A stretch of 64,000 nt of DNA, from assembly GCA_028751875.1 (NCBI GenBank), contig CM054140.1:12175485-12239484 (forward strand), given 5' to 3'. The notes beneath the pieces were generated by a model, which was not told where the DNA came from, made no database searches, and saw only the letters and a list, made by a program, of their open reading frames with translations. Shown piece after piece: positions 1-64,000 of this stretch; position 1 is the stretch's first letter, and every line of letters begins with the position of its first letter. Both the position numbers and the translations under genes were made by a program. The DNA comes from Rapana venosa (Eukaryota; Mollusca; Gastropoda; Neogastropoda; Muricidae).

Positions 1-194
1 AGTACATTGGATTCATAGTCTTTACTGAAAAGTGGTCTTGGTTGTAAGTGAAGTTTCACTAGTCTGATGGTTTCCTTCACACGGTAACACATTTAGGTAG
101 ATGTTCTTTTTTCTTTTTTTACTTCCTCACATAATGAATGTCTTGCTTTTTTACTACCTGACATAATGAATGTCTTGCTGTTCCCATGCCTCTC

Positions 195-1030
195 ATCTAA
201 TGGTTCTGATTTCTCTGTCACAGCCATGCCTGGGCTAGTAATGCAATTGTCCAGTTCAGAGGTCCACAGGGAGCTTATCAATGTCAGGCCTCTGTGGGGC
301 CACCAACCAGAAGGTCCTGCACTGCAGCCTGCTGCTGGGTCATCTAAGAGTTTTCAGTGGTGCTGATCCAACATATGCAGCTGGGCACCATCTACTAAGC
401 CCCTTACTGATAATAATAGTAATATAATAATAATAATAATGTATGGAATTTATATAGTGCTGAATCTTGTAAAGCAACAAATCAAAGCGCTCAGATGACT
501 TTGTAAAAAATTTTTTATCGAGGATAATGGAATAAGCACTCGTGTGCTTTTTTAAATCCTGTCCCCGTGTGTATGCGGTTTTGTAAATTATGTCATCTGT
601 TCCCACCGGCACACAATGGCCTACTCTTTCAAAAAGCGGAACAGGATTTAACGTGTGCACAAGATGTTCTGCATGCGTTCGCACACAATAATAGCTTAGT
701 TGTGAAGCCAGAACGAGTGAGACAGTGACCTGTGGTGGTGACCCCTACAAGGTCCAACAGCTGGCTTCTTCTGTGAACCCCATCCCCAAAGTCATTGACA
801 AACACCACAGGAACAAGAGTTTGGGAAACTGAAACTGAGGTCACCGTGGACCAGAGCAATAGGGGCCACTGAACTGGAGGCAGTCTTCTTCAATTGTGTG
901 GTGGGGATGATGTTTAGAATTGCACCAACTTTGGCACTTCTTTACAGGGTTGTCTATACATGTATATCCTGGCATGAGCAGGGCTTCAGATGATTTCAAC
1001 TCTCTCAATAGTAGGCAATTTAGAGTCTAA
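195..1030 (-). mobile_element. ~0.83 kb tRNA-headed element (family F), copy 1, interrupted
   Basis: Bases 195-400 and about 695-1030 match the intact copies at 14790-15630 and 17988-18805. Shared marks are the stretch ending in 'CCACAGGGAGC', the 'GGGGCCACCA' block, 'GTGGTGACC' and the 'CTGAGGTCACC' block. The tRNA-like head of the family, which lies at the high-coordinate end, is not seen here, so this copy is 5'-truncated relative to its own strand. A SINE is inserted in the middle. No protein-coding capacity is visible. Confidence 0.75.
405..692 (-). mobile_element. SINE-A inserted in family F element
   Basis: Read on the minus strand, this gives a SINE body ('CCGCTTTTTGAAAGAG', 'GTGTGCCGGTGG') followed by a tail with 'GTGCTTATTCC', 'CATTATCCTCGATAAA', then 'GCACTATATAAATTCCATAC' and a TTATTATT run. 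It splits family F. 'AATAATAG' occurs on both sides and is a plausible target-site duplication, so SINE-A was still moving after family F had spread. Confidence 0.75.
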
Positions 1031-1039
1031 CATTCGTCT

Positions 1040-3100
1040 GTGTACTGAGTGTGTGGGTTAAAATATATATAAAAGGCACAGTCGTGAAATTTGGCTTTAT
1101 GAATAATATATTGAAAAAACAAAGTGTAAAATTGTTGCCTCTAAGGTTTTTGTTTTATAAAGAGAAAAAAAAGGTTCACACTTCCGCAATTTTGAGGGAA
1201 AATAACCCTTGAACTGCGACATAATTGGCGTAACAGTCAAAGTTCAGAGGTTATGAACTTAACTCTATGATAGAGACTTCACGATGGGTACACTCGATTA
1301 GCTCTGCTCACAATGGTACAAGCTAGAAAAAATTTTGACAGGCAGAATCCCTGATCATAGAAGTTGGAATGAAAAGGTTTTGCAAGCAACATCTGCGATC
1401 AGGGACGTTGGCAGGCAATGAGAGAAGTGAGAATGACATGATCATGAACAAAAAACAAAAAACCCACTTAAAACCTGTTCACAGGAGAAAACTTGACAGC
1501 AAAACTGCTTTGTGCTAAATTGGACTTCATTTTATCCAGAATAACAGTTTTATTTTGTTGTGATTTTAGTGGTCTTTAAAACTGAATTTCCATGTGTTCC
1601 TGGGTTGGATTTTTTTTTCTTGGTGGGGGGGGGGGGGGGCGGATAGGGGTAACCAATTTCAATGATCAATGAAAAAAGGAACAAGAGACATTGTCACTGA
1701 AGTGACATGTTTGTGATTTAAAAAAAAAAGACATTTGTGATTCCCTTTGACTGTCAAAATGTCAGATCAACACATTCTTGCTCAAGAAGGATATCAGATG
1801 GAGGTAAGTACCAGTCAAAATAGGTTATGAAATAATTTTATATGCACACATTTGCTGAGTTTTACGAGATAGATTTAAAAAAAAACAACAAAAAAGCTTG
1901 GATGCCCCCCCCCCCCCCCCCCCCCCATCTGTGATAGGTTGATGGCTCAAAAAAACAGTTGCAAGTCTATTGAAAATATTTTTTCTATAAAAATAAGTAG
2001 CTCCAATGACTCAATAACAATGGGAATAATTCCAATGTGGACCTTTCCTGCCAAGTTTCCATTAGGGCTTCTTTACAAGCTCTTGACATAAGATAATTTT
2101 AAATCTGACATAACAGATTTGTTGTCCACAGCTGTCTACAAACCACAGGAAAAGACAATGTAGGCCTATAACATTGACAGCAAATATGTCACTGATAGAA
2201 CCATTTCCCTATAGTATTCACGCACATTTATTGGTGGATTTTGTTAACAGGCTTTGCAAGTCCAATGCCTCATGCATACTACTCTGCCAAAGTTAAAAAA
2301 CTTACTGACACAGTATGCTCTGCTGTTTCCTGTTGTCAAATGTAACTTCCCCCTCCCCGTGAATTAGGACTACTGTTTAAAATAAAATTGAAAGACCATC
2401 ATGTTCTATGTTTATAACGCTGTTTCTGTAACTTCTTGTGTGACTGGCTACAGACGTTCTCTTGTTGGCCATCGCAACTGAAACTGGGATCGACTGGAAT
2501 CAATCATGCTTACAATGTGTGTGTGTGAGGATGTGTTTGTGTATTTTCTTCTCAAGTTATTCTGATGCCCACACCCCTCCTCTCATGTTTATTGTTTCTC
2601 AACTGCATGCAGTCTTTATGAAGGCTGACATGAAGATAAATTAATTGCCAAGTATCATGATTGTGTCATCCATACCACTGGCCCTACAAAGTACCTAGCC
2701 TTCCATGAAAGATAGATCAGATACGTTGTTCATGTTTGTGAAAGATGTGCTGCATACATTTTCACCAATTCTGGACTGTGATTTACAGTCTTAACCAATA
2801 AAACTCGCATGACAATAAAGTCTAGAGAAAAACTGTTTTGCATGCATCAAATCACAGCAAAGGACACTTAAACCTGTGCTCAGCATTTGTTAGGATTATA
2901 GGTGCTGTTATCACTGCAAGCTACTCTGCTTTGCCTGTGTTTGTAAAGAAGAAAGCAAGATGAAGATCAAAGCACAGCTTATTCCAAACATCACATACCT
3001 GATTTGCTTTTAAACTGCATGCAGGAAAGTTCAAAATGTTACTATGAGACTGTCCAAAATGGAATCTAATAAGTAGGTCTGTCAAATCTCTGTACTGTAT
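1040..3100. other. No recognised gene or repeat; one candidate short exon
   Basis: AT-rich sequence with a G run at about 1624-1640 and a C run at about 1907-1926. The only gene-like signal is at 1759-1803: an ATG followed by 15 codons (MSDQHILAQEGYQME) running directly into a consensus donor GTAAGT at 1804. No matching downstream exon was found, so this is only a candidate. Confidence 0.3.
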
Positions 3101-3104
3101 TTTT

Positions 3105-3225
3105 TCCCCCTTCCTCTGCTAGAGCTCCGAGGTTCACCACTGGTGAGATTTTTGTTTATGCATCTGTTTGTTTTTGTCCACCATTAAGGTGGTCACATTT
3201 CGACTTCAGGGAGAATCATAATCTG
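3105..3225 (-). mobile_element. SINE-D 3' fragment
   Basis: Contains the family's 3' block in reverse orientation: 'GAGGTTCACCACTGGTGAGA', then 'CCACCATTAAGGTGG' and 'CGACTTCAGGGAGAATC'. The same block recurs near 12600, 13560, 16450, 22470, 22720, 50000, 50560 and 54440. Confidence 0.6.
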
Positions 3226-3571
3226 ATTTAAACAGACAGTGAGACTACATACACAAACTGTCGTTCAACACTTTATATTTTTTTTTGGTGTGCCTTTTTC
3301 CCTGCCCCACCTTCTGTGCCATTCTTGTCCTGCTGTTTTCATTCCTCTCAACCTGATATTTTATCCCCAGCCATACTTGGGCTTATCATTTCGAATCCTA
3401 TGGGTCAGAAATCCACAATGAACTTACTAATTCTAGGCTGCCATACGGTCAATATCCAAAAGGGCCATGTACTGCTGCTGGGTCACTTAGATGGTGTTCA
3501 AGTGTTGTTCTGAGCTAATACACATAGGCCACCTTCTACTAAGCCACATATTGACATCAATAATCAACTGG

Positions 3572-3950
3572 GGATGGGATAGCCTGGTGATCAGAGCATT
3601 GTGCTTGCGATCTGACAGCCAAAGACTGAGACGCCTGTTCAAAGGGATTTTTTCCCCCTGGAGTTAACATCAGTACCAACTTGACTCTGAAAGTCATTCC
3701 AAAGAGACCTTAAAACAAGGTCCCACGTGCAAACACACAGAGAACATCTTACACACACATTAAAACCTGTTCCGTCTTTCAGAAGTCTGAAGAGTATGCC
3801 ATTTGTGCCAGTATGAACAAATGACATTTACAAAACCACATGCAGAAAGGGACTGGATGTAAAAATAAAACCAACAACAAACCCCACACCAATCCCATTA
3901 TCCCTGAAGAAAATGAAGAGAAAAATAGACGAAATATAGACACTTCCCCA
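3572..3950 (+). mobile_element. SINE-A, near full length
   Basis: Starts with a tRNA-like head (GGGATAGCCTGGTGATCAG, then a G(A/C)GATCTGA stretch), continues with the body 'TTAACATCAGTACC' and 'CACATTAAAACCTGTTCCG', and reaches the tail 'GGGACTGGATGTAAAA'. The same order is found at 8008-8280 and, in part, at 24500, 40105 and 54110. It lies inside family F copy 2. Confidence 0.7.
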
Positions 3951-4068
3951 ATTGTGGAGCCAGATGGAAAGCAATAAGCCATCTTTACCGGGCGAGGACC
4001 ACCACAACTTCCTACCAATGACACTCTCCTGTAAGTCTCCAGCCCCAAAGGCTTTGATTCTAACCACA

Positions 4069-4398
4069 GGAAGATCCCCCGAGGGGATGCCGGGGCCTAT
4101 AGGTATAAATAGCATCCCCACATTCTGGAAATTCTGTGCTAGAAATTTCCTCTTTTCTATCAATCTCTTTGTTTCTGCCTTGTTCCTTTTCTTCCTGTCA
4201 CCTCCTTGTCCATTTTCTGCCTTCTTGGTCCATTCTCCTGCCTTTTTTCCAGAAAAGAACTTAAAAGGTAACTATTCTCTCTTGTGCCGCAGTCGGATGC
4301 ACTGGGCCTAACTTGTCAGGCGCTTAACTGGCAGCGTGACGCATTTTCGCTCATAATTATAACAGACAATAGTTGCTGTCTGAGCGTTCGACAAAGAA
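4069..4398 (+). repeat. Repeat G, dispersed
   Basis: Shares 'AAATAGCATCCC', 'TTGTTTCTGCC', 'TTTTCTGCCTTCTTG', 'GGGCCTAACTTGTCAGG' and 'CAATAGTTGCTGTCTGA' with 43435-43700 (same orientation) and 48064-48250 (reverse, partly tandem). It is inserted in family F; nothing in it looks coding. Confidence 0.6.
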
Positions 4399-4894
4399 CC
4401 ACATGAACATAAATATGTGTAAGGAAAACTGAGGTCACCATGAGATCAGAATAACAGGGGCCACCGAATCTAAAGACAATGTTCTTTATTGCATGATGAT
4501 CTAATGTAATTTTCGCTACCTTCTTTCTCGATGAAAGGTGATGAGTATGATAAAATGATAATGCTGTGGCAGCGCATGTGTGGTGAGACAAGGCTGTACT
4601 CTTATCACAATATATGCTGGTGTCAACAAGGCTCAGAGATACAGAAGCTTGTAGTGCAGGTCAGGATATTTTAGCACTCTCAAAACTGCATAAGTAAAGT
4701 GGATGAAGCTTGAATGTGTGGTGCCAGTCTCCCCAATGAGTCCATTATAGAAACCTCACTTTGGATTGAAGCTGGTTGGGTCCAAAATAGTTACATAACT
4801 CTTATGGGATTTCAACTCATTACCTCTCATCCAGGAACCCAATGTGCTAACCACTGCACCATGGCTGGTACCAGAAAGGTGATCTTTTATTTTT

Positions 4895-4965
4895 ACTTTG
4901 TAATAATAATAAATGGAATTTATATAGTGCTATATCTTGCAGAGACAAATCAAAGCGCTTAAATG
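4895..4965 (-). mobile_element. SINE/LINE 3' tail fragment
   Basis: A TAATAATAAT run followed by 'GGAATTTATATAGTGCT' and 'CAAATCAAAGCGCTTAAATG' is the reverse complement of the tail also present at 405-480, 16719-16780 and 24715-24775. Confidence 0.55.
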
Positions 4966-5516
4966 TAGACACCATAATTATTTCATGATTGCATGTCAGT
5001 CTATACACCATGATCAACCCACCATAGCAACTTCCTTTGAGCCTGAATAAAAACAGTGAAATTTACATGTTAAATTTACTTACTGAAGTTATACTGTGGA
5101 AGGTGGAGACTAGTTTTGGCTGGTGGTGGGGATGCAATGACATCAGCTCTACTAGATTCTACACTTTAAATGGGGAAAAAATCACACATCATGATTATTT
5201 CGTCTGTGTTGCCTTTCTAAAGAAACCTATATCGTTTGTTTAAATATGGTCATTTATTTTGATCGCCTAGAAAAAGCACCATCTCTTATTTATTTCCCAA
5301 GCCTCACATACGACAGAAAAACTGGAACTGTTTGCACATGACCCCTAACAACCTTTGTACACTACCAATCAAATGTGGGCAAAGGTAAAGTGTCTAAGGC
5401 CTAGCCCAGCCTAACCTTAACGACTTCAATGCAAAAGAGTGCATTGAATGTTTCGTAGCTGGGGTTTTGACAATGTAGGTACATCTGTTGGTATTCAATA
5501 TTCACAGTAGTTAAAT

Positions 5517-5937
5517 TTCGATCGATTGCTGTTTTATTGATCGATCGAAGAGCATTCAGCGTCGGGTAGGTGAAGTGTTCATTGTTACTTATTTATTTGT
5601 TTTCAGAGCACCTGTCCCGCTGACAAGACTGAAACCTCAAACAAAAATTTCCGCCTGTGGAGACGAAGTCCACGTCTTCACGGTACATCAAAGCTCTCCG
5701 ATATCGCTTGGAGCATCATCGATCATTCAACGATCGAACTGTAGTTGAATTTACGGTGTAGACACGTCAACAAAGGCTCTGGCTTCATTATTTGTGCGTC
5801 TGCTTGGCAGATTGAGCCGAACCCATAGCAGTTCTTATCGACTGCATACGAATCTGCCGGCCTATTGTCTGCTGCAACCGTACGAAACCACGAAGGAATC
5901 TTTGACACTAGCAGTTTTACGAAGGTGTTGGGCTAGT
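5517..5937 (+). promoter_or_regulatory. Probable promoter/5' UTR of the UMP-CMP kinase gene
   Basis: The 420 bases before the kinase start codon are repeat-free and richer in CpG than their surroundings. They include a perfect 10-bp inverted repeat TTCGATCGAT (5517-5526) / ATCGATCGAA (5540-5549) around a 13-base loop, and more CGAT steps near 5700-5740. No clear TATA box is seen, as is common for housekeeping genes. The exact transcription start cannot be read. Confidence 0.4.
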
Positions 5938-6030
5938 ATGGCAGGAGATACCAAATCAATGTATAACGTGGTGTTTGTGCTGGGTGGACCTGGGGCTGGC
6001 AAGGGCACACAATGTCAAAGAATTGAGGAG
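5938..6030 (+). CDS. CMPK1: UMP-CMP kinase exon 1
   Basis: Residues 1-31, including the whole ATP-binding P-loop GGPGAGKG. Ends GAGGAG before a GTATTG donor, phase 0. Confidence 0.93.
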
Positions 6031-8880
6031 GTATTGTTTCTTACACTGAATTACAGAACTTCAGAAGTAGTAAACGTTTAGGCCTAAATAAATTATAATT
6101 ATTGGACTTAACAATCAGCGTACATTCATACAGTAGCAATTGTATAATTTGTTGTATTGCATTGCGTAGTGCATTTAGTCACAGTGGATTTCTCTGCATA
6201 AAATTGCTAGTGCTCATTGTGGGGAGAGCTGCCTCCACAAGAGCAGGGCCACCCTTCTTAAAAAGTAATTTTTCAGTTCGCATAGGCCTACATGTATTAT
6301 TGTATGTATTTGTTTAGACTCTGAAACTGTGCATCACTCAGAATGGCATTTTTCTACAGGATTTTGCCAGGGAATCCAACTACCTTGTTGTGGGGGCTTT
6401 TTGTATGTGCTAAATGCAATCAAGGTGTAATGGATGGGGGAAAAGTTTGGGCACAAATAGGGATTGAACCCCCACTTCTTACTTTCTAGGCATGTGTGTT
6501 ACATGCAGAACACCAACTGGTCTGCTTGGTAACCACACTCAGTGCTACTTAACCTTAGCTTGGGGAAAGTGAGTGTTCTGACCACTGAGCTATCCCGTCC
6601 CCATTACAGCATTAGGAATAGGATGCAAAAGCAAAAGCCTAAACCATCAGAATTCAGATACAAGATGGTTAGACTTCACACTGCTTATTATTAGTGCTAT
6701 TATTGGCATGTATACAGACCATGATGATGATAGTTCTAAAGCTCTTTTTATTTTCAAGTATCAAAGTAAGCATAGACCAACTGATGAATGAGTTATGATT
6801 ATAGAACACAGTTTTTGTGTGTCTTTTTTATATATTTGTATTGTAATTTGTTATATCCTGCTGCCAAGAAGTATTCTAAGTTGGTAATATGGCACTCTAC
6901 AGAGGTATTTGGTAGATTAAGTCAATAAGTGTAATGTTGGTGCCATTGATCTGTTCACTGGTGTGAATTGATGCATACAAAAACTGCCCTCCTCATTTAT
7001 ATTAAAAAAGAAGAAAAATTCCTAATGATAATTCACTTGGTAGTGACCCACAGAAAGACCCCTCCTATCCCCCCCCCCCCCCCCCCCAAAAAAAAAAAAA
7101 TCATCATCAGAAACTGGAAACATTTAGATCATATTGCCAACACTTTATTCGAGGTAAAAGTCCACAAAATGATAGGCTTACTTACACTAGTTGCAGGAAA
7201 CTAGATTTAACTATTTTTGACATTGATGATTATTTGTATTCAATATGCATGTTGCCAGAAAAGGCATTACAAATTATAATATTTCTGAGCCATTGAAATT
7301 GAAAGGTGAAGTAATTTAAGTTGAAGTATTCAAGAAATACACTAGAAATGATATCATTAATGGAGATCATGATGATTCTCATATATATTGATAATGATGT
7401 TAACAAGAACATTAATTAGTGATAAGAATGTTAATGATAATAATTAATTAATTGTGTGTGCATGCATGTGTGTGCCTTTTTGATAATGCAACCTTTAGAC
7501 AGTACAGAATTACTGGCTCTTGCCCAAATGGATGACCTGTTGGTAACATACAACACTTCTGATTGTTTCAGACCTTTGGCTACGTGCACTTGTCTGCAGG
7601 TGACTTGCTAAGAGCAGAGAGACAGAAGCAGGATTCCAAGTATCGAGAGGAGATTGAAACACACATCAAGAATGGCTCTATTGTTCCAGTAGAAATTACC
7701 TGCTCTTTGCTCAGACTGGTATGAATTTATTTTTTAAAACCCAAACCCTCCAGCTTGAAAAAAAAAAAGAGAGACATGATTTTAAGGGGAAAAAGCTTGT
7801 TAAAATTCAAGCAAGAATTCTATGTTAGAATGACATCTTCAGCAAAATTTTATAGTCATTTCTAATATTTTTGTTTTGTTTTTATTTCACCATAGTTTGA
7901 TTTTGTAAGTGGATGCATTAAATTAATATGGAGAAAGTTCTTCAGAAGCAGAATTTGAAGTTAGATAATTTTTTACCTAAAAAAAGTCACTGTTGATTCC
8001 TAATGTATCGGGGGGTGGGATAGCCTAGGGGCTTGAGTGTTGCGCTCGTGATCTAACGACCCAGGATTTAGCTGCTACAAAGGCGCCTGTTTAAGGGGGG
8101 TTTTACTCTTGAGGTAATATCAGTACTGGTTTTACTCCCTGAAAAGTCCTTGGAATGAGACTATAAACTGATGCCCTTTGTGTGAACGCACAGAGTATCT
8201 GATGCACACATTAAAAACCTGCTTCGCCTTTCAGAAGAATTGGCCATTTTGTGCCAGTAGGAACTAATGACAAAATAAAAAAATACACATGCACACAGGC
8301 GTCATGTTTAGACACCATTCCCAAAGCACAAATTCAAATTCAAATTCAAAAGCTTTGTTATCTCAAAGACAGAGAAATTCCGGCGGGTTACTCGCCATAC
8401 ATAAAAACAATAAACATTTAAACATAGTATTTAAAAACACACACACACTGTCCAACATCAGCATGCACCCATCATGAGATAAAATGCATCCACAAATCAG
8501 CAATATCTCAGCCAGCCACAAGCCCACCCCCAAAAAAAATCACTTACTCATGTGCGCACAAGTAAACCCGTACGTCCGCACATTCACAGTCACTCGCGGC
8601 ACGCGCACGCACGCTCGCACATTGTAAACATTCGTAACCCATGCTCACGATTTGAATAATATAAGTCAAATTGTTTTTAAAAAGTTGTATAAGACAAATA
8701 TTAATTAAATTAATACGTGTCTTTAAGATATTGAACAGTCTAAAATAATAACACGGGCAGTATTTAAAGAAAGAAAAAAAACATTTGTATAAAAATGTAT
8801 GATAAGACAAATATCAGTGAAGTTAATACTCTATTCTATTAGAAACTGAACACAGTTTACACTAATAAAAGGTAGCCTTT

Positions 8881-8943
<63 letters not shown>

Positions 8944-11900
8944 TGGGCTTTAGTTTAATTCAGATTTATTGTCATACATTTATTAATTAGCAGAATTGAG
9001 GTTGGAATAAAACTATTTTTAATTGCAGGGTTCTAGACTTGGGTACTCTGTAGCGCTTTTGAGAAGGCAGGAGTTCAAAATATTTTGCAAGCACATGTGT
9101 GTCATCACTCCAATCTGTCTAGCTCTGTCTCTCACACGGCATTCATACAAATTCATTCAGTTTCAATTGCTCACAGCCCACAATTTTGCCACAATCTGGT
9201 TACAATCTTGTTTACTATGTTTTTGTTTTTAACAGTCAGGCCCCATACCAACAAACCAAGGAAAATGAAGGACAGACTCAATAAAGCATTGGTAGAATTT
9301 TGTAAAACTTTGACATTCACTTTAAGACTCGGAGTTTTTGAAGGAAAAAGATGCGTGAGTGGCATTTTCTATTTACAAGATCTGTATTAGCATCAAGTTT
9401 AGTTTATCGTCAATAATAGTACCTAGATATTTGTATTGGTGTACACGCTCTACCTTTACACCATCAATGTAAAGATTTGGTATGGGCTTGGGGGTCCTGC
9501 GAAAATCATCAACATTTCCTTAGTCTTTTTAACATTAAGGTCAAGACAGTTCTGTTTGCACCAGGAGGAGAACTCTCAACTTGTTTAAAATACATGACAT
9601 GGGAATTAGACAGATCTTCCAGAGCAGAATCATCAGAATATTTGATTAACGGTATAAGATCAGAGCCAGTGCAGTCATTTGTGTAAAGGGTGAAAGGATG
9701 GGGGACAGAACAGTGCCTTGGGGAGAACCAGTGGAAGTTGATCTTTGAGTGGATATGGCTTTTTGAAATCGAACAAACTGTGTCCGGTGTGTCAAAAAGC
9801 TCATTACCAGAGAATTAGCGAGGACAGACTCTATTGAGAGCAGTTTGAGAGCTAATAGATGGGGTGAATGGTATTAAAGGCAGAAGAGAAGTCAATGAAA
9901 AGTATACGAACAAAGGAGTCGGGTTTTTCTAGGTGGGAATAAACATTATGCAGCAAGGTAATTGTAGCATCATTTGTGCTTCTGTTGGTTTTGTATGCAA
10001 ACTGAAGAGGATCTAGATATGAAGAAGTAGAGAAAAGAAGCCGTTTGAGAACGATTCGTTCAAAACATTTCATTACTATTGGGAATGCCACTGGTCTATA
10101 GTCATTTAAAGATTTGGGGTGATTATTTTTTGGAACAGGACAAATTATTGATTTTTTCCAGAGACTTGGAACATGGCATGCTTTCAAAGACAGAGAAAAC
10201 AAATCACTAAAAACATAACACAGCTGCTCTGCACAAGATTTTAAAGCCGACCACAAATACCATCCACACCCACAGCCTTCCTCACATGCAATGCTTTAAA
10301 TACTGATTTAACATCTGTAGCATGAACAGTAAAATCTTCATCATTCGAATCATTATCACAGACATTTTGTTGCAGGTTAGACAGAACAGATTGAAGCTCA
10401 TGTTTGTGATCCTCACGCTCAAAGCGGCAATAGAAATCATTCAGTTCATCAGCAAAAGCTTTTTGTTCCTCTAGTGGCATTGACTGTGTTGACATTTTTG
10501 ATTTTGCTTGCCTGAAAGTATCTTTAAACCCTTCCACAGCATTAGCCAAATGACCCCTCTGAAATTGTTCTTCAACTTTCTCTTTATAAGATCTTTTACA
10601 TTCTCAAATTTCTTTTTGAAGTTTCTTTTGAATTGTTCTGCAGGCCATTCTATCACCGCTCTGAAACGCTAATTTCTTTTTGTTTAGGAGGCTTTTAGTG
10701 TTTTTGTCACCCAAGGTTTATTGTTGGGAAATATCTTTACAGTTTTTTGTGGATAATAAGATTTTCACAAAAAGAGAATATGCATGCACAACATCAGTCG
10801 CTTCATCAACATTGTCACTCGAGTCAAAAAACCCACTCCAGTCAGTACACTCAAAACACCTTTCAACTCTTCCACACTCTCATGCGTCCACACTTTCACT
10901 GTTTTTTCACAATAGGGTCAGTTTTTATTTTGGGTTTATATGCAGGTATGAGGAAAATTGTGTTGTGATCTGAGTACCAAGAGGTGGCAAAGCAACAGAC
11001 TTATAAGCATGTAAAATGTTCCAAAACATTTGTCAAGATTTTGTTTTGACGGGTAAAACAAGTCACATATTGTTTAAAAGAAGGGAAGAGCATGTTTTAA
11101 ATCACAGTGGTTAAATCGCCAAGCACAAAACAGGGCGAGTCAGGAGCATTCATTGCAGTTCGTGTACTGTATCAGAGATCTGGGAGGCGGCACGTGCAGC
11201 ACAGGCAGAGGGAGGCACATAGCACACTGTCACAAACACTTGGCCAAACTCCCTTGGCAGATATTTTAGGACGGAGGGACACTGACAATAATTCAACATC
11301 TGCAGTACACACTTGCTTTCTGACCTTGACATTCGCTCTTGCACACCAACTTTCATTCACGTAACAGGCACACGCCACCACCTTGTTTTTTTCCGCTCTC
11401 ATCTTTCTCTCTGTCCATTCGATACGGCACACCAAAACCATTCAAAAGCCACACTCTCATCACTAATAAAATCACTAAACCAAGTTTCAGTAAAACAAAG
11501 TAAACATGAATTCTTATATTCAGATAAAAACTGTATGTTTCCTTGAAGTTCATCGAAATTAAAATTGCGTCCATTGGGTCGAATTGATCGCACATTTGCT
11601 AAAACAATAGAGGGCAATGCAGGTTGAAACTTGAACCGTCTCAAACGTCTTTTCACTCCTCCTCTACGGCCTCTTTTTCGACGAGTGGGTTCCAGAGTTC
11701 TGGCATTCTTAAATTCACAGCGTAACTCAGGAGGAATGTCACATAAACAAGAATCAGAGCTAAAAGCAGATTTAATTTCTAAAAGTTTCTCTCTTGAATA
11801 AGATATATGTAGGGTGCCTGTACCTGTGTTAACATGGCTGTCGTTTTCGAAATCAAAGGCAGGTACACATAAAATATTTCACGCACTAATACACCACCAC

Positions 11901-14900
11901 CACAATAAAAACAATCGGCACACATCCATCACTGGTATAGCTGACACTTATACTCGCACATGCAACACAATCACAGTCAAATTATTCCTTTTTTGAATCA
12001 AAGTATGTTCTTTCGAGCCAGAAGGCCCATAGAGTCGGAGCTTATCCCGGTTTCTGTAGCGTTAAGCGAACTGATGGTTTTTCACCACCCCTGTGACAGG
12101 ACGTTAGTCTGTCGCCAGATACTTCCCCAGCAGAGCTGGTACCCACTTGTACACCTGGGTGGAGTGAGGAAAATAGGAGTAAAGTGTCTTTCCCAAGGAC
12201 ACAACACCGAGCCGAGCGGGGATTGAACCCGCGACCTTTGGATCACAAGTTGACCGCCTAAACCACTCGACCACGGTGCCTCCTTTTTTGAATCAAAATA
12301 CAAGAAAAACATTTGAGCTCATAACCCTGCGGCCGCCCAGCTGTGAAGCGCCACCTAGACCAGCCCATATCCAGCATAACTCGGTCAAGGGTCCAGAGCC
12401 CAATGCTAAAATGAGTGCACCCCATCCTTTTACCAAGTGCAGGTGCGGCTAGTTCCAGCTATAATTAGGAACCACTGGCCCCAACTGGGCTGGGCTGGAA
12501 TGGATAGCAGCCGAGAGTAGCTGAAAATCGGGAAATCTGACAGCTGTGTCCCTGAAGTCAGAATGTGGCTACCTTAATGGTAGGTAAAAATGGTTGCACA
12601 CACCAAATGTCACCATCTGTGAACCTTGGAACTCTAGCCGTGGACCAAAAAAACCAACCCATCAGGATTTGTTTGTCATGAAAAAAATAGGTGTGTGTTT
12701 GGGATGTGAAGAGTTTGAGGATATGTTACATTGATAGTGTGTAGTTAGTATTGGCATCGTTATAATACAATAATATACTGTTCCCTCTTCCGCTTGTACT
12801 GTTACTGCTTTTTCAGCTTTATAATTTATGACATGTTACCACTCATGTATTCATATAGCTTCACACTCATTGTGGAAATGTATTTCAGATTTAGTATCCT
12901 TAGTTAAAATAAGATTATAGATAAATCTAAAATTGGGCTGTGTGTGTGTGTGTGTGCACACTTGTGTGAGTGTGTGTGCGTGCGCGCGTGTGTGAGTGTG
13001 TGTGCGTGCGTGTGCATGTGTGTGTGCATACTTTAGCACACACCTGTGTGAGGGTGCTTAAAAATTTTTTTTTATCTTTCATGCTTTTATCGACGTCTTT
13101 TTTTGGTGTTGTTCATCAGGCAATGGAGGAAAGCAAGAAGAATAACTTCCTCATCGATGGTTTTCCTCGCAACAAAAACAACCTAGATGGCTGGGACAGA
13201 GCCATGAATACTGTGGCTGTGGTTCGCAAAGTCTTGTTCTTCAATTGCCCAGAAGACGTGAGTGGCCAGCCCCTGAATGTGTGAAAGCTATATATATGGA
13301 AGTCTGAATAAATATTGTTGTTAAGCACTGAAGAAATACAGAGTTTTTAACATTTTTATGTAACGGCTTTGTCATGAAATTTTGAAAGAGCTTCAAATGA
13401 TCCCCTAACTTTACTTGAGTTTATTTTGGACTTGGGTGGGTTAGCTGTATTTGCTTGATATATCTAGATTTACATTATATTTCTTGCACCAGTCTTTGTC
13501 GTTGATAGATATATTTTTTTCTGTTTGTTTGTTTCTCCGTTAGAGGTTCAATGTTCAGTAATGGTGAGGTTTTGCATTTGCAACATTTTTGCCCACCATT
13601 AAGGTAGCTGCATTCTGTCTTCAGGGTTGATGTCTAAACATGATGGTGGGATTATCCATTAGGCGGTATTTTCATACAGAAATGTTCATGACTTGATCAG
13701 CTTTCTTTATATTATTGTCTTTGAAACTTGCTTGTTAGTTTGATTAAAATCTTCCTGAAGCTGATTGCCAAGATAAGGTATACCTTGGGCATTGTTTCTG
13801 GAAAATATGTTGGTGATAGGGATGGCATATGACTCTCCTGCCCTTCCTCACCTGTCTAACCCTCACACCTAACCATAATGAACGGGGCTGACAAAATATT
13901 GTATATATGATTTGTTGACTCGTCCGATGGGACCCCATTTGAATCTTGTTTAGGTTTACTGGGCTGTTATTTCTCTTTCACATCTGAAAGTTTTTCATCT
14001 CCAGATAAGTTCTCACAAGCTTTTGATTTTCTTTCATTTTGATGTATGACTGGGAATGTTCTGTTCTCAAATTATGTAATTTCACTCTTCCTTTCATGTT
14101 TTTTTTTCAAGTTGAGAATAATTTTGTATTGTCAGTTGTTAAAGTGTTGTTTTATAGCCAGTCTGCTTGAAAAATGTTAGATTTCTAGTGGAAAAGAAAG
14201 GGTGACCATTCAGAAAGTGGCCAAAAAGCAGAGTGGTGACTTATTTAAAGTAAAAGCCTCACACAAAGTCAGGTCAAAATACAATATTGTTATGGCTTTG
14301 AAAGGTCCATGTTCCTTTTTTCTCGTTGTTTATGTGTGTATTTATGTTTGTGTGTGTTTGTGAAACTATGATATCAAGGGAAATGTTATCATGACCCATT
14401 GCTGTGTTTTCTTTCTTAATAGGAATCAGCTTGTTTGTTCATTTTGCTATTTTTAGGTATGTTGGAGATATATTAACTAACATGTTTGTTACTGTGTTAT
14501 CAAATTTGTTGCAGGTTTGTGTTAGCAGATGTTTGGAGAGGGGAAAAACCAGTGGGAGAGCAGATGATAATAAGGAGAGCTTGCAAAAGAGGTGAGTACT
14601 TTCAGGAGGGGTTATTTTTTGTTTTTGTTTGTTTGTTTCTTTTTTTGGAAGGAGGGGGGTGGGGTTGTTGGTCTCAAATTCTGAGGTGCTGCACCAATGA
14701 TTAACTTTGATCCTTACAGACAGAGCCTAGAATAGTTTGAGAGTGGTATGTAAACATTTTTTTCTTTCTTCATTCTTTTTGGTGGTTTTTGTTGCTGCCT
14801 CATCTTCTGTGACATCCCCCGTCCTGCTGTTCCCACGCCGCTCATTCCAATCTCCCCGCCACAGCCATACCCAGATTTGTTGTCTCATCCTCAGGGTCGG

Positions 14901-17667
14901 AAGTCCACAGGGAGCCTATCACTATCAGGCCGCCGTGGGGCCACCAGCCAGAGGGGCCCTGCACTGCTGCTGGGTCACTTTGGTGATGTTCAGTGGTGCC
15001 TGTTCTTCTATCATTCGCAGGACACCACCTGCTAATCCCCCTACTAACGACAGTATTAGCTCAGTCGCGGAGCCAGACTGAGTGAGTTGCCCATCCAAGG
15101 TGGCAACCACCACAGCATCCCTCCAACGACTGTCTCCCACGAACTTCCAACCCCAAAGGCTTTGACACAAACTCACCACAGGCACAGAAGTGTGTGGGCA
15201 AACCGAATCTGAGGTCACCATGAGACCAGAGCAACTGGGACCACCGAATCAGAGGCAATTTTTTTTTATTGCATGATGATCAATGACAATAGGATGACAT
15301 AATGATGCTGCTGTGGAGGTGCATATGCTTTGAGACTAGTTGACAGGGTTGTACTCTACTCTTACTATCATAATATATCCCGGCGTCAACTGAGCCCGAG
15401 AGATACAGACACCTGCAGTTGGTTAGGTAATTTGAGCAACACTCTCAAACTCATCCATAAAGGGGATAAAGCTCGACTGTGTGGTCCCAGTCTTCCCACT
15501 GAGCCCACAGCACACTCACTCTGGTAGGAGCTGGCCGGAGTCTGAAAAATCCCTATGACTCTTATGGGAATCGAACCCGCAACCTTCCAGTCCATAACCC
15601 AAGGTGCTAACCACTGCGCCATGGAAGCTGGTTTCTTTCTAAATCCTTACTAACATTTCTTTTTTTTTGTTCCCCCATGGGAAAATGTTTCCAAAAGTGT
15701 TACTTTAGGGGAGTTATAACTGTAGATGTGTTCAGCTTTCCACAGGTGAAATGGGTATTATTTTCTCCAGTTCTGTCACAGAACTACTGCATGATGGAGT
15801 TGAAAGGAATAATTATATTCAAACTTCCAAATTTGCCATTAAAATGTTTTTTTAATAATAGCCCGTCACAGCAACTTCTGTTGTTTTTAGTACTTTTCCC
15901 TTATCTACATGAACTGGAGCTAATAGCTAATGAAAATTATCTGAAGAGACATAATCTTTCCTGATTTATATTGGCAAATCAATGAATGCTATCGCTGAGT
16001 GGTTAGGACCGTTCAGCTTCAATCCCATAGGTCGATGCAGTCGTGGATTCGTATCTCTGAGGCATCTGGTAAATCAAGGGTGGGAATTTTTATGATACCG
16101 GTATCCCAGGTCACTTTCAAGTGCAGACCTACCAACGCCTTGAATTAATCCCTTTGTGTGTATGCACTTGCAGAAGATCAAATATGCATGTTAAAGATCC
16201 CGTTATTCATGTCAGCATTTGGTGGGTTACAGAAACACAAACATACCCAGTTGGAATGTGGCCACCTCATAGTAGGCAAAAACGTTCGCATATGCAAAAT
16301 CTTACCATTGGTGAACCTCAGAGCTCTAGCCAAGGAACAAAATGAATAAAGAAATATTGGCAATTCGTCTTTTCAACATAGTAAGTTTTTTGTGTGATTT
16401 TCTCTAATTTTTTTGTTTGTTCCTCAGCTAGAGCTTCGAGGTTCACCAATGGTGAGATTTTGTGTATGTCACCGTTGTACCCACCATAAAAGTAGCTGCA
16501 TTCCAACTTTGGGGATGTATGCTGGGAATGTTTGTGTTTCCGTAACCCACCAAATGCTGACATGAGTTACTGGAATGTGCATATTTGATCTTCTGCATGT
16601 GTATGTACATGAAGGGAATTAAGGCAGTGGCAGGTCTGCACGGTAAGTTGACCTGGGAGATTGTAAAAATCCCCACCCTTGATTCACCAGCTGGTGCCGA
16701 GATTCAAAGCCATGACTTAATAATAATAATAATGTATGGAATTTATATAGCGCTTAATGCTCCTTACCACTTGGCTATTGCGTTTGTCATTTCCTGATAT
16801 AGGTGCTTACACATATGTGTACATAGTTGATGAAAACTATGTACCCAATTTTAATTCATGAAGAGATCTTACAGTGATTGAAATCATGTTGTGTCTTTTC
16901 AGAATCAAGACTTACACAGAATCCACAATGCCAATCATTGACCATTATCGACAGAAGAATTTAGTGGCTGAGATCAACGCCAACCAGACTGAAGAGGAGG
17001 TATGCTATGCATGCATGTATGCTGATGAGAGGTTATAGCGAAACAGTAGGTTTTTTTGATTATTTATTTATTGCCCTATGTATGAAAACTTGGCCTGGCA
17101 TATTTTCTCCCCTGCTTTTCCCCACATCCTGCCTGTTTGTAAGAGTAAAAAAAAAAAATCACCCAAAAATAACTACTGCTAGTTCTAAACTTTAAGAACA
17201 TGTTTTTAAGTCATTGAGTTAAGTGACGTAAAAGTGTGAATTTTTCTTCCTCGTAGGTTAGCTTGTGGAGTTTCTCAGAAAATATCAATTATTTCTTTTA
17301 CAGAGTAATGAGGTGCAGTGAGGGTCAGGTCAGAAACATGCGACAAATTCAGGCAGATCAGCAACATTTTCTCATGTTGGTTGCTTTTGAAAGAGAAGTA
17401 GGCCAGCACAGCTATTATTAGCACTATACCATCATTATGGTGTCTTACCTAGATGCAGAGGAAATTTATCTAAATATTGCATTCTTGATCAGGTTTGTAT
17501 GTAATAGTTACGTGACAACGTTCTTGTCCTATGTAATGTTCATATGGAGTGAGTAAACTAAAAATAATTTTAAAAAAAGAAAGAAAAAAGTCATAACACT
17601 AATGCTTTTATTGTTCTCTCTTTTGCAGGTTTTCGGGGATGTGAGTGTAGTATTCCAGGGTTTATAG
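5938..17667 (+). CDS. CMPK1: UMP-CMP kinase (pyrimidine nucleoside monophosphate kinase), six exons
   Basis: Cytosolic enzyme of the adenylate-kinase family that transfers phosphate from ATP to UMP, CMP and dCMP. Join: 5938-6030, 7572-7718, 13120-13257, 14515-14591, 16903-16999, 17629-17667; every intron is GT-AG and all phases agree, giving 196 codons, the length of the short human CMPK1 form. Visible motifs: P-loop GGPGAGKG (residues 16-23), nucleoside-monophosphate site HLSAGDLLR (37-45), FLIDGFPRN (90-98), and the LID segment [14 protein letters not shown] (132-145). The ATG at 5938 has A at -3 and G at +4. The frame is open upstream to 5749 but without an ATG, so a longer N-terminus as in the long human isoform is not supported. 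Introns 2 and 4 are packed with retroelements. All key residues are present and the gene looks functional. Confidence 0.95.
6440..6602 (-). mobile_element. SINE-C head fragment (tRNA/5S composite)
   Basis: 6518-6602 is the reverse complement of the first ~85 bases of SINE-C: GGGGACGGGATAGCTCAGTG, then 'TTAAG.TAGCACTGAGTGTGG'. 6455-6515 resembles a second tRNA-like piece (antisense 'GGGATTGAACCCCC'). Lies in kinase intron 1. Confidence 0.6.
7572..7718 (+). CDS. CMPK1: UMP-CMP kinase exon 2
   Basis: 49 codons, residues 32-80, from TTTCAG at 7566-7571 to donor GTATGA at 7719. Carries the nucleoside-monophosphate-binding segment HLSAGDLLR and [10 protein letters not shown]. Phase 0 at both ends. 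Confidence 0.93.
8008..8285 (+). mobile_element. SINE-A copy in kinase intron 2
   Basis: Head 'GGGATAGCCTAGGGGCTTGA', then 'GCGCTCGTGATCTAACGACC', body 'TAATATCAGTACTGG', 'CACACATTAAAAACCTGC' and 'TTGTGCCAGTAGGAAC'. It is collinear with 3572-3830. Confidence 0.7.
8325..11992 (-). mobile_element. Decayed CR1-like non-LTR retrotransposon in kinase intron 2
   Basis: Minus-strand fragments in the right order encode an AP-type endonuclease (ANVRSIR near 11600, CFTETWF near 11545, GKKQGGG near 11375), reverse transcriptase (PVPKN near 10130, NDYRPVA near 10100, FIDFSSAFN near 9880, YSDDSA near 9635) and the C-terminal IESVLHF-like region near 9290. Many frameshifts and stops separate them. The 3' end has TTTGAATTTGAATTTGAA (8330-8350), the (TTGAAT)n tail usual for this group. 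A (CT)n tract at 8884-8940 lies in the 3' UTR. The element opposes the host gene and is spliced out with intron 2. Confidence 0.85.
8884..8940. repeat. (CT)n microsatellite
   Basis: About 28 uninterrupted CT units inside the 3' region of the CR1-like element. Confidence 0.95.
12005..12283 (-). mobile_element. SINE-B, tRNA-headed, with target-site duplication
   Basis: On the minus strand it begins GGAGGCACCGTGGTCGAGTG and carries a B-box-like GGTTCAATCCC, as in a class II tRNA. The copy at 48494-48783 has the same 280-bp body ('CTCCACCCAGGTGTACAAG', 'CAGAGCTGG', 'GGTGGTGAAAAACC'). Flanks share CCTTTTTTGAATCAAA (11989-12004 and just after 12283), a clear target-site duplication. Confidence 0.85.
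12345..12650 (+). repeat. Repeat H joined to a SINE-D type 3' end
   Basis: 'CAGCTATAATTAGGAACCAC', 'CCCAACTGGGCTGGG' and 'GATAGCAGC' recur at 54790-54890. The last ~100 bases ('AGAATGTGGCTACCTTAATG', 'GAACCTTGGAACTCTAGCC') are the SINE-D/E 3' block. Confidence 0.6.
12938..13030. repeat. (TG)n/(TGCG)n microsatellite
   Basis: Imperfect GT-rich tract with GTGCGT interruptions, 90 bases before kinase exon 3. Apparent Cys/Val/Arg reading frames across it are simple-sequence artefacts. Confidence 0.9.
13120..13257 (+). CDS. CMPK1: UMP-CMP kinase exon 3
   Basis: 46 codons, residues 81-126, between CATCAG and donor GTGAGT. Contains FLIDGFPRN, which helps bind the monophosphate, and the strand [10 protein letters not shown] leading to the LID. 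Phase 0 at both ends. Confidence 0.93.
13530..13645 (-). mobile_element. SINE-D 3' fragment in kinase intron 3
   Basis: Reverse-oriented block: 'GTTCAGTAATGGTGAGG', 'GCCCACCATTAAGGTAGCTG', 'TCTTCAGGG'. Confidence 0.55.
14515..14591 (+). CDS. CMPK1: UMP-CMP kinase exon 4
   Basis: 77 bases, residues 127-151 plus two bases of 152, between TTGCAG and donor GTGAGT. Encodes the LID segment [14 protein letters not shown], which closes over the bound nucleotides and supplies catalytic arginines. Confidence 0.93.
14790..15632 (-). mobile_element. Family F element, intact copy (~0.84 kb)
   Basis: On the minus strand it opens with a tRNA-like head: CCATGGCGCAGTGGTTAGC (A-box-like) and GGTTCGATTCCC (B-box). 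It then runs ~760 bp through 'GACTGGGACCACACAGTC', 'TCTCATGGTGACCTCAG', 'CTCAGTCTGGCTCC' and 'GGACTTCC' to a poor-quality 3' end. No open frame of its own. Second intact copy: 17988-18805. Lies in kinase intron 4. Confidence 0.8.
15985..16350 (+). mobile_element. SINE-D, near full length, left arm of an inverted pair
   Basis: tRNA-like head (ATCGCTGAGTGGTTAGGACC; B-box region 'GTGGATTCGTATC' is worn), body with 'CCAGGTCACTTTCAAGTGC', 'GTTAAAGATCCCG', and 3' block 'CTTACCATTGGTGAACCTCA'. The partner at 16372-16718 is its reverse complement, about 20 bases away. Confidence 0.75.
16372..16718 (-). mobile_element. SINE-D, right arm of an inverted pair
   Basis: Reverse complement of 15985-16350 in the same block order, ending at a worn head near 16710. 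A SINE-A type tail (TAATAATAAT, GGAATTTATATAGCGCT) is attached at 16719-16780. Confidence 0.75.
16903..16999 (+). CDS. CMPK1: UMP-CMP kinase exon 5
   Basis: 97 bases completing residue 152 to residue 184, between CTTTTCAG and donor GTATGC. Encodes the segment from IKTYTEST to NQTEEE, matching the C-terminal helices of the kinase fold. Confidence 0.92.
17629..17667 (+). CDS. CMPK1: UMP-CMP kinase exon 6 (terminal)
   Basis: Twelve codons ([12 protein letters not shown]) and TAG after TTTTGCAG. It corresponds to the final helix of the vertebrate enzyme; two acidic/basic positions differ, which is unremarkable at the C-terminus. Confidence 0.88.
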   Translation, partial: VFGDVSVVFQGL

Positions 17668-17987
17668 CCAGTGGACGTGTGTGAAACTGTGGCTGTCTGT
17701 GGGACTTTCTATCTTCTTGACATTTCCTTGAAAGTGGACAGTGGGTATTTTTTTGAAACGATATACATGATCGTGGGCGCTTTAGCATTTTTATTTGGGA
17801 AAATTGTCTGGTGTGCTTTTATTGGTGAATTAATTAAAAATGGTGCCTCTTTCTTCTTTATGTTTTGATGATGAAAGGAAAAAAGAAAGAGCCACACCTG
17901 ATGTACAACTTGCCAAAGGATGAAAGTAAAAGTGTGTCATGTTTTGTATAGAGATTACAATTATATTTTTGCAGTTTCAATTTTTTT

Positions 17988-18805
17988 TTGCTGCCTTATC
18001 TTCTGTGAAGTCCCCGTCCTGCTGTTTCCACACTGCTCATCCCAGTCTCCCCACCTCGGTCATACCCAGATTTGTCATGTCTTATCCCCAGGGTCGGAAG
18101 TCCACAGGGAACCCATCAATATCAGGCCGCAATGGGGCCACCAGTAAGAGGGTCCCTGCACTGCTGCTGGGTCTCTTTGAAGGTGTTCATTGGTGCCTGT
18201 TCTGAGCTAACATACTCAGGACACCACCTACTAAGCCCCCTACTAACAACAGTATTGGCTCAGTCGCGAAGCCAGACTGAGTGAGTTGCCTACCCTAGGT
18301 GACAACCACCATGTCCCTCCAATGACCGTCCCCCCTGAACCTTCAACCTCAAGGCTTTGACAAAGTCACCACAGGCACAGAAATGTATGGTGAAACTAAT
18401 TCTGAGGTCACCATGAGACCAGAGCAACTGGGACCACTGAATCAGAGGCATTTTTTTTATATATTGCGTGATGATCAATGAGGATGATGTAATGATGCTG
18501 CTGTGGAGGTGCTTGTGAGATTACTTGACAGGGTTGTACTCTACGCTTACTATCATAATATATCCCTGCGTCAATCAGGCCTGAAAGATACATACACTTG
18601 CAGTGTTGGTTAGGTAATTTGAGCAACACTCTCAAACTTGCATTCATAAAGTGGATGAAGCTCGACTGTGTGGTCCCAGTCTACCCACAGCACACTCACT
18701 CTGGGTAGGAGCCGGCTGGAGTCTGAAAAATCCCTATGACTCGTGGGATTCAAACCTGCGACTCGAAATCCAAGGCGCTAACCACTGTGCCATGGCGGCT
18801 GGTTT
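17988..18805 (-). mobile_element. Family F element, intact copy
   Basis: Collinear with 14790-15632 throughout, ending in the antisense tRNA-like head 'GCTAACCACTGTGCCATGGC' (18778-18797). The two copies are 3 kb apart in the same orientation on either side of kinase exons 5 and 6, so recombination between them could delete the gene's end. Confidence 0.8.
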
Positions 18806-19727
18806 CAAATATAGAGTTATCTAACAAATCACCGATTTACTTAAAACTCTCCATGACAACTTTCAACATTCGTACTTATTCTATGGTGTGTTCAATCCCT
18901 TTTATGCCTCTGCGTCTTTGACCAGTAAGTGATATTATATTGTAGGTGTTCAAGTTCTGTCCTTTCTGTCTGTCTGTTTTCATTTTTCTTTTTGAGAATG
19001 AAACTGTTAGTAATGGCCTCTTTCATTTTATTTGCCTTTTCCTCAATCCTTGAGGAATAATGTGGCTGATCTGAGTTGTTTTCAATGTGTCAGGTGACTT
19101 TCCTACTGACATTGTCTTTTTGGAGCATTTTAAATCATTAATTTGATATGCGTATAAGTTATACAGGTGACAATCTTGTAGTGACGTAGTAACTAGGGGG
19201 ATTACCGCAATCAGGGAAATCCCACCAACCTAAAATGAACTCCTGCACAGAGATCACCCAAAAAATCCAAATTGTCCCCACCCAAAACTGAAAATTCCAA
19301 ACTTAAAGGAAATGGAGGGAAGAAGGCTCGGCCTTTTGAAAAATAGTTCACTTTTATGGTGGTGTGTAAGACACTAAGCCTACTTGACAAAAGAGGTGAC
19401 TGAAGTAATATTTTCTCAGAATTGACTTTTCTTTACTTATATATATACTTCTTTGTGACAGATAATAAAACATTCAATGAATGCAGTTAGAAAACAAACT
19501 CTCAGTCAAGCAATCAAAAGATCTTTGCCACAGAAGTCAGAAAAAAAACCCACAACAGTTCAAATATGGAGTATTCGCCCCCCTCCTGTTTCTGATAAAA
19601 TTGGACTTAATCATTATCAACACAATCGTAATGTCTTTGAAAAATGAATTGCCTTGAAGTCAAGTGTCAAAACAGGGTTGTCAGTTGTGAAGGCCTAGTC
19701 TGGCTTATAACTGTCGCCCATTTCTCT

Positions 19728-20119
19728 GACTAGAAACCCCCTTTTTGTCTGTGTGGCGGATATAACTGATGAATAAAGGACTTGAAATTTTTATGGCAAA
19801 GTTCATTTCCCCTTTCTTTTTTTGGTGGCTGCACTTTTCCTGCATAATACTTTTGTACTCTATGAGTGTCTGGCAACTTAAAACTCTGTAAATGCCCATC
19901 ATGGGACCAGAAGATATAAGGTATTGTGAGTGGCAAACATATATACTTTTTGTCACTATTTGGATCCAAACAAGTGCTTTCATCAAGTTGAAGAGTTATG
20001 TGACCAGTATCACTAGTTTCCTTGATCACAGATTCACTATGTGGAAAATCCCACCATTTCTTAACCACCAAATCAGGGTTGGTGACTAAATTTAGGAAAA
20101 GGGAGGGAGTGCTTTCCAC
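19728..20119 (-). other. Unidentified open frame of about 129 codons
   Basis: Open from just below an in-frame TAA at 20120-20122 to TAG near 19730. No ATG begins it. The translation looks protein-like rather than low-complexity: it contains VVKKWWDFPHSES, TLQLDEST, PYIFWSHDGHLQSFKLPD and a basic stretch KVQPPKKERG. I do not recognise it. A decayed transposon fragment, a missed exon or chance are all possible. Confidence 0.3.
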
Positions 20120-21489
20120 TTACTTTTTCCTCTTAGTATTTTTCATTTATTTATTCATTCATCACAATATTTAGGTTTGTGTTTGAAAAAAGTCACCTTT
20201 TCTTTTTGTTTTACTACTTATGTAGATGTGTGATACTTTAGTCTGTGTTCATTGGATTATGCTTAGTGATGTAGATAATGTATATTTTATCCAAATTTGA
20301 ATTCCTTCTGTACTCTAGTAATTGACAGGACAAGGTATGCATAGCTTACCAATCCTTTAGCTGTGAAGAATTTCTCATATGATGAATGATGTTACTGGAA
20401 TGATATCTGTTTTCATTTTATTATCGAGTATACTGAAGAAACAGTTATGAATCAGTGTAGGCCCATTCCCCTGTAAAATTGCAGATATCCACTGGTGTGA
20501 CAAAACTATTAAAAAAAAAATCTTTTTACAGGCGGTATACCTGGACAAGACCAATGTCCAAGGGAAATTTGCTTAAGCCCCTTACCTAGAGCAAGAATGC
20601 AGGTGTAGGATATCTTATTGTCCTCACTTACAAAGGCACCGAAGGTTTTGTTAATTATCTAACAGGAACTGAAACAAGTGATATACTCAACACATTTTTT
20701 TAAAAATCAGGTCACTCCCATTTACTTTTTGTGGTAATTTTTCTTTGTGCTCAGAGTACTGCCTGTGTTTTTCATTCTTGTGTGAGTAGCAAGTTTGTGT
20801 TATACTATAGTAAATTTATCTGGGCCTTAATTTTGGCACAATTTATCAAATTTTGCTATTTCTTTTGTGCCAAGCTTTCATTCTAGTTTATGACATAAGC
20901 ATGATTGAGCTGACTTAATTGTCTTTACTAGTTTTAGCTGGACTTCAAAAAGCAGTAAGCAAACTTGGTAACAACAGTCTTAGAAAGGTTTGAGGTTTAG
21001 TTATCAAGTGCAAACTGTTCAGCGTATAGGAATCCTGCTTTATGAATTTTAGTTTGTTCTCCACCATTTTATATGTTCTCATATCACAGTAATACATACT
21101 GGTTTCTTTTATTGTAGACTTTTGAGTGCATTAAAATTTGGTTAAATTTTATGTGCCAGATTGTGGGTATGTTACTTGTGTTTAGTGTCCAAGAGATCTG
21201 TAATAAAGTTGTCAAAAAGGGTATTTATTGTGTGATTTGTGTCTTGTAATTGTGTTAGTGTGCCATCAATTGTATGTATACACAAAGTATTCTGTCTAGG
21301 AAATAAAATAGATGAACCAGATCAGATGTACATGTGATGTATATATGCTGATAGTCTACAACATAGGCATCAGCTTTCACCAAATCTACACAGTATCTTT
21401 AATTAAAAATGTGCATTACTAAAAAGATATTTGTGGAAGTTTGAAGTTTTTAACAGTTAAAAAGTCGTGGCAAATCAGTTGATTTCAAA

Positions 21490-21720
21490 TTCTCATGCCA
21501 TGGCCCAGCTGGGATACTTTGTGGTATTCAAAAGTGCATTTTGTGAGCTAACATACTCAGGACATCCATCTGATCTACTGAGCCTCTGACTCAGTGACTG
21601 ACAATAGCTTGGCTGAGGAGCCAGACTGAGTGTCATCCACTTAGTGGTGGTTCCTTCAACAGCTTTCTTCTGTGAACCTGATCCTGCAGGGCTTTGACAT
21701 TAACATATCCAAATTCCATC
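21490..21720 (-). mobile_element. Family F fragment
   Basis: 'GAGCTAACATACTCAGGACA', 'ACAATAGCTTGGCTGAGG', 'GCCAGACTGAGTG' and 'CAGGGCTTTGACATTAAC' follow the same order as in the intact copies; both ends are missing. Confidence 0.65.
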
Positions 21721-24480
21721 TTATCTACTAGTTTGTGAAAATATTGAAATGCACTCTCATGGTCAGTTGAGCTGTATACATACTTGAACACATGTAAACC
21801 GAGTATTGTGTAAATGGGGTGGGGGGAAGCTTACTTGCCAATCACCTTGTAAGCATGATTTCAACATTTGTACATAAAGTTTAGATAAGCTTTAAATAGT
21901 CTTCAGGTGGTCTTCCATACTTTGTTCTAAACAGATCATCTGAAGGCTGAATGTACATTCTAACTTTGAAGCAAATAAGTTTTAAATATATATTATTAAA
22001 AAACACGCACCCCCCAATATGATGGTACAATTCCATTCATGTCTTGATTTTTTGTTTTATAGTACATTATTGGAAATTGGTGTTCTCTGATCTTCCTGTA
22101 TCTGACAAACCCAGAGGGGACTTGTAAACTTTCCTGATTGAGCCAGTTTGTCATCAGAAAAAGAATTAATTTCCAGGTGAAGCTACATTAGCTCCTAACA
22201 CTTTGCTGTGTAGTGACTCCATATATACACAAGTTTTAATGACAAAAAACTAATACTGGAGTTGAATATACAGAATAGTGAGGACAAGCTTGCCCCTGAA
22301 TCCTGGATACATTGCTAACTTCAGAAAGAGGCATACTGTCAACTTTTAAGTGCACAAAATATTTATCATATAGCAATAATAACGAAGTTAGATGGTGAAA
22401 TGTTTCTCTGGACTTGTGCAGATGTCGGAATATACATCGAGTATAGTGGTTAATGGTGGAAGAAAGTCACATACACAATCTTCCCATTGCTGAACCTTGC
22501 AATTTGTACACCAGCACACATATTGACATAATATTGTAGACTTTCACAGACCCCCCCCCCCTTAAACAATGTTAAAAATATTTTATATAAAACTGAGGGA
22601 TGCCATAGCCAAAAGGTGACCATTTGATTCAGTTCAACCCAAAGAGGCCAGGAACATTTGAGGCAAAAATCACCTAATTCATTTTTCTTGTCCTTAGACC
22701 TAGGTTTACAAATAGTGAGATTTTGGCATGTCTGTTTTTATATTCCTTGCCATTTAGGTAGCTGCATTCTGACTTTCATACCTGTTTGCATCTTTTAAAA
22801 AATTACCTGTTACTACCTGCACAAAATATCTTGCTTTTCCCCACAGGTAACTTGCAGTGACTAACCATCTACAAACCCTTTCCTCTGTATTACCCACTAC
22901 TGGGTTACACTTACACAAGTTACAGTAGCATACAAATGCAGTGCATGTGTACTGAGAAAAAGGTTCTCTCCCTTATTGTAGGCAGTGTTAAATTAACCAT
23001 TCTGCCACCTTACCTAAAATGTACGCAGCCCCCCCAAGCTTGGGACAAGAGTATGGACTGGTGGGTATAAAATTGTACTGCAACGGTTATGTAAAAGATT
23101 TGTAGTATATATATAACAAAGTGGCAGGTGAGATCAGGTTTTGTTTCGTTGTATGTGTCCATGGCGAGTTTCAAGTCGATGCAATACCCTGAATGCTGGG
23201 TCAAAGTGACTTGGTTTATGTACTGATGTAGGCCATTTTCTGGTTGATGGTGCAATACACAATTGTCAGTGTTTACACCTGCATGATTGCAGCTATGGAG
23301 TTTAAAAAATGCTCTTTGCCAAGTCATTTATGTGAAATCTAAATTTCTGAGTGGACAGATTGTTCAAGTTGCACGACCGACATTGGCAATTGCTCTAAAT
23401 TATCACTTTCCCAACAAGTTAAATATCATGTCCTGTCATAAAAAAAAGAAGCGCAAGTTCTTAAAAAATACTTTAAAAAAAGAAAGAAAAATAAGCTTGT
23501 TCTATTACACATGTCCACTTGTATTCTTTGCCATATTAGCTAAATGTTTGTGGGCTGTATTGTATGATCTGGGTAAATGTGAAAACGCTACCCCCCTCCC
23601 ATCACTATCAGACAAAGCTGTTGCAAGGTCTACAGAGACCATACAGGATAGATAGATATAGGTAATGATGCGACAGGTCAGTTTTAGAGCACTTATAAAA
23701 GTGCAGGTTAGTCTATTTGAAGTCATCCGGAGTTTGGTGGGTTTTCCTCCCTCAGTCTTGTTAAAACAGGTTTTGACTATTTCTCCCAAGTTTCAGTTTA
23801 GACAATAAACTGATGAGCACAAGCCATAACATTTTTGTAGACAAGTAGGCCACCTACTACAATATGAGTGATGCACTCGGCATGCAATGCTAACAGTAAA
23901 GAATGCATATAAGCGCTGGGCCAGTACACTACCCCCTTTGCACTAATGCAAGTAAATTTAGAAACCAGTGTTTGAACAAAGGCAGCTCATATTCTTCTAT
24001 CATATTGCTATGCAAGTTATAACTTAAATAATTAGGCTACATCAGTATATGTATAACCAACCACACCACAATGAAATCTGGATCACTTTAGAACAGGTCT
24101 AGGCAAAATTGTTTTGAAAATAGCTGGTTTTGGAGGCTTACATTTCAAAAGACAATAATAAATTCTCAAATACAGGCCTAAGTTTTCTTTCTTTTTTATT
24201 AAAGTTAGGTCACTTTTTCTTGTGTGAGAGGGAGGGGGGCTGTCCACAAAAAGGGAAAGCTGGCAGGCCTGCTATATAAACATTGCTTTGACAGGGTGGT
24301 AAGTTGCTGTAGGGTTTCTAGTGATAAAAAAAGGGACCCCTTGCACTCTGCATACATGGCTGTGAAAGACCCCCCTTTACTGATCCAGATTTTATTTAGG
24401 CACAAGCACAGACTGCATGCTATTTCAAACATTCACCAGGAAACAAGTTAAATGTCACACCTGCCACTTAGGTATACATT
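21721..24480. other. No gene seen; worn repeat pieces
   Basis: AT-rich DNA with SINE-D type 3' blocks at about 22430-22510 (+) and 22680-22780 (-) and a short C run at 22551-22561. Open frames here are short and of random character. Confidence 0.5.
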
Positions 24481-24775
24481 GCATACTGATATACATCCTT
24501 TGGATGAGACTAAACCAAGGCCCTGTGTGCGAACATCTTGCACACACGCTAAATCCTGTTCCGCTTTTCGAAAGAGGCCATTGTGTGCCGGTGGAACAGA
24601 TGACAAAATTTACAAAAGCACATACACACAGGGACTGGATGTAAACAAGCAGAGTGCTTATTCCATTATCCTTGATATACAAAAAAAGAAAAGAAAAAAG
24701 AAATCTGAGCACTTTGATTTGTTGCTTTACAAGATTCAGCGCTATATAAATTCCATACATTATAAATACTGTTAC
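24480..24775 (+). mobile_element. SINE-A 3' part with complete tail
   Basis: 'CATCCTTTGGATGAGACTAA', 'GCTAAATCCTGTTCCGC', 'GTGTGCCGGTGGAACAGATG', then 'GGGACTGGATGTAAAC', 'GTGCTTATTCCATTATCC' and, after an A-rich stretch, 'CACTTTGATTTGTTGC' and 'GCGCTATATAAATTCC'. The tRNA-like head is missing. Confidence 0.7.
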
Positions 24776-24799
24776 CATGGGTAACCCACTAACCACAGT

Positions 24800-25800
24800 A
24801 GTGGCAAATCAGAAAGTCTGTAGTCAAGATATTTACTCTATATTTCTTACAAATACATTAGGCAAAATAAATGTGACCAGTGTCTGTCTGAAAACTGCAT
24901 TAAATTATGGTATACAAAAATCATTGCTAATGAGTAATGTAGCCATGTGACATTATGACTTGTTCCTTGTATAATGTATCACAAACCAAACACCACACCA
25001 AAATGAATTTACCAAGCATGCTTTATTTTCTTTTACAACATTCATAATACTGGATGAAAATATTTATAGGTTGCAGTAAAATGAAAACTGGAACATTTTA
25101 GGCTCATACTGTATAGGCCTATATAAATTTACTCTTTCCAATTTCAGTTCAAAATTGAACATTAAGCCTTACACTGACTATATATGGACCTAATTATTAA
25201 AATTTTTATGCTACACATGTTCAATGAACTGAAGGCACCATTTCTAGAAGTATGGAAGTTTGATCAAAATTAATAGGCCTATACTGGAAATTCAAGCTAC
25301 TGCTTGTCTTAAGTAATTATATAACATTATAAGGTTAATATACATTCCTTTTTTTTTACCCAACAGATTTTAAAAATTAAATCAAGGTAACCATAGAAAC
25401 TAAATATTCAAGAATCTAGCTATGGTGCTATTTTCCCTCCCATAAATTTTCAAACACTACTGAACACTTGGTGACCCTAGCACAATACCTAGTCTTACAG
25501 TTACAGCAAATTTCTATGTCAAACAATTGAAACATATAAAGTAAGTTTGATAAAAAATCCCACTTTCACTACCGAATGCACCAAAACACCACGAAATCCA
25601 CACACAATTCGTCACTGCAAAATGAAGGCTCACTGCACCAAACACCACACGCTTCATGTAAATTCTCCGATCGTTATATCTACACATATTTCGAAGCAAT
25701 TCGACTGTAGTCAAATGAATGAAATAGTGAATGACAAGTTCACACCATATTCAGAAGAAAATAAACAAACTTTCAAAATGCTAGCAGTCTGCACATGCGG
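24800..25800. other. No recognised feature
   Basis: AT-rich sequence with no coding-like frame, repeat family member or RNA gene that I could identify. Confidence 0.5.
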
Positions 25801-25833
25801 TTCAAACAGGTTACACCAAACCGTTAATCAGTT

Positions 25834-26245
25834 TCATATTCCTGTGACTGGGACGGATTTCTTCCCGCCTTTTGGCCAGCACGCGATGCAGCCGCAGACT
25901 TTTTGGGCAGCCGAACGGCCTTGGATGTTTGGAAGACCCTCCTGAGCAATCGTAACCCCAGAGAGAAGCTTGTTCAGCTCCTCGTCGTTCGATAGCCAGC
26001 TGAGGTGCGGGAAATGTTCTCGTTTTCTTGTTGTCCCGGGCAGCAATTTCCCGCCAACTCCAAGACCTCGCCAGCCAGGTACTCGAAGCAAGACAAATCC
26101 ACAGGGACCACGCACAACACGTTTCAGCATAGTCCTTTGCGAAGCTAGACGGTGATTTCTGACCCACTGGAAATTGAAGCCCAGCACGGGATGAGCGACT
26201 TTTTGCCTTAGCCTTTGCTTTTCCGCCTTTACCACGTCCAGACAT
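25834..26245 (-). pseudogene. Histone H2A, frameshifted
   Basis: Core nucleosomal histone H2A. From ATG at 26243-26245 the frame reads MSGRGKGGKAKAKAKSRSSR then AGLQFPVG, exactly the H2A start. Homology then switches frame repeatedly: ARDNKKTR in one frame, NDEELNKLLSGVTIAQ and LPNIQ in another. Several single-base indels and some substitutions are needed to explain this. The intact 5' flank with CCAAT and TATA boxes shows it is not a processed copy. I did not find the conserved histone 3' stem-loop. Either a recently inactivated histone-cluster copy or an assembly with uncorrected indels; the adjoining single-copy exons show no such errors, which favours a real pseudogene. Confidence 0.8.
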
Positions 26246-26400
26246 GATGATAGCTTGATCTCTTCGGGATTCTGCCTCTGAAGTGCGGGAAATCGTGAAA
26301 ATTTGAGGTAGAAACCTATCTTTATACTGACCGGAAGTCAATGAATTGGCCAATCAAAATGTAGTAAAAGCATCTTTTTCAACCAATGAGAATTCCGTAT
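26246..26400 (-). promoter_or_regulatory. Histone-type promoter upstream of the H2A copy
   Basis: Reading toward the H2A start: CCAAT-type motifs (ATTGGTTG near 26383, ATTGGCCAATTC near 26350), then TATAAAGATAGG near 26325, about 75 bases before the ATG. This arrangement is typical of replication-dependent histone genes. Confidence 0.6.
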
Positions 26401-26639
26401 ATTGTGAACTAGCCTAGCCACTGAAGAGTTGTACAATGGAAAAGCAGTTTCTTACGCCTCCTAGCCTACCCCCTCTCCCTTCCCCTATGCCAGGCGTTCT
26501 TTCGTAGGGCCTGGTGACTTTCAAATTTGTTCCCGCAAGGACGAAATCTGAATCCTCTTCTCTTGGCTATCTGCTGTTTAATTGGTTTAAGATTCGTTAG
26601 AGGCGCTAGCTTCTTGTAACAAACACTAAACTGTATAAG

Positions 26640-27015
26640 CTGCTCTTTCTCTCTCTCGTTGGGGGGGGGGGAGGGGGGGGGGGGGGGGTTGGACGGTCGT
26701 GTTTTTTGTGTTTTTTTTCTCTCATTTGTTGGTTTTTTTTGTGGGTGTGGTGGGGGGGATGGGGTGGGGGGGGGGGTGGGGGAGTGGGGGGGGGGGGGGG
26801 AGGTGTTCTGGGGTTTATTTGTTTCTTGTTTGTCTGGGGTTGTTTATTGTTGTTTTTTCTTTTTCTCTCTTTTTCTTTTTAAAAAAAAGTTTTTTCCTTT
26901 TGCTTCTACTGTTTGAAAGCCTGAGTACTGAGTTCATTATTAATATGTGACCTTATGGGCGGGGACTGGATGTTAAAAGCACATGAGTACTTATTCATTA
27001 TCCTGGAAAAAAAAG
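26640..27015 (+). mobile_element. LINE 3' UTR fragment with long G runs
   Basis: Dense G runs (26660-26805), T-rich spacer, then 'GGGCGGGGACTGGATGTTAA', 'GCACATGAGTACTTATTC' and 'ATTATCCTGG', the same 3' end as at 27690-28140 and 34060-34540. Frames rich in Gly/Phe here are composition artefacts. Confidence 0.65.
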
Positions 27016-27059
27016 TCTCTATTACTTACAATGTGTAGATGTTCTTTTTATGACTTTAT

Positions 27060-27294
27060 TGGGGTTTCCCCCCCTCTTTATTGTGTGAGTGTATGGGTAT
27101 TGCACTTATTTTTTTTATTATCATGACATTCAATTTGTATGAGTATAATTAAAAAGTGTTGGTGTTGATCCTGTGCTCTGTGAGTATTATATATTTAGTA
27201 TTATCCCTGAGACACACACACACACACACACACACATACCACACACACACTCACACACACACACACACACGCTCACACACACACACACACACAC

Positions 27295-27327
<33 letters not shown>

Positions 27328-27545
27328 TTCTCTCCCTCAATGACTGTATAGGTTTAGATTTCTTCTTTTGTTTTGTTTCTTGTTTTTATTGTGTGAATAT
27401 ATGGGTATTGAGTTTATTTCATTATCATGACATACAATTTGAAATGAGTATAATAAAAAAAAATGAGTGTTGATGGTGATCATGTACTGTTTTGGGAATT
27501 ATATATTGGATATTATCTTTGAAATACACACACACACTCTCTGTC
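27060..27545. repeat. Diverged direct duplication with (CA)n
   Basis: About 27085-27225 and 27385-27530 match ('TGTGTGAGTGTATGGGTATTG', 'ATTATCATGACAT', 'ATGAGTATAAT', 'ATTATATAT', 'GATATTATC'). (CA)n tracts follow both copies, the first reaching 27325. Confidence 0.65.
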
Positions 27546-27689
27546 TCTGTCTCTCTCACATTTTATCGTTTTGCTTATAGTTATGGTGTATCCTGATGAA
27601 GGATTCATATTTTATATTTTCAGTACTTATTGGACTTGTCCTCTGTACTTAAGTCTTAATGAGTGCCTTATTTCAATATCTTATTGTTA

Positions 27690-28140
27690 TGTGTAACAAG
27701 TATATGTACCATTTGACAATGTGTAGATGTTTATCTTTATGACTTATTAAGTTTGGTTGTTATTCTTCTTGGTTTTGTTGTTGTTGTTTCTGTTTCTCTT
27801 TTTTTTTCTTCTTTTGTTGGTTTGGTTTTTTCTTCTCTTTTGTTTGTTTGTTTTGGTTATGTTTTTTTTTCTCTGGGGGTGGTGGGGGTGGGTGGGGGGT
27901 AGTGGGGGTGTTTTTAGGGTTTTCTTTTTATTAGTTTGCTTGGGGGGGGGGGGTGGTTTTGGGGGGGGGGGGGGGGGGGGCTGTTTTTGAAAAGGGCTAT
28001 TTCCCCATGTTTCTACTGTGAGACTGTATAAGTGTTGGTTTATTATTAAGATGTATCCCTATGGGCGGGGACTGGATGTAAAAAACCACATGAGTGCTTA
28101 TTCATTATCCTCGAAATAAAAGAAAAAAGAAAAGAAAAGA
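27690..28140 (+). mobile_element. LINE 3' UTR, second copy
   Basis: Starts 'TTATGTGTAACAAGTATATG', passes a T/G-rich stretch and G runs (27940-27980), then 'GAGACTGTATAAGTGTTGG', 'GGGCGGGGACTGGATGTAAA' and 'GCTTATTCATTATCCTCG'. Nearly the same order as 34060-34510. Confidence 0.75.
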
Positions 28141-28149
28141 ATCTCTCTC

Positions 28150-28615
28150 TCTTATTATGTCTAAGTTTAAACTTGGTGTATCAGACATAAATGTTCATAT
28201 ATTTAGATATATAGAACATGATAATGATGACCTCAGGTTGCTATGCCCATTATGTAAGCAAACAGTGGAAGATGAAGTTCATTTTGTGCTGTGCTGTCCA
28301 GTATTAGAAGATGTAAGACATAATTACATCGTAAAGTATAATAACAAGAGCCAAATTTAATTTAAGATTCCTGTCTACTCATGGCACTAGTACCCTAATT
28401 GTGCACAGCCTAGCTTATAATTGTGTAAAGCCTTTAGAATACGAGAAACTTGGTTTTCTTAAGTATTTTTTGGAACTGATATTAATGTGGTAGTTGTGGG
28501 TATACAATAACATTTTGGTTTTTTTGTGTATATAATTATTTTTCTCACTATATGGGCCAATGGCCTTTAATAGTGAATATAACCATAGAGTTTCGAGTTG
28601 AGTTCTCTCTCTCTC
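28150..28615 (+). mobile_element. C-terminal fragment of a non-LTR retrotransposon ORF
   Basis: Encodes RLLCPLCKQTVEDEVHFVLC with a Cys-X2-Cys-His-Cys style zinc knuckle, as found at the end of many LINE proteins. The frame stops at about 28358. The 3' UTR ends in 'GGGCCAATGGCCTTTAATAG' and a (CT)n tract. No reverse transcriptase remains. Confidence 0.65.
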
Positions 28616-28619
28616 TCTC

Positions 28620-30165
28620 TCGACCCAACTAACACGCCCACTGACGTACAAAGGACGCAACCCTTACCCTGCTTCAAAAAGGGTAATCATGTCCCCTGGA
28701 TACCCTTTTCTCACAGATTTCGAGACGGCCAACCTACCCCTTCAACCCCTGAATGAACGGTGTCTGGGGCCAACAGACATACTCTCACCACTCTACGATA
28801 TGTGACGACCCCAAAAAACCTCCTCCCCACTCGCCAGCTCCGCCACCCTAACCCAGCAGTGTCCCGCCACCCCGAGACATTCACACCTGCTACCAACTTT
28901 CCGTCTAGAGGGGATTACCTAAGAAACTCTGGTGTAACAAATCTTCTCACCTACAATGTTCCACATTAAGTGTGTGTTTGTGTGTGTGTGTGTGTGTGAG
29001 CGCGCGCGCTGTGTGCGGGTGGGTGGGTGGGTGTGTGTGGGTGTGGGTGGGTAATGCCAGGTAAACACCATGTGTGCACTATGGTGCACTACGTTGTGTA
29101 TGTGTGTGTGTTGTGTAGTTAGGAACAAGGATTTTGTATGTGCCGTTCATCCAGCATGCATGTGTATGAACACGTTCCCTTAACCATCATTAGTTAGAAG
29201 ATGCATAACATTCTCACCAAGGACTTACTCCTTTGTTCTCTACCCATGCCTTGAAATTTCAATTTGGTGACAGTTTTTAAATTTTATATCATATATCAGA
29301 GTCTGTGCTCGAGACACGCTCACCCAGTGCTGCAGTGATGAAGCAGCTGTTTAATTTTAAATCATAAATCTGTATTCTGTGCTCGAGACAACGCCCACCC
29401 AGTGATGCAGTTGAAGCAAACATTGACAGGAAAATCAGTGTCCAATCTCCTGAACCAGGACCAAGCTTCAGGAACAGTGCTGATTGTGCTCATCACTTTC
29501 CTTTTTCTCCTTTCTTTATTTTTTTTAATATTTTTTATTTTTAATTGTTTCTTACTTTTTTTTATTATTACTTTAAATTCTCTTTAAAAATCATATTTTC
29601 ACAGGAACTGTGCTGAATTGTAGTTGTGCTTATTATTCATATTCTGGCATCTATTATTACAGGTGCTTTAACTGTATTGGTCCATCGCCTCGCTGTTGAG
29701 GGTGATTTGGTTGCTTTGTTTGTTGTAGTTGTTGCTTGGGTTTTTTTGTTTGCTTTTTTGTGTTTTTTTTGTGTGTTTTTTTTTTTTTGGTTTTGTTTGT
29801 TTTTCCGTTTGAAAATATCTCCCACCCTTTCTCTCGGAAAACCACCACGTAACCACCTTAGATTTTTATTTTATTTATTTTTTTTTAAAATTAGTTATTT
29901 ATTTTTTTATTTTTTTATGTTTTTCTCGTGCCAGAACTACTGTCAGAAACTGATTGAGTTATATAACTTTGTGTGCTACATAGAGTGGTAAGTGATGTTT
30001 ACTCCTCTCTTCACCCTTTGCCTCCACTATACCCCTATCAAGTATTCACATCCCCCACCGATTATTATTATTATTCCATTGTCTCCCTTTTCTTCCTTAT
30101 CTTACCATTCTTGTACACTTTAATACGTTCCTCACAAACTAACATTAATAGATGTATTCAAGACA
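28620..30165. other. No gene seen; simple repeats and a short duplication
   Basis: Holds a (GT)n/(GGGT)n tract (28970-29050), a diverged ~70-bp direct duplication at 29280-29420 sharing 'TGTGCTCGAGACA' and 'CACCCAGTG', and T-rich DNA. Lys- and Phe-rich frames here reflect base composition. Confidence 0.55.
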
Positions 30166-30169
30166 CAAT

Positions 30170-33100
30170 ACATGGCCCTCCAAGGATGGCTTACGAATTG
30201 TCACCTAAATAAAAACCATGCAGTCAATAAAATCGTAGATAAAACAAACTCCATCACAAACCAAGGCAAACCATTTCATATACTATTGTCTTTCCGATCA
30301 AGACTTACAGAAACACATAACCCAACACTGACATTTCCATTCCCAGGATATAAAATCATCGAAAAGATCCGCAAAGCCCAAAGACACCCAGGTCCCTTAA
30401 TCTATATATGTTTTGAGTCTGTAACGTTTCAAACGTCTTTCCATCTGAACGTTATAAGTAGAATCCACTGGATCGAAGTAGCTAAAAAAGGTGCAAGCGC
30501 CTATTATAAATGGGGTATCTGCTACAGAAATCCCCACCGAAAAAAAAAAATTGGATATACAACTGACTCCATATGACCGTAAGTCCTATTAGAATCTAGG
30601 GAAATATCTTACTAGGTGATTTTAATATTGACCTAGCAAAAGTAAACAACCAATGGACCCAAGTTTAATAACTCATTCAATCTTCAACCAATTAGTAACT
30701 TCACCCACAAGGAGTTCACATCAAATTCTAACACAATCAATTGTAACACATCATGTACAGACCCAAAAAACATCAATAATAGAAACTTGTGTCCCTGTAC
30801 ACAAACTGTAGCGACCACTACCCAGTCTGTACCGACATAGGTCAAAAAAAGGGAACAAAAATTCTAAACCTGGCCATAAAACTATAACCTATCGCTCCTT
30901 TGCAAAATTTAATGAGCAGCTTTCAATACTAGAGTTAAGCATTCCATGGCTCTCGGAAACAATCATATTACTGATCCAGACCTGGCCAATGATTCTGGAT
31001 AAAAGTTTTTTAACTGATATTTCTAACCAAACATGCCCCATTAAAAAAAACCCATAAGGATCAAACATGTCCGCACACCACCTTGGTTTAACAAAGGAAC
31101 TGAAAAGCTGCTATCTTAAGATTTCTTAAAGAACAAAAATATATAGGAGGCAAAAAAATTAAGAATGACCATAAATTCACAAAAAACGGCAAGAGAAAAG
31201 AAATATCCAAGATCTACTTCATCCCAAACAAAATTCAAAGACTGTATGGAAGGCAATCAATCAAATAAACAAATACTCAATTGTCTTCCAAATCTACCGA
31301 AATTAAAGATAATTCTGCTGATAAACAACAATCACTTCATTAATATTCTTGTAACCATAAAATTAACAATGATAAATCAAGATCCAATGATCTCAATGAA
31401 CTAAAACATTTCTGCCAAGAAAAGGCGTATTCCATTCAAAACCCACATACCATTCCATATCTTTTTCTGAGGACTACGATTACTGACGCACCTCATACAA
31501 TCAAGTACGCGTGGTCTTGAAGGAATAGATGGGCAGAATACTGAAACTCTCCAGCTACCAGTTATTACAGACACTCTGACACATAGTCTAATAACCTTTG
31601 TCTTCATAAGACTATTTCCCCAACGCCTTCCAACGCTAAAGGTGATTCCGATCCACAAGTCTGGAGACACTTCTGATCCCTCAAAATTATGCCAATTTCT
31701 ATTTTATCTTTACCTTTCAAAACCCTTGGAAAAACATATGAAAAACACAAAGTCCATCATATAGAATAACAACTTACTTCACCCAAATCAGTCTGGATTT
31801 AGAAAAAATCACTCGTGCCATACGGCATTAACTAGTCTTGTAGACAATGGGCTGTCCTAACAGTTAATGACAATAAATTTTGTGGAGTTTATTTGTAGAT
31901 TTCAAAAAAGCATTTGATATACAATTGACCGAAGACCTTTCTCATAAAAAAGCTAGACTTATATAAATCTCTCTACAAAATACTCCTTGAACTTCTTGCT
32001 TCTTATCTTACAAACGAGGCAACAATGTGTTTCAATAGCTACTCCACATCCACACTAAAAACCCATTCATTATGGAGTACCCACAGGGATCCACCTTAGG
32101 ACCAATTCTCTTTTCATTATACATAAATGACCTTCCTCCTCCATATCAAATCTAAATGCAAACTTATTGCTGACGACACAACCATACATACAAGCCATAC
32201 TGACATTACTCTCTTGCAAAGACATGGCAAAATAGCACTGCTGATCTTGTCAAATGGACGAACAAAATCACATGTCTATTAACACCCCAAAAAACAAAAT
32301 ACATGCTTATCACACCAACAAAGCGACAAAATCAATCTAATAAATTTCTCCAATCCATATTGAAAAGTAAACAATAGATGACAAGCCTCTCACCACAAAG
32401 TTCTAGGAGTAACAATTGAGAAAAATCTCCAGGCTGGTACCATCACATATCCCATCTGTGCAAATACATGTCCAAAGAGTATACCAACTGACTAAAATCA
32501 AAACTTTTCTTGACTTTCATTCAAGAAACTATTCTTTCAAGCTTATATACAATCCTCAATAGATATGCTTCCAACCCGTGGGATTCTCTAGTAGCAAAAC
32601 ACTATGAAACCATTATTAAGTCTGTATAAAACGTGCTCTTAAACGGGTTCATCTTCTGAAGAAGACTACCTTACTAGAAGTGGATTATATACCTCATTAA
32701 ATATTCTCCCCTACACCAAAAGCCTAAGATTTAACAAAGGCACCATGATGTTTAAGATAATGACAGGAACTTTTTCCCTCATCCTTGAAGACAAGTTCCC
32801 AATGAATCATTCCAGAAAATACCAAAAGGCATGTTCCCAATCCCAAGAATAGATTTGTTTCCAAATCTTAGTCTTACTTTACTCAGGCCACTGTGCTGTT
32901 GAACTCCCTTCCTGACTCATTTAGACTACTTCCAATCAATTAACAATCTTTCAAAAGTCATTTTTTCATCCACCTTAAGCATCAAAAATAAAAAATCCAC
33001 AATTGATCTGTTGTAAAACAAAGTAAATATATCCACCCTTGCATTATAACCAAATTTAATCCTCTCTCTCACACTCTCTCTCTCTCTCTCTCCTCTCCAC

Positions 33101-34533
33101 TCAGTACTGACATTATGAGCGTGCATTGAATTATAATGAGTGGTTGTGTGTGAGTGCCCTTGCTTGTTTTGATTTTGTAACAATGCACTTGTCATGCGTT
33201 TTCCCCCTTAAAATGAAAGTTGTGTTGTATTTTGTTGTTAATGCAGAATGGAATGGATTGTTTAATTTGCAATGTTCTGTATGGACAATTTCATACTTCA
33301 GTGACTTTTGTATCATCCAAATAATTGTAATAGGATTGCGCAAGCATGAATAAGTGTGTGGTGTAATATGTTGTTTGTATGTGGGTAGTGTGTGACCAGT
33401 GAGTAGTAATGAGCGCCCATTCACAGTGAGTGTCAGATGAAGAGCGGAAAGAAAGCATTCCCCCCCCTTGTGTGTTATTGTTGAAATAGCTGATGTTAGA
33501 CTGGTCATTTTTCTTGATGCTTTGTGCTTGCTGTCATCGTACATCAAATAGAAGTTTATTTCGTTTTGTCTGTACAAATGTCCGGTGAAGATATTTTGAT
33601 AATGTATGACAATGTGTCTATTATCTTGTATGTGAGGAAATGTCTTGCGAATGGAAATGTTATCCAGGATGTGTTTTGTGGTGTGTGTGTGTGTGTGTAT
33701 AATGTGTGTGTGAGTGGGAATGTTGAGAGAGAGTGAGTGTGGAGGTGGTGTGCAAGCGTGGCTATACGGTGCGTAAGTGTGTGTGTAAGTGGTGTATGTG
33801 TGTGTGTGAGTGGATTGTGCACGCCGCGCGCGCGCACGCTTGCCTTTAGACTGGACTTTTGGGGGTTGTTGTTTGTAATTAAGGGGAGGGGGTGTTGGGA
33901 AGGGGAGTGTTTTGTGGGTCCTTTTTATTTCCTTGTTAAATTGGTTTAGTTATTCATTAGATTTTCGATTTCTTGATTTTTCACTAATTGAATGGGAGTT
34001 TGAGTGAAATATTTCATTGTTATTTGAAATGATCTTGTTTGTTAATTAATTGATTTATAATTATGTGTAACAAGTATGTGTACCATTTGACAATGTGTAG
34101 ATGTTATCTTTATGACTTATTAAGTTTGGTTGTGTTATTTTTCTTGGCTCTGTTGTTGTTCTTGTTCTTGTTGTTGTTGTCTGTCTGGTTTTTCTCTTTT
34201 TTATCATCTTTGTTGGTTTTGGGTTTTTCCTTCTTTTTGTTTGTTTGTTTTGTTTGTTTTGGTTAAGGTTTTTTGGGGGGTGGGGGGGGGGGGTATTTTT
34301 ATGGTTTTCTTTTATTTGCTTGCTTTGGGGGGGGGGGGGGGATTGTTGGGGGGGGGGGGGGGGAGCTGTTTGAAAAGGGTTATTTCCCCTTGTTTTTATT
34401 GTGAGACTGTATAAGTATTGGGTTATTATTATTAAGATGTATCCCTAACGGGCGGGGACTGGATGTAAAAAAGCACATGTGTGCTTATTCATTATCCTCG
34501 AAATAAAAGAATTTGTCATTGTCATTGTCATTG

Positions 34534-34540
<7 letters not shown>
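30170..34540 (+). mobile_element. Decayed ~4.4 kb non-LTR retrotransposon with G-rich 3' UTR
   Basis: Reverse-transcriptase motifs appear in order through many frameshifts: LHPNQSGFRKNHSCHTALTS (31780-31840), VDFKKAFD (31895-31920), PQGSTLGPILFSLYINDLP (32080-32140), LIADDTT (32160-32185) and KTKYMLITP (32295-32325). The protein ends near 32940. The 3' UTR continues through 33000-34500 with G runs at 34275-34365. It finishes with 'GGGACTGGATGTAAAAAAGC', a hairpin (34471-34486), 'ATTATCCTCGAAATAAAAG' and an (ATTGTC)n tail. The sequence points to the Jockey/L2 side of the LINE tree; I cannot place it further by eye. No intact ORF. Confidence 0.8.
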
Positions 34541-34567
<27 letters not shown>

Positions 34568-34590
34568 CACACACACACACACACGCAGAG
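34535..34590. repeat. (CT)n/(CA)n microsatellite
   Basis: CT units followed directly by CA units at the LINE's (ATTGTC)n end. Confidence 0.9.
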
Positions 34591-34599
34591 GAGGTTAGC

Positions 34600-35460
34600 T
34601 TACGGATCATTTGCAGCAAATTTTCCAGAAGGCTAGGCCTTAGCCTAGGCCTAGGCCTATTTGAGTGTCACTTGCCCCCCCCCCCCCCCCCCTGGAAAAT
34701 ACGTCAACACAGTGCTGCAATATAGGTGTTTCTGGTCTAAATTAGAATAGGCTTGAGGCCGAAGCTGCAATGAGTATTTTTTCTCCTTAAGAATTTTGCC
34801 GTGGTATACTTTGCTGGCAAAATGTGTAGGCCTATTTAACACGGGCCCACAGTTCGTTAGTTTTGTCTCATCCAGAAGAAGGCTACTATATAAGTAATGA
34901 TAAGCTCATTTGGGATTAGGGGTATAACCTAGTTTTTATTTAATGATCTCTCATGTGCACAATTTGCCATTATTGACAATGTTCGAGTACTTATCAAGAA
35001 ACAGATCGTTGAAATATAAAATAGCACATAGTTTGGTTGTGTTGTTTCTGAGCTGTGACTTTATTGCATATTTTATAATCCAACCACAGTTAATGCACAC
35101 AGAGGTCAAAGGGAAATAACCTCATTTGAGGGCTATGTTGCAGGACAGCTTTTTAAGAGAGCAACAGTGCTGGGTTGGTTTCATTCATTTGCTCACCTGG
35201 ATAATAAGAGTGCGTTGGACAGGAAAGGCTCTATCATGCACAACTTGCCAAAGATGAGACACATTGCATGAAAACTTTACAAAAAAACAACAACCCAAAA
35301 CCCCTCTCTGTTCTATTTTTGTTTCTTTTCTTTTTCTAGGGCTTGTTGAGTTGTTGAGGTAGTTTTACTTAAATGTTTCAATTTGTTAAAGTTAACTATT
35401 TCTCAGGTTACTATTTTTTTAATATAGTTTTGTGTGTGTTTATCATAATTTTTTAAATTC
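34600..35460. other. No recognised feature
   Basis: Mostly unique sequence. 'TAGGCCT' heptamers cluster at 34635-34660 and a C run sits at 34674-34692. No coding-like frame. Confidence 0.5.
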
Positions 35461-35464
35461 TTTT

Positions 35465-35650
35465 TTTCCGAGGATAATGGAATAAGCACTCATGTGCTTA
35501 TTTTTACATCCAGTCCCTGTGTGTTTGCAGTTTTGTAAATATTGTCATCCATTCCCATCGGCACACAATGGCCTACTCATCCAAAAAGCGGAACCAGTTT
35601 TAACCTGTGCACAAGATGTACTGTGTGTATTCACACACCAGACCTTGGTT
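35465..35650 (-). mobile_element. SINE-A fragment
   Basis: Reverse orientation: 'CGAGGATAATGGAATAAGCA', 'ACATCCAGTCCCTGTGTG', 'CGGCACACAATGGCCTACTC', 'AAAAGCGGAACC', 'TGCACAAGATGTACTG'. Confidence 0.65.
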
Positions 35651-35959
35651 CAGAGGGGTTGTGTGTGTGTTTTACTCCAATTGGTTGGCTGGGTTGACAC
35701 CTGTATTTTCTTGCACTTTTATATCTCTGATTGAATTTGATACTTGTTCATGGTCATGGCATTTGAGGTTCAAGTCTGTCTGAGCATTAGAAAAAAGCAT
35801 CAGATATAGCAGGCCCCAAGCAGAAGTAATCAAGTCCGATTGAAAGCTATCATCCTGCAGGCACCCACCTATACAACAAACGCAAGGAGCCTTGCAGAGC
35901 TACAAATGAAAATGAAGTAGGATGCTGCAAGCATTTGTCTGGAAGCCTGACAACCATTT

Positions 35960-36252
35960 CCATGAGCAGGCAGTGGTATACACATATAGAATAGTCTGAT
36001 GCTCAGACTGTTACATTTGTGATTTGGTATACACATATAGAATAAATAGTCTGATGGTCAGAGTTTTATATTTGTGATTTGGTATACACATATAGAATAA
36101 ATAGTCTGATGGTCAGAGTTTTACATTTGTGATTTGGTATACACATATAGAATAGTCTGATGGTCAGAGTGTTACATTTGTGATTTGGTATACACATATA
36201 GAATAGTCTGATGGCCAGAGTGTTACATTTGTGATTTGGTATACATATATAT
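35960..36252. repeat. ~51-bp minisatellite, left block
   Basis: About five units of the pattern GATTTGGTATACACATATAG + AATAGTCTGATGGTCAGAG + TGTTACATTTGT, some with an extra AATA. The order of unit variants in 36020-36250 is repeated at about 39407-39640. Confidence 0.9.
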
Positions 36253-36254
36253 AT

Positions 36255-39200
36255 CTGCACAATCCCTCTCCCTGGAGAGGGATGGGCTCCGCCAGGTTTG
36301 ATTTGCCCAAGATACACCAATGACAAAGACAGCCAGAATCTCCATACCGGATCGGTCGTCGCCCGGGTTACCAAGGACCGCGCCTTCTGTTGCTCATCAG
36401 GACAGATGTCGAAAGTATGCTACTGATGTAAAACGCAGCAAAATTCGTGCCAGACACAACACCATCATTGGCACATGGAATGTACGAACACTAAGAGCTG
36501 CAGGCAAAGTGGAAGAACTGACACATGAGATGTCCAGATATCATTGGCACATCCTTGGGCTCTGCGAAGTCAGGTGGAAAAACATGGGAGAAACAACGAC
36601 CCAGGAAGACCACAAATTATACTACAGTGGAAAACAGGATAAACATGAACACGCGTGGGGTTTCTCGTTCACAAAGACACCGTGAACACCGTCATGAGCT
36701 GTCAGCCTGTGTCCAGCAGACTTATTACCATCCGCCTGAGAGCAACCCCCTTTAACATAACTATAGTACAGGCATACGCCCCTACATCAGACTGCACAGA
36801 TGAAGCGTAAAGAATTTTATGACCAGCTACAAGAGGTTTCTGAATCAAACACCCAAGAAAGACATCCTCGTTGTGCAAGGCGACGGGAACGCCAAGGTAG
36901 GAGAAGAGCATGGAAAGACTGGGAGGGCGTTTGTGGCCACATTGTAATAACCAATCAAATGAAAGAGGCTTGAGACTCCTGGAGTTTGCAAGTAACAACC
37001 ACCTCCAGCTAGTGAATACACTTGGCCACACAAGAAATCCAGAAATGGACATGGCATAGCCCAAATGGAGAACACCACAACCAAATAGATTACATCATGG
37101 TGAAAAGAGGGTTTCAGTCTACGTTAACATCGCACAGACACGAATTTTTCCAGGAGCAGACATAGGGAGTGATCATGATCTTGTGAGGGATGACTTTCCG
37201 ACTACGTCTAAAGAAAATCCACAAGGGGAACAACATCGGGATAAAATTTGACCTCGAGAAGCTGAAGGACCCAGATGTATTAGAAATTTTTCAAGCAAGG
37301 ATAGGTGGAAAGTTTGAAAGCACTCACGTGTTAGACTCAGACATAGACACACTGACGAATAGTTTCAATACAGCAGTGACTGAAACAGCAAAACGAGCTC
37401 CTTGGCAAACGCCGACCAAGTCAAAAAACCATGGGTCACACCTAACATCCTAACAACTATGCGACAAGCGTAGAGGTTGAAGAAAAAGAAAAATGAAACA
37501 AAAGAAAAGAGCAGAACAATAAGGGCATCAACAAAAGAATCAGGAATTCCATGACGGAGGCAAAAAAAAAAAAATGGATCGGTGAACAGTCCCAAGACAT
37601 TGAAGAGAACATCAAGAAAAACAATAGCAAGAAAGCATATCAGCTGGTGAAAGAACCTGACTAGCACGAAACAGAAAAAAGGGTTTTAACAATCCCAAGA
37701 CAAAAATGGGAGTGTCCCCCTGACGACCAGGATATTCTGAACAGATGGGCAAATACTGCTCCGACCTGTATAACCATAGAACCGCAGGAGATCCAGAAGT
37801 CCTTAATGTACCCGAAAGCAAAGACACAGACAGTCACCCTATCCTCCGAGAAGAAGTGGGAAACAGCAGTCAGATTGCTGAAAAAGGGGGAATCAGCAGG
37901 GGCTGACAACATTCCAGCTGAGTTGGTCCAAGCTGGAGGGAACCATGATCAGCGCCCTACTAAGAATCTGCAACAAGATCTGGCAGACAGGAAATGGCCA
38001 ACACCATGGACGCAGTCACTCATCATCACCCTCCCCAAAAAGGAAATCTACAAAAATGCCATAATTACCGCACAATCAGCCTCATATGTCACCCAAGCAA
38101 GGCATGCGCAGATAATATTGAATAGACTGAAAACCACAAGCAGAGACCATCATTGCTGAGGAAACAAGCAGGTTTCAGAGCAGGGCGCAGCACAACAGAA
38201 CAATATTCAACTCAGAATACTATGGAGCGGTACCTTCAACATCAACAAGACCTATACCACGTATTTATCGATTTTAAGAAGGCATTTGACAGGGTGTGGC
38301 ATGCAGCTTTGTGGGCAACCCTGAACTTGTAACAGCATCAATGCAAACCTGATCAGAGTCATCAAACAGCTGTACACGAGGCCACCAGTGCAGTGTACTA
38401 CAACAACAACATTTGGGGAATGGTTTCGAACAACAGTTTGGAGTAAGGGGAGGGCTGTCTACTCTCAACCCTCTTTCAACATCTTCCTTGAGAGAATCAT
38501 GGGTGATGCACTGGAAAAATCATGAAGGATCAGTCAGCATTGGTGGGAGAACCATCACAAACCTCCGCTTCGCAGATGACATTGATGGGAAAAGCCGGAT
38601 CAGAAAAAGAGCTTGCCAGCCTAACAAACACTTGGATAAGGCCTCCAAAACAACGGGATGGAAATCAGTGCAGAGAAGACCAAACTGAAAGACTAATACA
38701 CCACGCATTAGCACTGATATCAGGGTTAAAAGACCAGAAGCTGGAAACAGTTCAAAGCTTCAAGTACCTGGAGCCCCTTGTATCTGACCAGGGATCCAAG
38801 CCAGAAGTAGTATGCGGGCTGCAAAAGACAATAACAGCTTTGTCAAAACTAAACACCATCTGGAGAGATAGAATATCTCACTTATCTCCAAGATCAGACT
38901 AATGCGCTCCCTTGTCCATATCCATATTTCTGTATGCCTGTGAATCATGGACCCTGACTGCAGATTTGGAGAGAAGAGTACAGGGAGTGGAGATGAGATG
39001 CTTTCGGGGACTCCTTGGCATCTCCTACAAAGACCCCATAAGCAACGAAAGCGTGCATAACAGAAACCAGCCAACCTTGGACCCTAGAGAACCTTCTAAA
39101 CATCGTGAAAAAGCGAAACTTAAAAAGGGATGGGGATGTCACAAGATCCAAGGAATTACAAAGACAGTTTGCAAAGGATGTCCAAGGAGGAAGAAGAAGA

Positions 39201-39358
39201 GGCAGACCAAGGAAGAGCTGGGAGGATAACATCAGTGAATGGACAGGCCTAGAACTCAACAAAACCCTGAGAAAGGCAGAACAGAGAGAAGAATGGAGGG
39301 AACTGGTTGCTGAGTCTTTGAGGGTGCCCCCACGGTCGTCAGACTACAGGACAGATAG
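36255..39358 (+). mobile_element. RTE-like non-LTR retrotransposon, frameshifted
   Basis: AP endonuclease with IIGTWNVRTL (near 36460) and LGLCEVRW (near 36555), of the type often labelled craniofacial-development-protein-2-like; linker near 37200-37330; reverse transcriptase with KGESAGADNIPAELVQ (37885-37935), FIDFKKAFDRVW (38262-38298) and FADDIDG (38570-38590); C-terminal GRPRKSWEDNISEWTGL (39200-39250). A GATA-type microsatellite closes the 3' end (39353-39367). At least six frame changes break the ORF. It interrupts a minisatellite. Confidence 0.85.
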
Positions 39359-39364
39359 ATAGAT

Positions 39365-40075
39365 AGATATATATAGAATAGTCTGATGGCCAGAGTGTTA
39401 CATTTGTGATTTGGTATACACATATAGAATAAATAGTCTGATGGTCAGAGTTTTATATTTGTGATTTGGTATACACATATAGAATAAATAGTCTGATGGT
39501 CAGAGTTTTACATTTGTGATTTGGTATACACATATAGAATAGTCTGATGGTCAGAGTGTTACATTTGTGATTTGGTATACACATATAGAATAGTCTGATG
39601 GCCAGAGTGTTACATTTGTGATTTGGTATACATATATATATAGAATAGTCTGATGGCCAGAGTGTTACATTTGTGATTTGGTATACACATATAGAATAGT
39701 CTGATGGTCAGAGTGTTATATTTGTGATTTGGTATACATATATATATATATATATAGAATAGTCTGATGGTCAGAGTTTTATATTTGTGATTTGGTATAC
39801 ACATATAGAATAGTCTGATGGTCAGAGTGTTACAATTGTAATTTGGTATACATATATATATATAGAATAGTCTGATGGTCAGAGTGTTACATTTGTGATT
39901 TGGTATACACATATAGAATAAAATTTAATAGTCTGATGGTCAGAGTGTTACATTTGTGATTTGGTATACACATATAGAATAGTCTGATGGTCAGAGTGTT
40001 ACATTTGTGATTTGGTATACACATATAGAATAAATAGTCTGATAGTCAGACTGTTATATTTGTGATTTGACAGTA
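39365..40075. repeat. ~51-bp minisatellite, right block
   Basis: About 13 units of the same monomer as 35960-36252, with (TA)n expansions inside several units. Minus-strand frames such as MCIPNHKCNTLTIRLF are this repeat and do not represent a protein. Confidence 0.92.
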
Positions 40076-40104
40076 ACTGTAAGCATAAGTTGGGAGTTGC
40101 TGAG

Positions 40105-40256
40105 TGTCTGACATTTGAAGAAATTTTTTCTCCTGGAACTAACATTGGTTCCAACTCCAATACCATGCAGTGATGCACATCCTTCAGATGAGATAATGAA
40201 CTGATGTTCTGTGTGCAACGACATACATAACATTTGGCACACACATTAAAAACCTA
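40105..40256 (+). mobile_element. SINE-A fragment
   Basis: 'GAACTAACATTGGTTCC', 'CATCCTTCAGATGAGATAAT', 'CACACATTAAAAACC' match the SINE-A body; the head and tail are lost. Confidence 0.55.
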
Positions 40257-40281
40257 ATATATATATATACACACATATATA

Positions 40282-40327
<46 letters not shown>

Positions 40328-40340
40328 TAAATAAATATAT
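40257..40340. repeat. (TA)n, (TG)n and (ATAA)n microsatellite
   Basis: Compound simple repeat next to the SINE-A fragment and abutting SINE-C. Confidence 0.9.
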
Positions 40341-40341
40341 G

Positions 40342-40632
40342 TAAAGGTGTCCCATAACATATGTGGTCGTAGGGGAGCGAGGCGTCAGAGACCTCAACTT
40401 CTTATGGGGCCAGCATATTGAGGGCGGCGCCCATCTCCTCTCCCTCGCTGCTTTACCTTCCCTGACCCTAAAGAGGGCAGGTACCCATTTACAGTTGGGT
40501 GAACTGGGGGACTGTACTGAAGCCAAGGCACGCAAACGGTCACCAAACCAAGTGGTAACTACACTCGATGCTGCTTAGCCTTGGCTTGGGGAAAGCAAGT
40601 GCTCCGACCACTGAGCTCTATATCCTGTCCCC
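40342..40632 (-). mobile_element. SINE-C (tRNA/5S composite), near full length
   Basis: Reverse complement of 42793-43078 over its whole length, from 'AAAGGTGTCCCATAACATA' to the antisense head 'CACTGAGCTCTATATCCTG'. The 5S-like module (antisense CGGTCACCAAACC...CTTAGCC) lies at about 40538-40585. Confidence 0.85.
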
Positions 40633-40639
40633 GTCTTCT

Positions 40640-41418
40640 AATGTGAGATCATATAACTACCAAACATGTGATCAAATTCGGCAAAATCCTCAATCGCTCG
40701 CCATTTCTTATAGTAACAAAACAAGCAGGTAAGGTAATTTTGTAATTTTATTACAACATAAATGACAATTACACTGACACAGAAAATACACTTTTTTGAA
40801 GAAAAAACAAGGCATAGTAAAACAATGGAATTTATTTTTTTCAATTTAATTTTTCTCCCCCCAAAAACATACATAACCAATCTCTCCAATTTGTTGCTTT
40901 GCTCAATCTTCCTGTTTTCCTGATGGAGAAAGATGTAAAACAATTGTTTAGTAAAACAAAACAAAACAAAAAAACCCACCAAAAAAAATCATACACATCC
41001 CTGGACTTGGCAAAACTTACTTTACTGATTTTATTACCCAATACAGTTTCCAAGTTGGAGTGAATGTTAACTAAAGTGTTTATAATGAGTTACACCTGAC
41101 AATCGTCTTTCACATTTTTGTTGTTTAGTATCAATTTTATAGAGAGACCCCCAATCCCCACCTCTCAATATATACACAAAAAAGTGTCCAGAAATCTCTG
41201 AATGGATTTACAAAAGTAAAAAAGTTAAAAAATTCAAAACCAAAACAACAAAAATGAAAACAAAGCAAACTTGTTGCCATATATGTGCTTGTTACATGGT
41301 TACACCACATTAAATTCACATGATTAACCATACTGTACAATCAAAACATAAGAATAAACATCAGCAACCAATAAGGAATGAGAGATGGGGGGAGAGGAGG
41401 TGAGGTGAGGTGAGGGAA

Positions 41419-41465
<47 letters not shown>

Positions 41466-41481
41466 AAACAATATGAAATAA

Positions 41482-41553
<72 letters not shown>

Positions 41554-41870
41554 TTTAAACAATATGAAATAAGCCATGTTGATGACAACAAAACAAAGCA
41601 AACAAAACCAAAAGAAAGGCAGCATAGAAAATAGACATCAACAAAAAAACCCAACTTTAAAAAAAGCATGCAGATATTAACATTAAAATTCAAAAGTCCA
41701 TGATATATATATATATGTTTTACACACGTTCACTTACAATCTGGTTCAGCCAAAAGTTTTGAAATCTTTGACAAGATCTTCAAAATGCTTCTTTTGTCGA
41801 GCACACGTACGTCCACCTTATCCCTACATCTCCCTCTTGTTCCTATAGCACAACATCAGCAGCACCATCT
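40640..41870. other. 3' flank of the fasciclin gene; GA repeats
   Basis: AT-rich non-coding sequence downstream (minus strand) of the stop codon at 41871. It holds two (GA)n tracts (41424-41461, 41486-41553), each followed by GAGTTTAAACAATATGAAAT, so the second arose by duplicating the first with its flank. Most likely 3' UTR and beyond. Confidence 0.5.
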
Positions 41871-42094
41871 TCAAGGGAACATGTACCAGGGCTCTGGGAT
41901 TGGCAGGAGAACGGCATCGATGCCATGCACGACACCATTGGTGGCCGTGCTGTCACAAGAGCCAACCACAATATCGTTGACTACAGGTCGCCCTCGACGG
42001 TCACGTGTCACGAAGATGGAGTGGCCATTCAGCGTACGGATCCTTTGGTGGCGCCACCAGGGGTTGCGGAAGATGCCGGCACAGCACAGGTTTT
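41871..42094 (-). CDS. FAS1 gene terminal exon
   Basis: Acceptor CTCCTGACAG; 73 codons plus stop. Encodes the second half of FAS1 domain 4, with a divergent aromatic/basic insert (NPWWRHQRIR), the H2 motif GVVHGIDAVLLP and the end PEPWYMFP. Confidence 0.9.
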
Positions 42095-43852
42095 CTGTCA
42101 GGAGAAAGGAGCTCGGAGTCAGTTTGTCGACAGTGTGAAATTTCTTGGGAAAAAATCTTATATTGAAAAGTTTGTCAATAATGTAAAATGCTTTCTGGGA
42201 AAAGTCTTATATTGAAAAGTTTATCAATAGTGTAAGACGTTTTCTGGGAAAATCTATATTGAAAAGTTTGTCAATAGTGTAAGATGCTTTCTGGGAAAAT
42301 CTATATTGAAAAGGTTGTCAATAGTATAAGAAGTTTTCTGGGAAAATCTATAAAGTTTGTCAATAGTGTAAAATGTTTTCTGGGAAAAGTTTTACATTAC
42401 TGACAAATTTGTCAATAGTGTAAAATGCTTTCTGTGAAAAGTCTGATATTATTTAATAGTTTGTCAGCAGTGTAAAATACTCTCTGTGAAAAGTCTGCGT
42501 TAAAAAGTTTGTTAATGGTGTAAAATGTTTCATGTGAAAAGTCTTATATTGAAAAGTTAGTCAATAGTGTACAATACTTTCTGTGAAAATCGTATAAATT
42601 GAAAACAGTTTGTGAACAGTGTAACATATTTCATTGTGAAAATCATATATCAAAAAACACTTTCTCAATAGTGTCAAATATTTTATAAAAAAAAGAAAAG
42701 TCTTGTGTTGAAACCAGTTTGTCAATAGTGTAAAAAAAAAATTATGTGAAAAGTCTGTGAGAGAATGATTAAACTTTTGTACTATACCAATCGGGGACGG
42801 GATAGCTCAGTGGTCGGAGCACTCGCTTTCCCCCAGCCAAGTTAAGCAGCGTCGAGCGTGGTTACCAATTGGATGGGTGACCGTTTTCGCGCCTTGGCTT
42901 CAGTACAGTTCCCCCAGTTCACCCAGCTGTAAATGGGTACCTGCCCTCTTTAGGGTCAGGGAAGGTAAAGCAGCGAGGGAGAGGAGATGGGCGCCGCCCT
43001 CAATACGCTGGCCCTAGAGAAGTGAGGTCTCTGACGCCTCGCTCCCCTACGACCTTAATATAGGTTATGGGACACCTTTACTATACCAATCAAAGGACAG
43101 AGAGATATACAACATGGCAGGCAGAGAGACAGTAAGACAGACAGACAGGAAGACAGACAGACAGACAGACAGACAGACCATGGTAGACATGCATCTTGAG
43201 TATGCGGGCCAGTTCATCAAGGTCATTCTCCAGATCCTTCAACCTCTCTTTCCCCAGTTCTGTGAAGGCCTGGAACCATGTCACACCACAATTACCCCTT
43301 AAAGCATCAACGTTTTCTTGATTAATTAAACCAATATGAAATTCATGGTACAGATAACAAGAATGTTCAACATCAGTATTAACGATTAGTGTCTAAGCAT
43401 CTGTTTGAAATATAACTGTAAGCTCCCTTCTGTTGGGGTGTCGGGGGCCTGTCAGTTTAAATAGCATCCCACCTTTTGGGAAATTATGTGCTAGGAATTT
43501 CTACTTTTCTATCCCTCTCTTTGTTTCTGCCTAGTTCCTTTTCTTTCCTGTCATCTTCTTCTCGTCTATTTTCTGCCTTCTTGATCTATTCTTCTGCCTT
43601 TTAAAAAAAATTTTAATTTTTTTTTAGAAAGGCTTAAATTATAATAGTTGTTTTTCACAGTGAAGTTGAATGTGTTGGGCCTGACTTGCCAGGTGCTTAA
43701 CATACGCACGCGTGTGTGTGTGTGTGTGCGTGCGTGCGTGTGTGCGTGTTCGTGCGTGCATGCATGTGTGTGTGTGTGTGTGGGCAATAGTTTGATTTCG
43801 TTTTATGTCTCTTCACTAAATGTGATATTAGACTCAAAAGGGCTAGGGGTGA

Positions 43853-43885
<33 letters not shown>

Positions 43886-46800
43886 GGGGGGAACTGAGAT
43901 TTGGTTAGGGGGGTAATTTACTAAGTCTACAATAAACAAGTAAGAAAATGCAAATGTAAAGTAACTCTTAAGTACAGAATTGTAAAACCACATATTCTAA
44001 CAGAGTCTAACCAATAAACAATAAAATGATATTTTAAGACTATAACCAACAAGAGAAAATAATTATAGTCCACAGGAAGATAGTGTCTCTAGAGTCCATA
44101 ATAATCATAATAATGAACCAATTGGACTATGCATTAACGATTTGAAAAAAAAAATCTCAGTAGATCACTGAATATCGCCGATGACGTTGACGAGTAAGAA
44201 CAGGTATGCAGCTTTTTAGCATGCTGCATATCAAGATATGATCAACAGTTACACTATGGCCACATATGCAAGAGACATGCCCAACATATTTTGTCTTAAA
44301 ACAGTTCAGTTTCCATCGACAAGCTAGAGAGACAATTTGTTTTATACAATAAGAATCAGTTTCATGTCTTTTAACAAAAGACTCAAATTTTATCATTTCT
44401 AGACAACCAAGTCTATTTTCCTCACACTGGAATAATTTTTGCTGCGTTTTTTGAACGAGGTGATAACGTTTGTAGTGACAGATGGAGCTTTAAACTTGCC
44501 ACCATCCAATAATCTTTTTGCCCATTTTCTCACTAAAATGTCAACTTTTTCATTGTAATATATACCAGAATGAGATGGAATCCAACAAAAAGTTATATTT
44601 TGAGCCTTTTCAAATCAAGTCAAATTTTAAGGTGATAAGATGAATTAAATGACAAATTTCAATGACTAATTCAGATCTTGCTTTTGTTTGCATAGAGCTG
44701 ATGGCTTGAATTACTGATTTTGAATCACACAGAAAAGTATATGAAAAACAACTTTCGGAAAATTGATGAAGAAATTAAGAGCCATCAATATTGCTACAAG
44801 CTCTGCTGTAAAAACTGATATATTCTTCCCAAGGTGAAATGAATTTTCTGATTTAAAGTCTGGTGTAATGTATGCAGCCCCTGCATTATTGTTTACAACT
44901 GAGCCATCTGTGAACACTTTGAAATGATTTGAATAGGTTTCTTCCAAATGAATTTTTGCTTGGGAAGATACTTAATTTATATTACAATTGTTAATTAAGC
45001 CAATGTAATTAACATCAAACTGCACTCTTTTGAGTTCCCAAGTTGAAGTGGGGGATACTTCATCTCTTTTAGCAATGTTTGTATTTGGATTCAACCCAGC
45101 ATTTATACACGTTTGAGATGTATATGTACCAAGTGTGGTGTTAGAGGATATTGATCTTGCTCTCTTCAGAAAATCACTGTCAGACTTGAGGTTTACTACC
45201 GACTGCAAGTCATTTTTAACAATCAGACTTCGTAAAACAAATTTACTACAAGCAATGGTTCTGTTATTTTCTAATGGTAAAATTCCAGATGCGCTGTATG
45301 TTTTTATACAGGAGGCATGAACAGGTAGACCTAGAGCCAGTTTGTATGCTCTACAGTCTGTGCTTTGAAGTTTTCTTAACAGATATTTTGGAGCATTAAA
45401 AAATACTTCTTGAGCATACGTCAAATTTGAATGCATGTTGTTGTTGACTTCAATTTTATGTCTGTTCACTTTTAGTGATATTAGACGGGAAACCCCCCCC
45501 CAAAAAAAAACAAAAAAACCTCCCCACCCAAAAAAAAAACGGGTGAGGTGGATGTGTTATTAAAAAAAAAAAAAAAAAAAAAAATTTAAAAAAACAACAA
45601 CTCGAAAAGAAACTTGGCAATGCAACAAGAATCATTAACAAGCAAACAAACAAACAAAAAGTCATTAACGTTAATGTAACTATAACAAATGTCCTATGGG
45701 ACTGTGACAAAGACCTTTCACAATTTCAAATGCTAGTTTTAGATTGCTGAATATGCTGGTGAGGAAGTTTTCAGAAAAATGGGGCATGAAAGGTTTTACA
45801 CTCTGGCAGTCAAAAAGTATATGAGTATTAGTAATATTCTCACCACACAGGCATTTACCATTTTTGCTGAATTTGGTTATCAATGCATTTAGTTTCATTC
45901 TATAGAATAAAGTATTAATTCTCCTTGATGTAAAAACACTTGTACTAACTTCTGAATGGTTCACCACTGTTAAATTATCGGTATTAATTGCAGTTCTAGT
46001 TAAAAGTTTCTCATTTTGCTGATTACTGTCAGTGACCTTTTTCCATGATTTTTGTTCTAGTAAGCTATACCCTTCTTGTAAGGATAAAGGCACATGCAAT
46101 TCTATTGCATCCCGTCCATGTTTTGCACCCTTTTTGGCAGCTCTATCCGCCCACTCATTTGGAAAGAAACGTGCGTGCGTGTGTGTGAGAGTGTGTTTGT
46201 GAGGATGGATGGGATAATGCATGGATGGAAATGTGCATGCATGCATACATGTCTACATACATGCTTGTCTGTGAAGTTCTGACTGCATGTGGATTATATG
46301 TGTGCGCTTGTGTGCATGCGTAAGTATGTGTGTGTTTGTTTGTGTGTGCATGTGTGTGTCTATGTGTGTACAAGTAAGTATTCAGACACCTATGCATACA
46401 TGCGTGCAAGTCAAGTGAGTGCATATACAAAGCAGACTATCAATGACAAGATTTACTTTTTGGAAAACAAAGTAATACACTGACAACCTGGACTGCATTA
46501 TACAAAAAAATATCTGCTCACACTCCTGTTCTGGTTTACCTTGTTGTTGGGAGCGAAGATGGTGAAAGGGCCATCTTCTTGCAAGGAGTCTGCCAGCCCA
46601 GCCACCTTCAGCAGACGCACCAGAGTGCTGAACTCAGGGTTTGCCGCCAGCACGTCCACGACATTGCCTTGTGGAGGCAACAACACCTACAGCATTGACA
46701 GACTGGTTATCTGATCTAATGTAACACTTGCAGCATTGACAGACTGGTTATCTGATCTAGATGTAACACTTGCAGCATTGACAGACTGGTTACCTGATTT

Positions 46801-47813
46801 AGTGTTTATACTTGCAGCGTTGACAGACTGGTTAAGTGACTTGATGTAACACCTACAACATTGACATACTGGTTAACTATTTTAGTGTAACACCTGCAGC
46901 ATTGACAAACTGGTTAACCGATCTGATGTAACACCTGCAGCATTGACATACTGGTTGACTGATTTGATGTAACACCTGCAGCATTGACAGACTGGTTAAC
47001 CGATCTGATGTAACACCTGCAGCATTGACATACTAGTTGACTGATTTGATGTAACACCTGCAGCATTGACAGACCGGTTAACTGAATTAGTGTAACACCT
47101 GCAGCACTGACAGACTGGTTAACTGATTTGATGTGAGATGTATAATTTCTCCTGAGGCACAAAAACACATGTAAAATCAACAGACAGGCTAACTGATTCT
47201 TTGGTTGATGAACAAATGTATGTAGACTACCTCATGTCTTTAGAATGACAATGACAATGACAAAATTCTTTTATTTCGAGGATAATGAATAAGCACCCAT
47301 GTGCTTTTTTACATCCAGTCCCTGCCCTTAAGGATATATATGATAATAAAATAAAATAAAGCCCATAGCAATACACTTACACTGTTTACGGGGGAAAAAA
47401 AAATCTACACAAAAATCCCCACGAAAATCACCAAAGAGAGAGAGAGAGAAAAAAAAAAGTAGCAACAAGTAAGAAAGAAAGCAGAACAGAAAACACAGAA
47501 ACAACCGAAAAAATAGCAAGAACCAAGAGCAAAAACAAAAACGGCAACAACAACAAGGGGAGAGGGAACAATCGAATAGTCCCCCCTCAAGAAAGCAACA
47601 ACCCCAAACCCAAACAGAACCAAACAAAGCAAAACCTCCATAAAATAAAGGAGAACAAATTAGAAACAGACATGAGAGTGATATCAGATTATGTTTCCAT
47701 TTACACATATTGTTCTGTAGGAATTGGGGTGTAACATTTGATATCCATGACTCTTTGTTCATTCTTCCTGAAAGATATTAAAAAAACCCCATCTGTCCCA
47801 TTATGCACCTATC

Positions 47814-47856
<43 letters not shown>

Positions 47857-50800
47857 TTTTGCTGTATGGCGTCTCTTACCAATGACTTGGAATGCAATGC
47901 AAGTACGCACACATTCTTACCTGGTCAACGACGTGCAAAATGCCATTGCAGGCCTCCAAGTTGGTGCGAACAATGGGTGCACACTGCGCCGTCATCACAT
48001 GGTGATCTCCGAATGGAAACTGAAACACACCACCAAGTCAAGTACAGTTTTCTTCTTCTTCTTTGTCAGATGCTCAGACAGCAACTATTCTTGCTTGTCA
48101 TATGAGCAGAAAATGTGTTGCGCTGCCGTTAAACACCTGACAAGTCAGGCCCAGCGCATTTGACTTAGACAGCAACTATTCTTGTTTGTCATATGGGTGA
48201 AAACAGGTTGCGCTGCCGTTAAGTCACTGACAAGTCAGGCCCAGCACATTCGACTTTGGAATGAAGTACAGAGTGATTTCCTCATTCATAAAGAAATGGT
48301 ATGAGACCTGGGTTGGCCCAGGCCAAATGCTGTGTCTGTTATTGATGGAAGCAGTGTTCCAAGCCTACACTGAAATGTTGCTATGCTGCTTCAACATTTC
48401 TTAGCTTCTAATTCATTTTTAAAGTCTGTATTTTTAAAAAAAAAAGGATAATGAATAAACAATCATGTGGTTTTTTTTTTCCACATCCAGTCCCCATGTG
48501 CGGAGGCACAGTGGTCGAGTGGTTTAGGCGGTCAACTCGTGATCCAGAGGTCGCGGGTTCGATCCCGCTCGGCTCGGTGTTGTGTCCTTGGGAAAGACAC
48601 TTTACTCCTATTTTCCTCACTCCACCCAGGTGTACAAGTGGGTACCAGCTCTGCTGGGGAAGTATCTGGCGACAGACTAGCGTCCTGTCACAGGGGTGGT
48701 GAAAAACCATCAGTTCGCTTAACGCTACAGAAACCGGGATAAGCTCCGGCTCTATGGGCCTTCTGGCTCGAAAGAACATACTTTTAGTCCCCGAGTGCAT
48801 GCAGTTTTGTGAATTTTGTCATCCATTCCCACCGGCTAAAAACCGAATTAGGATATGCCGACAGGTGAGACTGGTGAGACCAACAACTTCCAACACCTTC
48901 ATAATATCACAAATAAACAAGCGAGTCAGCAGCAAGCTCACCGAGGAGTACTCGTTGATGCGGATTTTGTTGTCCCCATCCAGGGTGCTGAGCTGACGGT
49001 TGTTGTACAGCTGACGGCTGGTCAGGTCTTCAGGAATCACGTGGTAGTTCAGGAGGCCCTGCAGCATCTCCTGGTCTCCTGCATCCACCTTCTCCAACAC
49101 TGCCGGTGGCAGGTCCTGACAGAAAAAAAAATCCAATAATGATTGCTGTTATTGAAGGTTTTTTTTAAAGAAATATAAGGCGGAAGGGGGTGGGGGTGGT
49201 TGAGATGTTCACCTGCCTAATAAGTAGACTGTGCAGTTCTGGGTTTGACTCCCAGCCTTGCCCTTTCTTCCCAGTTGGGAAAATCGAACTGAATGCCAAG
49301 TTTTTCAGAAGAGACTCTAAACCAGTAGGACCCATTTGCTCTCAGACTTGTACATGTCAAAGACCCCCCCCACAACAGTTGCAATTCGGAAAGAACAGCG
49401 TGGTAACTCTTGACTGTCCTGGAAAAATTTGTAGGTTTAATTCCTAATTGTAGCCCCCCCCACCCCCCCAGTCAGAATGTGGGGGAAAAAACGATTGCAA
49501 ATCCCCCCCCCCCCTCCCAAAAAAACCACCCCAACTCACAACTGGTGAACCTAAGAGCTCCAGCACAGGAACGGTAAAACAAAAAAAACAAAGAAAATAT
49601 TAATGCTAAGAAAGAGAGAAAAAAAAAGCAACAAACTCACATTCCATTCTAAAAAAAAATCACTTTTTAAAAAAATTACAAGAAGTGTTAAAGATCAGTG
49701 CAACACAGAACAGCGCAATGTAACGAAACAGAGTGTAACATAACATATATAAAAAAAACCCAAACCAACCCACAGACAACATAACTGCTTCTCTGACCTG
49801 CAGAGCCTGATTGGAGGGGGCGAAGATGGTGAGGTTTTCAGCCTTCTGCAGGGTGGGGATCATCCCTGCCTTGCCCACCAGACTCACCAGCTCCGTCAGC
49901 TCTCTCTCCTTCGCCACCGACACCAGGTCCAGAGCTGAAACAGGGGATGCACTGTTGTATCTTTATTCACTCTTTTTTCCCATTCATTCCTTGGCTAGGC
50001 CTCTGAGGTTCGTTCACCAATGGTGAGACCGTGCGATTGTTTTTGCACACCTTGCAGGTATGCTGGGGACAGCAGCTAGAAAGAAATCTTGCAATGACTG
50101 AAAACAGTATACAATACAATACAAAACAATACAATGCAATAAACGTAAGCATGCGCACATACACACACATACACAAGCACACGCATACAAGCACACACAC
50201 ACAAGAACACAAACACACAAAGATACAAAAGACGCACACGTATGCACCAACACACACACACAAACACACACATGCTTTGTGAATTATTTATGTGATTCAT
50301 TTGTCACTCTGTGTGTGTGTGTGTGTGTGTGCATGCGTGCATGTGTGCTTACATGTGTGCATGTGTGTATGCAGTATCTGTATATATATCAGCATATCCA
50401 CATTACTAAATCTTAATGTGAGCCTGTCTAAACACAAATGCATTCATATATCTTTGCACATAATTATATATCAGTGCATATGGGCACATACCTATATAGA
50501 TAACTATCATATACTATCTATTCCCGAAGTTCGAATGCAGCTACCTTCATGGTGGGCAAAAACGGTCACATACAAAGCGTCTCACCAATGGCGAACCTCA
50601 GAGCTCTAACTGAGGAATGGGAAAAAACCCCAACAACAACAAAAAACCTTTAAAAAAAAACCCAACCAAAAAACTATCTCTTTATACCACATTTTTTCTC
50701 TTTTCTTGCTAATGATGACCACTTACCATCATCGGGAATCATCAAGGCATCAATGACATGCAGCACTCCATTGGTGGCCATGACGTCAGCGCGGACGACT

Positions 50801-52861
50801 TGTGCCTCGTTGACGAACACTTTGTTGTCCTCTGTGCGCGTGAGGTTGACGAAGTTGCCCAGGATGTTGCGTGACTTGGCGCGGCCTTGGATGACCGTGG
50901 AACAGATCACGTGGGGGAGGACATGGTGCTTGATCACCTCTGCAATAAAGAAATGGGGGGGGGGGGGGAAAGAGAACGAAAAAAAAAGAAAAAAGGAAAG
51001 AAGAAAAATGAACTTGTAATAGTTGTCATACAAATGTTCATGAGATTAATTACAAACGTGTTGTTTTTTTTTTCTTCAAAATATTAAATGTTATGTCCCA
51101 GTAGTTTTTCTGTATTGTTTCATGTTTTATATATGACACTATGTACCAAACTTGTAAAATGTTAAATTATTATAATAAAAGGAATAACAACGTTACAATG
51201 ATTTTTCTCTCTGTTTATCTAAGTAGTATTAGATTTTAATTGGTGCAGCTCTAAAGATGATTACAGATAGCTGATAAAGAGATGTACACTTTCATTGATA
51301 TTGGATTTGCTTCAGTTTCATTTCTGATGAGAAAACAGATCAATATATATATATATTTTTTTTTTTTGGTGTGCCTTGTATATTGCAGGGTAGTAATCGC
51401 ACTATTCTGATGGTTTGGTGGGATATCTTTACTGGATTTTTGTGTGACAGCATAGAAAAGGAAAAGCACTGACTGACAGGTATACTGCTCTGTTTTAGAT
51501 ATGACAAACATTGATTGAGGATGATGATAAAATTGTTGGCAATGACAGATGATGGGAGATAAGGGACACTGAACTGACAACAGCAATGAAAACAGTAACA
51601 GAAACAAAAATAGCAACAGTAAAAACAGAACAGCTCCAGTAGTGTTAGAAAGATAACAGCAAAAGTAGCAACAACAATGACACACAAAATGTGCTGAAAT
51701 GAAAATGTACGAAAAATAATCCTACACAGAGGCTTTGCCACAAATATATCTGTACAGACAACCACAAACCATAAAAACAAACTCACAATGTCAGTTATGG
51801 CAAAGAAATAGGTCTTACACCTCAAAGGCAGCAAAGTTTTATACATATAGTACATCCTTATCCATACAAAACATAAAAACAAACAATCAATTTATGGCAA
51901 AAACACAGGTCTTCTGCTTCAACAAAAGGGAACATTTATCCTCATCCACAAATCTTTTGCATCAAAGAAAAAGAAGATAATATCCTTCTTAAAAGAAACC
52001 CAGACATACAAACACACAAAATCAAAAACAGTAAAGAGATAGGTCCCATGCTTTAAGGAAAGTGAAGGTATATCCTTTTCCAGCTCTCTCATCACAGATG
52101 CAACAGCTTACTGCAAAAAACATATGAACAGACACTGAGAGACAGAGAAAGAGAAGTGGTGACTTGTTCACACAAACTACATACCCCCCACCCCCCCAAA
52201 CCCCCCCCACAACAACAAACCCACCAAAAGAACCCCACCACCCAAAACAAACCAGCTCCACAAACTACATACATCATCTACTTGTAAACGATCACAAACA
52301 CTCACTCTCCAGGCACTTGGGGTCTCCTCGGAGCAGACGGTCCAACATCCGTGGTTCCAGATTCTGGAAGGCAGCATTGGTGGGGGCAAACAGCGTGAAC
52401 TTGCCGTCCCCTTTAAATTCCGGTACCAGGTTGGCACGTCCCAGAGCTGTCCGCACAGTGACACAGGAAATGAGTGACACACATGCAACAGTGGATGGAG
52501 GATTTGTCAGGTTTGAAAAATGAGCGTGGCTGGTTTTATGATTCATAATGGGACACGTGTAAGGAAATTTAAGATTGGTTGACATATGAGCAAGTTTATA
52601 AACAGAAAATACCATTTACTTACAAAAAAAAAGAAAGGTTTAGAGAGGGTGACATGAAATAATTCACAGTTGAAGATGTGATCGATTCAAGAATAAAGTC
52701 AGTTGGGTACATCATTATTACAGCTCTTACTACTTCTCAGTTAATCTGTAGCTGCTGTTACTCTTCCTTTTGCCAACAAATAGTAATTGTATCTCAATCA
52801 CGCAATAAGTTTTTACTCCCCAAAAATGTGTACCTCTGTCTCTTACACACACACACACACA

Positions 52862-52913
<52 letters not shown>

Positions 52914-55272
52914 CACACCACCCACTCACCCACACACCACCTACCCACTCACCCACCCACTCACACACCACCCACACCACCTACCCACTCACCCACCCAC
53001 TCACACACCACCCCACCACCTACCCACTCACACCCACACCACCTACCCACTCACCCACCCACCCACTCACACCACCTACCCACTCACCCACCCACACCAC
53101 CTACCCACTCACACCACCTACCCACTCACCCACCCACACCACCTACCTACCCACCTCTATTATAATAATGATTATTGTAATCTTATTTGACTTATCTTGC
53201 TTTGATAGTTATTATGTGAACAAGTCATTTTTAAAAAAGCGGCTATTTGAAAAGTATGAGCGCATAAAAAGCACACGTTTGCTGGGTGGAGGAGGAGAGG
53301 AGGGAGGTCATTGAAGGTAATATTGTCAGTAATGACGAATGCCTAGTATTTTCTAACGTTTTATTCCTGTACCTTTTTATTATCTAAAGTATAAATGTGA
53401 AAGAATGGATGAAACAGTAGGTGAAGTAATTTGTTTGTCCTGACGTTTTATGATTTTCTTTTTTTAATTCTTAAAACATTTTTATTTAAATGTGTGTGTG
53501 GACGTGAACGCGCACGCGCTCAGGTGTGCATGAGTATGTGTGTGCGTGTATATGTATATGTGGTAATTTGTATTTTCAATGTATTTCCTTATCGATTCTT
53601 TCCTCTTTTTTTACTGGTTTAATTTAATGGTAAATGATGCAATAATGTAGTGTCTTAGTATAATCATTACGAAATTTGTTCTTAGATAGATGGCTTGATG
53701 AAAAAAAGCAAATGCATTGCTTATTCAATGTACCATCAGGAAATAAATTTTGACTTGACATGACTTGACTTGACTACCCACTCACCCACACATCCACACA
53801 CCCCCACCTGTCTTGAGGAAGGAGAAGTCCTCCTCCCTCTGGATGACGTCCAGAAGGGTCATGGTGACAGTGGGCACCACACGCTCCACTGTGTGGATCA
53901 CCCCGTTAGAGGCCATGTGGTCTGTGGAGGTCACCTTCACACAGTTGGCCGTCGTCAGCTTGTCCGGCCGCGAGTAGAAGTTAATCCTGCCAAGGGGACA
54001 TGGATAGATTTTTAAAAAATACTTTAAAAAAAGTTGTTGGATACACTTGTCTTTATGATTCTTCTCAATTTTTTGGTTTGAAAATGTCTCTTTCTCACTT
54101 TTTTGGGGGTGATTTGAAGCCCATCACCAAGACAGCTGTTTGAGGAGATTTTCCCCCCCCCCCTTGGAGTCAACATCAGTCCTGACTCTCAACTCTTCTT
54201 AAAGTCCTATGTATGAGACTATAAACCAAGGCCTTGTGTACATGCACACACGTTACATCTTGTACACAGGTAAAAACCTGTTCTGCCTTTTGGAAGAGTA
54301 GGCCATAGCGTGGTAGTAGGAATGGATCACAATGTAAACTCCCTCCCCCCTTCCCCCCCAAAAAAACAACTGCACACACACTGGTATTGTGTTTAGAAAT
54401 GTTCGCCAAAGTTGGAATGTGGCTACCTTAATGGTTGCAAATACATTGGTGGACCTAGCTTGGAGCTCTAGCTCAGGAATGAACAGAAAACAAACACCCC
54501 CCCCCCCCCCCCCCCCCCCCCCACTACCACCACCCGCTACCACCCCCGACACCCCCCCCCCCCCCCCCACTACCACCACCCGCTACCACCCCGACACCCC
54601 CACCCCTCCAAAAAAAAGAAAACCATCAAAAATCGCAAAAAACACACCGGCCATGCAGCAGTAAACTCCATGAAGAAAAAAAGACAAAGAAACACATTTC
54701 TGCAACCACAGTGGGCAGGCAAATCCAACATCACTGTCAAAAGTGCTAAATCTGGCATCCCCCCCTTTCCTTTCATGGAGACCAAGAGCAGTCAGTTCCT
54801 GCTATAATTAGCACTAGCTGGCCCCAGCTGGGCTGGGATGGAATGAGTAGCAGCTGAAAGTGGGAGAAACTGACAGCTAGCTGTGCAATCTTCTTCACAA
54901 TAAATACAAAAAAAAGAAAAGTCTCCACCCACCTGACAGTGGAGTCGTAAGGACTGGCCGTCTGCAGCAGCTCCTCATCACCGAAGGAGGAGGCTCGGCG
55001 AGGTCCTGGCACGATATGCCCCAGCAGAACAGCCTGCAGGTCGTCCTCCATCTTGTCCAGCATGGGCCGGGAGATCATCAGAGCTCCAGGGTGGTCCTGC
55101 TGAAGCGTCAGCCCGGGGCCTGTGGGCAAGGGGAAGCCCCCATCCACAGGGGCAAAGACGGTGAAGTTGCCTCGGGTCAGTTCTTCATTCAGCCCCACGA
55201 TCTTGACGGCCTTCAGGAAGTCGTTGAGGCCCAGGTCCTCGGCTGTGGTGAGGAGGTCGTCCATGCGGAGTC
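41871..55272 (-). CDS. Four-FAS1-domain matrix protein (TGFBI/periostin-like), 5' end missing
   Basis: Secreted-type matrix/adhesion protein by family. Join on the minus strand: 55272-54933, 53986-53808, 52446-52306, 50939-50727, 49934-49798, 49115-48942, 48019-47921, 46686-46540, 43269-43179, 42094-41871; all phases agree and give 581 residues to TGA. FAS1 H1 motifs: TVFAPVDGGF, FTLFAPTNAAF, LTIFAPSNQAL, FTIFAPNNKAF. H2 motifs: GVIHTVERVV, GVLHVIDALM, GILHVVDQVL, GVVHGIDAVL. Domains run at about residues 1-165, 166-290, 291-432 and 433-575. Only domain 3 keeps the YH pair (LNYHVIP); domains 1, 2 and 4 have GH, HH and MH. No C-terminal RGD is present, unlike TGFBI. Signal peptide and EMI region were not found; they probably lie upstream or in the sequence gap. 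Confidence 0.92.
42110..42765. repeat. ~55-bp minisatellite beside the last FAS1 exon
   Basis: About 12 diverged units of the pattern 'AGTTTGTCAATAGTGTAAAA' + 'TTTCTGGGAAAA' + 'TCTTATATTGAAA', starting within about 20 bases of the acceptor at 42095. Divergence rises toward 42760, suggesting that the exon-proximal units are the youngest. Confidence 0.85.
42793..43078 (+). mobile_element. SINE-C, intact, tRNA-like head plus 5S rRNA-like module
   Basis: A 286-bp element flanked by a perfect 13-bp target-site duplication TACTATACCAATC (42780-42792, 43079-43091). Head 42793-42832 has a tRNA A-box-like TAGCTCAGTGGTCGGAGC. Positions 42836-42884 read AAGTTAAGCAGCGTCG ... TTGGATGGGTGACCG, matching the 5S rRNA internal promoter (A box, intermediate element and C box) in order and spacing. 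The rest ends in GGGACACCTTTAC. It lies in a FAS1 gene intron, antisense to the gene. Confidence 0.88.
43125..43178. repeat. (CAGA)n microsatellite at a donor site
   Basis: Runs of CAGA/GACA (GTCT on the minus strand) directly abutting the 5' splice site of the FAS1 exon at 43179-43269. Confidence 0.92.
43179..43269 (-). CDS. FAS1 gene exon with donor inside a tetranucleotide repeat
   Basis: Acceptor GGTTCCAG; 30 codons plus one base: AFTELGKERLKDLEND... to MHVYH, the middle of FAS1 domain 4. Phase and homology force the donor to be G|GTCTGT, which is the first unit of a (GTCT)n tract (43142-43178). The next exon completes the split codon correctly. Confidence 0.85.
43435..43705 (+). repeat. 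Repeat G, second copy
   Basis: Collinear with 4069-4330: 'GGGGCCTGTCAGTTTAAATA', 'GTGCTAGGAATTTC', 'TTTTCTGCCTTCTTG', 'GGGCCTGACTTGCCAGG'. Confidence 0.6.
43708..43890. repeat. (GT)n tract and poly-G run
   Basis: GT/GCGT repeat at 43708-43782 and an almost pure G run at about 43855-43885. Such runs are prone to assembly error. Confidence 0.9.
44155..45475 (-). mobile_element. RNase H-bearing LINE fragment 1
   Basis: Minus strand: 45470-44985 encodes a C-terminal reverse-transcriptase 'thumb/connection' region (ANVR-free; e.g. PKYLLRKLQSTDCRAYKLALG, LPVHASCIKTY), then an RNase H start VFTDGSVVNNNAGAAY (44920-44870) with TAELVAILMAL, and a worn C-terminal region with CICGHSVTVDHILICSMLK (44265-44205). 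RNase H places it near the I/Jockey/R1 side of LINEs. Frames are broken repeatedly. Confidence 0.75.
45535..45590. repeat. A-rich tract between two LINE fragments
   Basis: AAAAAAAACGGG followed by a long A run (45560-45583) separates the two RNase H LINE fragments; it may mark the 3' end of the upstream copy. Confidence 0.6.
45685..46175 (-). mobile_element. RNase H-bearing LINE fragment 2
   Basis: An open stretch encodes NEWADRAAKKGAKHGRDAIE (end of RNase H) through VFTSRRINTLFYRMKLNAL to KCLCGENITNTHILFDCQ, the zinc-finger tail. It overlaps in content with 44400-44205, so it is a second copy of a related element in the same orientation. Confidence 0.75.
46540..46686 (-). CDS. FAS1 gene exon, start of domain 4
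   Basis: 49 codons between acceptor GCTGTAG and donor GTAAAC: VLLPPQGNVVDVLAANPEF ... FTIFAPNNK. The first residues finish the H2 strand of domain 3. Its acceptor is the first unit of a tandem array. Confidence 0.92.
46684..47135. repeat. ~41-bp minisatellite containing the 3' splice site
   Basis: Eleven units of 'CACCTGCAGCATTGACAGAC' + 'TGGTTAACTGATCTGATGTAA'. On the minus strand each unit reads ...AGTTAACCAGTCTGTCAATGCTGCAG|GTG..., and the unit touching the exon is the actual acceptor (CTGTAG|GTG). Confidence 0.92.
47230..47660 (-). mobile_element. LINE 3' UTR copy in a FAS1 intron
   Basis: (GACAAT)n at 47248-47262, then 'TTTTATTTCGAGGATAATGA', 'ACATCCAGTCCCTGCCC' and an A/C-rich stretch complementary to the T/G-rich region of the copies at 27690 and 34060. 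Phe/Cys-rich minus-strand frames are artefacts of this composition. Confidence 0.7.
47815..47856. repeat. (TG)n microsatellite
   Basis: About 19 TG units, 65 bases from the FAS1 exon at 47921-48019. Confidence 0.95.
47921..48019 (-). CDS. FAS1 gene exon, end of domain 3
   Basis: 33 codons, phase 0 at both ends, acceptor GTGTTTCAG, donor GTAAGA. Encodes FPFGDHHVMTAQCAPIVRTN and the H2 motif GILHVVDQ. Confidence 0.92.
48060..48250 (-). repeat. Repeat G 3' part, duplicated in tandem
   Basis: Two ~95-bp copies ('GACAGCAACTATTCTTG', 'TTGCGCTGCCGTTAA', 'CTGACAAGTCAGGCCCAGC') joined directly; reverse complement of 4290-4398. Confidence 0.7.
48425..48850 (-). mobile_element. SINE-A split by SINE-B
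   Basis: 48430-48493 ('GGATAATGAATAAACAATCA', 'CACATCCAGTCCCC') and 48784-48850 ('AGTCCCCGAGTGCATGCAG', 'TTTTGTCATCCATTCCCACC') are the two parts of one SINE-A copy around SINE-B. Confidence 0.7.
48494..48783 (+). mobile_element. SINE-B, intact copy
   Basis: A-box-like GTGGTCGAGTGGTTTAGGCG and B-box GGTTCGATCCC at ordinary tRNA spacing, then the 280-bp body shared with 12005-12283. Flanks carry similar 'AGTCCCC(A/G)(T/A)GTGC' words, a probable target-site duplication. Confidence 0.85.
48942..49115 (-). CDS. FAS1 gene exon, middle of domain 3
   Basis: 58 codons, phase 0 at both ends, acceptor TTCTGTCAG, donor GTGAGC. Encodes DLPPAVLEKVDAGDQEM, the YH motif LLNYHVIP and the strand NNRQLSTLDGDNKIRIN. 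Confidence 0.93.
49180..49575 (+). mobile_element. SINE-E, tRNA-headed
   Basis: Head 'GGTTGAGATGTTCACCTGCC' and B-box-like GGGTTTGACTCCC, body 'CTTGCCCTTTCTTCCCAG', 'GAATGCCAAGTTTTTCAG', 'TGCTCTCAGACTTGTACATG', ending in a SINE-D type block. Second copy: 58135-58485. Confidence 0.75.
49798..49934 (-). CDS. FAS1 gene exon, start of domain 3
   Basis: 137 bases, acceptor CTGTTTCAG, weak donor GTCAGA. Encodes LDLVSVAKERELTELVSLV and LTIFAPSNQALQ. Confidence 0.92.
49975..50625. other. SINE-D fragments and CA/GT microsatellites
   Basis: A SINE-D 3' block lies in reverse orientation at 49978-50045 and forward at 50523-50625, bracketing (CA)n at 50150-50275 and (GT)n at 50310-50370. Part of a FAS1 intron. 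Confidence 0.6.
50727..50939 (-). CDS. FAS1 gene exon, second half of domain 2
   Basis: 213 bases, acceptor TTATTGCAG, donor GTAAGT. Encodes VIKHHVLPHVICSTVIQG, FVNEAQVVRADVMATNGV and LHVIDALMIPDD. It carries one Asn-X-Thr site in FVNLTRT. Confidence 0.93.
51000..52300. other. FAS1 intron, no recognised insert
   Basis: AT-rich sequence with a G run at 50956-50968 and C runs near 52187-52209; no coding-like frame beyond composition effects. Confidence 0.5.
52306..52446 (-). CDS. FAS1 gene exon, middle of domain 2
   Basis: 141 bases, acceptor GTGCGGACAG, donor GTGAGT. Encodes LGRANLVPEFKGDGK, the H1 motif FTLFAPTNAAF and LLRGDPKCLE. Confidence 0.93.
52845..53155. repeat. (CA)n and ~21-bp minisatellite rich in donor-like words
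   Basis: (CA)n to about 52910, then units of 'CCACCTACCCACTCACCCA'. The word CACTCAC (GTGAGTG on the minus strand) occurs eleven times. The same words flank the donor of exon 53808-53986 on the far side of an inserted element (53776-53800). Confidence 0.9.
53156..53775 (+). mobile_element. Retroelement 3' part inserted in the minisatellite
   Basis: Unique-looking sequence ending 'GCTTATTCAATGTACCATC' + 'AGGAAATAAATTTTGACTTG' and a (TTGAC)n tail, after which the 'TACCCACTCACCCACAC' pattern resumes. The same ending, with TTTGAC units, occurs at 62630-62720. No coding part remains. Confidence 0.6.
53808..53986 (-). CDS. FAS1 gene exon, end of domain 1 and start of domain 2
   Basis: 179 bases, acceptor CCTTGGCAG, donor GTGGGG. 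Encodes INFYSRPDKLTTANCVKVTS, the H2 motif GVIHTVERVVP and the domain 2 opening LLDVIQREEDFSFLK. Confidence 0.93.
54110..54480 (+). mobile_element. SINE-A body followed by a SINE-D/E 3' block
   Basis: 'GGAGTCAACATCAGTCCTGA', 'GAGACTATAAACCAAGG', 'GTAAAAACCTGTTCTGCC', then from 54405 'CAAAGTTGGAATGTGGCTACC' and 'GGAGCTCTAGCTCAGG'. Confidence 0.6.
54496..54612. repeat. Poly-C tract with a ~43-bp duplication
   Basis: Two long C runs (54497-54521, 54555-54569), each followed by CACTACCACCACCCGCTACC. Consensus length here is probably unreliable. Confidence 0.85.
54779..54892 (+). repeat. Repeat H fragment
   Basis: 'CAGTTCCTGCTATAATTAGC', 'GGCCCCAGCTGGGCTGGG', 'GAGTAGCAGCTGAAAG' match 12430-12530. 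Confidence 0.6.
54933..55272 (-). CDS. FAS1 gene exon, most of domain 1
   Basis: 340 bases, acceptor CATCCTCAG, donor GTGGGT. Encodes MDDLLTTAEDLGLNDFLKAV, the H1 motif FTVFAPVDGGF, and VLLGHIVPGPR. The start needs one base from an upstream exon, so this is not the first exon. The insert after H1 (LPTGPGLTLQQDHPG) is longer than in domains 2-4. Confidence 0.92.
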
Positions 55273-55299
55273 CTGAGGATGTTTTGGGGGATGTTGTTT

Positions 55300-56000
55300 C
55301 CAGTTTTTTAGGCTTAAGAACATGATGTTTAGGAGCTGAGTATTCACGGCAGCTATCCTATTGGGCTGCTACATTCAACATACTCACGCAAGTGCTCAAG
55401 AATACACATTCAAATGCATGGAAACTCTTGTATGTATACACAAATTCATAATTATATAGGTATATACTCATGAGCACACATGAACATATACATGAGCAAG
55501 GATATGTGTGGACACAGAACACCTCCCCCACCCCCCCCCCCCCCCTACATGCAACATAGACATATTTTCCCTACACATGAGTGTGTACATGTATGAGTAA
55601 GGATACATACCACAATGTAAGACAAGAGAGCAAATGAAAATAAAAATGAGGGATTAGAGGGACGGTTGTGGGAGATGGAGAGAAAGAGAAAGACAGAGAC
55701 AGAGACAAACAGAAAGACACTCTCACACACACACAGCACACACACACACACAGACAGACAGACATACAGACAGACAGACAGAGTTCCTACAACAGCACTC
55801 CACTCTGAACAAGGAAAAGATCACGAACATCAAGAACAAAAAAAAAAAGACAAACATCAAAAACAAGGAAAAGATATGAACATTAAAAACAAGGGGAAAA
55901 AACCTGTTCAAAACAATAACACCCCCCCACTCCCCCCAAAACAGCTCAGAAAAATCTTCTTTCCTTCTTTCCCGTCTCCAGCTTTTCCCCCCCACCACCT
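55300..56000. other. FAS1 5' intron, simple repeats before the gap
   Basis: C run (55533-55545), GACA/CA tract (55690-55780) and A-rich DNA. No exon recognised. Confidence 0.5.
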
Positions 56001-56500
56001 NNNNNNNNNNNNNNNNNNNNNNNNNNNNNNNNNNNNNNNNNNNNNNNNNNNNNNNNNNNNNNNNNNNNNNNNNNNNNNNNNNNNNNNNNNNNNNNNNNNN
56101 NNNNNNNNNNNNNNNNNNNNNNNNNNNNNNNNNNNNNNNNNNNNNNNNNNNNNNNNNNNNNNNNNNNNNNNNNNNNNNNNNNNNNNNNNNNNNNNNNNNN
56201 NNNNNNNNNNNNNNNNNNNNNNNNNNNNNNNNNNNNNNNNNNNNNNNNNNNNNNNNNNNNNNNNNNNNNNNNNNNNNNNNNNNNNNNNNNNNNNNNNNNN
56301 NNNNNNNNNNNNNNNNNNNNNNNNNNNNNNNNNNNNNNNNNNNNNNNNNNNNNNNNNNNNNNNNNNNNNNNNNNNNNNNNNNNNNNNNNNNNNNNNNNNN
56401 NNNNNNNNNNNNNNNNNNNNNNNNNNNNNNNNNNNNNNNNNNNNNNNNNNNNNNNNNNNNNNNNNNNNNNNNNNNNNNNNNNNNNNNNNNNNNNNNNNNN
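56001..56500. other. Assembly gap of exactly 500 N
   Basis: A round-number run of N, hence a placeholder; the true length is unknown. It borders a minisatellite, the likely cause, and may hide upstream FAS1 gene exons. Confidence 1.
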
Positions 56501-57135
56501 CAGACAGACAAACAGACCAGGAACACACTGACAGACAGACAAACAGACCAGATACACACTGACAGACAGACAAACAGACCAGATACACACTGACATACAA
56601 ACAGACCAATACACACTGACAGACAGACAAACCAGGGACACACTGACAGACAGACCAGATACACACTGACAGACAGACAAACAGACCAGATACACACTGA
56701 CAGACAGACAAACAGACCAGATACACACTGACAGACAGACAAACAGACCAGATACACACTGACAGACAAACAGAGACCAGATACACACTGACAGACAGAC
56801 AAACAGACCAGATACACACTGACAGACAGACAAACAGACCAGGGACACACTGACAGACAAACAGACCAGATACACACAAACAGACCAGATACACACTGAC
56901 AGACAAACAAACAGACCAGGGACACACTGACAGACAAACAGACCAGATACACACAAACAGACCAGATACACACTGACAGACAAACAAACCAGGAACACAC
57001 TGACAGACAAACAGACCAGATACACACTGACAGACAGACAAACAAACAGACCAGATACACATGGACAGACAGACAAACAGACCAGATACACACTGACAGA
57101 CAGACAAACAGACCAGGAACACACTGACAGACAGA
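56501..57135. repeat. ~31-bp minisatellite
   Basis: About 20 units of 'GACAGACAGACAAACAGACC' + 'AGATACACACT', with 8-12 bp length variants. Long minus-strand frames (Cys/Leu/Ser/Val-rich) across it and the gap are artefacts. Confidence 0.95.
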
Positions 57136-57136
57136 C

Positions 57137-57453
57137 AACAGAGCAGAGACAAGGTGGAGAAAGAAGGACGAAAAGGGGGAAAACGCTTTTGAGAGCGGTG
57201 GTGCGGAAGATGGTACCGGGTATGAGAAAAAGAAAAAGGGGGGAAGGGGGGAGGGAGGGAGGGAGGGAGAGAGAGAGGAGAGAGAGCAGGAGAGAGAGAT
57301 AGAGAGAGAGAAACGACAGAGAGACAGAGACAGAACTGACTGACGGACTGACTGACAGACAAGCAGGCAGGCATGCAGGCAGGTAGGAAGGCAGAGTGAG
57401 AGGTTAGCTAGAGGCTAGCCGATAAGGTAGAGGAGAGAGAGTGGAAGAGAGAA

Positions 57454-57505
<52 letters not shown>

Positions 57506-57687
57506 GGGGGGGGGGGGAGGGGAGGGGAGGGAGGAGAGGAGGGATGGAGGAGACGAAGAGAATGGGACAGACAGACAGACAAACAGACCACGAGCATGCA
57601 GACAGACACAGATACAGACAAGACGGACACAGATAGCGAAACACAATGTCAAAGTAGCAAAATAAAACTAGTCCTAACACCCCTCCC

Positions 57688-57726
<39 letters not shown>

Positions 57727-58130
57727 ACCCCCCTCCCCCCCCCTCTCCCCCCCCCCAACCACCGCTTTTTTTTCCGATCCTGCAGGCAGCTGCGAGAAGG
57801 ACGAACCACCGGTATCGATTTTGTCCAGTCCTCAGCATAATGATATCGATTTTATTTCACTTCCTCCCTCAAAATAAGATCAGACTCCCCTCCCTCCCTC
57901 CCTCCCTTCCTAGTCGTTCCCTACCCCCTCCCCTCCCCCATCCCCTGGTCTCCTCAGTCAAAGATTGAATCTGTACTCTTACATCTTTTTCTGTGCATTG
58001 AAATGAAAAAAAAAAGAACAAAAAGAAGAGAGAACCTACATTTCTTCTTGGACTTTCAAGTTTCAGGGTGGTGTGGGTTTTTTTTTTCATGACTGAAATA
58101 AACTACAGGATCTAGTTTTAAAAAAAAGTA
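57137..58130. other. Simple repeats, no gene seen
   Basis: (GA)n and (GGGA)n at 57240-57480, an almost pure G run at 57476-57530, GACA units near 57570, and an almost pure C run at 57690-57755. Reading frames here are low complexity. Confidence 0.7.
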
Positions 58131-58134
58131 AGTG

Positions 58135-58485
58135 AAGTAGGAAGGTGGTAAGGATGGTTAAGATGTTCACCTGCCTAACAAGTAGATCGTGAGGTTCTGG
58201 GTTCGATTCCCAGCCTTGCCCTTTCTTCCCAGTTTGACATGAACAAACAAATTAATTCGAACTGAATGTCAAGTCTTTTGGTGAAGACTCTAAACCTGCC
58301 AGACCCGTGTGCTTACGGACTTGTGCACGTCAAAAGAACCCCCGACAGTTGAAAATCAAAGTAAGGAGGTACCCCCTGACTGTCCTTGCAAAAAGAATAG
58401 GTTCGATTCTCAACTGTATTCCCGAAGTCGGAATGTGGCTACCACTGGTGTATCTCGGAACTCATGTCGAGGAACGAAAAACTAA
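58135..58485 (+). mobile_element. SINE-E, second copy
   Basis: Head 'GGTTAAGATGTTCACCTGCC', B-box GGGTTCGATTCCC, then 'GTGTGCTTACGGACTTGTGC', 'CCCCCTGACTGTCC' and 3' block 'GTCGGAATGTGGCTACC'. It follows 49180-49575 in order. Confidence 0.8.
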
Positions 58486-58517
58486 AAAGAAAGAAAGTTA
58501 CTTCACGACTGAGGCAA

Positions 58518-58518
58518 G

Positions 58519-58560
<42 letters not shown>

Positions 58561-58592
58561 ATATATATATAATATATATATATATATAATTT
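58518..58592. repeat. (TA)n microsatellite
   Basis: Alternating TA tract with two phase breaks, able to fold on itself. Confidence 0.95.
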
Positions 58593-58792
58593 TTTTTTTC
58601 TTCTAATCTGTAGTCTGTTCTGAGTGCTATGCATTTGTCACATGTTTATTTTTCACAAGTATCAAAGATTTCGCGAGAAGCAATCCATAACAGGCTTCAC
58701 CATATTGGCTAAGAATTAAAAAAAAAAAGTCCTTAGCCAATTGTCTGTTTGCATTGTGGCTTTAGATTGAAAGAGAAGCCGCAAGACATCCG

Positions 58793-58881
58793 TCCCCCCC
58801 CCCCCCCCCCCCCCCCCTCGAAACCGCCACAACAATCTCCTCTCACCCCCCCCCTCGAAACCGCCACAACAATCTCCTCTC

Positions 58882-58914
<33 letters not shown>

Positions 58915-58915
58915 A
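58793..58915. repeat. Poly-C tracts around a ~39-bp duplication
   Basis: 'TCGAAACCGCCACAACAATC' + 'TCCTCTCACC' appears twice, each copy preceded by a C run; a third C run follows. Confidence 0.9.
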
Positions 58916-59124
58916 TTCCTTGGTTTTGAACATAATGATGATGTAGCGAAATCACCACGGTCGCTTTTCTCTATCATATACTATTGGATTTTTTCAGCCC
59001 TTCTCTCATCATTGAAAAGAGATGATCTGTATTCCTGCCCGATACTGAAAAAAATGGAAGGATAGATCAATACTTCCTTCTTACTAACAGACACATGGTT
59101 CCTTGTCTCTTTTGCTTGAAACCA

Positions 59125-59345
<221 letters not shown>

Positions 59346-59544
59346 GTGTATGTACATAATTATATAACTTGGTGGGGTTTTTTTTGGTGTTTTTTACCAG
59401 ACAGATAGGACTTCCAGCTATGGAGTATGCCCACAAAACTCTGCAAATGGTCTGTTGGGATCTGGGCTGGTCGAAAAACGAAGAATTTGATATGGTGGCG
59501 GCAGTCCCCCCTTTTTCCTTCAATTCCCAAATCCTAATTCAAGA

Positions 59545-59652
59545 TTGGGCGCCGCCCTCAATATGCTGGCCCTAGAGAAGTGAGGTCTCTGACGCCTCGC
59601 TCCCCTACGACCTTATAGGTTATGGGACTCCTTTACCTTTACCTTTTAAGAT
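59545..59652 (+). mobile_element. SINE-C 3' fragment
   Basis: 'GGGCGCCGCCCTCAATATGC', 'CGCCTCGCTCCCCTACGACC', 'GGTTATGGGACTCC' then (TTTACC)n. The tRNA and 5S modules are lost. Confidence 0.75.
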
Positions 59653-59654
59653 CC

Positions 59655-60575
59655 TGGTTCCAACGCAAGGTCAACAGAGCGCAAGGTCAACAGAGCGATC
59701 AGTACCACCACTGCCAGGATGGAGATTTTATTCCCAGTTATGCACCATGGAAGAGCATTCATTTCTTTCGTGAGAAAAAAACACACCACGAAAAACGAAA
59801 ACGAGTAGGCTTATCACAAAGGTAAGATATATCTATACATATACCCCAAATCCGTAAAATCCAATTATAAGCATTCACTTCAATTATATAATCTTTCGTA
59901 ATTACTCGCCCCCAACGATGCTTCATCAAATATACATAACTTGAAAGACAGCCAACCACTGTACCAGTCTGGGGAGATAACCTCAGCTAATTAACAACAA
60001 CAAACAACAACAACAACAACATTCACAAACCACCGACAACAAATGGCGTCACAGCTTTCTGGCAGGCAATGGCCGAAGTATGAACATTTGCAATCTTAAC
60101 TTCCTTCCTTTCTGGTTGCTAGTCGCTTCTTTAAAAAAAAAATAAAAAAGGAAAGAAAGAAGAAAAAAATAGAAAGAAAGAACGTTGGGGGCTTACGTCA
60201 TACTTTTTCATTTCCTATGCACTTTTGAAGGCGCCCATCCAATCAGCAGCCGTTTCCTTTGATTTTGATAGAAAGAGGTTCGAGGGTAAGGGGGTGAGGG
60301 GTGAGGGGAGAGGAGGGTTGGAAGGAGAGAAGAGGGTAGGGGGTGGTGGTGCGGGGGCGGAGTGGGGGGGAGGGGGATGCTCACTCATGCAAACACTTGC
60401 CCCTTTTATCTCACCCGGAAAAACACTGCACAGTCAATTACAGTGTTGTGTCTGAAGTTTCACCTATGGCTGTTTCCCTCCCCTGTTGCAAAGGGAGGTA
60501 AAAGCGTGGGGTGTGTGAGACGTCATTTGTTGCCTTGGGAACTGATGGACAGTTGTATCACCTCTTTCTTCTTCT
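59655..60575. other. No recognised feature
   Basis: Mixed unique sequence with (CAA)n at 59990-60020 and G-rich DNA at 60280-60375. No exon identified on either strand. Confidence 0.5.
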
Positions 60576-60581
60576 TCTTCG

Positions 60582-60582
<1 letters not shown>

Positions 60583-60676
<94 letters not shown>

Positions 60677-60732
60677 CCATTCCGCCCCATTGGGATTAAT
60701 CTTAGCTGCATCCCTCCTCCCCACCCCCAACA

Positions 60733-60772
<40 letters not shown>

Positions 60773-60990
60773 AAATAGTGTGTGTGCGCGCGTGCGTGCG
60801 TGTGTGTATGTGTGTGTGCGCGCGCGCGGATCTCTCTCTGTGTGAGTGATCTTCCCCCAAATAATTATGTGTGTGTGTGCGTGCGCGTGCGAGTGCGTGT
60901 GCGTGCGTATGCATGCATGTGTGTGTGTGTGTGTGAGCGTGTGTGTGCGCGAGTGTGTTTCGTGCGCGGGCGCGTATGTGCGAGCCAGTG
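60583..60990. repeat. (CT)n, (GT)n and (GCGT)n microsatellites
   Basis: (CT)n 60583-60640, (GT)n 60641-60674 and 60736-60770, GCGT-rich tracts to 60990. Confidence 0.95.
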
Positions 60991-61247
60991 ATTAATTTTA
61001 GTTTGCCTTCCGGGAGCTATAATTATGACTGGTGGAACAGAGAACAAGTGTACTGGTGTACTATATTGACAGAAGAGATTCTGTGACGGTGCAAGAACAA
61101 TGCCCCTTGTTGTCTTTCGGACTGCGTTTCTCTACACCCTCACTGTATAATTATTATAACACATCCTTCATTTTTGCCTCAAGATGTCTTGCATGTGGAG
61201 CATCCCTTATAATTATTGGCTACACAAATAATTCTGAAATTGTCTAC

Positions 61248-61249
<2 letters not shown>

Positions 61250-61294
<45 letters not shown>

Positions 61295-61310
61295 GTGAGT
61301 ATGTGTGTGT
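61250..61310. repeat. (GT)n microsatellite
   Basis: About 20 GT units plus a short second run. Confidence 0.95.
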
Positions 61311-61501
61311 GTATGACTAGTTCTAGAACACTTCGCTGGTGAACATATAAAGCTGTATTATCACTATTCTTAGTTTTCTCTTGTGCCTAGTTATCTGTCC
61401 AAAACATACCAAATGTGCATACTCCCGCTGCCCCCCTCTAGGTATTTTAAACGTGTCAAATTTCGCTGTTATATTCTTCTCCTTCGTTGAACGTCGAACG
61501 C

Positions 61502-61618
61502 TCAGACAGAAACTCCTGAGGCCCTGACAAATGCTGCCGTGCGCTGAAGGCCCTCCAGGGGTCCGAAGAGTTTGTCCCTCATCGGCAGGTCAGTAGGCCA
61601 GATATCGGCCCTCAGGTT
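61502..61618 (-). other. Short protein-like open frame ending in a stop
   Basis: 38 codons from just below an in-frame TAA (61621-61619) to TGA (61504-61502): ADIWPTDLPMRDKLFGPLEG then LQRTAAFVRASGVSV. The ending resembles the extreme C-terminus of retroelement proteins that close with an aromatic/basic '...FVRATG' helix. Family not established. Confidence 0.35.
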
Positions 61619-61734
61619 TTAGTGTGTTGGATAAAAAAAACCCAAACAAACAAAAAACAAAAAAAACACGACCAAGAGAAAAGTAAGATAACGAAATATA
61701 GTACTGATACGGCGTATCAGTCACAGACAGGCGG

Positions 61735-61777
61735 ACAGACAGATAGACAAGCAGGTGTACAGACAGACTGACAGATG

Positions 61778-61811
<34 letters not shown>

Positions 61812-61812
61812 A
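61735..61812. repeat. (CAGA)n microsatellite
   Basis: CAGA units ending six bases before the donor of the predicted exon at 61818-61880. Confidence 0.95.
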
Positions 61813-61817
61813 CTTAC

Positions 61818-61880
61818 CCCTCCCACCAATCTCGCTGTCTGCCGAAGCCACGTCCCCCAAAGTTGAAGTCAAAGTCCAGT
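61818..61880 (-). CDS. Probable upstream exon, Gly/Phe/Arg-rich
   Basis: 63 bases between a strong acceptor (TTTTGTAG) and a strong donor (GTAAGT) on the minus strand, phase 2 at both ends, so it can be skipped without frame change. Encodes LDFDFNFGGRGFGRQRDWWE. Its orientation fits the 5' part of the FAS1 gene, but its phase does not match exon 55272-54933 directly; at least one exon, perhaps in the gap, must lie between. It could also belong to another gene. Confidence 0.5.
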
Positions 61881-61882
61881 CT

Positions 61883-62100
61883 ACAAAACAGACAGACAGA
61901 CAGACAGACACACGCACACACACACACGCACGCACACACACACACGCACGCACACACACACACGCACGCACACACACACACATGCACACGCACACACACC
62001 AAGCACTCCCGCACGCACGCACGCATACATACACACACACATGCACACGCACGCACACACCACACACCCACAAACACACACACACACATGCATGCCACGC
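61883..62100. repeat. (CAGA)n and (CA)n/(CGCA)n microsatellite
   Basis: GACA units followed by CA/CGCA repeats, directly upstream (minus strand) of the predicted acceptor at 61881. Confidence 0.95.
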
Positions 62101-62629
62101 ACACGTGTCAGGAAGCGCACAATGTATAAAAGATGCTTTGCATTGCATTTCACATAACATGTAGGTACTCCTCCCTCCAAAAAAATGTAGTTCTAGTAAT
62201 ATCAGGTTGAGAACGTGATTTTCTGGGTCAGTTTTTAAAATACTCCTTGGGAAAAAATATTCCTTCATAGTAACTTCTATACTTTGATATTGTGTAGTTT
62301 TGATTGAATTTAAATCCCAGCGGGGACTTCCGATTTAGGCACCGTGTGTGTGTTTTTTTCCCATTTTGGCACTAAAGATGTGTTATAAATTCGAGTCTTG
62401 GAGCCTGAAAACCATCCCCAGCTATTCTTGAAACAAATAGTATTCCTTTAAAAAAAAGAAAAGACTGCTATACTTTGATATTCTGTGGCTTGTTAGTGTT
62501 GTGTTACACTGCAGAAGTTCTCATTTTGAGAGAGTAAACGGGTCTTGTGCCTGCCTTACGCCCCCCCTCCCCCCACCCCACCCCCACTCTGTGACTCAAC
62601 ATCTATGGATCCATATATATATATTTTTT

Positions 62630-62712
62630 AAAAGATGCTTGTCTTGATGAAAAAGAACCAAGAAACAATTGCAGTGCTTATTCAATGTACCATCTGGAAA
62701 TCAAAGTTTGAC
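62630..62712 (+). mobile_element. Retroelement 3' end with TTTGAC tail
   Basis: 'GTGCTTATTCAATGTACCATC' region followed by 'TGGAAATCAAAGTTTGAC' and TTTGAC units, matching the ending at 53720-53775. The TTTGAC tail runs straight into the tandem array. Confidence 0.6.
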
Positions 62713-64000
62713 TTTGACTTTGACTTACCCGAGGTCCATATGCCTGAAGAAGTCGCTCCAGTCTTTGACTTTGACTTTGACTTACCCAAAGTCCATATGC
62801 CTGAAGAAGAAGTCGCTCCAGTGTTTGACTTTGACTTTGACTTACCCGAAGTCCATATGCCTGAAGAAGTCGCTCCAGTCTTTGACTTTGACTTACCCGA
62901 AGTCCACATGCCTGAAGAAGAAGTCGCTCCAGTGTTTGACTTTGACTTACCCGAAGTCCACATGCCTGAAGAAGAAGTCGCTCCAGTCTTTGACTTTGAC
63001 TTACCCAAAGTCCATATGCCTGAAGAAGTCGCTCCAGTGTTTGACTTTGACTTACCCAAAGTCCATATGCCTGAAGAAGAAGTCGCTCCAGTCTTTGACT
63101 TTGACTTTGATTTACCCAAAGTCCATATGCCTGAAGAAGTCGCTCCAGTGTTTGACTTTGACTTACCCGAAGTCCACATGCCTGAAGAAGAAGTCGCTCC
63201 AGTCTTTGACTTTGACTTACCCAAAGTCCACATGCCTGAAGAAGAAGTCGCTCCAGTCTTTGACTTTGACTTACCCAAAGTCCACATGCCTGAAGAAGAA
63301 GTCGCTCCAGTCTTTGACTTTGACTTACCCAAAGTCCATATGCCTGAAGAAGAAGTCGCTCCAGTCTTTGACTTTGACTTACCCAAAGTCCATATGCCTG
63401 AAGAAGTCGCTCCAGTGTTTGACTTTGACTTTCCCAAAGTCCATATGCCTGAGGAAGTCGCTCCAGTCTTTGACTTTGACTTTGACTTACCCAAAGTCCA
63501 TATGCCTGAAGAAGTCGCTCCAGTGTTTGACTTTGACTTTGACTTACACAAAGTCTATATGCCTGAAGAAGTCGCTCCAGTGCTTGACTTTGACTTTGAC
63601 TTATCCAAAGTCTATATGCCTGAAGAAAACGCTCCAGTGTCTGACTTTGACTTTGACTTACCCAAAGTCCATATGCCTGAAGAAGAAGAAGTCGCTCCAG
63701 CCTTTGACTTTGACTTACCCGAAGTCCATATGCCTGAGGAAGTCGCTCCAGTGTTTGACTTTGACTTTGACTTACCCAAAGTCCATATGCCTGAGGAAGT
63801 CGCTCCAGTGTCTGACTTTGACTTACCCGAAGTCCATATGCCTGAAGAAGTCGCTCCAGTGTTTGACTTTGACTTTGACTTACCAAAAGTCCATATGCCT
63901 GAAGAAGAAGTCGCTCCAGTCTTTGACTTTGACTTTGACTTACCAAAAGTCCATATGCCTGAAGAAGTCGCTCCAGTGTTTGACTTTGACCTTACCCGAA
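62707..64000. repeat. 51-60 bp tandem array, about 23 units, open in four frames
   Basis: Unit: (TTTGAC)2-3 + TTACCC(G/A)AAGTCCATATG + CCT + (GAA)2-4 + GTCGCTCCAGT(C/G). Unit length changes only by TTTGAC or GAA, so no shift occurs until an extra C near 63990. The + strand reads FDFDLPKVHMPEEVAPV-like repeats. The minus strand carries GG|GTAAGTC, a consensus donor, in nearly every unit, and AAAG|ACTGG in the units ending GTC. The array continues past the window. I cannot say which strand, if either, is expressed. Confidence 0.9.

Follow-up and report, generated by a model that had tools for sequence, protein, structure and literature searches.

The DNA analysed here is a 64,000-nucleotide stretch of the Rapana venosa genome (hereafter the window, to which coordinates refer unless stated otherwise), and its minus strand carries a gene encoding fasciclin (FAS1) domains. 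Nine of nine FAS1 frames scanned on this strand matched the Fasciclin family in Pfam (PF02469); the exons termed E0 and E9 lie outside that scan. All exon borders of this host gene are predictions from homology and sequence. The exons are as follows, with a slash marking splice junctions here and below.

61818-61880, minus strand: predicted exon E0 (LDFDFNFGGRGFGRQRDWWEG), the 5′-most, coordinates read by hand
54933-55272, minus strand: predicted exon E1 (Pfam and phases)
53808-53986, minus strand: predicted exon E2, donor GTGGGG (Pfam and phases)
52306-52446, minus strand: predicted exon E3 (Pfam and phases)
50727-50939, minus strand: predicted exon E4 (Pfam and phases)
49798-49934, minus strand: predicted exon E5 (Pfam and phases)
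48942-49115, minus strand: predicted exon E6 (Pfam and phases)
47921-48019, minus strand: predicted exon E7, ending VVDQ/ (Pfam and phases)
46540-46686, minus strand: predicted exon E8 (Fasciclin PF02469 and phases)
43179-43269, minus strand: predicted exon E9, whose donor GTCTGT opens a (GTCT)n run as its first unit (phases and homologs)
41871-42094, minus strand: predicted exon E10 with the stop codon (Pfam and phases)

Joined in phase, E1 to E10 (55272 down to 41871, minus strand) give an uninterrupted predicted protein of 580 residues that ends in a stop. Most of its closest relatives are TGFBI/ig-h3-like proteins of gastropods. The best identities were 76% to a 751-residue protein and 82% to a Nucella lapillus protein (over 70% of the query), followed by Littorina saxatilis (66%), Babylonia areolata (59%) and Pomacea canaliculata (59%); among solved structures, TGFBI (5nv6, E 1.6e-76) comes closest in sequence. 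Several FAS1 domains in consecutive exons, and homology over the whole length, place the protein in the TGFBI/ig-h3-like group. Between E0 and E1, tblastn recognised none of the expected exons; a 500-base N gap at 56001-56500 may contain these missing exons, which would encode the cysteine-rich N-terminal part.

A tandem repeat adjoins E8, and its end unit contains the predicted acceptor of that exon. The following elements make up this region.

46682-47134, minus strand: array A, 11 units of 41-42 bp (TRF: period 41, 11.0 copies)
46682-46722, minus strand: unit 1, on the exon side, with the predicted real acceptor CTGTAG/GTGTT, cut between 46687 and 46686
46723-46847, minus strand: units 2-4, acceptor changed to CAAG/T, splice scores below 0
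46848-47134, minus strand: units 5-11, acceptor copies CAG/G or TAG/G
47164-47198, minus strand: decayed, older unit copy, 27 of 35 bases identical without gaps, ending GTGTT

Each unit of array A combines ∼36 bases from the 3′ end of the intron with the opening 5 bases of predicted exon E8, and the consensus on the minus strand reads ACATCAAATCAGTTAACCAGTCTGTCAATGCTGCAG/GTGTT, the slash being the acceptor. All 11 units match the array core with at most 3 mismatches, where none is expected by chance. The exon part, GTGTT, is altered only in unit 4, which reads GTATA, and thus occurs in 10 of 11 units, or in 9 of 10 when the exon-side unit is set aside; within E8 these bases encode V and the start of L in the conserved VDQ/VLLPP. 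When 30 bases around the E8 border were compared with the array, the best copies matched 27 of them. Units 6-7 and 8-9 form a second-order repeat of 82 bp, and since units 6/8 and 7/9 are 98% identical whereas the neighbours 6/7 share 90%, this is a sign of a later duplication inside the array. The score of the decayed copy just upstream was reached by none of 2000 shuffles. A search of the 2.28-Gb genome that skips simple repeats did not find the unit of array A elsewhere.

The original prediction had described eleven units of ∼41 bp at 46684-47135, each repeating the acceptor and a GTTAAC word that resembles a branch point, with the acceptor of exon 46540-46686 lying in the end unit. The array and its copy number were borne out, as was the position of the acceptor, where the phase also fits. 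The words themselves are rarer than had been claimed: among the 11 units, CTGCAG/GTG occurs exactly six times and GTTAAC five times.

We then asked how the acceptor copies compare with the predicted real site, using a consensus matrix that was not trained on this species. The E8 acceptor scored 4.3, and unit-by-unit scoring, which had been proposed as a check on the decoy sites, divided the extra copies: seven of the ten scored between 3.5 and 6.1, and units 2-4 fell below 0. Acceptor-like sites scoring at least 3.5 occur at 15.7 per kb in array A, compared with 10.1 per kb for the remaining intron sequence of this strand and 8.7 per kb for the opposite one, so that the array is only mildly enriched (∼1.5-fold) in such sites. 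Just upstream of the array, position 47151 carries a stronger acceptor-like site (score 8.8), whose use would take in the whole of array A and meet a stop after 10 codons. From every one of the 11 alternative acceptors (ten units and 47151), a stop codon follows in the inserted sequence or in E8. The predicted E7/E8 join is in phase 0 and shows no insertion or indel in any of nine aligned homologs from other species. Together, these stops and the intact join suggest that the exon-side unit is likely to be the acceptor used; the other copies represent potential decoys that would most likely be weak or silent.

Two further arrays had been proposed to repeat donor sites of the same gene. These, and the other repeats next to exons of the host gene, are listed below.

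52848-53155, minus strand: array B, a degenerate CACC repeat (TRF and splice scoring)
53157-53773, plus strand: insert of 617 bp that parts array B from the E2 donor
53774-53807, minus strand: array-B-like sequence of 34 bp, directly after the E2 donor
62708-63997, plus strand: array C, units of ∼54 bp, following a retroelement-like tail at 62677-62705
43118-43178, minus strand: (GTCT)15 microsatellite, starting at the first intron base after E9
42121-42624, minus strand: minisatellite of 47-bp units, separated from the E10 acceptor by 26 intron bases

Array B is rich in donor-like sequence, with 27 sites scoring at least 6 in 308 bp compared with 2.1 per kb in other intron sequence, and the eleven GTGAGTG words that had been noticed in 52910-53155 are indeed present as part of this degenerate repeat. 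That they repeat the flank of the E2 donor found less support. A distance of 653 bp lies between the end of the array and the donor at 53808, which reads GTGGGG, the first GTGAGT lying 22 bases further into the intron; on the other hand, array-B-like sequence does adjoin the donor at 53774-53807. A 30-mer spanning the E2 border had no near-copies at 75% identity within 1.3 kb, and with no near-copy and a real donor of GTGGGG, array B was rejected as a border-copying array. The 3′ end of the intervening insert (TTATTCAATGTACCATC..TTGACTTGACT) resembles the tail of a retroelement. Its positions 53691-53771 are similar to 62640-62726, and each terminates in repeated TTGACT or TTTGACT, from which we infer that the two are retroelement-like tails.

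The second of these tails leads directly into array C. On the minus strand this array repeats GGGTAAGT, with 19 sites scoring at least 8, so the donor-like repeat that had been predicted at this end of the window exists. An exon to go with it was not found within the window; the next 10 kb beyond, where an exon could adjoin the far end of the array, are N, and the nearest identified exon (61818-61880) faces the array with its acceptor rather than a donor. Array C itself was not found elsewhere in the genome. As it starts right after the tail and its units hold the hexamer of the tail, it more likely grew from the retroelement-tail junction than from a splice site. The plus strand of array C holds a frame open for 456 codons, and all 22 full units are multiples of 3 in length. 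We rejected a coding repeat: variable columns number 4, 4 and 6 at codon positions 1, 2 and 3, and neither one protein search nor Pfam returned a homolog or match. The length pattern can be attributed to slippage of GAA and TTTGAC.

The units of the 47-bp minisatellite before E10 bear TTTTCCCAG/A-like sites, and the real E10 acceptor is not one of its units; when that acceptor was considered as an end unit, 505 of 2000 flank shuffles scored as high, and the candidate was dropped. E0 is flanked by simple-repeat runs at 61723-61811 and 61888-62088, with (GTCT)n on both sides. Splice-friendly microsatellites such as those at E0 and E9 may supply a pyrimidine tract or a donor.

Several other elements lie in the window. 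One 51-bp minisatellite occurs at both 35974-36251 and 39371-40069, and the ∼3 kb between the two arrays, which hold long frames on the plus strand, resemble a retroelement when judged by eye; Pfam gave no match for three of the frames. A reverse transcriptase fragment lies at 9855-10295 (minus strand; PF00078, E 4.4e-8). The segments 48502-48784 and 12000-12283 are 97.5% identical copies (284 bp) in opposite orientation with a tRNA-like start and, judged by eye, probably represent a SINE. A broken histone H2A-like sequence at 25837-26337 (minus strand; PF16211, E 6.2e-7) is probably a pseudogene.

We sampled 22 stretches (20 + 2) around FAS1 exons of the same assembly. Exons of these relatives were placed with 121 homologous proteins, and their borders were predicted with the consensus splice matrix; the loci may be parts of one gene, C11c and C11d being ∼40 kb apart. 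C11c yielded no usable border for the counts. Border-spanning arrays were found at 6 of 79 predicted borders in nine FAS1 loci, array A included, and affect four acceptors and two donors. One intron has such arrays at both ends:

C9:50733001-50743000, local 5962-6444 and 7500-8431: the arrays of the C9 intron

The C9 donor, CTCTGGCTG/GTGAGTG, opens an array of 32.7 copies of 23 bp with ∼4 exon bases per unit at the 5′ end of the intron, and the C9 acceptor, TATGTGACAG/GTGGCCCATT, closes an array of 14.2 copies of 33 bp with ∼10 exon bases at the 3′ end. The joined C9 exons read TLAGGPFTVFAP, consistent with the FAS1 motif of the relatives. Likewise, the C13 donor CTCAGTG/GTCAGTG opens an array of 21.4 copies of 23 bp (∼7 exon bases), and in C11d an array of 40-bp units, repeated at least 36.6 times and each including ∼17 exon bases, runs up to the acceptor GTTTCAG/CCATTTCCACAATCTTC. 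At the C8 acceptor, the units measure ∼100-130 bp and have 28-39 bases in common with the exon. The count excludes other minisatellites beside exon ends, which stop short of the border or consist of simple repeats. Border-spanning arrays are apparently common in this FAS1 gene family. In C17, the closest paralog, the corresponding acceptor is free of any border-spanning array; an unrelated array of 13.6 copies of 50 bp (local 373-1063) ends ∼60 bp before its E8-equivalent acceptor, and by eye its units contain TTAAC, a pyrimidine stretch and AG.

The splice dinucleotide is kept to very different degrees in the other units of these arrays: in 7 of 10 in the window, 12 of 13 at the C9 acceptor, 31 of 37 in C11d, 0 of 2 in C8, 22 of 42 at the C9 donor and 18 of 18 in C13. 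As AG is kept in neither of the two aligned other units of C8, its cut site is the least certain of the six. We also considered that decoys are purged by selection and rejected this, given that AG/GT retention at the six borders follows no common trend (0/2 to 18/18).

For array A, we favour a border-spanning minisatellite of the kind termed 'mirage' in amphioxus, with a probability of roughly three in four. An ordinary tandem duplication would by chance have taken in the predicted edge of E8; after this first event each added copy would fall on the intron side and would be tolerated while the exon-side acceptor is used, so that splicing would bypass the array through the exon-adjacent copy. 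Copy number could then be altered by unequal exchange or slippage, and the high load of minisatellites would account for several borders in one gene family being caught.

The original prediction had gone further and suggested that exon-intron borders seed the duplications, for which splice sites acting as hot spots linked to replication or transcription would be one route. The six border-spanning arrays among 79 borders might suggest as much, and in the host gene alone 4 of 21 borders have an array no more than 10 bp away, compared with 0.45 expected (P 0.0008), or 0.69 under pooled placement (P 0.005). The thresholds of this comparison were picked after the fact, its P values are rough because neighbouring positions are not independent, and three of the four borders are those next to the simple repeats beside E0 and E9, which are not border copies. 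We compared near-copies of border 30-mers (75% identity, up to 1.3 kb into the intron) with a background of positions 100-1000 bp away in the same introns. In the 79-border count, the E8 acceptor was set by hand to 46686 (automatic placement put it at 46827, inside the array), and the C9 acceptor was kept at the automatic 6048, likewise inside its array, instead of 5978. Near-copies were rarer at borders than expected: at least one was found at 10 of 79 borders of the nine FAS1 loci (19.5 expected), at least three at 6 (12.3 expected), at least six at 6 (7.9 expected) and at least eight at 4 (6.5 expected). A smaller set of seven loci gave 8 of 61 borders compared with 400 of 1708 background positions. 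Similarly, of 92 exon ends, 19 have a TRF array of any kind at a distance of ∼10 bp or less and 12 a minisatellite, compared with 1240 and 655 of 3564 intronic positions respectively. In the host gene, 1 of 18 borders has near-copies, compared with 10.3% of 1500 random intronic 30-mers, in a 30-mer test that would overlook simple repeats, e.g. (GTCT)n, when these are short or interrupted. That one is the E8 acceptor with its 10 near-copies, and at least 8 are reached by only 0.6% of the random 30-mers, a result that, like the 4 of 21 borders close to an array, leans towards seeding. Tandem arrays occupy 28%, and minisatellites 15%, of the 163.6 kb sampled around FAS1 genes, which represent one gene family rather than a random sample of the genome; the window is less repeat-rich (12.5% and 7.2%). 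Minisatellites most likely catch borders at about the background rate or less, and borders do not appear to be preferred starting points. Splice borders do enter tandem arrays, as array A and its five relatives indicate; arrays B and C copy no identified border. Taken together, active seeding appears unlikely.

Another explanation is that array A works as a multi-acceptor switch in which copy number tunes splicing. The scores of seven upstream units, which bracket that of the real acceptor, and the TAAC- or CAAC-like branch-point word seen in most entries of the unit list would fit such a role. However, all 11 alternative acceptors lead to a stop codon, the density of acceptor-like sites is just ∼1.5 times that of other intron sequence, and CAG/G has been lost in precisely the three other units closest to the exon, which makes a switch the least probable of the explanations weighed here. 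Hardly more probable is that array A arose as an independent intronic minisatellite whose end unit the E8 acceptor resembles by chance. Minisatellites are indeed very common in the sampled parts of the genome, but the match crosses the acceptor into five exon bases that code for a conserved residue pair, the best copies agree with the border at 27 of 30 bases, and the arrays at the other loci include ∼4 to 39 exon bases. Chance capture of the exon edge by an ordinary duplication accommodates these observations best.

In amphioxus, mirages are tandem repeats of intron-exon boundaries and have been described in Adh3, the globins BflGb6 and BflGb9, troponin C and PGBD5, with unit sizes of 10-72 bp in Adh3, 60 and 108 bp in PGBD5 and 150-160 bp in the globins (PMC3087553, PMC3902484). 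According to the same reports, AG/GT survives in many of the units though not in all, haplotypes differ in copy number in one globin case, and regular splicing is undisturbed for the Adh3, globin and TnC mirages (PMC3087553, PMC3902484). In structure, array A and the five arrays at related genes, as predicted here, fit the definition of a mirage. The unit of array A spans a predicted exon-intron boundary with exon bases included, seven of its ten other units keep AG in register, and its length of 41-42 bp lies within the reported 10 to 160 bp. The unit sizes reported for amphioxus bracket those found here; the present cases differ in belonging to a gastropod genome and to the FAS1 gene family.

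Related phenomena are known from other systems. A minisatellite in the human interferon-induced gene 6-16 (IFI6/G1P3) was reported in 1995 to give the transcript multiple splice donor sites (cited in PMC2572611). It is a donor-bearing repeat like the arrays at the C9 and C13 donors; according to that citation the IFI6/G1P3 donors are provided to the transcript, whereas the C9 and C13 copies are seen at the level of DNA. Intron gain by tandem genomic duplication, as far as it is described in the sources consulted, likewise duplicates a stretch that bears splice sites, but differs in that here the intron pre-exists and no new intron is predicted. Among gastropods, intron 3 of the abalone TSSK1-like gene carries a 27-bp minisatellite whose repeat number varies among individuals (PMC6905558). 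This too is a minisatellite in a gastropod intron, and the excerpts of that report describe no exon border within the repeat (PMC6905558); excerpts of another study deal with gastropod intronic microsatellites and describe no border-spanning array (PMC3862624). In the excerpts and abstracts of the open-licence PMC literature, we found no molluscan report of a border-spanning array, and the open-licence PMC literature yielded no report of VNTR acceptors.

How far beyond the FAS1 family such arrays extend can be stated tentatively: it is possible, though we would put it at somewhat below even odds, that several percent of the exon borders of this genome, i.e. thousands, carry rows of copied splice sites and form a standing, variable, genome-wide stock of decoys. 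If so, decoy donors and acceptors throughout the genome could provide material for alternative splicing, for the extension of exons and for the gain of introns. Splicing must pick one border among many near-identical copies, and the natural cases described here offer from 10 to more than 30 copies, concern both kinds of splice site and belong to a single gene family, with one intron affected at its 5′ as well as its 3′ end. In such cases, the influence of position, transcription order and exon sequence on the choice of copy would become open to direct test. They would also show that a load of minisatellites alone, without seeding, can yield raw material for new exons and introns, which would then be known outside amphioxus, where the phenomenon was described.
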